Source: Chiridota heheva (lineage: Eukaryota > Echinodermata > Holothuroidea > Apodida > Chiridotidae). Taken from it: a stretch of 64,000 nucleotides of DNA. The stretch is from contig JAIGNY010004328.1 in assembly GCA_020152595.1 (NCBI GenBank), positions 53,501 to 117,500 on the forward strand, given 5' to 3'. The position numbers and the translations under genes are program-made. Of the stretch, positions 1 to 64,000 are shown piece by piece (the first letter of the stretch is position 1; each line of letters begins with the position of its first letter). The notes beneath the pieces were generated by a model that was given only the letters and a program-made list of their open reading frames with translations, searched no databases and was not told the origin of the DNA.

Positions 1-421
1 CCATTTTGTTGGATATGTTATACTTCCATATGTGTTCTATCAACATGCAAAGTATGAAGACTTTTGAAGATGGAACATTTGGAGAAATATCCTTGTGAAT
101 AATGTACATTCCGAGGTTGATTAAAAACTTGGGAATTATTTTGAAACCCAAATATTGACATGTAATGTCATGTACAGTTTAATAACCTAAATTTTTGAAT
201 TCAGCACCTCAAAAACACCCAGGTGCCAATTTTCAATGTAACGGGGTGCGGGAAACAAAAGTTATTTTGATTTTTCTTTGGCGATCAATTTCAAAATGGC
301 TGCCATGACGACAAAACTCGGTTTAAAAAATAGCTGATATTTAATCGTCCGTAACTTAAAAACGAATAAAGCTATGATGCTGAAACTTTCAGAGTATTAT
401 AGATGCATTATATATTACAAA
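1..421. other. Noncoding stretch, nothing recognised
   Basis: No credible reading frame, RNA gene or tandem repeat is seen. It lies downstream (minus-strand sense) of the broken THAP gene, where a DDE transposase domain would be expected, but no such domain can be read. Confidence 0.5.
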
Positions 422-1140
422 TTAGCTAAATTTGAAGCAAATCTGAGAGGGCGGGTTACATACCCTTGTTGAGTTGACATGGATTACCCCATCATTCTTT
501 TGTACAATATTTGATATGGCAAACCGATTCCCAGAGGAATTTAATTTCTTCAAAGATTTTGTTTTTTGTCTCAACTTCTTCACTTTGTCATTCAGGCCAT
601 TAATAGTCTTTGCCTTTTCGTGGCAGTTCGGACTGCCGGTCGAAAAGTATGAATGGTCCATTTCAGCATACCTGCATTTTTTCAAAGGAGGGTGACCACC
701 ATCTGGCTCAATGTTAAAAATGAGGTCTTCATGTGCAATTCACTTTCCGTTGTTTCGGGTGTAGCTGTCAGTCTCTCTTTTGGTTCGGTTTGTTTGAATT
801 CCCTTTTCCGCAGTGGCTTTTTGGGTGCTTTCCCTTTTTTTGATGTACTGGGGTTTGATGGATCATACCCCAATTTTTCTGTTGGGTCAGGATGGGCTAA
901 TGATGGCTGCCCATCAACAAAATGTTCCGAGCATATTCTGTCGTATTTGTAGGTACCCAGTTCTTTCCACCTTTACCTTTTCGGTTTACAAGTTTGATCC
1001 ATCTCTTCCTTGTTTCTGGGTCTTTGCTCTCAGTTGGGAATGGGATTACTCAAAAGGAGGCTTGCAGACACAGCTCCCAAAAAATTGTCCATGAATTTCG
1101 CACAATTGAGCTAACCACTTGTTTATTTTGAGCGTACTGT
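422..1140 (-). pseudogene. THAP zinc-finger protein remnant (transposase-type), frameshifted
   Basis: Read on the minus strand, pieces in three frames give a THAP finger followed by a basic linker and a short coiled coil. The first zinc ligands lie in a CVCKPPF-like segment near 1065-1085. Next come PFPTESKDPETRKRW (about 1000-1045) and a second ligand pair in RICSEHFVDG (about 905-940). A conserved GYD block follows, then a lysine-rich tail ending in a heptad-like KTINGLNDKVKKLRQKTKSL. One frameshift separates the W-P block from RICSEHF near 938, another lies near 725, and a stop interrupts the start of the finger. The order and motifs match the better preserved copy at 28667-29995, where the finger is fused to a DDE transposase. 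The DDE part is absent here, so this is a truncated, dead copy. A domesticated host THAP gene is possible but unlikely given the breaks. Confidence 0.75.
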
Positions 1141-1612
1141 TTGGGCAACCAAATATTGCACAAATTCTACCCATTGCAAAATGACCTGGAAAAAAAATAA
1201 GAAAGTCGAGCATAAATATCATCATTAAAAATGAGTTTCAAAACATGAAGAATGGAACAATTCAAGTCCTTAATTCACACTCACATTGGCATTCACAGGA
1301 ATTAAAAAAAATAATTGGGATTTGAATAGTTTTCATGATCTCAGTATGCAATGGCGAGGTTGTGAGTTTAAAGCCACCCTTGATATATGATAAAAAAAAT
1401 TATCATTTTACAGAGTCTAAAGACCATCTTTACGCATCATTTTCGGCCGCCTTGGTAGTTGTGGATAACCCTCTGCAAAGAATATTCATGATAAAAATTG
1501 TCAATATGACAACTTTAACAGTACATGTAGATAATCTTTGCAACAAACTATGACCTTAGCTAAATTGTGGAAAAAAGAAGAAGAAAGAAATGTCACAAGC
1601 AAAGTAGTTTGT
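1141..1612. other. Noncoding stretch, nothing recognised
   Basis: AT-rich sequence with only short spurious frames. No repeat family or splice-supported exon is visible. Confidence 0.4.
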
Positions 1613-1835
1613 CAGGCCCGTAGCTAGGGGGGTGTATTGGGTGCGTTTGCACTCCCCCTCCCCACGGAGGTGCATTGGGTGCGTTCGCACTCCCCCCCTC
1701 CCCACGGACAGCTTGGTACCAATTTTGTGTACGCAAAAAGGGATACGCGCGAAGCTCGAAGCCTTTTTGGAGTACAAAAATTGGGCGATAGGCGGAATTT
1801 GCACCCCCTCACGGAAAATCCTGGCTACATGCCTG
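1613..1835. mobile_element. Small MITE-like element with imperfect terminal inverted repeats
   Basis: The left end CAGGCCCGTAGCTAGG and the reverse complement of the right end, CAGGCATGTAGCCAGG, match at 13 of 16 positions. TTTGT flanks both sides and may be a 5-bp target duplication. Inside, a unit of about 42 bp containing GGGTGCGTTTGCACTCCCC is repeated twice in tandem (about 1630-1712). There is no coding capacity. The CAG start would suit a hAT-type MITE, but 5 bp is short for that group, so the superfamily is left open. Confidence 0.5.
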
Positions 1836-2802
1836 TTTGTGTATTGGCAGCTTACATCAAGGTTTGATTAAAGATAGCTACTAGCTTAGTTATGGGTAGA
1901 CATTGGGATTCCCGTACAACCAGTCGGAGTAACTTCCTGCTGGGGGTTTTGAGATGTGGTCCCAAAAAGTTACAGTGAATCAACCTGTTGTCTCTCCATT
2001 CAATATCACACCAATGTTGTTTTCATAGACAGTTCTGCCATTATCAATTTAAATTGAATAACCGAAGCTTGGGTAATGACATGTATGCATATGATGTGAG
2101 TCTAGATAGTTACAACAAGAATGAACATCAGTTTAAACTTTAAAAATCCCAATGGTCAACTGTATGTTTTCAATAAATACAAATATAAAGTCAAGGAAAA
2201 ACAATCTGACAAAAATCAGTGAAATTGTTCTCAATATGTAAAAGAAAAGATTGAAAGGGTGGCTTATTCCTATCTCGAATTACTCCGTGATGATTCCAGT
2301 AAGAAATGCAAAGATTTTGCGTCAGTTATAGCCTAGGAGTAATAAGTACTAGGTAGGCCTAGGCCTGTATGGCCTGTTTTGGAAAATTTACTTCGTAGGC
2401 ACAGGTTTATGTTTTGAGACCTACGATTTAGAGCTAGCTATTTCCAACTTGCCGCTGAATTAATTGAAATAAAAAGTGTACACATTTTTCATGGCATACA
2501 TTTCCGATTCGTATGATTAGGATAACATTATAGAATATCAATTTAAAATGGCTTTGCGGAACCCAGAAAATATTAGGGCTTCGTTAGGAATCCCACTAGT
2601 AGTTCCGCGAAAACGTCAAAATCCAGTTGGATTTATCGTAACAAACCAGCAAAAATATCGTTAATCTATGGGCCCAATAACGTTGAGATTTCACCGGTGT
2701 GATATAAAAAAATAATTTCTTTACTTGCCACAACAATCATTTCAAGTAGAAAGTCACGAAACACGATGAAAACGGAGATTTGGTACAGCAGTCTTTTGTT
2801 TA
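1836..2802. other. Noncoding stretch
   Basis: Apart from AGGCCTAGGCCT-like motifs near 2355, no gene, RNA or repeat structure is recognised. Confidence 0.4.
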
Positions 2803-3249
2803 TTACTGATCCTCACAGTACACACAATAGCACTTACTGACTCGATCAATAACTTCGCCATTCATGACCACTTGACCTAAAAGGGAGAGGCCACGGATTA
2901 TAGTTGCGCATGCGTGTGAGGTATCTACGAACTCGCTTATTTCCTGTTTGGCTTCTCCTGCAAGATACTGCAGTGCCATCTCTGCTTGCTGGGGGGCTGG
3001 GGTCTTCCATGCATGCCACGCTGCTTTCAGGCAAGATATCCACTCGGGTAAAGATGGGTCATTTGCACTTGTGGGTTTGCCGATAAATGTGGGTATACGA
3101 AGATCCAATGGTACATATGCATACATTGTGACTAGGCCCGTTGTATCAAAATTTTGTGCCGAATCAGCGTCTGACTGTAGGTCTAATAAGTTTTCTTCCT
3201 GGAAGCTAGTCAATTTTAATCTAACCTTTGATAAATCATACCACTGCAA
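2803..3249 (-). pseudogene. Retroelement Gag-like fragment
   Basis: An open minus-strand frame of about 148 codons contains RIPTFIGKP, then LPEWISCLKAAWHAW, then MALQYLAGEAKQEI. A proline/aromatic lead, a tryptophan-containing helix and an 'L.GEA...I' helix are the layout of the capsid N-terminal region in Gag proteins of LTR retrotransposons and Gag-derived host genes. The upstream edge has a plausible splice acceptor (TATCACTTGCAG) near 3250, so this may be an exon. No zinc knuckle, protease or RT follows within the window. Capsid ancestry is inferred from pattern only. It could be a Gag-derived domesticated exon or simple debris. Confidence 0.4.
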
Positions 3250-3526
3250 GTGATAATTTGCGTGAAACTGACAAAATACTGAAGTCCATGTTGCTTCTTC
3301 ATGTGGGCTTTGAAATAAGTATTTCTTTTTGCCTATGGTTCGCCATTTGTGTTTTCACAAGTTTGCAAAAAATGTGCTGCAAGTATATTTTTTAAGTTCT
3401 ATGCCATTTCTAAACTGAAATAATGTTATTTTCCATCTTCTTATGTTGATTGCTAATTTTTATTTGTCAAGACTTTAATTCTGACTCAAATGATATTGCC
3501 TGGTCCCTTTAACTCCTTACAGAAAT
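3250..3526. other. Noncoding stretch
   Basis: AT-rich DNA between the Gag-like fragment and the palindrome array. Nothing recognised. Confidence 0.3.
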
Positions 3527-3830
3527 GGCGAGCGAGTTGCGAGCTCGTATTGAACCTCTTTGGCGAGCTCGTCAAAGTGTTAAAACGAGCTTGCGGCGAG
3601 CTTGCAATTGGAACCTTTACGAGCTAGTTAAGATGGCGAGCTTGTCAAATGGCGAGCTCGTCAAAATAGCGAGCTCATCCCAAGCTTGCCGCGAGCTGGT
3701 GGCTAGCTTGTCTCTGACGAGCTCGTGGCGAGCTCGTCTCTCTGATGAGCTCGTGGCGAGCTCGTCTCTCTGACGAGCTCGCAGCGAGCTGGTTTCTCAT
3801 CTTTTAACTTGACGAGCTAGTTTCTTGTGA
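3527..3830. repeat. Cluster of GAGCTC-centred palindromes
   Basis: Roughly a dozen GAGCTC or GAGCTTG/GAGCTAG cores are spaced 12-30 bp apart, for example GACGAGCTCGTGGCGAGCTC. Many are flanked by complementary bases so each unit can form a short hairpin. The units are imperfect and grade into single-copy DNA at both edges. The short open frame across it is compositional, not a gene. The design resembles the AGCTTGC/GCAAGCT array at 24196-25085. Confidence 0.6.
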
Positions 3831-5612
3831 CAAAGCACTTAACAGCAGCCTTTGCTTGTACTTTTTGGGTCAATCAAATTTACCTGGCAATAAACTGTAC
3901 CTAATAAAGACAAAGAAAGCTAGTATAATGCTTTAAGAAACATACTTTTATCTAATCTATGTAACCCTAAGAAGCTACTGCCAGGCCTGTGTTAATACCA
4001 AAAATAAAATCAGCAAAGAAGAAGAACAGAAACACTTTACTGTCAGTCTGTGGATATGTAATTTGTCGTAATTCAGACTTCAAAAATCTGAAACGATTTC
4101 AGGAAACAACACAATTTACAAACTAAGTACCGGTACTTTACAAAATAATTATCATGATACCCTATGCGAATGCACATACTAAAAAGTATTATTTGGTAGC
4201 GCCCCCGGCTGGTATCCTGGTTTTAGGCAGATGGTAGAAGTTCTGTCTCATCGGTAGAAATCCTGAAGAGCTGAAGAGCCATGCTGAAGAGAACCAAAAT
4301 AACACTTGTAAGTATCCTGACAATATAGTTTCCTAAAATATACAATGTCACAAATTCTTGCATAATAATCAATAAAATTCACATTTGAGGAATGGCAGGT
4401 GGTTTTATACATAGGCCTGACTAGTCTGATTCAAAAATGAAACAGAACTTTAAAGATGAATATTTCCTTCACACAATATTTTTTTCAATCCTTTCTATTT
4501 ACTCTTCATACAAGATACTGTAATGCATGACGACTGAACTAATCTTTTTACACTGTAAGCACCTTCCTCAAAAAGGCTCATATTTAACACTTGCTAATGT
4601 CATGTATGCCCCGAAAAATGCAAACAGGAAATCGGTTTTAAAAAGGAATGTAAAAATGCAAAAAGTAAACAATATTGTAGATTTTAGCTAAATTACTCGT
4701 TCTTAAATAATGTAGTAGTAGGGTATTGATGAAGAATACAAATTGTTTACGAAAGTGCAATGAGTAAAATTCAACATAAAATTCAACATAACTTATTAAT
4801 TTGGTTCTTAAAGTAAAAAGGTAACAAAAAATAAAATTGTGCGTAGTACAAACAAAAGCTAATTGTTACTGTCAGCTAAAATGAAACATACAGTACATCA
4901 ATACATTATTCATATTCATGAGTGTATATTGAAAACTTCAGCTTAAAACACCTGGCAATCTGGCAAAAAAAAAATAGACTTCAAAGATAATATACAATAT
5001 TATAGTTATAGTACTGTACTTGTTGAATGTGTGGTATAAAAATGAATATTATTTTGATAAATACAAAGGAGATTTCACACAAGAGATTTCATACATTGAT
5101 ATGAAAATACTGAAAGACGAATCATGTATGTTGATACTGTACACCAGAAAAAAATGTATGCTGGGCACCAACAAACATGATGAAAGCAACAATGTAGAAG
5201 CCTTTAGGAAATGAATACAAAAATCAAGGTACTTAAACAGTCGCCTTATAGTACTGTAAACAATATGTTCAACAATGTAAACGAACAGGCTAAGATTATC
5301 CAACTGGCTAGTGGCTACTTACTTTACTGGCTAAGTGTAAGGAATACTACATTATAGTTATTAGGAAAAAATAGACAACTTGCATAGAAAGAAATGAAAT
5401 CATACTGTAAAAGGTTAGAATATTTGAGTTGAGTTTTTGAAGTGGGATTTGTTAAGAAACTTGTTAACTTACATTTAATACCTGATGTTCAATCAAAATG
5501 TTTAAAAATCTTTCAGTAATAATATTTCTTTGTTTGAAATGTTAATTTGCATTGACTTTGGCTCGATGCTTTTTGGGCAGGAATAGTACTTACTGTACAT
5601 GTACAACACGCC
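3831..5612. other. Long noncoding stretch
   Basis: AT-rich DNA with small spurious frames. A short CTGAAGAG-rich repeat lies near 4263-4290. No exon, RNA gene or transposon end is convincing. Confidence 0.4.
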
Positions 5613-6482
5613 CTACTGTTTGTGGAATAACTCTATCAATTTGATGTCCAGAATATGATCCTCCGGCTCCCACGAGTTGTACTTACACCCCCAGCCCTTC
5701 CACTTTACAAAATAGTGTACTTTTCCATTGATTATTCTTTTTTGTATGATGCGGGCTACTTCATACACTGGACCCATGTCTTGAATGTCTTCGTTAACAG
5801 TGCTAATTCCAAAAGCTACCTTGGTTAAAAACTTAATGGCTCATCATCCTCGTCATAATTCTCATCAGGTTCCCTACTGCAGGATGGAATTTCTGGTAGG
5901 CCTATGTTTTCATTCCTCACAAGTTCTGTTGCTGAGGTTTCAGTATACATGATGTCACCTGTATGCTCTTTGTTGTCACTTTCTGTCTCCCTATTGGTAA
6001 ATGCAGCTGCCACATTGCTAGTTCTATCCTCCTCATTGTCAGCTCTCTCCACATTAACCCCTCCCTCCACATTTCTTTCAACCTCTGCATTCTCTTCACA
6101 TCACTTAAGTCTCCGCGTTTTCCCCTGTAATGGCTGGGCTAAAGCACAAAAGCTTTTCATGTGAGGTGGTACCTCTGCCATCTCCAGTGTGTAATCATCA
6201 GAAAGAATATCTATTTCTTTGGCGACACAATCAGGTTGAAGAGTTTCTTTCTTAAATCTATCACAGATTGACCCTGTTCCTCCAAATGTCATCTTGTTAT
6301 AGACTATGTCTTTAAACAACACAAAAACCTCACACCCACTAATAAGCCCAAGTTCATTCGCTTTTTTAAAAAGTGTTCTCATCCTCTTGCTCTTTTTCTT
6401 ATTTCTTGATTGAATTTTCTTTTCATATACCACTTTAACCTGTCCTGTGTGTTGACATTTCTTGGTACATGTAGTTTCTGAC
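5613..6482 (-). pseudogene. Exon with MADS-like domain, acidic linker and Polycomb-type chromodomain
   Basis: A strong acceptor (a run of T, then CCTCGTAG) sits just upstream of 6482 in minus sense. The exon begins with a short Cys-containing basic region. It then reads KKKSKRMRTLFKKANELGL and SGCEVFVLFKD (about 6330-6420), resembling the helix and first strand of MADS boxes (SRF/MEF2). A TGA at 6102-6104 interrupts the frame. The same frame continues as an acidic, Ser/Thr-rich linker ending DENYDEDDEPLSF. After a 1-nt shift at a T run (about 5828) it reads VYEVARIIQKRIINGKVHYF, VKWKGW, NSWEPEDHILD, then a stop at 5613-5615. That is a chromodomain close to the Polycomb/CBX type, with Tyr and two Trp where the methyl-lysine cage lies. 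One real stop and one frameshift make it a pseudogene, or else an assembly artefact. The chromodomain is firm; the MADS call is weaker. Confidence 0.6.
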
Positions 6483-7308
6483 CTACGAGGAAAAAAAAAA
6501 GGGTTACAGTAAAATATATTCTCAAATAAATTCATTTTAAACATATTTGCAATATTAATGAGAACGCTCTTGAGAAGAGTATTTTAATTCTGTAGTACAG
6601 TATCTGCAACACAACCAAATTCAAAGCTTGCCACTTTAATTTGAACTTGCATAAGAGAAAACTGAAATTATCTTTCCCTCTTCTTCTTTAAAACTCTTCA
6701 CACCCAGGTCACACTGAAAATTCCTTTCTTTATAACATTGAATTGTTTTCTTTGCAAGATAAATGTATTCTTTGATTTCTATTGATTTTTTTTTTTTTAT
6801 CCAGATATTCAACACAGAAAGAAATATTTTCAATTTTCTTAGCAAAACTCCAATATACCCAAAAGTTTGCATCTACAATATGACAACCGTACGTAACTTT
6901 CAGCAGCTGTGCCAGTAGGTCTCAAAAAGCAAAAATACAAACAAAAAAATATTCGTTTTCAAGATATTCATTTATTGAAAATGTAGTCACTTATTGATAT
7001 AAAATTTCTAAAATTAACAGGTAAAATAAGTAGCTTCGTGTTATTTTTCGCCATTTTTTGGGCCCAAACTTTAGGCCACTGAGTACACTCTAAATAATGT
7101 TAAACGCGTAGCCCATTTTATCAGTAAGAGTCATGTACATGTAAGACTGTGTACAGTGCATGTAGCTCATAGCAATAATGTAGTACACTACAGTTAGTAG
7201 TATAGTGAAGGACCAGAATTCAACCACCTCCAAATTTCAATTACTTGTAATGTTACCCTCCGAGACAGTCTGACAAAATTATTACAATTACCAATGCTTG
7301 GCCAACTT
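6483..7308. other. Noncoding stretch upstream of the MADS-like/chromodomain exon
   Basis: If the downstream exon belongs to a gene, its 5' exons should lie here or beyond in the minus direction. I see no convincing exon. The sequence is AT-rich, with a T-rich tract near 6788. Confidence 0.35.
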
Positions 7309-7722
7309 TCGAACCGTATATGAAAATTCCCTTTTTTTGACCTCGCGAATCTTTATTACATTTTTTTACTTTTTTACTCTAGGCCTACTCACATTTGCTG
7401 GAGACTCCTTTCTTTGTTTATAAGCCACAGTATTTGTTCTTTTTTTCTAATGAGATGTACAAACGATGGATTTTCTACCGACATTACAGTGTAAAAGCCC
7501 AACAAAAGCCCAATGCTGTCGTGACAGTAATGGGGTAGAAAATTTATCGCTTTTACATCTCATCGGGAAAAAAATAACAAATAGGCCTACTGTGGCTTAT
7601 TATAAACGAAGAAGGGAGTCTTCAGCAAATGTGAGGCCTAGGCCTAGAGTAAATAAATGTAATTAAGATTTGCCAGTGCTCAAAAAAAAGGAATTTTCAT
7701 ATACGGTTCAAAAATCGCGTTA
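7309..7722. repeat. Long imperfect inverted repeat (foldback), arms about 180-220 bp
   Basis: The left arm (about 7309-7490) starts CGAACCGTATATGAAAATTC and the right arm (about 7496-7722) is its reverse complement with small indels. Matching blocks run in order: CTCTAGGCCTA, CACATTTGCTG, AGACTCC, TTTATAAGCCACAGTA and GAGATGTA, ending in TTTTCTACC near the centre. The outer flanks stop matching. No transposase and no clear target duplication are seen. It could be a foldback transposon or a palindromic duplication, and a transcript through it would form a long hairpin. The small plus-strand frame inside (7466-7666) is incidental. Confidence 0.7.
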
Positions 7723-8891
7723 GAAAGTGACTTACAGCACCTTACCATAACGCTACATGTAGGAACACATATCCTACATAACAATTAACATGGTCAATAG
7801 CATTTAGGCCTAGCCTAGCCTAACGTTAGTAGCCTACAGTAAATTGAAGTTTGTGCACTGTTTATCTTTAAAAATTGTTAGAAGTATAATAATACACTTC
7901 GTATATTTACAACCTTATCGTAAATGATAACATCATTTAACTCACATTTTATAGTTAGGAATATCAGCAGAAGCGATTAGCGTAGGGGCCTACGGTACTA
8001 CAGCTAGGCCTACTGGCGTTTCGATGTTGAGTCTGAGTCTAGTCAGTAACGTCGTTGACCAGCTTCGCCATGGCATGTTCATAGGTGCTATACAGGAAAC
8101 GACTGATTCGAACCTAACTTTATGACGTGGTGCTCAGTATTAAGTATGCAAATTTGGAATTTACATACACTTTCACCTCTTTCGGAGAAAGCATTTTTTA
8201 TCCATAAGAGGGGATTCTACTGAACTGTTAATAGCAATGATCAATATCTCTCAAAATATGCCACAATGCGATCACACTCCTGGCATTATAATGCAAACCT
8301 AGCATTATGAATAAATTACACAAAACTTTATCAAAAAGAAATAATAATCTCACCTGAAGAGCCGTCCAAGAGGAAAATATGCTGGAGCACCAAGTGGCAG
8401 GTACAGATGTTGCAACAGGTTACACGAATACTTAAATTACTAGGTATTTTCCCCCACGAAATAATCTATATTCCTTACACGTGTACACCTAGGACTTGAC
8501 CCTGAGAAACCCCGATCAGAGCGAGAACAAAAGAAACGTGACCCATCTGCTCCCTACAGTGTATGTGGAAATTTACCTACCAAAAAGGTGGCGCTAGACT
8601 AAAAAATATATCGGTAACATACTATTAAACTGATGGCGCTTTAGTTTACGAGCCTACATCTATAAAAATGTTCTGTTTAGAACAAGGTGACGGAATGAAA
8701 GATGTGTTTAAGGGTGAAAGTGAATACCAAATATCACAATTTTCTAAACATAACAAGCACATTTCAAATAAATTTCAAATATTAAAAGTATTCTAAGGTA
8801 TGTGTAAGGCTTATATATAAAGCAAGATTTATGTTAAAGCAATCAGTTCATAAATCAAGTATACTGCTCCTCGCGCAGCATCTGTCAAGTT
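7723..8891. other. Noncoding stretch
   Basis: No gene recognised. Several AGGCCTA motifs occur near 7805 and 8000. Confidence 0.35.
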
Positions 8892-8973
8892 CTAAAATAG
8901 CATTCTGATGGGAAGCAGTCCTTCACTGTCATAGGTTGTTGCCCCTGCTGTTTCCTTTCTCTTGGCACAAATT
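8892..8973 (-). CDS. Possible short terminal exon
   Basis: Minus-strand sequence after a good acceptor (TTTCATTCTTTCAG) reads ICAKRKETAGATTYDSEGLL and six more residues, then a stop at 8892-8894. It lies downstream of the pogo transposase fragment in the same orientation, so it might be a last exon of that gene or of an unrelated one. The evidence is only the splice site and the open frame. Confidence 0.2.
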
Positions 8974-9053
8974 CTGAAAGAATGAAAATGTATATATATA
9001 AGAAACTGATTATGTTCCTACAAAAATGGAATCATGTTCATGACTTTGCTAGG

Positions 9054-9236
9054 CAGGGGTAGCACCAGTGGGGTACGTGGAGGGAGCATCGTCCCTAAGA
9101 CCTCCGGTCTAGCACCTCTACATCTGAATTACTTTATTGTCTGGAAAATTTACTGAAAACAAAAGGGGTGAAACCAGTGAGATTTATCTTAGCAGAGGCA
9201 ATTTACCTTCTCAGAGAAATCCTGGTGACACCCCTG
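9054..9236. mobile_element. MITE-like element, 183 bp, hAT-style ends
   Basis: The left end CAGGGGTAGCACCAG and the reverse complement of the right end, CAGGGGTGTCACCAG, match at 13 of 15 positions. The interior is noncoding. The CAGGG start suits a hAT-derived MITE, but the flanking 8-mers do not match, so either the target duplication has decayed or the assignment is wrong. Confidence 0.5.
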
Positions 9237-9335
9237 CTGCCAAAAAAGGCCATTTAGCAAATACTTTTCTATGATTAATCCTGCAGCTGGGAACCCTGAC
9301 TTCTCTGGCACAAACTGTTATCAATCTAAGGACCT

Positions 9336-9931
9336 CTAATTCTTCGGTATTTTTACCCCTTCAGCCAGGTAGATTAAACCAGGTAAGCAAAAACGCTGTG
9401 CAGGTTTGCTCAAAGATAAGCAATACATGACCAGCAAATGGGAACAAAAATGACACTTTTCCACTTGCCAACTGAACAAATTGAAGTTATATGAAGTGGG
9501 AGAACCTAAAAAAGATAAATTTGCAGAGAAAGGATCGGGTGTCTTTGCATAAATCCCTGGTACCAATCATACCCTGCCATTTTTTTCTCATTGTTGAAGC
9601 GATGTGGAATACCAGCTTCTACTGCCATTTCATACGTTAAATTACAAATTGCATTAATTCCTAGCCCAAAGCCCAGACTTTCCATCTCCTGGATGTACTT
9701 AAGTAACTTTGTTTTATCTTGGCGAGTAAAAACTGGGGGCCTTGTTGCTGGAGCATCATCTCGTATATCCTTACTTACTCGTTTTGCCAATGTAGATTTT
9801 GGAACACCAAACTGCTTAGCTGCTGCTCTGATTCCATACCGCTTCTCCTTTACTGCTAGGATGGCAGCACACATTGCTTCGGCTTTCCATTTTCCTTGAG
9901 TCAGTGTCCAACTTTTTCTCTTTCGGGGCAT
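9336..9931 (-). pseudogene. Pogo/Tigger-type transposase, N-terminal half
   Basis: Translation from the ATG at about 9931 begins MPRKRKSW, followed by a Psq-type helix-turn-helix (residues about 10-52) with YGIRAAAKQFGVPKSTLAKR. A CENP-B-type second HTH region follows (about 75-140) with GFGLGINAICNLTYEMA, AGIPHRFN and GYDWYQGFMQRHPILSL. These paired DNA-binding domains define pogo-like transposases and the host genes derived from them. After HPILSL the frame shifts (near 9510). The continuation ends AEGVKIPKN, a damaged counterpart of the DETG block that carries the first catalytic Asp; here that Asp is Ala. The rest of the DDE domain is missing. An earlier ATG at 9970 adds 13 unconserved residues. 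GTGGGACA-like repeats near 10090-10141 may be an end of the same element. Confidence 0.8.
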
Positions 9932-10694
9932 GTTAAGCTGAAAGACAGACTTAAGGAACCATAAATACACTTATAATACTCATATGACATTTACAATCAA
10001 TACATAATAAAAATTAATTCTGTTTATCTATTTTCATCTTGTTAAAATAAATACCACAGTGAAATAAGATAAAACATAACATAAATTACTTCGGTTGGGG
10101 TCTGTCCCACTTTCCCGAGGCATATGGGCTTAGTGGGACACCTCACAAATATTTGCGATAAATGTTTGCCATAATAATATGTACCCTAATTTAATGCTTT
10201 AAGTGAATAATTGTAATATAATTCTTCAAAATAACATAAATATTCTACCTAACAGTACATTGTAATTCATAAAAACCCATATCTTACACACCACCAGTAA
10301 CACTCATCACACATCCACACATCTGCAGGGCTTAATGTGCACGGCCAAAATAAACAATGTGCAGAAGCAAAATAGTGAACCCATTTTCAGAATCTATAAA
10401 TATTATGTATTCCCAAATTGAATAAAGATATACTTAATAATAATTGTACTCCATTTGCAAAATTTGTAACTTCTCTTTGAACTAAATTTAGCAAAAAATA
10501 AAAGAAATGTTGTATTAAAGTACAATGTTTTAAACAGTATGTCGTACATAAACTACAATGACGCCCGAAATTGACCTCAAACAATTTCAAAAATTTGTTA
10601 AATTTTGTACACAAACATTGTTAAACATTATCATTTTTACAGTCATTTTTACTAGATCATTTTATGTGAATGTATAGCCTAGAGCTGGGATAAT
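9932..10694. other. Noncoding stretch with a possible transposon end
   Basis: Between 10090 and 10141 there are inverted TGTCCCACTTTCCC and TAGTGGGACACC motifs, similar in style to the subterminal repeats of the pogo element at 12232-14377. The remainder is AT-rich with no recognised feature. Confidence 0.35.
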
Positions 10695-11175
10695 GTCTAT
10701 AGTCCCTCGTCTCATTGGTCCCCCGTCTCATTAGTCCCTCGTCTCATTGGTCCCCTGTCTCATTGGTCCCCCGTCTCATTGGTCCCCTGTCTCATTGGTC
10801 CCCTGTCTCATTGGTCCCCCGTCTCATTGGTTCCCCGTCTCATTGGTCACCCGTCTCATTGGTCCCCGTCTCATTGATCCCCGTCTCATTGGTCACCCGT
10901 ATCATTGGTCACCCGTCTCATTGGTCCCCTGTCTCATTGGTCCCCCGTCTCATTGGTCCCCGTCTCATTGGTTCCCGTCTCATTGGTCCCCGTCTCATTG
11001 ATCCCCGTCTCATTGGTCCCCGCCTCATCGGTCCCCGTCTCATCGGTCCCCTGTCTCATCGGGTCCCCGTCTCATCGGTCCCCGTCTCATCGGTCCTCCG
11101 TCTCATTGGTCCCCGTCTCATTGGCCTCCCGTCTCATTGGCCCCGTCTCATTGGCCCCGTCTCATTGGCCCCACA
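10695..11175. repeat. Minisatellite, 15-16 bp unit CCCCGTCTCATTGGT
   Basis: About 30 tandem copies with unit-length variation from 14 to 17 bp. Toward the 3' end the ATTGG core changes to ATCGG, then ATTGGC. The three overlapping open frames here (up to 154 codons) arise only because the monomer lacks stops; they are not genes. Confidence 0.95.
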
Positions 11176-11228
11176 ATGATAAAGCAATATAGGAAAATTA
11201 TACCTCACAATGAACTGAAAATGAACAA

Positions 11229-12231
11229 TAGATGAATAATACATGTATTAAATGTTCACCACTATAGATGAATGATATATGTATTAAATGTTCACCACTA
11301 TAGATGAATAATACATGTATTAAATGTTAATCCACTATAGATGAATAATACATGTGGTAAATGTTAATCAACTGTAAATGAATAATACATATATTAAATG
11401 TTCACCACTATATATGAATAATACATGTATTAAATGTTCACCACTATAGATGAATAATACATGTATTAAATGTTAATCTACTGTAAATGAATAATACATA
11501 TATTAAATGTTCACCACTATATATGAATAATACATGTATTTAATGTTCACCAATATAGATGAATGATACATGTATTAAATGTTAATCCACTATAGATGAA
11601 TAATACATGTATTAAATGTTCACCACTATAGATGAATAATACATGTATTAAATATTAATCTATTATAGATAAATAATACATGTATTAAATGTTAATCCAC
11701 TATAGATGAATAATACATGTATTAAATGTTCACCACTATAGATGAATAATACATGTATTAAATGTTCATTCACTATAGATGAATGATACATGTATTAAAT
11801 GTTCATTCACTATAGATGAATGATACATGTATTAAATGTTCATTCACTATAGATGAATGATACATGTATTAAATGTTCATTCACTATAGATGAATGATAC
11901 ATGTATTAAATGTTCATTCACTATAGATGAATGATACATGTATTAAATGTTCATTCACTATAGATGAATGATACATGTATTAAATTTTCATTCACTATAG
12001 ATGAATGATACATGTATTAAATGTTCATTCACTATAGATGAATGATACATGTATTAAATGTTCATTCACTATAGATGAATGATACACGTATTAAATGTTA
12101 ATCCACTATAGATGGATAATACACGTATTAAATGTTAATCCACTATAGATGAATAATACATGTATTAAATGTTCATTCACTATAGATGAATGATACATGT
12201 ATTAAATGTTCACCACTATAGATGAGTAATA
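11229..12231. repeat. 36-37-bp tandem satellite, left part
   Basis: About 27 copies of an AT-rich unit containing GAATAATACATGTATTAAAT and CACTATAGAT. Subvariants differ at the linker (TTCACC, TTAATCC or TTCATTC) and occur in blocks, which indicates local amplification. The array is interrupted exactly at a TA in one monomer by the pogo element and resumes at 14378. Confidence 0.95.
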
Positions 12232-14377
12232 GGGTAAAGTAAGGTAAATGGAACACTTCGATGAATTATTGCCTGTGCAGGGCATCAAAAAAGCCATATA
12301 TTGTATTTCAATGTTTTAATTGATCAAACATGTATTTCTCCTTATATCCAATGCAATTTGGAGTTACACATACCTTTTTTTTGTAAGCAGGGGCCCAAAA
12401 CTTAAAGGACTATGATGTTCCATTTACCCCAAGTAATCGGGGTAAATGGAACACCAAATATGGGGTAAGTGGAACACTGTAACAATGAGTCCCTACATGG
12501 TATATATCTGCCCAGCCTGCTTAGTCCTCCCGGTGGCCCATGTTCATGCACAAATCTATATACTGTATTGTTATATATTATCTTTGACCCACCCGACAGC
12601 CATATGTCATACATGATAACCCATCTGACAGCCATTTGTCCTATGGGATACTGTACATGTGGCGTAAATAGTTATTACATATTGAAGTGTGAGTAAATTT
12701 CCACACAAAATGCCAACAATCATGCACAAAAGAGGTTTGCTAGAAATTATGTAATAATACTGTGTATGCTATTTATCATACATGGTCCACCAGAATATTA
12801 ATAATGATTTTGATGGTAAGTAATGACAAATCAGGCTCAGAATGACAATAGTCTTGTGCTACACAGATGTAGTAAAGTTGGAGTATGATCTTGTTTATAA
12901 GAACTGTGTTGCCATTTTAATTTCATTAGATTTATTACGGACATGGTGTAGCAAAAAATGTGTTTTCTTGTGAAATATTGAGCTTTTGAAATTTAGTCCC
13001 GGCATTTCCTACAAACAAAAGATTTCAACTGGTCAGGGCGGCCATAATGTCCAGTGCATGATTTGTGAAACCATTCTTTACAATTGGTGCACTGCCACCA
13101 ATTCTCATTTTCATCATCGTCCAAGTAAAACTCATCACAGTGGGCACAGTAATTATTTGGATTCACCCTGTCATACTCTTCACAAACCAAATCCTTTGCC
13201 TTTTATTATTTGCTTTGGCATCCTTCTTCTCAATTTGCTGTTGCTTTTGTTTGTTTTCCTTTTCCTTTTGCTTCAGCAGCTTTTGTAGATCCTTTTGTTG
13301 TTTCTCTTCCTCTCGTTCTTGTTTTTTTTTCTCTCTCCACTTTTCTAGCTTCTTTTTCTGCAAGTGCTTGCTGTTTTTTCTCCATTTTGGCGATTTCCGC
13401 CTGATAGATTTCATCGGCTGTCAAGCACCTTGCTTCGGGTTACACGCTGTGCAGATTTGGTTTTCATAACTTTCTTTACAACAGGTTTCTTAAGAATGTT
13501 TGCAAAACGGGGGATTTGTGTAGAAGTGTGGGGAATCTCGCAGGCTACTGTAGGTTGTAGTTCAGAATTTTGCATCTTCAAAGGTTTGTCACTGACTGTT
13601 TGAATGGGATTTGGAACCACTGTTGTTGGCAAATCAATAACCATATTATCAACTTTAGATGTGACTGGTATGTTGATAACTGGCTCTTCTGGCACACTAG
13701 CTACCTCCTGATTGCTGGCGGCTCCTTCAGAACCTTCTTTAAATTGCAGTTCTGTGTCTAGGGTACAGATATAATAAAGTTGTTATATAATCTTACCTTA
13801 CACTATTTGTGAACTGGACGTGTCAATAACAATGATTATATTGACAGTCTAAAGTCAAATATCGATTATAAAGGAGTAGGTCAATACTCACACTAGACTT
13901 GGTGATAATGACACACCCAATTGTTTATCTAGCTATGCTATCATGGCATTTTCATAACCCAACTTCTTGTTCTTCAAAATGTTGAATAAAGTGAGCAACA
14001 TGAATAAAACGAAGGCTTACCTGTGTTGTGAAATATGTTTACGATGGACAACAACTAAAATTTGTCTTCAAATCCTGGTAATTCTCGGTATTTGACTTGA
14101 AATATGCACCACAAATTAAACTGTTGGTTTCCAGGAAAATTCTCCTTTACTATTTGTACAGATTTGGGCAACAATGTATCATAGATGGGTAAGATTGAGG
14201 ACGATTTCAGAGGAACAAAGTTACGTACAGACAAAATTGAAACGCCATAATGAAATTACGTCATGTATGTTTGTTGTAAACTTTACTCCACAAAGTTAAT
14301 AAAAAAATGTGCACAACACTTAGGAACAATGCAGACCGTTCCATTTACCCCAGTGTTCTATTTACCCCACTTTACCC
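12232..14377. mobile_element. Internally deleted pogo-like transposon inserted at TA in a satellite
   Basis: The element is 2146 bp. Its left end GGGTAAAGTAAGGTAAATGG and the reverse complement of its right end, GGGTAAAGTGGGGTAAATAG, match at 17 of 20 positions, and both continue AACACT. TA lies on each side (12230-12231 and 14378-14379). Joining the flanks at one TA regenerates a normal satellite monomer, so the empty site is known. GGGGTAAATGGAACAC-type motifs recur at both termini and at 12410-12480, as expected of transposase binding sites. TA targeting is the rule for Tc1/mariner/pogo elements. Only the C-terminal part of a transposase remains inside (12989-13759, minus); the DNA-binding and DDE regions are missing, so it is non-autonomous. 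Confidence 0.85.
12989..13759 (-). pseudogene. C-terminal part of a pogo-like transposase with coiled coil and PHD finger
   Basis: After a likely acceptor (GTACCCTAG near 13760) the minus strand encodes a Pro/Thr/Val-rich linker. Next comes a TADEIYQAEIAKMEKKQQAL segment, then a long Lys/Glu/Gln-rich coiled coil. It ends in a PHD finger with spacing C-x2-C, then WWQC-x2-C-x4-H-x2-C, then C-x2-C near the last residue. At least three 1-nt frameshifts (near 13420, 13350 and 13190) break the frame. A basic coiled coil and C-terminal PHD-type finger occur in some animal pogo-like transposases, which fits the TA target site and termini. The catalytic domain is absent. A host PHD-finger exon captured by the element is an alternative. 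Confidence 0.65.
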
Positions 14378-14575
14378 TACACGTATCAAATATTCACCAC
14401 TATAGATGAATAATACATGTATTAAATGTTAATCCACTATAGATGGATAATATATGTATTAAATGTTAATCCACTATAGATGGATAATACACGTATTAAA
14501 TGTTAATCCACTATAGATGGATAATACATGTATTAATTGTCCACTACTATAGATGAATAATACATGTATTAAATG
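14378..14575. repeat. 36-37-bp tandem satellite, right part
   Basis: About five further monomers of the 11229-12231 array, beginning in mid-monomer at the TA duplicated by the pogo insertion. They show that the array predates the insertion. Confidence 0.9.
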
Positions 14576-15243
14576 TCATGTTGATGGGTGTATGTGTTAT
14601 GCCTAGCTTGTAGACACAATATATCCAAAAAGGTAAGTTGGATTTAGGTCATACTTGGTACAGTGGTAGGTCATGACCTGTAGATGTGCCCTATACTTTC
14701 TGGTGATCATATCATGCATATTAATGAGGAACGGAACTTAATGTTAAAATCTTGAAACACCTATGTTTCGGCAAGTGTTTGTTCAATTTGCTTCATATTT
14801 GGCACATATATGTTGTTTGGTAGTGCCTAGGTGCCACTTATGTCATAACGATAAATCTCATTATCATGCATCGTGGGCGGGGCTTGATGTGGTTTCGACC
14901 CAAACATCTTGTAAACATGATATCTACAGTATTTTGACAAGTATTTGTCAGATTTGCTGCATATGTGGTGTAAGCATGTTTGTAGACAGCCTCCATGTGC
15001 TTGCAGTATTTAAATGCTCAATCTCATTATGCGCAGTGGACGGGGCTTAACATGATTTTGCGAATGTAATCACAAAATCCCAAGAACAGTGAAGTGTATT
15101 CATGTCATACTTGTACACTGGTGGGTCATGGCTCGTAGGCGCGCCCAGTTGCTCAAGTTGTTTTGCATGATGATGTCATCCATATTAATGTGTGGGCAGG
15201 CTTAATGGAATAAAATTGGAAACAACCATTTGTTTAATTTAAT
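14576..15243. repeat. Degenerate dispersed repeat, about three units of 200-230 bp
   Basis: Recurrent blocks include GGTCAT, GTGGGCGGGGCTT, CATATTAATG and 'cattatgc'. They appear in the same order around 14640-14740, 14820-14930 and 14990-15200. No coding potential is seen. It is probably an old noncoding repeat related in style to the field at 47640-49210. Confidence 0.4.
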
Positions 15244-16209
15244 TTAATTAGAAAACAGAGAAAACTCTTCTTTGGAATGGGAGCTTGAGAACCATAAACC
15301 CAACAGCTTACGAATTAACCCTAGCAAGACCTGGTGCATGTAATCGACTGCAGTACCTTTTATTATGTCACAGCCAAGAAACATAAACCAAGAGGGTCCT
15401 TTTACACCATTTACAATTCTATTTTCCCTTAGAGCAGTAATAGCATCTTTCACCGTTTCTGTGTGTGTTCTCTGTGGTCTATCCACTGCAGAGTGGTCAT
15501 ATGGGTACACATGTGTAAAACCATTGCCTACTTAAACATGCTTTCCAGGTTGTTTGCAGTGGCTGCATCCAAATTCACCATTAAATTGTTTCATGTTTAG
15601 TACAATGCACTTGGCTGGGAGATCACAAGTGCCCCCAAGAAGTTCTCCTTGCACATGTACTGGATTTTTGCTCCAAATGGTATGGCCTCAAACCCCTTTT
15701 CAATTTCTTTAAGTGATGTATGAAATGGTTCCAAGAAACTACCCATAAATGGTTTGGAAGTTCCATACCATAGCCCAGCAAACACTAGGTTTTCCTTCTG
15801 GATCCTTTTTTGTGTACGGTAACTCATTGATCTTTAAATACAAGGGCCAAATTGAAAATGTTGACGATTTGAAAAGGGGGATACCATCAGTGTACCAAAA
15901 AAATGAAATGTTGTTAGGTTCCTTAAAAATCCTCCTGGATGAAAATGTTTAATATACTCACTGCCATCATAAATATCTTCTATATTACCTGCACTGGATT
16001 TTTTTCTTGTAAACCTGTGCTGTAAATTCTCTGTAACACCCGCTTTAGTAAAGATGTTAATTAATTGTGGAATAATTGGAATTTCTATAAAATATTGTAT
16101 AGAATCATTTGATAGAGGAGAGTGACACACTGGACAATGTGACAATGAGCTTTGATCACCTTTTAACAAAAAACTACATGTGGCACAATATTCATGAAAC
16201 ACCAAGGGG
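15244..16209 (-). pseudogene. CACTA (En/Spm)-like transposase, downstream part of copy 1
   Basis: Minus-strand pieces give, in order, a Cys-rich block (CATC, then HCPVCHSPL), IEIPIIPQLINIF, and GNIEDIYDGSEYI. A damaged 'TDG' block follows, then SYRTQKRIQKENLVFAGLWY, KPFMGSFLEPF, and finally NGVKGPSWFMFLGCDII and DYMHQVLLGLIRKLLGLWF. These are hallmark segments of animal CACTA-type transposases, including the DG..Y, NELP-like, 'GLW' and 'DYMH..LLG' motifs. The frame is split at 15510/15597 and near 15830, and the C-terminal third is missing at 15243, where AT-rich DNA begins. The 5' edge is interrupted by the hAT insertion; the upstream coding piece continues at 24118-24200. Confidence 0.8.
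16202..16209. repeat. Left 8-bp target-site duplication of the hAT element
   Basis: CCAAGGGG here is repeated exactly at 24118-24125. Eight base pairs is the standard hAT duplication length. Confidence 0.9.
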
Positions 16210-16340
16210 CAGTGTTCGACAAATCGATCAAAATTCTTCTTGCCCGTCGGGCAGTCAGTTGCTAAAGTTTGGTTGCCCGGGCGTCAAATCAACTTGCCCG
16301 GAAGCACAAGTGGGATTCCCCGATTGTAATTAGCACCAAC

Positions 16341-17120
16341 ACTAATGTTAATGCCAGGCCGTATGAAGAAAATATTTACATTTTATAAACGGTTACTTAT
16401 CACGAATGGAATGATATATGAACTATTTGAGTGAATTGTCATGTATTAAACAACTGCTTGTGTCTTAATGTACATGAAATATTGTTCGAAATTGTTAGAT
16501 AATCTTTGCAACAGAAAAAAGAAAATGGGAACCCTTACCGTAGCATCTGTGTTTCTTTCACTTGTGTCACACATACACATACTGTACAGTAATTCTAGTT
16601 ACATATACGGGGAACAGAATTCTAACATGCAAAGTCAGACTGGACTCCCAACTGGCTGGTCCAAACGTATCATAAATATTCATGAATCATTAGTGCTTTA
16701 TTAAGGATAGCTGTGATTGGTTGAAAGCAGGTGCGCTGAGCCTGAATGGTGTATTACAGCTACTAGTGGTGATTTCTTTGTGATAGTACAAGTTTACGAT
16801 TACTGTCGAGTATGGAAAATAAAATATCGCCTGAAAAGAATTCCTTGGTCCTTGGAAGTTGGAACCAAATTAATGAATGAAAGATGAAACTTGATCAGCG
16901 GTTTGTAAATCTGATTTCGTAGTAACAAGTATTTAGATATGGATGCTGAAAGAAAAAGTAGTTTCTGACGCTTTTAAAATCATCTGTTGAGTTCAAGAAT
17001 TTTGAAATAATTTTTTTCAACAATTTAACAAGAGTTCAATTCCTTTAGTTTATTTTTAATTATTTTCTGTGTAACTTGAAAACAAAATTGAACATATGTA
17101 CAATGGAATTGAGGTCCAAT
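16341..17120. other. hAT 3' noncoding region
   Basis: AT-rich sequence between the left terminus and the end of the transposase gene. No further structure is recognised. Confidence 0.5.
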
Positions 17121-19274
17121 CTATAGCTTGTCCTTGGAATGCCCTTCAACCTCTGGCTTTCCCTTGTGCCCCTCAACCTGCCTGTAACCCGCCATCTCAA
17201 ACATCCATTTGTCTATTGCTCTTTCCTCTTCAAATTGGCTCACACTGGGACCATTTATGGAAACTTTTAGCAAGTTGTTCAGGGACCAGTTCTCCATGCG
17301 ATTACGAGAGAAAGTCTTCACTCTTTTCATTGTTGAAAAACCTCTCTCACAGGCTGCTGTACTTGAAGAAAGTGTCACCATTATTTCCAAGATGTCATTT
17401 ATCCCTTGTACTTCCCCCATGTTTTCTCTGATCATTTTGCTATCAATTGCATTGGGAAGTATCTGCCATTCCTTTGGCATCTTGATGTTACGCCTGAGAT
17501 AATTCACTCTTAGTTTGAACTGTCCCCATTGCCTTAGAATGTCTGTTGAACCATGAAGCACACTTGAAAAATGTTCAGTAAGTCCCTCTATTTCATCATC
17601 TCCAAAATCTTCCAATTGATCATCATTGATAGGCCAGCTGGTGAAGTCGAAAACTGAAAAGTAGGAGAGGGGGGGTTCTTTCAACACACTGAAATGCTTG
17701 TCAATATATTCAATGACGCAATCAATGAAATCATTCATATCTTTGGAAAGACATTTGGGGTCAACCTCTGGCTCTTGGGGGCTGTGGCAAGAATGTTGTG
17801 GTCCCAGTGTTAGTTGGATGCCATGATACCTATGGTCTGTGGTTAATGCTTTTTCAAAGTTGGAAAGTGTGGTACCTTTCTTTTTCTTCATTTTTCGCAG
17901 TGCTGTTTTAATACCATTAAGTCCGCTTGTCACGTCTGGGAGCAACATGAAATCAGACTGAAAAATCTGCGAAACTACGGATAGTTCCACTGACACATCT
18001 TTCATAAAGTGGAGCCAATGAACAAATTGGACATCTTTTAGTTGCTTTAGGTATCCTGCAGCTTTTGCTACATTATCCCCCACACTGCTAGCTAGATTTT
18101 CTAGATGGAACACAAGAGATACATAGTTTCTTGTAATGGTGTTGAATACACGTGATTTATTGCCAATCCATCTTGTAGCTTGGAAGGACCCAAATGTGTG
18201 ACAAATGAGTCCATTATTTCATCTATCTCTTCAAGTCCTTGACGCCGTTTCGGAGATTGGGAATAGAATTTAAGATGCCCTTTATAGTTTCCTCAAAATC
18301 AGCATGAGGGATTGAGCCATCCAAAGCATCATGAAAGGCAAGCTCCAAATTATGGGCAATACAATGGACTGTGATGACATGGGGAAATTGCTGCTTAAAC
18401 TTTGCCGCAATCCCATTCTTGTGGCCCATATTTACGCTTGCCCCATCAAAGTTAATTCCAACAAGCTTTTTCTTCAGGATCTTGTCCGTTAAGCCATCAT
18501 CTGAAAGGCTGACTTGAGAGACTTTAAAAGTTCTTCAGCAGTACCATTTTCGGGCTCTAAGATTGTTACAAATCGAGTTTGTGGGTTACCATTCTTTATA
18601 TATCTAAGATACAAAAGTTCTCGTTCCTTAACCGAGATATCTGTAGATCCATCTGCCGTAACTGATATGTACTTGGTATTTTGCAGATCATCCTTTAGTT
18701 CATCTGACAGTACATCACAAATTACTGAAGTGAACCTTGCAGCTGCTTTGTCTGATACATAATTGTCCCCAACATCGATGCCACTTTTGGCTTGCAGCTT
18801 ACATAAGGAACAATACTTCAAGTAGGCTAAATCCTCTTTTGCGCAGTAGTATGCTGTGTTGAAAAGTACACGCATTCGTGCAGTTTGTGCTCTATCCATT
18901 CTTGTGGCAGCTCGAAAAAGTGGGCTTGATTTGGCCTGTGCAGCTGCCATGGATGATAAGTGTTGTTTGGTCCTTTCATGAACTTTGACAGGCTCGTATC
19001 TGAAATCATAGTCTTCACCCCCCACTCCTTTGATGAGAGAACTTTTAAGATCTGACTCCCCTGGATTATCCCTACACACACGACAAAACATTATTTTCAT
19101 GCCCTCCTCATAGGAAAGCCATCCATGCTTTTCAAGCCAGCTAGATTGGAATAAACGCTTCCGTTTGAATTGTTCATATGCCAATTCACTTTCTCTTCTT
19201 GAAGAAGGTTCATCCTCTTTTCTTCTTTTTTTATTGGAACCCCCTTTCCAGAAATCTGCAAGAGTTTTTGACAT
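17121..19274 (-). pseudogene. hAT transposase (ZNF862-like), two frameshifts
   Basis: Translation starts MSKTLADFWKGGSNKK at 19274 and would give about 715 residues. A basic N-terminus precedes a TTF/BED-like zinc finger (residues about 50-105) with FCRVCRD and a distal HERTKQH. The RNase H-like core shows the first Asp in SVTADGSTD (about 205) and the second in GINFDGASVNMG, followed by VHCIAHNLELA and FQATRWIGNKSRVFN. The C-terminal hAT dimerisation region has LSSSTAACERGFSTMKRVKT, with the catalytic Glu, then NNLLKVSINGP. Motifs match hAT transposases and derived proteins such as ZNF862. One 1-nt shift lies near 18495 and another near 18215; otherwise the frame is open, so the copy is recent or the shifts are assembly errors. 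All three catalytic residues are present. Confidence 0.9.
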
Positions 19275-19961
19275 CTCGAATCCTCTGTAGTCTGTACCAA
19301 ATCTGTTTTAAGAATTTTTTTAAGATCTTTTCACAAACGAAACTGCCCGTCTAGAACAAAGTTTAGTTTGAAAAAAAGAAACAGTAAATTACACTGTTTC
19401 CCTCCACAGTCCACTGCACACAGAACCTTTTTTTTTTTAATCATCCAAATGTTTTTTTCCTTTGAACAATTGAATAAATCTCAGAAACATTCACGAAAGA
19501 AAACATATTCCCTTTAACATGTACTGCTTTTCAAAATTAAAAAAACTAAAACCTATCAATCTGTCATTGAAACACATACAACTCATGAAAATCAGATTAT
19601 CAGACACACACGTGTGTACCCACATTGAAAGATTCCCAACTCCCGGAATGAACCAATCATGTCAACCGTTCTAAAAGACTCAAGCAAAATGTTTATGTAT
19701 TTATGCAAATAGTCTGCTGGCCAGGGCTTGTGCTGATCACAAGTGAAAACAAGTTACAACACGTGCGTTCAGTGCACTGTTGTACAGCCTGCTGTTGTAT
19801 GTACTGTATATACCGTTTTGTACCACGGGACATTAGCATTCCGTACTGAACTAACGTTATGCAATGCGTGAAAGATTGAACACGTGTGTGATACAATAAC
19901 ATGTACGAATTACGAAGGTTATCGTATCGCTGAGGAATGTGACGGTAATATTTCTAGATTT
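19275..19961. other. hAT 5' noncoding region
   Basis: Sequence upstream of the transposase start. It would contain the promoter, but no clear TATA box or initiator is distinguishable in this AT-rich stretch. Confidence 0.4.
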
Positions 19962-20187
19962 TTGGTTCGCATGCGAAGCATTTATGCGAATCATGTAATG
20001 GCGATTACGTCCGTCCGGCCGTCCACAAATTTGTCCTGAGATTTCCTCAGAAATGTTAAAGTTTTTTGAGAATTCCTCAGAATGTGGGACTTAAGTGTGA
20101 GGTGCTATTTTTATAATTGGCCGGATCATATGATATGGGTGTCAATTTGCATGGGCATGCGAACCATGACGGTATTTACCGTTCTAA
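19962..20187 (+). mobile_element. Helentron/HINE-like element A, about 226 bp
   Basis: It starts TTGGTTCGCATGCGAAGCAT (with the 12-bp palindrome TTCGCATGCGAA) and ends GCATGCGAACCATG, then hairpin ACGGTA-TT-TACCGT, then TCTAA followed by T. The outer GGTTCGCATGC and GCATGCGAACC form subterminal inverted repeats. A 3' stem-loop, a CTAR end before a T and no target duplication fit Helitron-class, especially Helentron-associated, nonautonomous elements. Internal CCTCAG/AAATGTTAAAG repeats are shared with copies B and C. This copy lacks the satellite core. It lies inside the hAT. Confidence 0.65.
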
Positions 20188-22149
20188 TTAAATTGTTGAC
20201 CTAGCTGTCATCAATAATGCAAATATTAAAGGATGTGTTCAGTGATCAATCATATGGGAGTCGTCTTCTTGGTTGTGTTTCATCTTGTACCCCATGTTTC
20301 TCAATTTATCGGCAAGTTGTCGTTTCATAAAGCCTGCAAACTCATTAGGATGAACAAGAAATATGTCTGCAACCTGTTTGAAAAGAAGATAAGTGAAAAT
20401 GAGTTACAAATAGTTTAAAGTACATTTGCTGTATTCAGAATTTGGAAGTAAGATTTGATTGTTGCTGGTATTGCCAATTTTAACCATGGTTAAATTTGTT
20501 TGATGTCAGTCACAAATCATGAAATATACAAAAAATTCAAATCAGATTTGGGAAAAATATAGCCCTCATATTGTTTAATTATTTCATGCACATTTTTTTT
20601 CTTCAGATTTTTAGTTGTGTTTGCAAGAATATCATTCTGCTTTCAAGTATAAATCTGTTGGTTTTAGCGTAACAACGACTACACCATTGAGTTTATAAAG
20701 TGGGCAATGTCTGTAATCTTTCTGAGCACTGCTTCTTGTTTTTAAAATGCTTCTAAGTTTTAACACTTTTGGTCTTGAAATTTTGGCTCATGCCAGATGT
20801 TTTCATGTATAATAATTATTTAGGTTAATCAATGTAAGTATTGAGTTATAGTTAAAAAGATGTATTATTTCATATTTTAGTGTCATCATGGAGATTATCC
20901 ATTGTGTCATATATATGTGTCACGCTCAGTACGCTCAGACTCCTCCTGAGGACTTATCTTTCCTGACGAAACTGCTCATCATGCATGAATATTTGGTTCA
21001 AGTATTTCCAGTTAACCAGTAGACCACTATGATATATGATGCATTCCAGTTAACCAGTAGACCACTATGATAAATGATGCATTACTTGTTTGAAAGAAAG
21101 TATTCTTCTGGTGAGAATTGATTTTGTAATAAGATGATGGAAGACAATTGAGTTCTGATCTAAATCTTTTCACAATATGTATTGTTTCAGTAATAATACT
21201 TATTCTTGTTGAAATTGCAACTTTGTAGGAAATTTTTCAAGACAAAAAATTAAATATCTAAATGGACAGGTAACTTGAGCTTGATTTGACTTGAACTTTG
21301 AACTGTAAAATAAGTACCAGCACTGCTGGGGAGTTAATATACGATGGACTGGCATCCTGTCCAGGGGGAGTTGTTTACTCTCATCCGTTTGCGCCACGGA
21401 TACCGGGGATAAGCACCGGCTCTATGAGCCTAATGGCTTGATGCATTTAGCTACATAAAGACTGAGGAATCAACATCACAACTAGTTCGATTTCAGTCGT
21501 TTCTATACAAATGATAACAAACTTAAGCTTACATATCTCCTTAACATAATAGGACATGTAAATGCTTTCTTCACTATTTTGTTTCTTTTGAAGTCCTCTT
21601 GCATATAAGATTAGACTTGCTTGTCCCCTGAACTAATTCTTTAAATAAATGTGAAATCACAACTATAAAACATACCAACTTTCTTTTGAGTTGAAATGTC
21701 AATTTTGAATTTAAATTTGAAATTAATTTACTACAGATTTTTTTCTCTCTCTCTCTCTTTTTTTAGTGGGGTTGGAGCTGTCCTTTAATTCTTGGAATTT
21801 GGGGCAAAAAGCCTGGTTATTTCTGGAAGTCCTAAATCACAATTTTGTTCATTGATTGGCTCATCCAAACTTAAACAAAAACAAAAATTGCAAATGATGC
21901 ACTTACCACAGTCTTCTGAGCTATTCTTAGATCCACTGCTTTCTTTGTTTCCATATCCCAAGCTCTTTCAAACCAACTTTTCAGCAGGAACTCAGTCTGC
22001 TCTGACAAGAGACTCATTCTGCGTACTCCAGAGGTGTTTATGCTTGGAGTCTAATGCATGGAAACAAGATATGCAGGTAGTTGTCTTGTTGCTAGTTGTC
22101 TTGTTGCTTACAGTATTTTCTTATGTTTGTAACAGTGTTGTGTACATTT
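20188..22149. other. Noncoding hAT interior with small repeats
   Basis: It contains a 39-bp tandem duplication (about 21006-21082, core TTAACCAGTAGACCACTATG) and a SINE-like repeat at 21318-21475. The 124-codon frame at 21792-22166 has no recognisable domain and overlaps a Helentron end, so it is not accepted as a gene. Confidence 0.45.
21318..21475 (+). repeat. SINE-like dispersed repeat, copy 1
   Basis: Core blocks GATGGACTGGCATCCTGTCC, GGGATAAGCACCGGC and CTATGAGCCTAATGGCT recur in reverse orientation at 36783-36960 in the same order. No tRNA boxes or A-tail are evident, so the class is uncertain. Confidence 0.5.
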
Positions 22150-23904
22150 TTGGTTCGCATGCGTAGCATTATGCGAACTTATGTAATGGCGATTACGTCC
22201 GTCCGGCCGTCCACAGATTTGTCCTGAGATTTCCTCAGAAATGTTAAAGTTTTTTAAGAATTCCTCAGAAAATGTTAAAGTTTCTTCAGAGTTCCTCAGA
22301 AAAAGTTAAAGTTTCTTCAGATATCCTTATGGAAGGTTAGAATTTCCTTATAAAATGTTAAAGTTTTTCAGAGATACTTAAGATAGGATTGAAGACTAGT
22401 TTCCTTAAAAAGTCTACAATACATTTGATATTTTCTTAGAAGATAACTGTAAAATGATATAATTTTCCAATATTCTTCAGAGATCTTCAAGTCTCTCTTG
22501 TAGCATTTGAGATTTAAAATCCTTAAAATTCTTCAAAATATTTGGGCACCAACAGTTATATCAGGCATGATTTTTTTAAACTCCACCTTTATTATTGTGC
22601 TCATTTGCATAAAGTTGCTACAGTATTATGACCTGACCAGACTTTTTTATTTAATATGCTTAGTCAGGGAGTGTGACAGGATGTGATTGCATATAAACAT
22701 AGGGAGGGATGACATGTGGGACATGGATGGAGGCCATAGAGGACATGATTTAATATTTACCATGTTGTATACACCAAGGGCTATATCAGGCATAATTATT
22801 TGACTCCACATTTTTTTCTTATTCAACAACACATTTGCATATAAGTTATTATATAAACTGATACTTTAATACATAGTATGCTCAATCAGGGACTGTGATA
22901 GCTAGGATGAGACTTCTTATGGGGCTTATGGGATGTCATGTGAGATATAGGGTGGGATGTCATGTGAGACATAGGTTGGGATGCCATGTGGGACATGCGG
23001 TGGGATGTCATGTGGGACATGGGATGGGATGCCATGTGGAAGAGGGTGGAATGCCACGTATGATATGTGGTGGAATGCCATGCAGGACATAGGGTGGATT
23101 GCCATGGGATGGAATGTCATGTGGGACATGGGATGCCATGTGGGACATGGGATGCCATGTGGGACATGGGATGCCATGTGGGACATGGGATGCCATGTGG
23201 GACATGGGATGCCATGTGGGACATGGGATGCCAAGTGGGACATGGGATGCCAAGTGGGACATGGGATGCCATGTGGGACATGGGATGCCATGTGGGACAT
23301 GGGATGCCATGTGGGACAAGGATGCCATGTGGGACATGGATGCCATGTGGGACATGGGATGCCATGTGGGACATGGGATGCCATGTGGGACATGGGATGC
23401 CATGTGGGACATGGGATGCCATGGGACATGGGATGTCATGTGGGACATGGGATGCCATGTGGGACGTGGGATGCCATGTGGGGACGTGGGATGCCATGTG
23501 GGGCGTGGGATGCCATGTGGGGCGTGGGATGCCATGTGGGACGGGATGCCATGTGGGACGTGGGATGCCATGTGGGGACGTGGGATGCCATGTGGGGACG
23601 TGGGATGCCATGTGGGACATGGGATGCCATGTGGGACATGGGATGCCATGTGGGACATGGGATGCCATGTGGGACGTGGGATGCCATGTGGGACGTGGGA
23701 TGCCATGTGGGACATGGGATGCCATGTGGGACATGGGATGCCATGTGGGACATGGGATGCCTTGTGGGACATGGGATGCCTTATGGGACATGGGATGCCA
23801 TGTGGGACTTAGTGTGAGGTGTCATTTTTATAATTGGCCAGGTCATATGATATGGGTGTCAATTTGCATGGGCATGCGAACCATGACGGTATTTACCGTT
23901 CTAG
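22150..23904 (+). mobile_element. Helentron/HINE-like element B with internal minisatellite, 1755 bp
   Basis: Same termini as copy A: TTGGTTCGCATGCG at the left; GCATGCGAACCATG, hairpin ACGGTA-TT-TACCGT (23886-23899) and TCTAG before T at the right. The 5' third carries CCTCAGAAA/GTTAAAGTTT repeats. The middle carries noncoding blocks shared with copy C (for example GGGCTATATCAGGCAT and CTCAATCAGGGACTGTGATA), and the 3' half is a 19-bp satellite. A central tandem array between subterminal inverted repeats is a described feature of HINE/DINE-1 elements. No Rep/helicase gene is present, so it would depend on a partner. Confidence 0.65.
22985..23812. repeat. 19-bp minisatellite GGATGCCATGTGGGACATG
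   Basis: About 36 near-identical units from 23110 onward, preceded by more diverged units. Substitution variants (GACGTG, GGCGTG, AAGTGG) are clustered in blocks. Because 19 is not divisible by 3 and the unit lacks stops in most frames, open frames of 224-287 codons appear on both strands; these are artefacts. Confidence 0.95.
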
Positions 23905-24117
23905 TTCACCTTGGTTTGTCTCGCTTTTGACAATCACTTTTTAGGACAGTGTGACGTTTAAAAAAAGTACCATTGTTTGCATCATATTTAAATTTTAAAG
24001 GGTCACTTTTAGGTGAAAAAGTAGTTGCCTGGCGGGCAGATCACTTTGACAATCCACTTGCCCGGACATGAGTTTTGGTTGCCCTGGGCGTCCGGACAGG
24101 CGATTTGTCGAACGCTG

Positions 24118-24125
24118 CCAAGGGG
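24118..24125. repeat. Right 8-bp target-site duplication of the hAT element
   Basis: CCAAGGGG, identical to 16202-16209. Confidence 0.9.
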
Positions 24126-24200
24126 GCTTTCAAATGTAAAAAATACTTTTCAAAAAGAAACACAGATGATTTACATAAATTTGGCACAGCCCTTACAGAA
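24118..24200 (-). pseudogene. CACTA-like transposase copy 1, piece upstream of the hAT insertion
   Basis: Minus-strand sequence reads AVPNLCKSSVFLFEKYFLHL, then KAPL at the target site, in frame with LVFHEYCATC on the other side of the hAT. Copy 2 has the colinear segment AVPNLCKTSVYFF...LKDSSCISQVLCE (31010-31060), which confirms the join. The upstream edge runs straight into the 21-bp array at 24196-24772 in the same frame. Confidence 0.8.
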
Positions 24201-24772
24201 AAACTAGCTTGCAGCAAGCTAACACTAGCTTGCAGCAAGCTAACACTAGCTTGCAGCAAGCTAACACTAGCTTGCAGCAAGCTAACACCAGCTTGCAGCA
24301 AGCTAACACTAGCTTGCAGCAAGTTAACACCAGCTTGCAGCAAGCTAACACTAGCTTGCAGCAAGCTAACACAGCTTGCAGCAAGCTAACACTAGCTTGC
24401 AGCAAGCTAACACCAGCTTGCAGCAAGCTAACACTAGCTTGCAGCAAACTAACACCAGCTTGCAGCAAGCTAACACTAGCTTGCAGCAAGTTAACACTAG
24501 CTTGCAGCAAGCTAACACTAGCTTGCAGCAAGTTAACACTAGCTTGCAGCAAGCTAACACCAGCTTGCAGCAAGCTAACACTAGCTTGCAGCAAGCTAAC
24601 ACTAGCTTGCAGCAAGCTAACACTAGCTTGCAGCAAGCTAACACTAGCTTGCAGCAAGCTAACACTAGCTTGCAGCAAGCTAACACTAGCTTGCAGCAAG
24701 CTAACACTAGCTTGCAGCAAGCTAACACTAGCTTGCAGCAAGCTAACACTAGTTTTAACACTAGCTTGCGCA
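24196..24772. repeat. 21-bp minisatellite of near-perfect hairpins
   Basis: About 27 copies. Each unit is AGCTTGC-A-GCAAGCT, a perfect 7-bp inverted repeat with a one-base centre, followed by AACACT or AACACC. The minus frame encodes LLQASVS heptads and is continuous with the CACTA transposase piece below 24200, apart from units of altered length such as the one near 24370. It probably expanded within, or at the edge of, that exon. Confidence 0.95.
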
Positions 24773-25085
24773 AGCTAACATGAAGTTTTTGCTAGCTAAC
24801 ATGAAGTTTTTGCTAGCTTGCGCAAGCTAGCATGTAATTTTTGTTAGCTTGTGCAAGCTAACATGAAATTTGTGCTAGCTTGCGCAAACTAACATCAAAT
24901 TCATGCTAGCTTGTGTCAGCTAACATCAAATTTTGCTAGCTTGCGCAAGCTAGCATCAAATTTTTGCTAGTTTGCGCAAGCTAACATCAAATTTTCTAGC
25001 TTGCGCAAGCTGACATCAAATTTTTGCTAGCTTGAGCAAGCTAACAAATTTTTGTTAGCTTGTGCAAGCTAACACAGTTTCTTTG
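24773..25085. repeat. Diverged palindrome array, about 36-40-bp spacing
   Basis: Repeated near-perfect palindromes such as GCTAGCTTGCGCAAGCTAGC (about 24813-24832) and GTTAGCTTGTGCAAGCTAAC are separated by CATGAAATTTTTG-like or CATCAAATTTTTG-like spacers. The core is clearly related to the adjoining 21-bp unit, which looks like a shortened, homogenised derivative. Confidence 0.85.
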
Positions 25086-26329
25086 GGAGTTTATGCAAGT
25101 TATTACACAATAAGCGAGTTCGTAGTTAACGCTATATGCATGCGCGACGGAAATCCATGACCTCTCGCTTTAGATCAAGCGGACCCCAAATCGATTGTTT
25201 TGGAGCTTCCACTGCAAACACCATTGTTGGACTGTGTACTAATCGATCGTTGAGAGTAACTGTCCAAATACAGGCTTTATTTGCTTGTGCTTATTTACGT
25301 TTTTCATAGGGAACCGCCTTATGGTGAGTACATCTATACTTTTTTTTCAGTAAAGTCGAAGAATCTTATTGGAAAATGAACGATACAGCGATGAAAATCG
25401 GATCTTTCGATGCATGATTTTACGATGCATAGGCTAACGTTAGCATTCATGTTCATTACCCGAAGAAAAAAAATATTGTCATTGATGTATTTCCCTCTCT
25501 AAAGTAACTTAATGAAAATGGATGTACAAAGATTAAATATTTTTTTGATGTGTTTTTTTTTCTTCTAACGACCGGCGATTCAAGGCATGTTTTAATTGTA
25601 AAAATCAGTGATACTGATATTTTTCGTGCAACTAGTTATAGGCTACTTGGCGTGTTAAGACTGATAATTTTCATGAGCAAAGGTATACATTCACGGGCAA
25701 GGGATGATGGAATATGGGGGTTGCATCGTGAAATAATTTCTCGGCAAAAAGGGTATTGAATTTTATCCCCGAAAGATTAAAATACTCTTATGTCTTACTT
25801 CGCTGTGAAAAACATTCTTGTTATTTTAGTCAAGCCTCAAGGGGAGAAGTAACCAGATGATTACTTTCAAATGAGATACAGAATGAATGCAGACTTACAC
25901 TTTGCATTAGTTTTTTTTTAATGCATTCTTTTGTCTATTAATGAACGTCCTGAGTCTATCTGCAGGGGCGCCCTTTTTCAGGGGCGCTTTTTTTCATGCG
26001 CTGCCCCGCCGCTTATCTTACTTTCTGGCGCCCCTCCCTGTTTTTTCGTATCTGACCTGTGAAAGTGTGTTTTGATACACCCTCACACCATTCCACCAAG
26101 CTCCACTGTGCGCCGTGTTTATTTAGTGTTTTTAACACTATTTATTTCTTAAAATACAATTCTACCACTCACCGTGACTCAGGCATAACAAAATTTAAAT
26201 TTGATGTCTGATTTGACTGCTCTTTTTATTTTATGGCCTCATTTTGTTATAAAAAATCACCCCTTTACAGTAAATTTTCAAATCCACCCGAAAATTCAAA
26301 CGAAGGGGAAAATCCCCATCCCACATTTT
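25086..26329. other. Noncoding stretch with one small palindromic element
   Basis: At about 25963-26039 a GC-rich segment begins CAGGGGCGCC and ends GGCGCCCCTCCCTG, giving short inverted ends around an 80-bp interior. This may be a tiny MITE. Nothing else is recognised. Confidence 0.4.
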
Positions 26330-26915
26330 CATTCAAAGAAAGATTAATGTGGATTTTCATTATTCCTACTGTATGTGATAAAGAACATTTTAGTAACAAT
26401 TTGGTACAAAAAGTGAGGTTGATATCATATTCCATTCAAGAAATATAATTTTTTTAAAGAGAAGAAAAATGCTCTTAAAAACACCTCGTACAGAATATGT
26501 CCTTCGGTTTGATTATGTAAGCAGGCAAATTCATGAAAAAATCTTTTGTATTTCTTTGAAATTGACTTAAATTTTTCCCACATTGAAAATGTGACGTACA
26601 TTGAAAAAGAAAAGAACAAAAAAAATTCATGTCAAGTGTGCATTTCACCATATCCCTTTTTTCAACCCAAAGCTATTTGGGATTAAGTGAGAAACATGTT
26701 ATTAAATTTGCAAGAAATACATCAGAATTTTTGCTGAATTTGCCTGCTCACCTGTACGCAATCAAGCTGAAGGAAAAATTATATACCAGGTATTTTAACA
26801 GCATCTTTCCTTTCTTTAAATTATGATGTCTTCTGAATGGAATTAAGATATAACTTAGTTCTTTACCATAAATGAAAAATGAAAATCCACATGAATATTT
26901 CTTTGACCAAATAAG
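26330..26915. repeat. Second long inverted repeat (foldback), arms about 220-250 bp
   Basis: The left arm (about 26330-26580) and the reverse complement of the right arm (about 26685-26915) share, in order, TTCATGTGGATTTTCAT-like, GATAAAGAAC, CATTC.AGA, TTTAAAGA, ATGCT.TTAAAA, AGCAGGCAAATTCA and TGTATTTCTT. Identity is roughly 75-80 percent with indels. A spacer of about 100 bp is left for a loop. No transposase or target duplication was found, and it is unrelated in sequence to the 7.3-7.7 kb foldback. Confidence 0.7.
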
Positions 26916-27254
26916 ATAAAATCAACTTAAAAGATACCTTTCTTAGAGAACTGCGGTTTGGTCCATGTCATATCGCAAATTCGTTTTGGCTGAACATTCT
27001 TCTTGGCTCCAAAAGCAGACTAGCCACATTCACGTGAAGTGCATGATGGGTTTGCGAGTCCATTTCTCCAAGCAAAATTGACCTTAAAAAGAACTGCGGC
27101 GATGTGGCTGCATGTGGAACTGTACCTGGAAAGCAAAAAGAGACGGAAAATTGATTTAATTACAAATCAAATTAAATCTTGACTGGATACTAGACATGGT
27201 TAGTCATGATAATTTCAAACAAACCTGCAAATACATCCAGTTATTGCACTTCAT
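26916..27254. other. Noncoding stretch
   Basis: Nothing recognised. Confidence 0.3.
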
Positions 27255-27594
27255 TGACTATATGATGCACCCCTAACCGGCCATGTGATGTGACGCACCC
27301 TCTAACCGGCCATGTGATGTGACGCACCCCCTAACCGGCCATGTGATGTGACGCACCCCCTAACCAGCCATGTGATGTGAAGCACCCCCTAAACGGCCAT
27401 GTGATGTAATGCACCCCCTAACCGGCCATGTGATGCGACGCACCCCCTAACCGGCCATGTGATGTGACGCACCCCCTAACCAGCCATGTGATGTGAAGCA
27501 CCCCCTAAACGGCCATGTGATGTAATGCACCCCCTAACCGGCCATGTGATGTGACGCACCCCCTAACCGGCCATGTGATGTGACGCACCCCCCA
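27255..27594. repeat. 29-bp minisatellite
   Basis: About 12 copies of a unit built on CCCCCTAACCGGCCATGTGA followed by TGTGACGCA. A two-variant block (CCAGCC with GAAGC, then AAACGG with TAATGC) recurs, which suggests a higher-order repeat of several units. Confidence 0.95.
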
Positions 27595-27985
27595 TCATCA
27601 ACCTTACACAACATTCTACTCACTTGCGCACATTGAAGGTACTGTAGACCATGATGTGCCATCATTACTACACTTTCCACGCTACATTTGTGGACGTTCG
27701 ATGCACCAATGAATTGCAATTTGAAAAATATTGGCAGGCTGGTACTTTGGTTTGGGTTAAGTAATTTGTATGGTACATTATGGGATACGATAGCTTTAAA
27801 TAAATTTGTTAATTTGTACTGAATGATTTATTTTTGTTTATTTTCATGTTAACATACGCAGTATATTTACACTGATCCACTGGCACTGACCTGCAATTTT
27901 GCCAAAATAAATGCAAAAGTTTGAATTATTCTTGTCTTTTCGTGTAATATTATTATTTCTCGATTGTTTAATTCAACTTTGCATA
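27595..27985. other. Noncoding stretch
   Basis: The nuclease (YqaJ-type) domain expected downstream of the SAP-type ORF in ISL2EU-like elements is not seen here. No other feature is recognised. Confidence 0.35.
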
Positions 27986-27988
27986 CAC

Positions 27989-28605
27989 CTACAATAGCAA
28001 ACTTACTTTGCAAAGCATGTGCAGAAAGCGGAGGGGACCTTTCCGGTTTTTTCTCCCAGCACACACCCACACTTTCCAAGGCAGATTATTGACATTTTGT
28101 GATGGCCTGCAGTCTGCTCGTAGCACACAAAACTCACTGTCACTACCACTGATATCTAGTCCATGGTATTTTATAGTACTTAGCCAACCTAAAGCGAAAT
28201 AACTATAGGCCTTTCCTTCCTTATAGTCTGACATAAGTCTTTGCCTAAGAGGCACATCGTCCAGCTTTGAAAGATAATGTCCAATATCAAAAGACAATGG
28301 GAGGCCACTTTCCAATGCTATTGTCCTCTGACTCCCATCCATTCTCAAGATGTAACGGGTCCGGAATAGCTTTCCCCTCTATGTCCAACAAACTATCGTA
28401 TTTGTCAGCTCTGCTTTCTGCGGCAGTGGCAGGGTCAACTGGTTTGATGTACTCCGGCAGCCGGAGTGCACTAAACACAAGGGCCACCAATTCATCTTTT
28501 CGACCAGACAACTTAAGTCCTCTTTTTCCCAAAAAATCCTTTAAAGCCTTCACAGTCCATTAGACGAATGTTTTCTTTGTTCCTCATCCATCACTAACAA
28601 AAATT
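27989..28605 (-). pseudogene. SAP-domain protein of an ISL2EU-like element (ORF2), partial
   Basis: The first frame opens with a SAP motif, VKALKDFLGKRGLKLSGRKD (about 28495-28555), which in other proteins binds scaffold or AT-rich DNA. A linker with DKYDSLLDIEGKAIPDPL leads into IGHYLSKLDD, YKEGKAYSYFALGW and CRPSQNVNNLPWKVWV. That series occurs in the transposon-encoded proteins that continue into a SWIM zinc finger and a YqaJ-type exonuclease. The SWIM region is damaged: SAHALQ stands where a Cys-x-Cys is expected, followed by a GTAAGT donor-like site. The nuclease domain is missing. Two frames are used, so at least one frameshift is present near 28340. It lies just downstream of the THAP-DDE transposase on the same strand, the two-gene layout of ISL2EU elements. 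Confidence 0.65.
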
Positions 28606-28666
28606 ATGGAAAATGTAGTGCAAAATCTCAAGAAATTTTTCGAATATGAACTAATGCTGCTTCACC

Positions 28667-29995
28667 TTAGCCTTTACTTGGTGGTGGGATCTCTAGCTTG
28701 GCATGTCTCATCAAAAGTTCTTCCTTGATGGTGAACCCTCTGTCAGCAAGTATGATATCCCCCTTGTCAATTAAATTTAAAAAAATCCAGACTCCTTTGT
28801 AATTAAAACATCTGATGCCCTCCCTCCCCAAGCTTTTGAAATGAGCGATAGCATGCCATTTGGAGCTATGGCAACCAAAAACTTGATGGTATTATGTCGC
28901 TTGTAGTCCGACCATGTTAGTGCCTGAAGTTCCAAATTTCGTGGCTGACCAATAAATACTTCCATACAATTTATGGTACACCTCAATGTCTTGTACTTAT
29001 TCTTAAGGCTCACAGGCATTTTCTCCAATATGATTTCCTTGTCTGGCCAGAAGATTAGTGGTTTGAGCTCAAAAGCCAGGAATTTGACCCATGTGTTGAA
29101 TATTTGCGAGGCGCTTCCCGACGATACACAAAACAAACTTGCCAGACAGGAAATCGTGAGGGCCATTCTCAATTTAAGAAGGACCAACAGGAACTCTTCC
29201 TTCACCGTGAGTGTTCATGCAGGTCCAAGCTTGGTCAGCTGCCTTATTGGAGTTCTCCTTGGGGATGACTCTTTCTTCCTGCCACACCACTACCTTATCT
29301 TTTTCCCATTTGGCAACAGGTACTGGTACAATGCCATAAACTTGGTCTGTGACTGTATGCCAGTGTATGACTTCACAGTGGTGTCATTCTTCACGATAAT
29401 TTTCTAAATCAGATAATCATTTGTGTGTTGCACTTTAGTGTGTATCTTCTTCTTCTTTAATTTTGCAACCTTGCTTACAAGTTCTTGGATTTTCTTTGCT
29501 TTATCAACACACTCTACACAATCAGTTGCAGGAGCATAATAGGAATGTTCTTCCAGATGAGGCTTCATTGTTTTCTTAGGAGGACCATCAGTTCCTTCAG
29601 CTGTTGAAGGCTCAAACTCTTCAACAACAGGTACCTCCTCTGGTGGTGCAGCAGCTGGTGCTGTTTGTTTTGAGTCCTTTTTCATTGATGATTTCAATTC
29701 ATTTTTACGAGATGGCTTTCTTGCAGCTTTTGTTGATAGCTTGTCATATCCCAAATTTTCTAAAGGGTTTGGGTGGGCAGATGTTGGCTCTGTGTCAACA
29801 AAATGTAATGAGCAAATTCTCTCATCTTTTGATGGTTGCCAGTTTTTCCCATCTTTACTTTTTCTGTTGACAAGCTTTGTCCATGTTTTCCTCCGTTCTG
29901 GGTCCTTGGTTTCAGTAGGGAATGGAAATAATTGAACGGTGGCTTACATTCACAACGACCAAACTCTAAACCATGAAGTTTACCTAAATGAGAGT
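28667..29995 (-). pseudogene. THAP-HTH-DDE transposase of an ISL2EU-like element (ORF1)
   Basis: Reading leftward from 29995, a THAP finger shows FGRCECKPPF, FPTETKDPERRKTW and RICSLHFVDTEP. A basic Pro-rich linker and a short coiled coil (VDKAKKIQELVSKVAKLKKK) follow. Next is a TGIQSQTKFMALYQYLLP segment and a helix-turn-helix region (KEEFLLVLLKLRMAL). The DDE domain reads INCMEVFIGQP, TWSDYKRHNTIKFLVAIAPN, KAWGGRASDVLIT and, after a frameshift near 28783, DIILADRGFTIKEELL. The normal first catalytic Asp (IDCTE) is Asn, and a TGA interrupts at about 29217, so this copy is inactive. The domain order matches ISL2EU-type transposases. The initiating exon upstream of the finger was not found; the CACTA-like gene begins within 20-30 bp. 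Confidence 0.8.
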
Positions 29996-30013
29996 ACCAC
30001 TTGTTCAGCCTCT

Positions 30014-33000
30014 TTACATACTATGTATCAACTTCTGGAGATGAGAGATAAGTGAAAAAGCTTCCCTGGAGTAAGCAGAAGAAAACCAAAGTTGAAGAAG
30101 TTTCCGATCAATACCGAGGAGAACTTGATGCATGTAATCTGCAGCTGTTTCTTTAATGATGTCACATCCCCAAAACATGAACCAGGAAAGTCCTTTAATC
30201 CCATCTATAACCTTATTTTCAACAAGTGCTGCAACTCCTGCTCCAAGAGTTTCTTTATGTGTACGTTTTGGTCCATTCCTGTTAACATAATCAAGAGGGT
30301 ACACATGAGTAAATCCTCTCTCAACAGGTATATCTTTTCCTTCTTGTTTGCAATATGTGCACCCAAATGCCCCATTAAATTGTTTCATATTCAATACTAT
30401 GCTTTTAGCAGGCAAGTCACAAGTTCCCCAAGCAGGATACCTCTTACTGTTGTGTATTTCTCCTCACCAGCCATCTTCACCTGAAAACCTTCTTTTAATG
30501 TTCACAACAAAGAATGAAATGGTTCAGAAATGAGGTCATATATGGCTTGGGGGATCTGTACCACAATCCAGCAAAGATCATATTTTCTTTTAAAATCCTA
30601 TTTCTAAAGGGCAGCTCATTGATCATAAAATAAAGTGGCCAAATGGAAGACTGATAATTTGAATAGAGGAATACCATCTGTATACCAAAAGAGGGAAATA
30701 TTTTGATCATTGTTCAAAAACCCATTTGCTCCACAGTGTGCCTGGTATTGGTATCCATCATAAATGTCTTCAATATTGTTGGGCTTTGATTTGTTTCGCA
30801 CAAATTTATGTTTCATATCATCAGATATTCCTTTCCAAATAAGTATGTTTACAAGTTGTGAAATTACCAAAATTTCAATGAAGTCATCTCTACTTTCTGG
30901 TTCCGCTAATGAGGAATTGCATGCTGGACAGTGTGTATTAAACACCTTCATCTTTCAACAGGAAAAAACATTTCACACAAAACTTGTGAAATACAAGAGG
31001 AGTCTTTAAGTCCGAAATTTAAAAAAATAAAAAAATAAACAGATGTCTTGCACAAATTTGGCACAGCACAATGAAGTGATATAAGCATTAACAAGTCCTG
31101 CAGACACTTTCCGGATAGTTGGTATCTCATCACAAACATGAGGATGAGGTACAAGCTGTCATCCAGGGTCAGGGGTGCACCATCATACAGTGGTCTCTTA
31201 TTGTCATCCAGGGTCAGGGGTGCACCATCATACAGTGGTCTCTTATTGTCATCCAGGGTCAGGGGTGCACCATCATACAGTGGTCTCTTATTGTCATCCA
31301 GGGTCAGGGTGCACCATCATACAGTGGTCTCTTATTGTCATCCAGGGTCAGGGTGCACCATCATACAGTGGTCTTTTATTGTCATCCAGGGTCAGGGTGC
31401 ACCATCATTAGTGGTCTTTATTGTCATCCAGGGTCAGGGGTGCACCATCATACAGTGGTCTCTTATTGTCATCCAGGGTCAGGTGTGCACCATCATACAG
31501 TGGTCTCTTATTGTCATCCAGGGTCAGGGGTGCACCATCATACAGTGGTCTCTTATTGTCATCCAGGGTCAGGGTGCACCATCATACAGTGGTCTTTTAT
31601 TGTCATCCAGGGTCAGGGTGCACCATCATTAGTGGTCTTTTATTGTCATCCAGGGTCAGGGGTGCACCATCATACAGTGGTCTCTTATTGTCATCCAGGG
31701 TCAGGTGTGCACCATCATACAGTGGTCTCTTATTGTCATCCAGGGTCAGGGGTGCACCATCATACAGTGGTCTCTTATTGTCATCCAGGGTCAGGGGTGC
31801 ACCATCATACAGTGGTCTCTTATTGTCATCCAGGGTCAGGGGTGCACCATCATACAGTGGTCTCTTACTGTCATCCAGGGTCAGGGGTGCACCATCATAC
31901 AGTGGTCTTTTATTGTCATCCAGGGTCAGGGGTGCACCATCATACGTGGTCTCTTATTGTCATCCAGGGTCAGGGGTGTACCATCATACAGTGGTCTTTT
32001 ATTGTCATCCAGGGTCAGGGGTGCACCATCATACAGTGGTCTCTTATTGTCAGATTGTGGGTATCCGATTCTGTATGTTCATCTACAAAATCTTCATAGT
32101 TATATACATCATCATCACAGTCATTCCTACAGTCATACCAAATTTCTTCATCATCTTTGTCTTCATCATCTGTGAATTCATGGCTGCTTCCAAAGTTGTG
32201 GGTATTGTCCTAGATTACCTTAATATGTGGTTCAATAGTTGACAGGTCCCTGTTAAGAAAGATAGAGAGAAAAACAAAATAAAAGTATTATGTTTTACTA
32301 TAGTATAAACATAAGACAGTACAGCACACAGGGCACTACAACCACCATGAAGAATAAACAGTTACATGTAAAAGAAAAAAGTATATGGCTTAGCTTCTCT
32401 TTGAAAATAAAAGCCCTCTCAACAGCTACTTAAATCTCAATTAAATATTTTATGGAGGGATCATCCACCTGAGTTTACACCTGACTGATTTTAGTTTGGA
32501 TTGTGTTTTTCTCATGTGATTTATCAAACTATTTTGTTTTTCTGTGCATGACTGAAGTGCCCTACTCGTTAGCTTAAAAGAAATTTCAGATAGATTTAAC
32601 AAGTCTACAAGAAAGATTCAATACCTCATCATCGGTGAGAATATGGTGGAAAACTTTACTATTGCATGCCAGTCATGCATGCCAAATGGCTTATTTCCAA
32701 CTCACTCCTTAAAGTCATGCAGAAGGCTGTACAATGTGGGCTTGGTTCAGGCCTACTAAACTAAAGGTGGATATGGAAGAATACTGTGTAACACTCAGTG
32801 GAGTCAAACATGCTGCCATGAATGAACAAGGAAATTGATTGGGACGGAAGTGGAAGAACACCAGGTTTGACCCTGCTCTTTTCAAGAAGTGATCAGAGAA
32901 CCAGGCAGGGGGCGGGAAACACTGCCGTGGGGACCGCCATTTAACATCCTCATCCGATACTAGACGGTGAGCGCTACCCAACCATTATCCACTTTTCAAA

Positions 33001-33464
33001 CAGGTCGGATGGTGAGAAGGTGTGAACTAAATGATGCAGAAGACAAACCTCTGTACTCAAAAACAATGGGTTCTTGCCATCTAAGTATCATCAACCATAA
33101 GTCCATAAATCATATTCACGTTAGGGTGCTTACTTAAGACAATCATATGATTAAAACTTACGTTGAAGGCAATTCTTGATCAAGAATACTGTCAAAATAT
33201 GAGTCCTGGGTGGCAGCCTCACTTCTTTCAACTTCATCTTCAACAAGTTCAGGCTGACTGGTACTGGAATTTGAAGCATAAACATTAGGCACCGGCCCAA
33301 CGTTACCTGTAGTAGTACTACTCCAACTAGCTTGTTCCTCACAGTCACACTTGTCAGAATTTGCTCTCTGCGCTAATCGATACCATGTTGTCCTTGGTGC
33401 ATGTTATGAAAGATCGTTACTCTTCAGATACTGATTGTATCTTTTTGATCCCTTTTTTTGGCAT
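30014..33464 (-). pseudogene. CACTA (En/Spm)-like transposase gene, copy 2
   Basis: Exon 1 (33464-33162) starts MPKKG and, after a shift, reads KRYNQYLKSNDLS and HAPRTTWYRLAQR. It ends in an acidic Ser-rich stretch at a GTAAGT donor. Exon 2 opens at 32249 after TTTCTTAACAG and is very acidic (FTDDEDKDDEEIWYDC), with one in-frame TAG. The frame then enters a 45-bp minisatellite (31159-32052) and leaves it as SLYLILMFVMRYQLSGKC, DLLMLISLHCAVPNLCK. A Cys pair (HCPACNSSL), NIEDIYDGYQYQ, WYTDGIPLF, MINELPFRNRILKENMIFAG, PAKSIVLNMKQFNGAFGCTY and KGLSWFMFWGCDI follow, then DYMHQVLLGIDRKLL. The C-terminal third is missing at 30014, where the ISL2EU-like element begins. Several 1-nt shifts occur (near 30950, 30700 and 30490). 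Best read as a decayed transposase. Confidence 0.8.
31159..32052. repeat. 45-bp minisatellite inside the CACTA-like transposase coding sequence
   Basis: About 20 copies. On the minus strand each 45-bp unit encodes GAPLTLDDNKRPLYD, and the last copy continues in frame into the transposase (GAPLTLDDSLYLILMF). At the other edge a DNKRPLYD half-unit is entered. Units with one G fewer (44 bp) and a few with small deletions break the frame. The long plus-strand frames across this region (up to 326 codons) are shadows. Confidence 0.95.
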
Positions 33465-34819
33465 TGTCACACTTAAGAGTAAAAAGACTTGTTTAATAAC
33501 GTTAGGCTAAGTAAATAACGTTAAGTCAGGCTAAGTAGGCCTAACTAACGTTAACTTAAAATCAACTTTATTTTTTGAAATACTGAGTTAAATCTGGCTT
33601 CCCAAACACTTGTTTTAACTTTAAAACGATGGTGTATAATCTCGTATAATGGAATTTTCAACGCGTATTTCAGCTTTAAAATAGTAACAAACTTCAAACA
33701 GTTCAACTAAACGGCAAAAGGTTTGTGCATCCACCAGCAAATAGCGAAACCACTTTATGGTAACGCAATGTGTTTCGCTGTTCAGGATATGACTCACTGC
33801 ATGCATGGAGTATTGTCAAATTGTAAACAAAGAGCTGTTGTGTACGGCGTGGTCAAAGGTCACAAACATAGTAATAGGCATACATGCTATTATGATGTTT
33901 TCACTTTTTCAAATTGTTTATTGTGAATTTTGAGACATACAAAAAATAATAATTTTTAAGTATTAGAAAGTCGGAAGAAAGTAACAAAATATAATCTATA
34001 AGAAGTTAGTTTTGCAATTCAACCAATAAGAGATACTTTAATAAGATATATATATATATATATCTTTATCTTTATCTTTATATATATTATATATACTTAT
34101 CTTTATCTTCTTTTTTTTTTCTTCAGGTCTTATAATTGTCATTCAGCAAAAAAATTTGTGCAGATTTTGTTTTCATATGTAAGACACTTGTTAGGGTTAC
34201 TTCCACAAAACAGTCCTTTTCAGGGCATTCAGGGTTACACCCACAAAACAGTCCTTTCAGGGCATCAATACAAGCAATCTGAAATTATTCAAAACTTTGG
34301 ACTGATAATAGCTTTCAAGATACAATTAAACCAAATTTATTTGGACTAAATGGATATTCCCATTGGCAAAGATAGAAGTAAAAAGTAACATTAAAGAAAA
34401 CAAATAAACTGTGATTTTTTCCTCTTTCATGATGCACCCTCATAAGAATAGAAGATTCATCTTACCAGTAGTAAAATATGGAACTTTTATGTATGTAAAA
34501 TATGTATTGTGTCTATATATTTTTCTGATTATTGATACCATATGGCAACAATATCACCCATCAAATCATGAAGAATTCAAACTACCTCTGTTTTGAGTAT
34601 GTCAATGGAAAATCTATCCAAAGCTCCTACCATCCACAACTGTACAGGGTTCCTGTTCATGGCTGTTTGAAGTTTATAGAACATGTACGCTTGTCTGAAG
34701 TTATGGAGGCTAGAAATTATAATTGGCAAAAAACATGGAACATTAAGAGGATAATAATAATAATACACTTGCCTTTGAACTTAGTGGTAAATGGTGAAAC
34801 AAATGAATTGATTTGATTG
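33465..34819. other. Noncoding stretch
   Basis: A TA-rich microsatellite with CTTTAT repeats lies at about 34048-34120. A GTTACxxCCACAAAACAGTCC motif is duplicated near 34195-34260. No gene recognised. Confidence 0.4.
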
Positions 34820-36580
34820 GCAATTAATCAAAAAACATAGGGTGTAAACAATTGAAGTAAAAATATAAGTCCAAATCATTACCTAATTTTCAGTTGAGAT
34901 TTAAAAACATTGTAACAGTGAATTGCACGTAATTGAACGAGTAAATTATTCCACAAGGTATAGGCAGCAACAGAATAAGATCTTTGACCAGCAGATTTAG
35001 AATTGAATTTTGGTAAAACAACGAGTTGGAGCAGTTGACTGTCTGGTAAAACGAATTGGATTAGAAACTTTTAAATGTAAGTAGGAAGGTCCGGATTTAT
35101 AGACAGATTTATGGGCGAACATAAGAATTTTGAATTTTATTCTAAACTGAATAGGTAGCCAATGAAGGTTAAACAGAATTGGAGTGATATGGTCGAATTT
35201 TGTGCAGGATGAAAGCAGACGAGCAGCATGGTTTTGAATTTTCTGGAGACGTTGAATTTGATAATTAGGTAAACCAACAAATAAGCTATTACAAAAATCA
35301 AGTCTCGAACTAATAAAAGCATGAACAAGAGTGGCAAGCATTGAGAGCGGTATGTACTTCTTGACTGAGAAAATGTTATGTAAATGCCAGTAGGCATTTT
35401 TACAAACAGTTGCCAAGTGGGCATTATATGAGAGACAACTATCGAATATAACCCCTAAGTTTCTGGCAGAAGTGCTTTTTGAGATGGTGACGCCATCGAT
35501 ATATAGATTTAGATCAGGGACTGGCTTCCGGCGTGATTTTGGATGGAATAGAAGTAACTCAGATTTGTCGGCATTGAGCTTGAGCTTGTGGCTAGTCATC
35601 CAATTACATATGGTTAGAATACAGGTCTCAAATCTTTTAGTGACAGACAAAATTTCATCGTTATCATCTAGATTTACTGGCAACCATAGCTGTATATCAT
35701 CAGCATAAAAATGATAGTAAAGCCCACATTTTTCAATAAGATCAGCTATGGGTGCAGTATAAGCCGTATATAAAAAGGGACCAAGCACGCTTCCTTGAGG
35801 TACACCGTAGTGGAGATCCTTGACAGTACAATGGTGCTTATCAATGACAACCTTGAAACTTCTGTCGTGAGATAAGAATGAATCCACTTCAGAGCATCAC
35901 CAGAAATGCCAAAATATGATTTGAGCGTATCAAGAAGAATAGTATAATCTATAGTGTCGAATGCTGCGGACATATCTGGTAAAACCATATTAACACCTCT
36001 TTTGGAATCAAGGTAGTGTAGTATACTATCGCTGATGTGTAACAGCGCACTCTCTACACTGTAATGAGATCTGTATGCCGATTGATTGGGAGGATAAATT
36101 CCATTGTCGGCAAAATACTTATGTAGTCGAAGAGACGCGATCCTCTCCAACAGTTTAGAAACAAACGATAGGTTGGATACTGGTCTGTAGTTTTTTAGTA
36201 ACTCTTTGTCCAAGATGGACTTCTTTAAAAGTGGAGTAATAATAGCCTGCTTCATACTTGTGGGAAATGATCCATTCAAGAATGATAGATTGATCATTTC
36301 AACTAGAGCAGGTATGATGCTGTTAATGGAATCACTGAACAATTTTCCAGGCAGAGGATCAAGACTGCAGGTCTTGATGGGTCGCGACTTGATCACTTCC
36401 TTAATTTCTTCGATTGAAGTTGGTGATAGCTGAGACAAGGACGAACTACTTTTGGAAATTTGATGTTGAGTATTTTGGCACATGGTTCCTGGTTCATCTA
36501 GTTCATTTCGTATTTTAGAGATCCAGACACCCTTGTTGCTTTAGTTGGTAAAACACATCATAAAATTTGCGAAGACAGCC
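34820..36580 (-). pseudogene. LINE (jockey/CR1/L2 group) reverse transcriptase, 5' truncated
   Basis: Two minus-strand frames (36483-35746 and 35887-34997) join across a 1-nt shift near 35890, with WIHSYL overlapping DSFLSHD. RT motifs appear in order: CSLDPLPGKLF, ITPLLKKSILDKELLKNYRP, FVSKLLERI, NQSAYRSHYSVESALL, MSAAFDTIDYTILLDTL, GVPQGSVLGPFLY, YYHFYADDIQLW (catalytic YADD) and LKLNADKSELLLF, then the thumb region with ARNLGVIFD. The first catalytic Asp (DMSAAFD) and the YADD pair are intact. The endonuclease is missing upstream of about 36580, a normal 5' truncation. The 3' UTR runs to about 34820 with no clear simple-repeat tail. Clade assignment within the jockey superfamily is tentative. 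Confidence 0.85.
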
Positions 36581-38611
36581 CTGAAATAAGAACAGATGGA
36601 AATTAGTATATGGTTCAATTATAACTTTTAATAGTGTCTAATATTTACAAAGAATTACTTTTAGAAAATCATTTGAAAAAATTTTTTTTTTTGTTTCTTT
36701 CATATGAACCAATGCAACCATATTTAATACATGCACTTTATATAAAGGCAGGGTTGGTGGAAAAATCATTTATAATAGCTAAAGAAGAAACTAAATCCAC
36801 ATGAGCCATTAAGCTCATAGGGCCAGTGCTTATCCCTGGTTCTCATGGCCCAAGCAGATGGGAGTACATGACCCCCTCCCCAACTGGACAAGACGCCAGT
36901 CCATCACAAATTTTTGCCCAGTAGTGCTATTACTCATTGTACGGCTGAGTGGACTGAGCAAGTACAGTTAATCCTCGTTTATTGCAATGTATAATCATAA
37001 GTATTTTGATAATTGTTCTTTAAATTGCTTGTACCTGAATGCATTTCTGATTTTTTCCACATTTAGAACTGGCAGGGTTTTATTTTTCTGCTTGGGGTTG
37101 TAATAATTTCCCTTTTCACAATTATCAGTATTGATTAGTTCTTATATAATGCTCACAACAATTATGCAATCAGTGGTACTTTGTATACACCATATACTTA
37201 CTTGGTAGCTTTTTCCATTCCCTGGGTCCTCCCATTTAGAAAAAGCGTGATCCCAAAAAGTTTTCCTTTTCTATTGATTAACGTGATATTTAGTATTAGA
37301 ACTCAATGCATACTTACATATAGTTGCCTTTATCTTAAAGCACATGTAAGTTACCAAATAATTAGGAATTAGAAATTGATTAGAAATGATTAGGAGCTAA
37401 ACCATTTGCAAAATTGTAGGACATACATAATAATTTAAAAAGTATTATTGAATTAATTGGAAGTCAATGCAAATCTTTCAAACATTATATTTAGGATAAA
37501 TTGGCGGCAAAATTTTGACAACGTTGTAATCTCATTATGCACGATTTGGGGAGGACGTATAATAATGTAATACAATAGTTTAGTCAAAGATAACCAAAGA
37601 AAGTACCAATTGTTCAAGGAACTTTCTATTTAAATGGCTACATAATACTCTTAAACGATACAAAATGTACATAGCACTTCTGCATTTTCACTTATGTTTC
37701 TGGAAGGATAATTCTGTATCCAACCTTACTCACAAATACTTAATACAATTGCTTTTGTGTATGTTTACAGCATTGATATTAATACTCTTAGTAACATTTT
37801 TTTAATTTGAGGTTTACTGGCAAATTTAATAATTTAAAAATTGAATTAATATTTAACTTAAGCCTATTTTCATTCATCAAATCTGAGATTCTTTTGGCAC
37901 AAACTTAAGATCCTTAGTACAATTTCTCTCTTCCTCAGGGCTATTTGCTTTGAAAGAGTCTTATAGAGTACTGGTGGCAATGTATCCCTTTAATGTACTG
38001 CTTACAAACAGGGCCCCCACAGCTCCCTTTGGGGACAGATAATGGGAAATTTAGGTTTCTCGGAAAAGGTACCCAAGCCTATATTTTGCTCCCTTGCAAA
38101 TAGCTGCGACACCAATCTAATTATTCCTTTTACCCAACTGATTGTGCAGTACATGTAGGAGGACACTAGTGATCAACAGTGACAAAAGCAGCCAAAAAGA
38201 TTGAGTAATAATAATGGTGTAACTCTTTGATTATCCACATTAAGCAGCAGATCATTTTGTAATGATTTGACATTTGTTGGTACTGTATGATTCTCATTTG
38301 CCCCTGTTAGATATGAAACTACTGCAGGATATGGTTTAAACCACAATACAGTTTTGTAGTTGTTTGAAATGTGCAATATCTTAAATTATGTGTATTGAAA
38401 ATTATTTGTTACTTTATATAACTAAATATTATTTGAACCACATAATTGTTGTGTTCTTTTGTTGGCATTTTCTTGTATAATGGTCACAAAATAGATGCAA
38501 TTGCCTCTTGACTGTTTTTTGTTGTTGCATAAACAGGAAAGTTTTAATTAAGTGTAAAAACAACTCACCCAAAAATTTTTTCTCCTATCTCCAAAGTACC
38601 ACAAATTTAAA
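36581..38611. other. Noncoding stretch
   Basis: Apart from the SINE-like repeat at 36783-36960, only AT-rich DNA is seen. Confidence 0.4.
36783..36960 (-). repeat. SINE-like dispersed repeat, copy 2
   Basis: Reverse-oriented relative of 21318-21475. Its reverse complement contains GATGGACTGGCGTCTTGTCC, GGGATAAGCACTGGC and CTATGAGCTTAATGGCTC in the same order. Confidence 0.5.
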
Positions 38612-39384
38612 TCACTTTAGCCTTAAGAAGAGGAAATAATGTTCGCTTCCTTGGAAAACATCTTGCCAGAGCCTCTCAATCCGCTGATTGTGGACACTTC
38701 TACCAGTAATAAAAGAACCACGACCAGTTCCCCTTTCTTGAAGCATATATGTGCAAACGTCAACATTTTCCCCACCATGGTCAGAGCGTACACATTGAGG
38801 TAGATCAAACTCTTCAACCCCGGCTCTGAAACACCTGAGAACTGTTAAGGCTTTGTTGTTTCCATTGCATTGAAGGAATACCAGAATTTGGCTAAACCCA
38901 TCGATACCTCCATGAACCACTAATCTCCATCTATGAATGTTATTAAAAGAAAAAAAAATATATAAGTGCGCCTTATATATACTGTATACAACTAGAATTT
39001 AAGCACTATGTAGAGTGAATACATCTACCACAAATTCATTGCCCACCCTAAACCAAGTTTAATCCACAAATCATTTATTGCTCATTTACATTAGGAACAC
39101 TTTAGTACTACCTTCTGAATTTCTTTCAAGCCCATATCATTGTTTCAATTTTATTCACGCAAAGCACCTGTTGTTTGAGTTGTTTTTAGGCAATATTAAC
39201 ATTCCAATTACTTTAATTTCTTTGATACCAGAGAACACTACTGTATAACCAGTGTCATTGCAGTTTACACAATATTGCACTCCAAAGCTTTGGCACTTAT
39301 TCAAGAAGAAACTAATAGTCCATGAGCCAGAAGGGTGCATTGGTACCAAAAAGACTATTAAACACCCTTCACACCTTACATCTA

Positions 39385-40143
39385 CAATCACTGACAAAAT
39401 TATTTGGCACCCTGTCTTCCCCCCACTAACCCTTTCAATGTTGGTAAAAGTTTGTTTGGAATAAAGTTCTTAGCCTCTTCATTTTAAAGCGATAATCATG
39501 CCATCATTGAAGTGGAGGGGGAGGGAAAAATGGTGCCAAGTATTTTGTTGCAGATTGTTTGAGTTTTGGATAGAAAAACATCTCAAATCTTCATTTGATT
39601 ACCATTGATATAAGTGAAAAATTATAGTATGTATTCTTTATAATAACAATTAACGTGTGTTGTGATGCAAAGAAAATCAATTACATGTATAAATAAGTAA
39701 TTTTTGTAATTTGTCTTTTCCCAATTACTCCTAAAATTGTGTGTAATATGACTCCATCATCTAAGCCAAAACCTTATGCAATCCCCGACATTATTTTGTA
39801 TTGCATCCTTTAATTGTTCTAAAAGACACATTCTTCACCATATAATTTATAGGCAACAGAACTGTCTGTAAATGTCTCATTTAAAATGCCGAAATCAGCA
39901 TGAAATAAAAACACATATAACCATCATTAACACATCTTAATATTCAATTTTTTTGTTACTATCTGAAACTCACACAATCACCGACAATATTATTTGGCAC
40001 TTTTCTTCCCCCTACAACCCCTCTTCAATGCTGGTAAAAAGTTTAGAATAAATTTCTTAGCCTCTTCATTTTTAAAGCGGTAATCATGCCATCATTGAAG
40101 CGGAGGGAGGGAAAAAAGGTGCCAAGTATTTTGTCGCTGATTG
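39385..40143. mobile_element. Pair of tandem mariner-type MITEs flanked by TA
   Basis: Copy 1 (39385-39557) and copy 2 (39975-40143) share CAATCACTGACAAAATTATT-like left ends and are themselves foldbacks whose right ends mirror the left (ATACTTGGCACC, GTGGAGGGGGAGG). TA lies before copy 1 (39383-39384) and after copy 2 (40144-40145), but not at the inner edges. So the whole 759 bp could move as one compound unit, or the inner TAs have decayed. They lie in the intron of the DDE gene. Confidence 0.55.
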
Positions 40144-40616
40144 TAGAGTGGTCATATAAAGACAAAAATGCTCTCTGAATGTTCCAGACAAGTAGCTTTT
40201 AACATGCTGGTTTTAGTTTCCAGGCAATATGTGTTATACATATTGCATTGCATGTATTGCATAAAACTCAGAAAATACTATTTATGATAATAACTTTTCT
40301 GAAATGAATCACATGACAGTGATAAATAATATCCAATAACAAGCATCATATGTTAATGGAATCAGATTCTCTCCCAAGAAGCTGAGTCATGCAGACAAAA
40401 AATAATGTAGTTGTGTCACCAGAGTATTGAAAATTATCTTATGAATATTGAAACTATCCCAGATCAGAAATTTAGCATTTTCCCTGCCTGGATTAGTTTA
40501 AATGCAAAGTAAGGCACATGTTTTGATTAACTATGACTGGGGCATGGACAAGACAACCTGTTGTAAGCAAACTGGTTTAATATGGTAACTGTGACCTCAA
40601 AAAGGGCTGACACTGC

Positions 40617-40639
40617 AAAAAAAAAAAAAAAAAAAAAAA
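40617..40639 (+). repeat. Poly(A) run, 23 bp
   Basis: An uninterrupted A tract. It could be the tail of a retroposed sequence, but no SINE body was recognised upstream and no target duplication is visible. Confidence 0.5.
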
Positions 40640-40794
40640 CATGTTGCATGACCATTGGTATGCCACTCTGTTCCAATGTCTTGAACTGAATTGAGATAAA
40701 TAACAATAAAAACACATATGGTCATACCATAAATCAGCAAAACACACAGTGGCGGTGCCATTCATCTCTGCACCATGGACATCGACTCACCCGC

Positions 40795-41530
40795 CAGAAG
40801 GTCAAAGGTCATGGGTCAAAAGTACTTTTTATGAAAATTTTACACCATTTTAAACTATAAAAGTACAAGACCTATAACAACCATATGTTGTACCATTTGT
40901 CCCTTAAACTTTAGGGTCAAAAGGTCAAGAGCTATTGACCACTTTCATTTAAAGTTATGGAATGGTAAGTGTAACATGAGCATAAATGGTTTCATACAGT
41001 AGGGTACGATAAATGTGAAATATTTCAGTTTATTAAATGATTTATTGGAGTTCAAGGCTCAGAGATCAAATATGTAATTTTAGGAGTTAATTATGTACTA
41101 ATTTGTACTAATTTTGCCACTAATTTCCAAAAGTGCAAGACCTATACCAATCCTATGTTTATTTCATGATACTGTGGTGCATGAACTTGTGTCCCTAAAT
41201 ATTCTGGAGTCAAAAGGTCAAAGCTCAAATGAAACAAAGTTTTTTAGTGATGGCTGTATCTTTTTAAAGGAATTACTTGGTATCTTTACAAATAACATTG
41301 GTGGGTAGGGTTTCACATTCTAACAAATTTTTTTAATAATTTGGGGGTCATGAGGTCAAACGTCATGGCCACAAAGGTCTAATAAGTTTTTTTTACCCAA
41401 AACGTTGCACCATTTTAAACTCAAAAAGTTCATGACCTATACCAACCGTACCCATAATTGGTACATGAATTTGTGTCCCTTAGACTGGGTTTAAAAGGTC
41501 AGAGAGCTATTGACCACTTTTCACCTTTTC
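40795..41530. repeat. Three imperfect units of a 200-270-bp repeat
   Basis: Blocks GTCAAAAGGTCA, ACACCATTTTAAACT, AAGACCTATAACAACC-like and GAGCTATTGACCACTTT recur in order near 40800-40950, 41100-41230 and 41345-41520. It is noncoding intronic sequence. Confidence 0.6.
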
Positions 41531-41859
41531 ACTAATGATGCTATGAATGGTCTCATGCTTGTACAAATACATTTCTCAAGCATGTGAAAATAAAGACAGT
41601 TTAAAATGTACCTGATAAGCTTGTGATTCCCATCAATATGCCAAAGTGCATTTGGACCAGCGACTTTATATTGTCGGCGCTGGAGTATTTTCCTTCTCCT
41701 CGACTCCACACCTTCAGGATCTAATCTCCTAAATTCTGCTACGAATGGACTCACGCCTAATTTTGAGATCCATACTCTCCACTACGCAATGTATCATCTT
41801 TTCACCCCAAGTCTGATTATCTGTGATGATTCCCAAAATAAGTTCATCCAATTCGTCAT

Positions 41860-42780
41860 CTGTTTTAAAATAAAGAAGAAAACAAATGCTGAAACATTAT
41901 AAACCAATGCACTATGTATATTTTTTGGTCACACGAGATAGTTAACTATGCAAGTAGGACTACTAGCTCTGCAAGTAACTGTAACATTAGTGTTACTGCC
42001 AACTAACTGAGTGAGATGTTTATCTCAATAGCCCAATGTAGGGTCTAACTTAACCTAGACCTAACAGTTATTATTAGTTATTTCTCATAATAGGCTATCC
42101 CGTTCCAAGCATTTTACTTTCCCACTGAAAGTGTACCCAAAATGACCTAGTGATAACATACCGACATACATACATATGGGCTGTGACAGTAACTAATGTA
42201 GGTCTAGCCTACTGTAACGTGGTTGCATTACTCACATTAGACTCAAATTTACCCTTATAAATAGTGAATGACTTCAAACAACCCTTTGAATGGTTATCCC
42301 TCTGAAACATCCTATTTAAACCATCCAGCCTGGTACTTAACATATTTTTTGTTATTGGTGCGCAACATGCATGACCACAAAGAGTAATTAGGAATAAACA
42401 GTATTCTGCCCAACTCGGCCTGGTCTGGGTTTGTGGGTTGGATATAAAAATAGTACTAATTTGTCCCTTTAACCATGTTAATCACTGTTATTATGCTGTG
42501 TTTTGATGATAAATATATGTATACAACTAGCTGTATCATAGCAAAATTGGATTGAGATTCAGAGAGAGGAAGTCTCAGATCAGTCAATTATGTAGCTCAA
42601 AATATATTCTAATTAATCCTAATATTGCTGTGTTATAGTATTTTCTGTATTTATTAATTGAATATGTGTTTCAAGACCGCCACAAAGACTCGGCGACGCT
42701 ACACTACCAACAAGTTACAATAGGTCTACAACATAACAAAACTATTCTGAAAAGACAAACAAATAACAAAACAAACCACT
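41860..42780. other. Intron-like noncoding stretch
   Basis: Lies between the HTH block and the middle exon of the DDE gene. Nothing further recognised. Confidence 0.35.
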
Positions 42781-43079
42781 CAAATTGTGCCACCTGTCCT
42801 CTCTCCAAAACTGGCATTCCCGCAAATAGTTACCAATGGTGCGTTCAGACACATTGAAACTTTCAGCAAGTTCCTGTCTTGAAAATCCAATTTCACAGAA
42901 GTACAAAAGTTGTTATAGGAAAGATTTGTCCTAAGACAACCGCCAGCTGCCATTTTCAACAAAAATTAAAACAGCATGTAGCTGCCGTTACATACTGTCA
43001 TACAGATATACTAGCCCTACAACACTGCTGAACAGTTGATTTGGTTGGATGATAAACAATGAACAGCTGATTCACCGCC

Positions 43080-43400
43080 TCATGTTTTCACCACCATCTA
43101 AGTTTTAAGCACCACCTAAGTTTTAACCACCACTGAAGTTTTGATTGACTCGAATAATTTATCGACGCTTTAAAAAACCGCCGGCTGATTTTTATCGCCG
43201 TTTCATATTTAATACCACCATCGAATATTCTGACCACCAATTGCATTTTTTTATCAACGTTTGATATTTTGTTACAACACTAACAAAACATCGTTGGATG
43301 AAATTTCTCACCGCCTTGATTTTTTAACATCTTCTATTGTTTTTCATCGCCTCTTATATTAGATCACCTTCTCATTTTTCAACTAGTTTTTGCCCACTTG
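43080..43400. repeat. Degenerate short tandem repeat
   Basis: CACCACCTAAGTTTTAA-like motifs and CCGCC/ATTTT variants recur every 30-40 bp. Too diverged to define a consensus by eye. Confidence 0.4.
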
Positions 43401-43505
43401 GCGTTCCATAATGGTATGCAATGACATGACAGTTAATACAAATTTTGCAAATCAATCAGCTTATGAAAAAGAAGCATTGGAACTACAAAACCTTTGGTTC
43501 TGGTT

Positions 43506-43620
43506 GTATTAATTAAGAAGTAATCTGCCCACTCCCCTCATTGGCTTAATTTTTTTTAAAGTATGTTAAAGCAAAGGTATTGCCTCCCATCCGCAAGTAA
43601 TTCATTTCTCTTGAGGCGTG
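43506..43620 (+). repeat. Direct repeat, copy 1 (about 115 bp)
   Basis: Shares GTAATCTGCCCACTCCCCTC, AAGTATGTTAAAGCAAAGGT and TTCATTTCTCTTGAGGC with 44212-44327 in the same orientation. The 590-bp interval shows no coding capacity. Confidence 0.7.
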
Positions 43621-44211
43621 ATTGTCCAGTTTTAAAATTATTTACCGAAAACAAATAGGACTTTTTTTTAAATACAGAACCGTGCAACGTCATCGCGATG
43701 TTTTTGAATAGATTGTTTTCTTCATAACGTTTCCATTACGTTTTTACAAGTCTATACATGTTTTTCGTGGTCTGTTTTGTTGACTTTTTTTTTTTTTAAA
43801 GAATAAATGTCACGTTTACATCATGGTAACATCACTGTGACATTCCAGGATTCGACAATGACCTCTGACCTCATGAATATTTATCAATGAGCATATGTAT
43901 ATTCAGTAATGAGCTCATTTATAGTTATCCTATTGTTCCCATTGCTATGCTTAATTATCAGACCCATTGTTATGCTAATTAGGCCCCATTGTCATATTAA
44001 TTAGGGCCATTGTCATAGCAAAACTACTTACATAAATTCATCTTAGATTTCCAAAATTGTTGATATGGAAATGCACTTGGATGTATAAAATCCAAGTTTA
44101 TAATTATATATCATGTATTCCCTCCTTTTGCCAAGTACTAATTTTGCCATCTTTCTCACTGGAACATGTCTGGCTTTCCACCAGATCCTTTCTTTTATTA
44201 TTATAGCTTTT
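43621..44211. other. Noncoding interval between the direct repeats
   Basis: Contains a short ladder of CCCATTGTxATxxTAATTA-type repeats near 43930-44020. No gene is seen. Confidence 0.4.
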
Positions 44212-44327
44212 GTATTAACTAAGTAGTAATCTGCCCACTCCCCTCATTGGTTTAAAGTTTTAGCAAAGTATGTTAAAGCAAAGGTAATTGCCTCCAACCG
44301 CAAGTAGTTCATTTCTCTTGAGGCATG
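44212..44327 (+). repeat. Direct repeat, copy 2 (about 115 bp)
   Basis: Partner of 43506-43620, with roughly 88 percent identity by eye. Confidence 0.7.
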
Positions 44328-44504
44328 GGGAAAATGCCCCCTCCCACGAGATTGCTTTGCCCCCTCCCACTTTTCCCAAGAATTATTTTTGTAAAATGAC
44401 ATATTTTATATGATTTTTCCCCCCATGAGACAAAATTTGCCCCCTCTTGCACCCCGCCCCCTTCTCCGATGACCACAAATCTGGAGAGAGAGAGATAGAG
44501 TTGA

Positions 44505-44635
44505 ACACACAATTACAACGGGTTGTCGCCTGCGATTCGGTTATGATAGTACAAATGCTATCACGAAACGATATACGACGCACGGACAGACAAACATTGA
44601 CAACCAAGTCAATGTCCACGCCTTTGATAAAATGA
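44505..44635 (-). repeat. SINE body fragment
   Basis: Its reverse complement carries GTGGACATTGACTTGGTTGT, GTCTGTCCGTG and ATAACCGAATCGCAGG, matching the body of the tRNA-derived SINE at 54090-54446 but lacking the tRNA-like head. Confidence 0.55.
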
Positions 44636-44639
44636 CACT

Positions 44640-46020
44640 ATATACAAAACTGACCATTGTTTTGTTCTTACTCTCTCTTTGTCGTCCTCTGTCAGTTCCT
44701 TTGTTCAATTTTAAAGTTCTAACAAAGAAACAAGGTTGGTGTCTTCCACCCAGTAAATGTATTTTCAGGATCTGCTAGGGGATTATCATGGGCCTGCATT
44801 TTGGTTGTTGATAGAAAAATGTTTGTGATCCTGCAGTACATCTCTGCTTAGGTGGTCTTCTCCTTCCACTACACACATGTACACCATTGTATTACCCACA
44901 TGTACACCATTTTTATTTTCAGGGAGGGGGGGGGGGGTTATCCTCTGCAATGTAACTTTTTATTTAGTTTTGACCATGAGAATCTATGACCCATCTTTCA
45001 ATCTCTTGTACCATGATGTTCTGGTATGGCCCCAGCGCTGCATACTACTCAAGGAGTCGTGCAAACAGTTGACAATGAACATCCCACTTCTGATACTTTA
45101 GACATGAAACCTTTTTGTGGATGTATCATTTGTTATTTGTTAGTCTGAATAACACAAACCCCTACTGTACCTCTAGTTAGATTGAGTGAATTCTCCAATA
45201 TAAGAAGATTGTTGGTAAACTAGTTGCAAGCAATGTGGCAGGGTCAATAGCAGTGGCATGGTGGCAGGGGAGCCATGGGGAAACAGCCCCTCCCCAGCGA
45301 AGCATTCTGAAGGTGCGCCAAAATCGTCCTGAGAACACAAAAAATTTAGGCCTTGGGAAAATTAACTTGTTGATCAATAACTTTTCCTATGCCTTCAGAC
45401 TATATACTGTAGCAAGTAATATTCCATTTGTGTAGTCCAAAAGTACATGAAGTTTCCACAGAAAAGACCAAATTTTCCCATCATTGGCACTGGAGCCTGG
45501 ATTTTGCGCTTAGACAAAACCTTTATATAATATTTAATATCTACTGCTGCCATGAAGAAAAAACAATTTTATTGAATACAGCTGGTAGAAGCCTTACGAG
45601 AAGGTGGCGAATGCTCACAGGGGCACAAAAATTTTTTTATGAAAATATACTCTTATATACTTTTTATTCTCAACGTTGTAAATATTTTTACTCAAAGCTT
45701 TATTCTTACATCAGAAACATGAAAACTATGACCCCATTTAAAGACACATATTGAAGTCAAATGGGATCCTCCATTTTGAAACATTGTTCAAAAATAATAT
45801 TCTTTTTAACAAACTTTAGTTTGGAATTGACACAATTTTGAGCAATTTTTTGCTACCAAAATCGCACAAAAAACATGCAGCTTTGCCAAATGTGACACAT
45901 TTTATAGCCCTTAATTTCTGCTATTACAAACATAGGGCTTCCTGCAAAACCTGGGTCCCAACCAGAGCTTCGCCCCTATAGCATGTCTAGAGTTGACACA
46001 ATTTTAAGCCCCATTAATGA
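44640..46020. other. Noncoding stretch
   Basis: Contains a G tract near 44925 and a tandem ACACATGTACACCATT duplication near 44870-44910. No gene recognised. Confidence 0.4.
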
Positions 46021-46024
46021 ACGT

Positions 46025-46290
46025 GTTACAAATTTATTTTCTTCAGGAAATCTGGGAATTTTCCTTCATTTTCATTAAAATTTTTCATTTCGTGGAATTT
46101 TCTTCAATCAATATTTGAGAGAGTTTCTTCAATTTTCGGGAAGTTTTCTTCATTTTGTGGGAAATTTCATTCATTTTGGGAAGTTTCCTTCAATTTCGTG
46201 AAATTTGCTTCCATTTTTGTAAAATTTTCTTTATTTTTCGGTATTATTTTCTTCAATATTTGGAAAGTTTTCTTTCATTTTCAAAAAATT
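46025..46290. repeat. Degenerate 25-28-bp tandem repeat
   Basis: About ten copies of a TTTTCTTCATTTTCGGGAA-like unit with heavy divergence. Confidence 0.6.
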
Positions 46291-47456
46291 CTTCACTGGT
46301 CAATAGAGTGGGACATCTAACTAACTGTCCATCTGAGGTAATTTGGAGGGCGTAATTTATCAAAATGCATTGAAAATAGCTAAGAAATATCTTGATAAAT
46401 GGTTGTTAATCTTTTTGTCAAGTGATTAAATAGAATAATCCTTCAAATATGGTCAATTTGTGCTGTTCACTTAGGAAGTATATTTTTTGGTTAAGTGTCA
46501 TTCAATATGGTCAAATGGACTGCTTTAGAGAAACTAATTTGGATATGCCAATTTGTAATTTAAGCTAGGAAAAGGTCATTTTGGTATTATTATGGTCAAA
46601 TGAAGTGCCCAAATTAATCTGTATAAAGTTCAGCAGATGTGATCATTTCCATCTTGTTCACGGATGTCATCTTTTAAGTTTATACTTATCTCAATTTTCA
46701 AGCCATTTATTTGCAGAAAATATGTCTATACTTGTTTTGTACATTTAAACAATAACTTTTATCACTTTAAAATAAATCCATCATGAAAATGACAAACAAT
46801 ATGTGTTAGGAATGAGTCATTAAATTTTGAATTTTCTTGTTTGAAGTTGCAAGGTTTTATCCAAAATTTGCAACCACATTATTTTTCCTATAATAGTTAA
46901 TAAATATTTCTCAACAATTGTTTTCCTTGTTGTTAATCCACCACCAATGTTCAATAAGTAAGAATGTGTGTTTAAATGCAATTCAAAAATATGCTTGCCA
47001 GCCATCAAATTAACTACTTGTAACATTCTATGGTAGGAAATTATGAGCTAAGCATGAGAATCTTATTATATTTTATATTTTTGTGTGTATATTTCTGATA
47101 AGATTTACATGAGCACACACATATTTTAAACTCACTATAGTCTCTTTGAAAACTTAAGTCCCATTTCTTTTTTCTGTTAAATCTGGGAAATTGTGGCGGA
47201 ATTGTAAAAAGAAACAGTAGTTTGGGTATAAATGTGCCGGCAAATTTGGCAATGAGATTTGCAACATGCAATATTACCAGGATTCGTTCGTGGTTTGGTT
47301 TTAAGCAGCAACGAATGCAAATTTGGTGGTTGTTTTCTGGCAAGATTGGGTGGGGAGGGGAAATTTCTATGAGATTTGAATCACTATGGGGGGGGGAGGT
47401 TCTCCATGATTTAGTTATCTTTCTCAGGGGGCTGCGACTTAGCAAACATTGTTTAC
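46291..47456. other. Noncoding stretch
   Basis: No supported exon. The 134-codon minus-strand frame at 47041-47445 shows no domain and lies opposite the Penelope-like fragment's upstream region. Confidence 0.35.
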
Positions 47457-47625
47457 ATTCTTTTTTGTTGTAAATGTCCTAAAACTGTATATGTTGGAGA
47501 AACGGAAACAAAATTCAAATACAGGTTCAATAACCACAAATCTAGTATTAAGACCCCCCTTTCTCCCTGGTTCTCCATGGCCACACACTTCAATGTCCCC
47601 ATATCTGCATGCAAGTATTTGTTTG
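47457..47625 (+). pseudogene. GIY-YIG nuclease fragment, possibly Penelope-like
   Basis: The plus strand reads CCKCPKTVYVGETETKFKYR, then FNNHKSSIK and ATHFNVP. This matches the core of GIY-YIG endonucleases as found at the C-terminus of Penelope-like elements: a Cys pair, 'vYvGET', an Arg two turns later, a His and a distal Hx motif. No reverse transcriptase precedes it within the surrounding kilobase and the frame closes soon after, so it is a short relic. The match rests on about 50 residues. Confidence 0.45.
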
Positions 47626-47639
47626 GTTCAAGTTTTGGT

Positions 47640-49210
47640 TAAAGTTTTCATAACTTATGAATGGTTTACATTCATGTGACTTTGCATAAGGGTAGAGGAC
47701 ATGGGTACTGGTCAAATGAGCATGATTGTGTGTGCATACTAATTAGCGTTTTTGCATAACAATAAAAACATTTGTCAGGTTAAAATTTTGGTTAAAGTTT
47801 TCATAACTTAAGTTATGAATGGTGCACATTAATGGAAGTTGGCATAGGGGTACTCTTTAAGTGAGCATGATTAAGGGTTGTGTGTGCATACTAATTAGCT
47901 TATTTGCATAACAATGAAAATATTTGTATCTATGATATCTTTTAAGTTAAAGTGGATGTGGGGATTTTGTTTGCACAAATGATTGCACTGTATATGTGAA
48001 GAGCATTGTCAACACTTAATGGTCAGGTGAAGTGTGCATATTAATTAGATTATTTGCATAATAATAGACTTGTACAAAATGTTTAACATTCATGAGCGTA
48101 TAACTTAGGTTATGAATGGTGTATATTCATGTAACTTGGCACAGGGGTAGACGACATGAGTATTGTTCAAATAAGCATGATTGCGTTGTGTGTGCATACT
48201 AATTAGCTTAATTGCATAACAATGAAAATATTTGTATCTATGATATGTCTTATAGTCGGAGTGGGGATTTTGTTTACACAAATGATCATATATGTGAAGA
48301 GCATTGTCTACATTTAATGGTGAGGTGTAATGTGCATATTAATTTTAGGTTATTTGCATAACAATACTTTCATAGAAAATATTTAGATAACTTGGTACTT
48401 GACAGTTGTAGGTGGCATTGGTACTGTTCAGTTAAGCATGATTGGCAGGTTGTGTGTATATACTAAGCTAATTTGCATAACAATGAAAATATTTGTATCT
48501 ATGATATCTCTTAATATCAAGTTGGTGTGGGGATTTTGTTTACACAAATGATCATATATGTGAAGAGCATTGTCTACACTCAATGGTGATGTGTAGTGTG
48601 CATATTAATTAGGTTATTTGCATAATAATAGACTTGTACAAAATGTTTAACATTCATGAGCGCATAACTTAAATTATGAATGGTGTATATTCATGTAAAT
48701 TGGCACAGGGGTAGACGATATGAGTACTGTTCAAATAAGCATAATTGCGTTGTGTGTGCATGCTAATTAGCTTTATTGCATAACAATGAAAGTATTTGTA
48801 TCTTTGATATGTCTTAAAGCGGGAGTGGGGATTTTGTTTACACAAATGATCATATATGTGAAGAGCATTGTCTACACTCAATGGTAAGGTGTAGTGTGCA
48901 TATTAATTAGGTTATTTGCATAACAATAGACTTTCGTACAAAATTAACCTGAGATAATATCTTGTTCAGTGCTAGAGGGCATTAGTACTGTTCAGTTAAG
49001 CATGATTGGGGGATTATGTGTACATACTAATTAGCTTATTTGCATAGCAATAAACAAATTTCTATCTGTGGTAGCTCTTGAATTAAAGTGGGTGTGGTGA
49101 TTTTGCTCAAACAAATGATCACACAGTATATGGGAAGAGCATTGTTCACACTTAATTGTGAGGTATAGTGTGCATATTAATTAGTTATTTGCATAAAAAT
49201 AGACTTTGTT
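47640..49210. repeat. Repeat field of about 290-bp units
   Basis: Five or six diverged units follow one another. The ordered blocks are CATAACTTA.TTATGAATGGT, AAGCATGATT, TGTGTGCATACTAATTAGC, TTTGCATAACAATGAAAATA, GGGATTTTGTTTACACAAAT, GATCATATATGTGAAGAGCA and GCATATTAATTAGGTTATTT. Later units lose some blocks. The sequence is noncoding. Confidence 0.8.
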
Positions 49211-49435
49211 GCACATTGTTTGACCTAAGACTTACTAACTTCACATTTCTAGGTTTATTATGATATTGACATTCCTGACATGAATAGGAATCAATATGTT
49301 TGTCTTGCCATGAATTTTGAAGCAAATAAAAGTTTCCGCTTCTAAAGAATTTTAAATTAGGGGTTTGGGAAATATAAACAATAAGTGAAATGTGGGGTAG
49401 AAGATGACCTGATGATAAAGTAGCTGAAGGAATTA

Positions 49436-49780
49436 GGATGAGGGTGGGATTTCATGTGGGACAGGGTGGAATTGTATGTAGGGCAGGGTGGAGTGAGATG
49501 TTAGCCAGGATGTGTTGGCATATTAGACAGGGTGGGTTGGTATGTAGAACAGGTGGGTTGGCATATGGAACATAGTGGGTTGGCAAGTGGAACAGGGTGG
49601 GTTGACATGTGGAACAGGGTGGGTTGACATGTGGGACAGGGTGAAATGGCATGTGGTAGGGTGTCAGCTGGATTCAGTTGTGATATGACATGTGGTGGTG
49701 GATTGACATATATGTGTGATTGCATTGGGTATAGGTGTGCGATGACATTTGGGACGGGTTGGGATGGAATGTGGGACAGT
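49436..49780. repeat. Degenerate minisatellite related to the Helentron satellites
   Basis: Units of 20-27 bp contain CATGTGGAACAGGGTGGGTT or CATGTGGGACAGGGTG. The CATGTGGGACA core is shared with the arrays in Helentron copies B and C. No Helentron termini are seen nearby, so the relation may be convergent or the element may be lost. Confidence 0.65.
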
Positions 49781-50747
49781 CTGGATGATTAGCAGTGAGG
49801 GGATTTGTATCGTTTCCAATGTCTAGTTTGTCATACGTTAAGCAATATTGTTTTGCATTATTTTGCTTTGATGTTATTGTAAATTTTTCATGTTGCTTGA
49901 CTTTGCTTGACACACATATTTTCATTAAATTGGAACTTGTATTACAATCCAGGATGTACATGTAGCTCAGGGAATGTGTAGGGGCCGGGGGGAGGGTACA
50001 GGTTGGAAAGGGGTCTGAATGTCATTCTTTCATTGACATTGGCAAATTAGGGCCTCTCCTTTGTTTGTTGTGCAATTGATAGAACTAAAAAAGGTGTTAT
50101 AGTTATAAAGACTGTTAGCTTTTACATGTTTTCTGAGTTACTGCATGGGTGAGGTAACCTTGAGCTTTTTTGTTTGTCTTGAAATATGTGGAAAAACTCA
50201 AAAGATATATGTATTTTGAAGCTTATATAAAATATTGTGAAAATTAATAAAGCAAATGAAAATGTAATTGCATCTTTCAAAACTCAAGTAATTTGAAATC
50301 ATTTGCCCTAGCTGCTACCCTATTTCTGTATATACTTCCTCTATATGCTCATTCTCTATACTAGCTTTGAATAGTCGACCATACTGTCCTTCCGACAGTT
50401 TTTGTTAACTTCATATTTTATCTCTACTGAAAAGTAAAAGAATCATTTCATTTGTTATTTGTGTTATGATATTAATGTTAGAAACCTGATGCATATTTTA
50501 GTACATTTGATTGTGTTTGTGTGAATTTGTTGTTGTATGTAATATTATTTCTAATAAGAAGCAAAGCATTTGATATGTAGGTATGTAAATTTATTTTCTG
50601 TAAAGATTATTTGTGAGAACACTTTAAACAAATGTGAATGAACATTTGTGATAATAAATAACAGAAATGGTGACCACTCATGTATTTTGTGTTTTCTCTG
50701 AAATAGAATAGTGAGGTGGTTTGTTTTTTCATTGAAGTGGAGGGTAC
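49781..50747. other. Noncoding stretch
   Basis: Nothing recognised except a mariner-MITE-like ATTGAAGTGGAGGG motif near 50730, just left of the LINE target duplication. Confidence 0.4.
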
Positions 50748-50762
50748 ACAAACAAAGCTGAA
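50748..50762. repeat. Left target-site duplication of the RNase H LINE
   Basis: ACAAACAAAGCTGAA recurs exactly at 53132-53146. A 15-bp duplication is typical of target-primed reverse transcription. Confidence 0.7.
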
Positions 50763-53131
50763 ACACTCACAACCCTCTGTGGGGCTCTATTACCACCACC
50801 CCCAGAGGCAAACTCATCAAAAACGCTCTTCATCAGCACAGCCTCTCCTTGCTCAACACTAACTACCCGACTTACCTTCATCCTGCCACAGGCTCTCTCA
50901 CCTGTATTGACCTGTCTATCTGTTCCCCGAACCTCCTCCCTGATTTTAGATGGAGAGTCACTGCTGACCTCTGTGGTAGTGATCATTACCCTCTTCTTAT
51001 ACACTCCAACCTTCAAATCCCCACTGACCACACCCCCAATTGAAACCTCGTGAAGGCTAACTGGCCCCTTTTCGAAACCCTCTGTGACTCGCACCTCTCC
51101 CCCCATCTCCTCGAGGATGAGGATCTCATGTCAAACTTTAGTAATATCCTTATCAATATCGCCACCTGCTCAATTCCCAAAACCGTACCTTCTACGGGGA
51201 CGACTTCACCATCTTCTACTCCTCCACTAGCTTTCCTCTTGTTGAAAATAGGCTCCAACTCAGCCTCAACCAACTGCAAGTCTGGTGCAACAATAACAGT
51301 TTTAAATTCTCCAAAGACAAGACAGTCTATATGCACTTCTGTCATTTCAACAACCTCCACCCCAACCCGAACCTTGTGCTCAATGGCAATCGCATCCCTA
51401 AAGTTGAATAATGATCTGACCTCTCAACCTTGTGTTCAATGGCAATCACATCCCTAAAGTTGAACACACAAAGTTCCTGGGTCTAACTCTAGACCCCAAG
51501 CTCACCTACAAGCAACACATCACCAGTCTGAAACAAAAATGCAACAGCTCCCTTAACATTCTCAGCCTCCTCTCCAACACCACTTAGGGTGCGAACCGCC
51601 ATGCTCTCCTCAAAAGTTTCAGGCTCACCATTCGTGCCAAGCTTGACTACTCCAATATTGTCTACTGTGTCGCTCACAACTCGTACCTCAACCACATCAA
51701 GACCATCTAAAATGAAGCCCTCAGGCTTTGTCTAGGTGCCTACAAGACCTCCCCAATCAGCAGCCTTCATGTTGAGGCCAAGAGCCCCCCTTTCTACTTA
51801 GAGAAGTAAAAAGCTTAGCCTCTCCTATGCTTTTAGAGTCCTCACCAACACCCAGAACCCTGTTTACAACCTCATTAGGTACCCCAATTTCTCCACCCTC
51901 TTTGATAGGACTAAAACCCTATCCCCTCCCTTCAGCTTACACATTAAATCAGACCTCTTCCATCTCGGCATCAACCCCGCCACTCTCGGCACCTTCTCCT
52001 GCCCCACTTTTCCTCCTTGGGCCACCCCTCCCCTCTCCCTTCTGTCCACCTCTTCACTCATCACAAAACTCAAACCCACCCTAACCTCGTCATCAATCTT
52101 CACAACCAAATCAAAGACCAACTCTCAAATTACACCTCCATCTATACTGATGGCTCCAAGGAAGGCAACAAGACAGCTGATGATACCATCATCCAAGACA
52201 TCACCCTCAGTAGCAGACTTCCCGACTACTCATCCATCTTTTCAGCTGAGGCTAAGGCCATTCTCCTCGCCCTCAACTTTATTAAGTACTCTCCGCTCAG
52301 CCACTTTGCCATTTTCTCCGACTCAAAGGCTGTTCTTACTTCTTTACTCAATCTAAAATGGAATAACCTCACATCCCACCTCCTCCGGAAACTCCTTTCG
52401 CCCACCCTCTGCAGGAAAACTGTTCTTTCCTTCTGGATACCCAGCCATGTTGGCATCCCTGGCAATGACAGGGCTTATGCAGCCGCTAAGCTTGCCATCA
52501 ACCTCCTCCCTACCCCTTTTCCCAAAACCCTCTCTGACATCAAACCGCTTATCACCTCCCTTGTTCGTGACCGCTGGCAAACCTCATGGAACTCCCAAAT
52601 TAATAACAAACTCCATGTCATCCAGCCCACAATTCTGATCAAACCCACCATCAACAACCTCTCTCGTGTCGACAACGTTCATATTACCTGTCTTAGAATA
52701 GTTCACACCCACCTTACTCACTCCCACCTCCTCATTGGCTCCCCCCAACCCCTCTGCAACAATTGCCATTGCACCCTCACAATCCATCACGTTCTCCTTG
52801 CTTTCCCCCTGTACAACCTTCCCAGAGCTTCCCTTGCTCCCAACTCAATTGCTGAGTTCTTCCAGAAAAATCCTCCGGATAAAATTATCTCCTTCCTTCA
52901 TCATGCTTCCCTCTACAACCATATTTAATTCTCCTCTTCCACCCCCTCTCTCTACTTTGTTTTTGTTTCAACCATACACCTCCTCTCTCGATCACAGTTT
53001 TCTGACTTTTTGTTCTTGAATTTCTCTCATTCTCCCCCTGTTTCCTTTCTTTCCTACCTTTAGAATGATCTGACCTCTCAGGCACAATTTGACCCTCGTT
53101 GTCATGGTAGCGTTAAGCCCTTATCAAACAA
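50763..53131 (+). mobile_element. I-group-like LINE with RNase H, internally deleted, bounded by 15-bp TSD
   Basis: The 5' part (about 50770-51180) encodes the end of an AP-type endonuclease with GSLTCIDLSICSPNL and CGSDHYPLLI. At about 51186 it jumps directly to FYGDDFTIFYSS, so the RT fingers and most of the palm are missing. RT then continues (FSKDKTVYMHF, HKFLGLTLDPKLTYKQHI) with several stops into the RNase H domain. Around 51365-51470 about 40 bp is duplicated with an AATGATCTGACCTCTCA insert, a phrase also present near 53064. The 3' end is (CAAA)n. A terminal RNase H points to the I/Nimb/R1-like groups. It is 5' truncated and cannot encode a working RT. Confidence 0.8.
52017..52928 (+). 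CDS. RNase H and C-terminal region of the LINE polyprotein (intact frame)
   Basis: A 303-codon open frame, best read as part of the longer LINE frame rather than from its own ATG. RNase H residues are all visible: Asp in SIYTDGSKEG, Glu in FSAEAKAILLAL, Asp in IFSDSKAVL, and His/Asp in WIPSHVGIPGNDRAYAAAKL. The region after RNase H ends in a Cys/His cluster (LCNNCHCTLTIHHVL), a zinc-knuckle-like tail found in several I-group LINEs. The intact domain contrasts with the damaged RT upstream. Confidence 0.85.
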   Translation: MGHPSPLPSVHLFTHHKTQTHPNLVINLHNQIKDQLSNYTSIYTDGSKEGNKTADDTIIQDITLSSRLPDYSSIFSAEAKAILLALNFIKYSPLSHFAIFSDSKAVLTSLLNLKWNNLTSHLLRKLLSPTLCRKTVLSFWIPSHVGIPGNDRAYAAAKLAINLLPTPFPKTLSDIKPLITSLVRDRWQTSWNSQINNKLHVIQPTILIKPTINNLSRVDNVHITCLRIVHTHLTHSHLLIGSPQPLCNNCHCTLTIHHVLLAFPLYNLPRASLAPNSIAEFFQKNPPDKIISFLHHASLYNHI

Positions 53132-53146
53132 ACAAACAAAGCTGAA
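53132..53146. repeat. Right target-site duplication of the RNase H LINE
   Basis: ACAAACAAAGCTGAA, identical to 50748-50762. Its first bases also continue the (CAAA)n tail. Confidence 0.7.
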
Positions 53147-53150
53147 TCTA

Positions 53151-53477
53151 CAGTCTTGGACAAAACTCGTTGGGACATGCACCCCGTTCCCCCATTCAAT
53201 GTTGGTGAAATGAGTGGAAAATAAAGCTGAATCTACAGTCTTGGACAAAACTCGTTGGGACATGCACCCCGTTCCCCGTTCAATGTTGGTGAAATGAGTG
53301 GAAAATGTTGATAATTGCTTTCCATGTCTCTGTATTTCTTAGTGAAATATTTTGACAACATTGAAAGGGGGAGGGAGGGGTGGAGGCTGGGGTTTGGCTG
53401 AAAATAGCTTTACAATAATAATTGAAATAACATGGTAACTTTCCGGTAAGTGTCCCAACAGTATTGTCCCTCACAAG
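53151..53477. mobile_element. Mariner-type MITE with an internal 84-bp tandem duplication
   Basis: TA precedes the left end CAGTCTTGGACAAAACTCGT, and the right end's reverse complement contains GAGGGACAATACTGTTGGGA. The first 84 bp occurs twice (53139-53222 and 53223-53306). Central CCCCGTTCAATG and CATTGAAAGGGGGAGG make it a foldback like the elements at 39385-40143. Confidence 0.55.
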
Positions 53478-54089
53478 AATATGGGGAACTGACTCCCCCC
53501 CTCCACCCCCCTGCCCCCTCCCAATGAATTAGAACCAATTTGATATGGGTTGCATTAAAAACTGATCTATCAATTAAGTTATATTAAAATCTGGCAGGAG
53601 GGATGAGAGAGAGAGAGAGAGAGGGGGCGATGTCAAAATGCCCTTGTCCCCAGTGAAACATGACCAACCACGTACATATGGGAATGTTTGGTTCATACGT
53701 TTGCGATAATCTCTTTAACTGTACAAAACACTCTGAAAAATCACACATATTTTGCACTTCAAATGTCATAACTAGTCTGAATATTTTGTTCCATTTCAAA
53801 CGGTACAGAGAAGTTGAATTCATTATTTATCATTTGAGACCAATATTGTTTAATCATTCAAAAAAAAAGTCCTGTATTTTAAACTATAAATGAGTTTGTT
53901 CTTGTTTTTGATGAGAGCGTAAGCAAAATCACAAGTTGACCGCCGCTTTGACCTTTGTAACTAATGAATGAAAGTATTCGGAGTGCATTTCTCACGGCCT
54001 GACAATTAACATATATCTATTTACCATATATTTAAAATCCAACGTGATTGGTGCAAAAAATGGTCCGTACTTTGCAACAAATAGAAATC
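53478..54089. other. Noncoding stretch
   Basis: A GA microsatellite lies near 53606-53622. Nothing else recognised. Confidence 0.4.
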
Positions 54090-54446
54090 GATGATGAGAA
54101 AATGACGGATCGTCACCTGCATATTCGGTTATGTGAACACACAATTACAATGACAGGGTCGACATCACCAATCAAGTCAATGTCGGTTATGATAGTAACA
54201 ATGCTATCAGGTATGATAACGCTTAATACGACACAATTACAATGACTGGTCGTCACCGGACGGTTATGAGAACACAGGTACGACCTGGAGGAGAACACGT
54301 GACACGGACAGACATAACATCGACAATCAAGTCAATGTCCACGGCCTTTGGTAACCAGTTGTGGTGCACTGGCGTGTCTACTCAACCCAGGCTTGAACCC
54401 AGGACCTCGTGGTCTGTAGACATGTATGATAACCGCTACACCACAG
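54090..54446 (-). mobile_element. tRNA-derived SINE
   Basis: On the minus strand the head reads CTGTGGTGTAGCGGTTATCA, with A-box TGGTGTAGCGG (54443-54433), and GTCCTGGGTTCAAGCC, with B-box GGTTCAAGCC (54399-54390). Spacing is about 34 bp, suitable for RNA polymerase III. The following body (GTGGACATTGACTTGATTGT, GTCTGTCCGTG) recurs at 44505-44635, which separates a SINE from a plain tRNA gene. Part of the body is internally duplicated (GGTTATGATAGTAACAATGC and related). No clear 3' tail. Confidence 0.65.
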
Positions 54447-55967
54447 TATGTAGATATAACATTTTGCATCCGCTTATGTATCCCTTTATTTTAATTCTGA
54501 CGTAATGTTAGAATGCCCAATCCGCGTGGACTGTACTATTGTGTGCAGAGGGTTTCCTGTTGTATGTGTATTGTAAACTTGCTGTGGAGAGGTGAATAAG
54601 TATTTTCCAATGTCAGATTGTGGCTAATTTTCTTCCATTTTTAACAGTTTTCTTGTATATTTTGTTACACTGAGATATATTTCTTATTATATGACTGTAT
54701 TCATCAGAAATTAATCTATTTGGCTGAAATATTATCGACAACAATCATGACCGAAGAATTGCATAATAAAATCATTATCTATAGTTCCATACATCCCACA
54801 TGCGGCATAATTTTTTCTCTCCATAATTTAATAATTTTTTTGCCCTCAAAGAAAATCTGAACTCAACTAACTTGGCCTCCACTGCATGCAACTAAAAGCT
54901 TTCAACTCTTGTTTCAATGACTTAGTTCTTAAAACAAACCCACACAATAATGGTACAATCCAAGTAAATGGCAAGTTTGAAGTATGCCGATAATTATACC
55001 TTGCAAGTACGATATATTGGCCTAACACATGTGTAATATCGGTGCCCCCCCCCCCTTCTCCCCCCTGACCTCTAACGGGGTCATGCTCCATTATAAGTAT
55101 AAAGGAGGGGTAAAGTTCTGGGAGAGTTTCCAATAATATTTATAATTTGTACGACAAGTGTTCGATTGTGCTTCTCAATGCATCCTGCATTTTCTCAAGG
55201 ATACTGTATCCTCAAGAAAATGCAGGATGCAAATTTCTGCAACTTGCAAGAACGCACGTGATCTGCATCCATATCTTTGAAGGTTTTCCTCTTGAAAACA
55301 TGGATCAGGTCAACCTTATTAATCAGTATGGGTGCTCTTACAGATATCAGGTCCCGACACAGGTGTGGGGAGATGCAGGGGACAGGACCAATGTTGTCAT
55401 TTGCTAGCGCAACAACATGATAGGAAGAGTCGCATACCTAATTTGTTTGCACAGTGGAGGAGGGAGATCCAACCTCCCCCTCCCCCATTACCGAAAATCA
55501 AGTTATTGATGAAATAGGAAAGTCGGACAGTTTTAGGAAACAGTTGGAAAATCTCAATTAGAAATTCTTATGATCCTTTTCCCAACATTGGCTGGTACAA
55601 CTAAGGTCAACAATAGATTGCTTTCATCAGGATTACCAAAAACATACTGAGTTGCTACTTGGCAAATTATAATCTGCACACATTTACTAAGTTTGGGGAA
55701 ATTTTTGTTGAGGAGGGGCAATCCATCCCCTCCCCTTTAGCTACCCAACTGTTGGGAAGGGTGAGCAAACCACCCGTAGTTTGTCCAGCACAATGACACT
55801 GCTTTGTCGTGGGGCCCGAGAGCCAAATCAACACGAACCCTGTGACTACAGTTGAGCTATAGCTTGCTTGCAGGGTTTCTTTACTCAAACTATAATCTTA
55901 TTTCCTTGACTTGGTTGATTTAACTATTAAACCCTGAACAGCCCTAAAAGGAAATAACATAACATAA
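54447..55967. other. Noncoding stretch containing one strong hairpin
   Basis: A C tract lies at about 55045-55056. The hairpin at 55179-55231 is listed separately. No gene recognised. Confidence 0.4.
55179..55231. repeat. 26-bp-arm hairpin with a single-base centre
   Basis: Left arm TGCATCCTGCATTTTCTC plus AAGGATAC; the right arm is its reverse complement except for two central transitions, with a single T between. The loop is too small for an ordinary miRNA precursor. It could extrude as a cruciform or mark a recent palindromic duplication. Confidence 0.85.
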
Positions 55968-58530
55968 CTAGAACGGTACATACCATCATGGTTCGCATGC
56001 CCATGCAAATTGACACCCATATCATATGACCCGGCCAATTATAAAAATGGAATCTTACACTTAATCCCTCATGGCATCCCATGTCCCACATGGCATCCCA
56101 CCCCATGTCCCACATGGCATCCCATCCCATGCCTTGTCCCATGTGGCATTAAACCATATCTCCCACATGGCATCCCACCCCATGTCCCACATGGCATCCC
56201 ATCCCATGCCTTGTCCCACATGGCATTCCACCATATCTCCCACATGGCATACCACCCCATGTCCCACATGACATCCCATCCCTTGTCCCACATGGCATTC
56301 CATCATATGTCCCACAGGGCATTCCATCTTATGACCCACGTGGCATTCCACCCTATGTCCCACTTGGATCATGTCCCAAATGACATCCCATCTCATGTCC
56401 CACATAACATCCCATCCCATGCCTTGTCCCACGTGGCATTCCACCATATCTCCCACATGGCATTCCACCATACAGTATGTCTCAAATGGCATTCCACCAT
56501 ATGTCCCACATGGCATTCCACCATATGTCCCACATGGCATCCCATCCTATGACCCACATGGCATCCCACCCTATGTCCAACATGGATCCCATCCTACATG
56601 TATGTCCCACATTACTCCAACCATATATGTACCACATGACATCCCTCCCTATGTCCCACATGACATCCCTCCTTGTGCCCCGCATCAGTTGCTTCACACA
56701 TGATGTCCCACATGGCATCCCACCATATAGTCCACATGGTACCCCTCTTAATGTCCCAATGACATCCTTCTTTATGGCATCACATCCCATGTCACCATGG
56801 CCTCCTACCCTATGTCTAACATAGCCTCCTACCCTATATCACACATGACATCCCTCCCTATGTCCCACATGGCATCCCTCTCTGTGCCAAGCATCAGTTG
56901 CTTCACACATGATGTCCCACATGGCATCCCACCATATAGTCCACATGGTACCCCTCTTAATGTCCCAATGACATCCTTCTTTATGGCATCACATCCCATG
57001 TCACCATGGCCTCCTACCCTATGTCCCACATAGCCTCCTACCCTATGTCACACATGACATCCCTCCCTATGTCCCACATGACATCCCTCCCTGTGCCAAG
57101 CATCAGTTGCTTCACACATTATGTCCCACATGGCATCCCACCATATAGTCCACATGGTATCCCTCGCAATGTTCCAATGACATCCTACTTTATGGCATCA
57201 CATCCTATGTCACCATGGCCTCCTACCCTATGTCCCCTATGTCCCACATAGCCTCCTATCCTATGTCACACATGGCATCCTACCCTTTGTCACCCATTGC
57301 ATCCCAACCTATGTCACACTGTCTTAATTGTGGCATCCGAACCTATGTCACACTCTGTGTTGTTCGTGGCATCCAACCACATCCCAAATGGAATTCCACC
57401 CCATGTTCCACATGGCATCCCACCCCATGTCTCACACGGCATCCCACCCCATGTCCCACATGACATCCCATAGGCTCCATAAGAAGTCTCATCCTAGTTA
57501 TCACAGTCCCTGATTGAGCATATAATGTATGAAAGTGTCAGTTCATATAATAACTTATATGCAAATGACTTGTTAAAATGGGGTGGGACCTCATGTCCCA
57601 CATGACTTCCCATACCATCCCATGTCCCAAATGACATTCCATCCCATGGCATTCCACCCTATGTCCTGCATGGCATTCCACCATATGTCCTGCGTGGCAT
57701 TCCACCATATATCCTACATGGCATTCCACCCTGTTCCACATGGCATCCCTTCCCATGTCCCACATGACATCCCATATGCTCCATAAGAAGTATCATATTA
57801 GTTATCACAGTCCCTGATTGAGCACACTATGTATGAAAGTGTCAGTTCTTATAATAACTTATATGCAAATGAGTTGTTGAGTAAGAAAAAAGGCGGAGTC
57901 AAATAATTATGCCTGATATAGCCCTTGGTGTATACCACATGTTATATATTATATCATATGGCCCCCATCCATGTCTCACATGGCATCGCTCCTAATGTCC
58001 ATATGCATTCACATCTTGTTACACTCCCTGACTATGCATACTAAATAAAATTAAAAGTTTGATAAGTTCATATACTGGAGCAACTTTATGCAAATGAGCA
58101 CAATAATAAAGGCGGAATTTAATCATGCCTGATACAACTGTTGGTGCCCAAATATTTTCAAGAATTTTAAGGATTTCAAATCTCAAGTGCTACAAGAGAG
58201 ACGCTTGATGATCTCTGAAGAATATTGGAAAATTATATCATTTTACAGTTATCTTCCAAGGAAATATCAAATGTTTTGCAAACGTTTAAGGAAACTAGTC
58301 TTCAATCCTGTCTTAAGTGTCTCTAAAAAACTAACATTTTGCAAGGAAATCCTAACTTTCTATAAGGATATCTGAAGAAACTTTTAACTTTTTATGACGA
58401 ACTCTGAAGAAACTTTAGCATATTCTGAGGAATTCTCAAAAAACTTTAACATTTCTGAGGAAATCTTGGACGACTGAACGGACGAAAACGCCATTACATA
58501 GGTTCGCATTATGCTTCGCATTCGAACCAA
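55968..58530 (-). mobile_element. Helentron/HINE-like element C with internal satellites, 2563 bp
   Basis: In reverse orientation it begins TTGGTTCGAATGCGAAGCAT (58530 end) and finishes GCATGCGAACCATGA, a one-mismatch version of the 3' hairpin, then TCTAG before T (55968). Internal blocks match copy B: the CCTCAGAA/GTTAAAG repeats, GGGCTATATCAGGCAT and CTCAATCAGGGACTGTGATA. A 120-bp block around that last motif is present twice (57480-57570 and 57775-57890), separated by satellite units. There is no coding capacity. Confidence 0.65.
56060..57780. repeat. Diverged CATGTGGGACA-core minisatellite within Helentron C
   Basis: Units of 19-27 bp with CATGGCATCCCACCCTATGT-like sequence. A higher-order repeat of about 250 bp (containing GCATCAGTTGCTTCACACAT) occurs three times near 56685, 56890 and 57100. 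Open frames on both strands (up to 180 codons) are repeat artefacts. Confidence 0.85.
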
Positions 58531-58862
58531 CAAGATGACAGGCTAAGAAGGGAATCACCCTATAAAAAGTTCAATCTAGCACCACCACCACCACAATAAT
58601 AATAATAATAATCAAAGTCGCCGAGAGTTAGTAAAGAACTTATCAATGTTGACTTTAAAATTGTGAACAGAATTGGAGCTAACTACCCACTCATGCAAAC
58701 CATTCCACTCATTAACAACTCTTTGCAAAAAGCTAAAACGCCCAATATCTATCCGTGAGAACTATTTGGTCAGCTTTAATCTGTTACCACGTATCACATG
58801 AGGATTAGCTGAAACATGCAAGAAATTACAGGAAGTCAAAGCATCATTACCATATAGGAATT
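58531..58862. other. LINE 3' flank with microsatellite
   Basis: (CAC)n followed by (AAT)n at about 58583-58612. Reverse-complemented, this is a TTA/ATT tail abutting the CR1-like LINE's 3' end. Confidence 0.5.
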
Positions 58863-61080
58863 TCAAAACTTGAATCCTATCGCCACGTACAGACGTACTC
58901 TTCTCAACTCAAGTGTGATCAAACCAAGAATTGGTAACCTAGATTCATAAGAGAGATTCCTTACTTCGGGAATAAGTCTAGTGGCTCTTTGTTGAACCTG
59001 CTCCAAAATGAACTTATCCTTCTCATAAAAGGGACTCCAAGCTTGAATAGCATACTCAAGGTGAGGCCTGACTAACTGCTTATTACAAATTAAGGACAAC
59101 ATCTCTACCAAGAAAACACAAATTTCTTCTAATCAAACCAAGCATCCTATTTGCCCTTGCAGCTGCTAAAGCACACTGTTTATAAGGCTTCAGATTACTA
59201 TTAATGACAACACCTAGATCTCTTTCTCGATCAACAAAACCAAGATTTGAACCATTTATGCCGTAATCAAAAGCCAATTGCTCTGACCAAAATGAATAAC
59301 TTTGCATTTATCAACGCTGAATGACATCTGCCACCTTTGGGACAAGAATCTAACTTATCCAGATCAGTTTGCAACAGTGAATATCCCTAGCATCATTAAC
59401 ACCCCTGTACAGCTTAGTGTCATCAGCAAATTTACAAATCCTGGAGCCAAGGGAAACATCAATATCATTAATAAAGATTAAGAAAAGAAGCGGACCCAAT
59501 ACAGAACCTGAAGAACACCACTTATAACCTTCTTCCATGGAGATACTTCACCATTAACAACAATTCTTTGTGAACTGTCAATTAACCAAGAATTTATCCA
59601 ACTGGCACACTTTCCCTCCACACCAAGCGCTCTTGTTTTCAACATGAGCCTGCCTAGTGGAACCTTATCAAATGCGTTTTAAAAATCTAAATAGATAACA
59701 TCCCATTATGACCAGAATCAACTTGTTTAGATGAACTAGTACAACATCCTTAACAATGGACTCCATGACCTTGCACACAACACTAGTAAGACTCACTGGC
59801 CTATAGTTACAGGGCAAACTGTTGTCACCCTTTTTAAAAATAGGAGTGACGTTTGCAATTCTTCAATCACTAGGAACAACACCAACATAAAAGCGCTTTG
59901 AAAAGATAATACTCAGGGGTACAGAATTGAACATCGAACACTCATGTGAGACAGCAGGATGTATACCATCTGGACCTGGTGCTTTATTTGAATTCAAACT
60001 TCTTAGACACAACATCAATTGAAAAATCAACATCTTTAATGGATACTGGAATGCCCCTAAGCTACTCCACAACATCATCAGCAAGGGACTCCTTAGTAAA
60101 AACAGTTACAAAGTAGTCATTCAAAACCTCAGCCATATCCTTACCACTATTGATAGTAACACCATCATTACTCTGAAGGGGACCAACAACCTCCTGGTTT
60201 TTTGCTTTGAGCGAACATAAGAATGAAATGACTTAGGATTAATCTTAACCTCTTTGGACAAACATTTTTTTCTTCAAAAAGCACTTTAGTATCTCTTATC
60301 AAACCCTTAGTGAACTTTTCATGATCCTTATACCTAGCAAGCTCCGCAGGACACCCACTGTTTTTATAACAACGCCACTTCTTCTCTTTTCGAACAGCCC
60401 ACAAAACCTCCCGAGTCATCCACACTGGCCGATTACGCCTACATACTTTCTTTATTGGCAGAAAACATCCCATGCTTTAGAAGGATCTAAGTCACATAGC
60501 AAAGAAGTCCAATCGAATGACAAATTATCCTGAAGTGCGGCAAAGTCAGCATTCTTAAAATCTAAAACCAGTTTATTAGCTGGAGAAACCTTTGTGAAAC
60601 AATACAGATCAAAACTAATGAGGTCATGATCACTACACCCTACACCTTACCACTACTTAGCACATTTCTAACCATACTTTCTTCACTACTGAAAATCAAA
60701 TCAAGAAAATTACTACGACCCATGGGGAAAAAAACATGCTGGGTGAAAAAGCAGTCGGATACAACTTCCAGAAAATCATGTGGACCTCTAGTACAAAGAT
60801 TTCAATCAATGTCTGGAAAATTAAAGTCCCCCAAAACAATAACCCTCCTAGAAGCAACTTTCCTGAAGCAGTCAAGCAATTTCTGATTGTCCTCAGGACA
60901 AGATTTTGGTGTTCTATATACAACACCAACAACCACTAAACTAACAACATCGTCATCAACAATAAGGTCCTACCGTAGGCAATTTGAAAAAACAAAAGAA
61001 AACTGAGCAGATCCTATCTATGCAATTAAAATGTCATTTACAAACAATAGAACACCACCTCCTCTACCATTTGACATTAT
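58863..61080 (-). pseudogene. CR1-like LINE ORF2 (endonuclease-RT), many frameshifts
   Basis: From 61080 leftward the endonuclease reads NGRGGGVLLFVNDILIA, VVGVVYRTPKSCPEDNQKLL and VIVLGDFNFPDIDW, then GCSDHDLISFDLYC with the catalytic SDH. The linker (FKNADFAALQDNLSFDW, RPVWMTREVLWAVRKEKKW) leads into RT: LNSNKAPGPDGIHPAVSHEC, then the block with SVLGPLLFLIFINDIDV, CKFADDTKLYR (catalytic ADD) and DRERDLGVVINSNLKP. It ends with LVRPHLEYAIQAWSPFYEKD and QQRATRLIPEVRNLSYESRL. These are classic CR1-group signatures. Many stops and shifts (near 60170, 59860, 59540, 59310, 59090) show an old copy. The companion ORF1 esterase lies at 61770-62205. Confidence 0.8.
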
Positions 61081-61790
61081 TGATTTTAATGATGAACAGC
61101 TTTCTCTCAGTTCAATCTTAACTGATATGTGCAATAATATTGACAGGGTTATTTTATCAATAGATGACGTTCAAATGCTTTTTTTTTCTAGGGTTAATGT
61201 ACATAAAGCCATTGGGCCAGATCGTATAAGTAATAAAGTAATTAAGTTATGTAATTTCACTGATTTTCTTTTTAGGATACAATTGATACTGGTGAGATCC
61301 CTGTTATTTGGAAAACAACCGCAATATCTCCAGTGCCAAAATCAAATACAGTTACCACCCTATATGACTATCGTCCAGTGGCACTTACTTCGATCATAAT
61401 GAAATGTCTTGAAAAATTAATTCTCAGGTTTTTGCTAAATGAGAATGATGTTATTTTAGATCCCATGCAATTTGCCTGCAGAGACAAAAGAAGTGTTGAT
61501 GATGCAGTCTTAATGTTTTCGCATAAGATTCTTGAAGACATGGAAACACCAAATTCCTTTGTTCGGGCTACATTTGTCGACTTCTCAAGTGCTTTTAATT
61601 CCATACAGCCGCACTTGCTGATAAACAAATTGTTAGGTATATGTGTCAATTGTAGGTTATTATTATGGATCTTAAATTATTCAAGAGATATACTACAGTT
61701 TGTTAAGATGAATGGCTTATGCTCTGATGTTTGGTCCATTAGTACTGGTGCGCCCCGTGGTTGTTGTGTTGTCTCCTATCCTCTTTTGCA
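61075..61790 (+). pseudogene. Jockey-superfamily RT fragment inserted within the CR1-like LINE
   Basis: The plus strand reads KAIGPDRISNKVIKLC, then after a shift near 61280 PKSNTVTTLYDYRPVALTSI, IMKCLEKLILRFL, MQFACRDKRSVDDAVLMFSH, FVDFSSAFNSIQPHLL and STGAPRGC, followed by a damaged SPILFCI. The first catalytic Asp (FVDFSSAF) is present. The YADD segment and everything after it are missing. It belongs to a different LINE lineage from the minus-strand CR1-like copy that flanks it on both sides. Confidence 0.8.
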
Positions 61791-62205
61791 TCTCTTGAAC
61801 ACGAGCACCTTTCCTAGTTAAATGCAAACCATCTCTCATGAACCAATCAAAATTCAAAGTTATGCCAGAAATTTACAAAACCAAACTCAAACAGACGTCA
61901 AATACTCTCTAGCCAAATATTGATTAACATCATCTTATCTATCATAAAGGAACTGCAACAGACTAATAACTAGAACCTTACAACCTGTGTCCTTCAACTT
62001 GAATAACAAATCCATGAAACTACGTCTAACAGAATCAACATTTGTCTTTGAAATATCATTTATACCTATTGAAACTACCACATTATCTTTACCCTTACAT
62101 AAAGTTTCAACACGAAAACTCACGTCATCAACTCTAGTCCCTGGAAGACACCCTCCAGCATACCACCAGCAAGGTTCTGTGGTGAAGCCCGACAAATACG
62201 ATTGA
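61770..62205 (-). pseudogene. CR1-like LINE ORF1, SGNH esterase domain, truncated
   Basis: The minus strand encodes PGTRVDDVSFRVETL, KDNVVVSIGINDISKTN (block III GxND) and GCKVLVISLL. After a shift near 61930 it reads FDWFMRDGLHLTRKGARVQ (block V, catalytic Asp/His in DGLHL). SGNH esterase domains are known in ORF1 of CR1/L2 LINEs. The Ser block just upstream is cut off at about 62205, where the gag-like region starts. Orientation and position fit the ORF1 partner of the ORF2 at 58863-61080. Confidence 0.75.
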
Positions 62206-63790
62206 AGTTCATCATGGGAAGACTACCTGACACAATTTAAATTGATATCAGAACTTAATGGCTGGAGTGACTACATGAAAGCTATTTGCCTCGCAGACAA
62301 TCTCCGAGGGGAAGTCCAAGCCGTACTTGCAGACATCAATTCTGAGTTTAGAAGAGATTACAGAGTGTTTGTAGACTGCTTAAGACGAAGATTCTGCCAA
62401 ATTCAACAGCAAGAATTTTTCGGATTCAATTAAAAACCGCAAGAGGAAAAAGAATGAATCACTACCTAAATTAGGACACGCACTGAGACGACTTGCAAGA
62501 CTGGCATACCCCACAGCCCCGTATGATGTCTTGGAATCCCTGGCAAAAGACCATTTTCTTGAGGCTCTTAATGATCCAGAATTACGAGTTGGTATATTCC
62601 AAGCCAGACCACAAACATTAGACCAAGCAATACAAGCTTCACTAGAAATTGAGGAGTGCTCTTGGACGCAAAATTGTGAGGGCGGTAGAGGTGAAAAGTG
62701 ATGCTGAAATACCCTCCACATTATCAAGCAAAAGTGACGAAATGAAAGATGCTATAAAGACTCTGACACAGCAAGTAGAAGCTATTCAGCACAAGGTCGA
62801 CCAAAGACAGAACACTGCTCGTAGAAAAAAGACCATTGATCTCAGTAAGATTTAAAGCTATAAATGTAGCGAGTATGGTCACTACCAGAGCAACTGTCTG
62901 CAGAAAACTGAGGAAATAGACAACAGAGGAGAAACTCAGGCAGCTACCATGTTTTCAAGTACTCAGTTGGAAAAAGGGACATTGTCAAGGTCGGGGGCCA
63001 GAACTTGGAGGCACCGAAGTAAATGGGCCTAAAGTAGTCTCAGTACGAGTAAACAACATGTCAGACATCAACATTGGATTATATGTGATGGTGCAAATCA
63101 ACGGGAAGAAGATACAATTTTAATAGAGACTGGTGCCAATGTAACTCTACTGAAAACAGCAATTTTCAAGTTGATACCAGAACATGACAAACCAAAGCTT
63201 CATCTAGTGACATGTAAAATGACTTTAGCCAATGGTGACGAGACCACTCTTGAAGGGTCGACTAATTTACAGATAACGCTTGGCCATTCTACAATTAACA
63301 TCAAGTATGGGTTGCAGATATTGAAGCAAATGGCATTATTGGATAGGATTTCCTCAAGAAGTATAATTGTGTCATCCATGCAGGTGAAGGACGTCGCATC
63401 ACAATCAAGAAATCAGTCAAGAAGAAATCCAAGAGGGACCTTTATCAGTGTGAGGGTAGTGATGAAAAAGACCGTCATCCTCCACCAAGCACTGAAATCA
63501 TCGCCAGGACAGCTCAAGGCAAAGTCAAATCTCTAACCCCTCAACTGGTGCATCCTTTTGAATGTTTCAGTCAAAAGAAAGGAATCTTGGTCGCAACTGC
63601 GGTGGTTCACGAAGAAGCAGGGATGGTACCTGTAAGGATGGCTAATTTGTCTTGCGATCCAGTGACAGTGTTCAAAGGCACAACAGTGGCAACATGTGAA
63701 GTGGTGGAGGAAGTAAACTGTGCTGATACTACACCTCCACCCACGGGAAATACTAACCCTGCTTTACCACCACATTTGACTTATTCTTAA
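62206..63790 (+). pseudogene. Ty3-type LTR retrotransposon gag-protease region, decayed
   Basis: Plus strand. A Gag capsid-like segment reads YLTQFKLISELNGWSDYMKA, LADNLRGEVQAVLADI and YRVFVDCLRRRF. In a second frame follow SLPKLGHALRRLARLAYPTA and LRVGIFQARPQTLDQAI, then a coiled coil. A zinc knuckle survives only partly as KCSEYGHYQSNC: the first Cys position is Ser and a stop precedes it. The aspartic protease active site reads ETGANVTLL, with Glu for the catalytic Asp, then TLANGDETTLEGS. A post-protease block (63548-63790) ends the recognisable part. RT would lie beyond the window or is replaced by the terminal microsatellite. Several shifts and stops make it inactive. Confidence 0.7.
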
Positions 63791-63864
63791 TGCAAGAAGA
63801 TGTAACACCTTAATGATTTATGAAGTTAAATCCCAAAACGAAGCCATTTGGCACACACTGTGCA

Positions 63865-64000
<136 letters not shown>

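Follow-up and report, generated by a model that had tools for sequence, protein, structure and literature searches.

The 64-kb window analysed here (the whole stretch of DNA, C3513:53501-117500 of a 1.1 Gb assembly) carries a broken exon in which a MADS part is followed by an acidic linker and a chromodomain. This exon probably represents a decayed segmental duplicate of one member of an animal gene family. In the proteins of this family, a MADS domain at the N-terminus and a Polycomb-class chromodomain at the C-terminus or close to it are separated by a long acidic linker, which is often repetitive and contains a DDxPLS-type motif. As relatives in the same genome hold both domains in one open frame, the pairing looks, as far as sequence can tell, like a real gene family and not a chance reading, and both domains are kept together and in order in diverged open paralogs. 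The copy in the window itself is a decayed duplicate, not a working gene. Coordinates of the features are collected in Table 1.

Table 1. Features of the window and of the intact counterpart of its exon; positions are those of the window unless a contig is named.
Feature	Position	Strand	Basis or remark
Broken exon: MADS part, acidic linker, chromodomain	6482-5613	minus	sequence, Pfam
Probable splice acceptor adjoining the exon: poly-T tract, AG at 6484-6483	6483..6510	minus	sequence
MADS domain core, 67 residues	6248..6448	minus	gap-free alignment to three distant paralogs
Acidic linker, MADS frame open after the TGA, end near the DDEPLS motif	5828..6100	minus	
Polycomb-class chromodomain, Y/W/W cage; stop codon two residues on	5622..5768	minus	
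Duplicated segment common to the window and C1555:305868-308499	4325..6916	minus	92.4% identical, 2652 columns
Pogo/pipsqueak-type HTH ORF	9506-9970	minus	Pfam (HTH_psq 28.8 bits, cut-off 20.4)
hAT-like transposase remnant, two ORFs	17121-19307	minus	Dimer_Tnp_hAT, zf-C17orf113, both below cut-off
THAP domain ORF adjoining HTH_Tnp_4/DDE_Tnp_4 ORF	28777-29943	minus	
Reverse transcriptase and RNase H ORFs	34997-35896; 51948-52928; 61276-61821	minus; plus; plus	
Large minisatellite arrays	10702-12231; 22929-25074; 31157-32052; 49441-49656; 56065-57774		basic periods about 16-45 bases
Counterpart of the window exon, one open frame	C1555:306302-307180		

The initial annotation had described a single acceptor-led exon with a MADS-like domain, an acidic linker and a CBX/Polycomb chromodomain bearing HILD and WKGW features, and all of these elements were recovered. 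The poly-T tract and AG directly precede the exon, and the same acceptor was seen by eye in the copy on contig C1555. The Pfam search proposed earlier was carried out with three exon pieces separately, the first spanning 6583-6101. The MADS piece matched SRF-TF with 28.5 bits (E 1.1e-6), above the curated cut-off of 26 bits for this family, and the chromodomain matched Chromo with 58.4 bits (E 6.7e-16), while the linker piece had no Pfam match. Seven controls, consisting of the MADS piece in reverse and six shuffled versions of it, gave no SRF-TF match at E up to 10; one of the shuffles gave a weak match to an unrelated Pfam family. Furthermore, no frame with fewer than two stops occurred in any of 2000 dinucleotide shuffles of the 657-base MADS and linker stretch, the best frame of a shuffle containing 12 stops on average. 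Against solved structures, the window chromodomain, which carries the motifs VY...WKGW...WEPE...HILD, matched Polycomb best (3.7e-15), followed by CBX7 (7.4e-15), with the HP1-class CBX3 at 3.9e-11; its Y/W/W residues presumably occupy the aromatic cage positions. Rfam at gathering thresholds gave no matches, and no tRNAs were found under the bacterial code.

The two flaws noticed earlier are both present in the sequence: a TGA in frame at 6102-6104 and, near 5828, a frame change of one base. Comparison of the coding part with C1555 showed four gaps, three of one base and one of seven, which account for the TGA and the frame shift of the window copy. C1555 has an uninterrupted frame across both domains, so the stop and the shift are peculiar to the window copy. 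Single-base flaws may possibly stem from assembly error. An exon that we read as the MADS exon of MEF2 (L001, C1297:642230-645319, around 1500) lies in two frames split by one base, a hint either of such errors or of a broken MEF2 copy. Assembly error as the sole cause of the window flaws was rejected because one of the four gaps spans seven bases. An intron across the TGA or the shift was likewise rejected, as no plausible donor and acceptor pair was seen by eye and C1555 reads through.

The window is rich in transposon remnants. The HTH_psq ORF is apparently a DNA transposon fragment or a gene derived from one, and no evidence was found for it as an upstream exon of the MADS-chromodomain gene. 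The THAP and HTH_Tnp_4/DDE_Tnp_4 ORFs probably form one DDE transposon with a THAP domain, and the reverse transcriptase and RNase H ORFs probably belong to LINE-type elements. Several of the minisatellite arrays yield long, meaningless open frames.

A genome-wide Pfam search for SRF-TF (E up to 0.001) returned five places: one on C1297, which we read as the MEF2 exon, two on C3290, which we read as SRF exons, the window, and C1555:306371-306469. The last of these lies in a single open frame of 326 codons that holds the MADS part, the linker and the chromodomain (SRF-TF 28.0 bits, Chromo 60.4 bits). The segment shared with the window, about 2.65 kb at about 92% identity, includes part of the intron and the 3' flank. 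Substitution divergence amounts to 4.3% in the exon, compared with 7.6% for the intron part upstream of it and 5.1% for the downstream side. For the C1555 clade, the exon has no in-frame methionine ahead of the MADS helix, and strict scanning of the 20 kb upstream of C1555 gave no candidate for a first exon. About 625-660 bases just upstream, present in three related copies (C196, C1028 and C3458), are missing from C1555. Farther upstream of the intact copy, at C1555:282000-305000 (L008-L010), fragments of ORFs repeat at intervals of about 8-9 kb, which suggests tandem duplication.

A DNA search of the genome with 1.9 kb of C1555 as query identified matches at C196 (90%), C1028 (88%), C3458 (86%) and, for the linker and chromodomain only, C368 (77%). 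Each of these copies contains stops or gaps that change the frame. Protein searches reached at least 137 places with the C1555 query (E up to 10) and at least 136 with a query from the distant paralog C3695 (E up to 1). By our own count among the matches listed, both domains occur in order on one strand at no fewer than ten loci, namely C1555, the window, C196, C1028, C3249, C3695, C1184, C577, C700 and C2229; part of the MADS stretch is lost in C1028, and the MADS part of C700 is weak (E 0.19). The joining of a MADS domain and a chromodomain in one exon, first noticed in the window, thus recurs as one open frame at three other loci, C1555, C3695 (348 codons) and C1184 (366 codons). Stops, or the lack of a single open frame, mark the other seven of the ten listed, among them C577, whose MADS part is open with its own methionine and is followed by a stop before the chromodomain. 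Among the matches listed, the N-terminal part stands alone at C3458, C1446, C3377, C1084 and C3343, and the chromodomain alone, among the better matches, at C368, C810, C3106, C36 and three times at C3710. The three C3710 matches follow in a row within 2.6 kb (C3710:274537-277160) and, judging from the search tables, resemble the family chromodomain. The locus count leaves aside many weak chromodomain-only matches and matches to the repetitive linker of C3695. Of the distant loci, C3695, C1184 and C577 were read in the DNA and the others were taken from search tables.

The chromodomains of C1555, C3695 and C1184 align without gaps at 56-66% identity. Their profile, searched against solved structures, found CBX4 first (1.5e-23), with CBX2, 4, 6, 7, 8 and Pc spanning 1.5e-23 to 7.3e-21 and the best HP1-class chain at 2.1e-15; by this sequence comparison, the family chromodomain is of the Polycomb class. 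In the window and in C1555 a stop follows within a few residues of the chromodomain, leaving no room for a Pc box, and in C3695 and C1184 the part of the frame outside the piece read is no longer than 15 and 11 codons, respectively. With E up to 10, Pfam showed in these three open members no chromoshadow domain and no integrase, transposase or reverse transcriptase.

The initial annotation had considered both a transposon-borne regulator and a host gene. The first of these, in which the protein is an accessory of a mobile element multiplying in the genome and its chromodomain aims integration at silent chromatin, as in chromoviral integrases, is the strongest of the alternatives and still unlikely. 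It would agree with the existence of several copies that differ in age and are mostly broken, with the transposon remnants of the window, and with the many places in the genome that match the chromodomain alone, which we take to be mostly retrotransposon chromodomains. The start of the C1555 query, in the intron region, is moreover a dispersed repeat: by our count, 26 further places match it at 67-77% identity, their matches being confined to roughly the first 130 query bases, except for one that reaches 196. The copies compared with C1555 (the window, C196 and C3458), however, have no common ends: the segment shared with C1555 measures 2.65 kb in the window and about 3.4 kb plus two upstream blocks in C196, and in C3458 blocks outside the gene, some of them tandem repeats, continue as far as the compared stretch goes (C1555:316000), so that one pair has flanking sequence in common far outside the gene. 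Extents of this kind resemble the outcome of segmental duplication more closely than that of a mobile element whose ends are fixed. A Polycomb-class chromodomain and the empty integrase and transposase searches also speak against a mobile element, and no relative was confirmed in the viral and the bacterial and archaeal contigs scanned. A transposon-borne origin is thus the less likely of the two readings, and segmental duplication of a host gene is preferred.

It is quite improbable that the N-terminal domain is an unrelated basic helix and strand that resembles a MADS domain and is joined to a real chromodomain. Such a reading would fit the weak single-sequence SRF-TF scores of the distant members, which stay below the cut-off of 26 bits (C3695, 12.8 bits, E 0.085; C1184, 19.0 bits, E 9.4e-4) while their Chromo matches are strong (2.2e-17 and 2.3e-15, respectively). 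The single-sequence fold of the window MADS piece is also of low confidence (pLDDT 36.7), with the helix (29-44) and strand (53-57) where expected. Searched alone against solved structures, this piece reached MEF2 chains and MCM1 at E 0.5-1, with MEF2B on top (E 0.51); a single sequence is therefore insufficient, whereas a family profile suffices. The profile, built from five N-terminal domains, found two SRF chains first (1.3e-4 and 1.8e-4), aligned over 57 residues without gaps, then MCM1 (5.1e-3) and SEPALLATA3 (0.074), and lower down MEF2 from 0.11, mixed with bacterial CRP chains at E 0.12-0.51, the last being a point for the unrelated-fold reading. Reversed and column-shuffled profiles found no MADS protein and gave one unrelated match each (E 2 and 2.4). 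SRF-TF was the sole Pfam family matched by all five N-terminal domains at E up to 10. Furthermore, the local alignment score of C1555 with the genome's SRF was reached by 1 of 2000 shuffles (z 6.2) and that with a MEF2 exon piece by none of 2000 (z 7.1; z 2.0 for the next MEF2 piece).

The 67-residue MADS core is gap-free in four members at 22-40% identity (31-36% among C1555, C3695 and C1184), and C3695, C1184 and C577 have an in-frame methionine at the start of the domain. The linkers align poorly between members and contain different tandem repeats; the motif before the chromodomain reads DDEPLS in C1555 and C3695 and DDQPLS in C577, and is less clear in C1184 (DDEAPL).

Selection was assessed by counting changes unique to one copy, all other copies present agreeing. 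When the window is left out, C1555 has 9 silent and 6 replacement changes, as against 22 silent and 60 replacement changes summed over the broken copies C196, C1028 and C3458; the smaller share of replacements in C1555 has a Fisher p of 0.017, uncorrected and based on 15 changes in C1555. When the window is kept in, the C1555 changes come to 2 silent and 0 replacement, too few to judge, and the broken C3458, with 8 silent and 12 replacement changes, gives a ratio of 0.39 (interval 0.15-1.08) and so appears to be under constraint as well, the ratios of C196 and C1028 being 0.98 and 0.81. A comparison of C1555 with the window alone showed no difference from neutral (p 0.15). Pairwise dN/dS is 0.82-0.98 among C196, C1028 and C3458 and 0.52-0.62 between these and C1555; for the window it is 0.63-0.76 with the same three and 0.55 with C1555, and pairs with the older C368 give 0.36-0.55. 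Among the distant members third codon positions differ most, and the three unsaturated comparisons of a pair and domain gave dN/dS of about 0.5 and 0.5 (MADS) and 0.3 (chromodomain), the other six being saturated. Taken as a whole, the substitution patterns are moderate evidence that some family members are functional. That the whole family consists of pseudogenes with leftover open frames is very improbable: seven of the ten listed loci are indeed broken and no start was found for C1555 in its exon or the 20 kb upstream, but the substitution patterns fit selection, and C3695 and C1184 have an in-frame methionine at the MADS N-terminus and still show open frames of at least 333 and 355 codons, despite saturation of the silent sites between them.

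If the domains act as their families do, the MADS domain would dimerise and bind an A/T-rich, CArG-like site, and the chromodomain, with an aromatic cage of Y or F, W and W, would read trimethyl-lysine. H3K27me3 would be a more likely mark than H3K9me3 because the sequence is of the Polycomb class. The acidic linker of variable length may serve as a flexible tether, and the protein may thus act at silenced chromatin as an anchor or a sensor with sequence specificity. In the window and C1555 copies the stop lies too close to the chromodomain for a Pc box to follow, so the protein would presumably not be a standard PRC1 subunit; it would recognise the mark without using the usual route of entry into PRC1. 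The family appears to expand by segmental duplication, most of the recent copies seen being dead.

Among known proteins, the type I MADS factor SRF is the first match of the family profile, and its SKR and KKA.EL positions are kept. The family differs from it in having the MADS core in one exon, whereas the genome's SRF appears, in our own reading, to be split after GIMKK; in ending in a chromodomain; and in the low identity between members in the core. The type II factor MEF2 belongs to the same domain family; it comes before SRF when single sequences are compared and falls behind SRF and MCM1 (E about 0.1) with the family profile. With Polycomb and CBX2, 4, 6, 7 and 8 the family shares the chromodomain class, including the WKGW and ILD..LI motifs. 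In Pc proteins, however, the chromodomain lies at the N-terminal end and not at the C-terminal end as here, and the present family has, in addition, a predicted DNA-binding domain of its own and, in the window and C1555 copies, no space for a Pc box. Chromoviral (Ty3/gypsy) integrases also carry a chromodomain at the C-terminal end; they differ in the integrase and reverse transcriptase, which had no match in the three open members, and in the chromodomain class.

Animal MADS factors are described as being of two types, SRF-like and MEF2-like, usually with only one SRF-like factor (PMC3048864). No protein with a MADS domain and a chromodomain appeared among the matches listed in the open-access literature, which weighs little as evidence of absence. 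From the sequence comparisons we tentatively propose, at somewhat less than even chance, that the family is a third animal MADS family beside SRF and MEF2, made up of sequence-specific binders with their own Polycomb-class reader that would recognise a DNA motif and a silent chromatin state in one protein, with fast duplication and loss in the lineage. A fast-evolving third set of MADS proteins with many members, fused to a methyl-lysine reader, would, if true, be unexpected for animals. How Polycomb is directed by DNA sequence outside flies is, to our knowledge, still an open question for animals. If the proposal is true, the family would provide a natural protein that physically couples recognition of DNA sequence with reading of Polycomb chromatin, and the guidance of Polycomb by DNA outside flies would become testable by simple binding assays.
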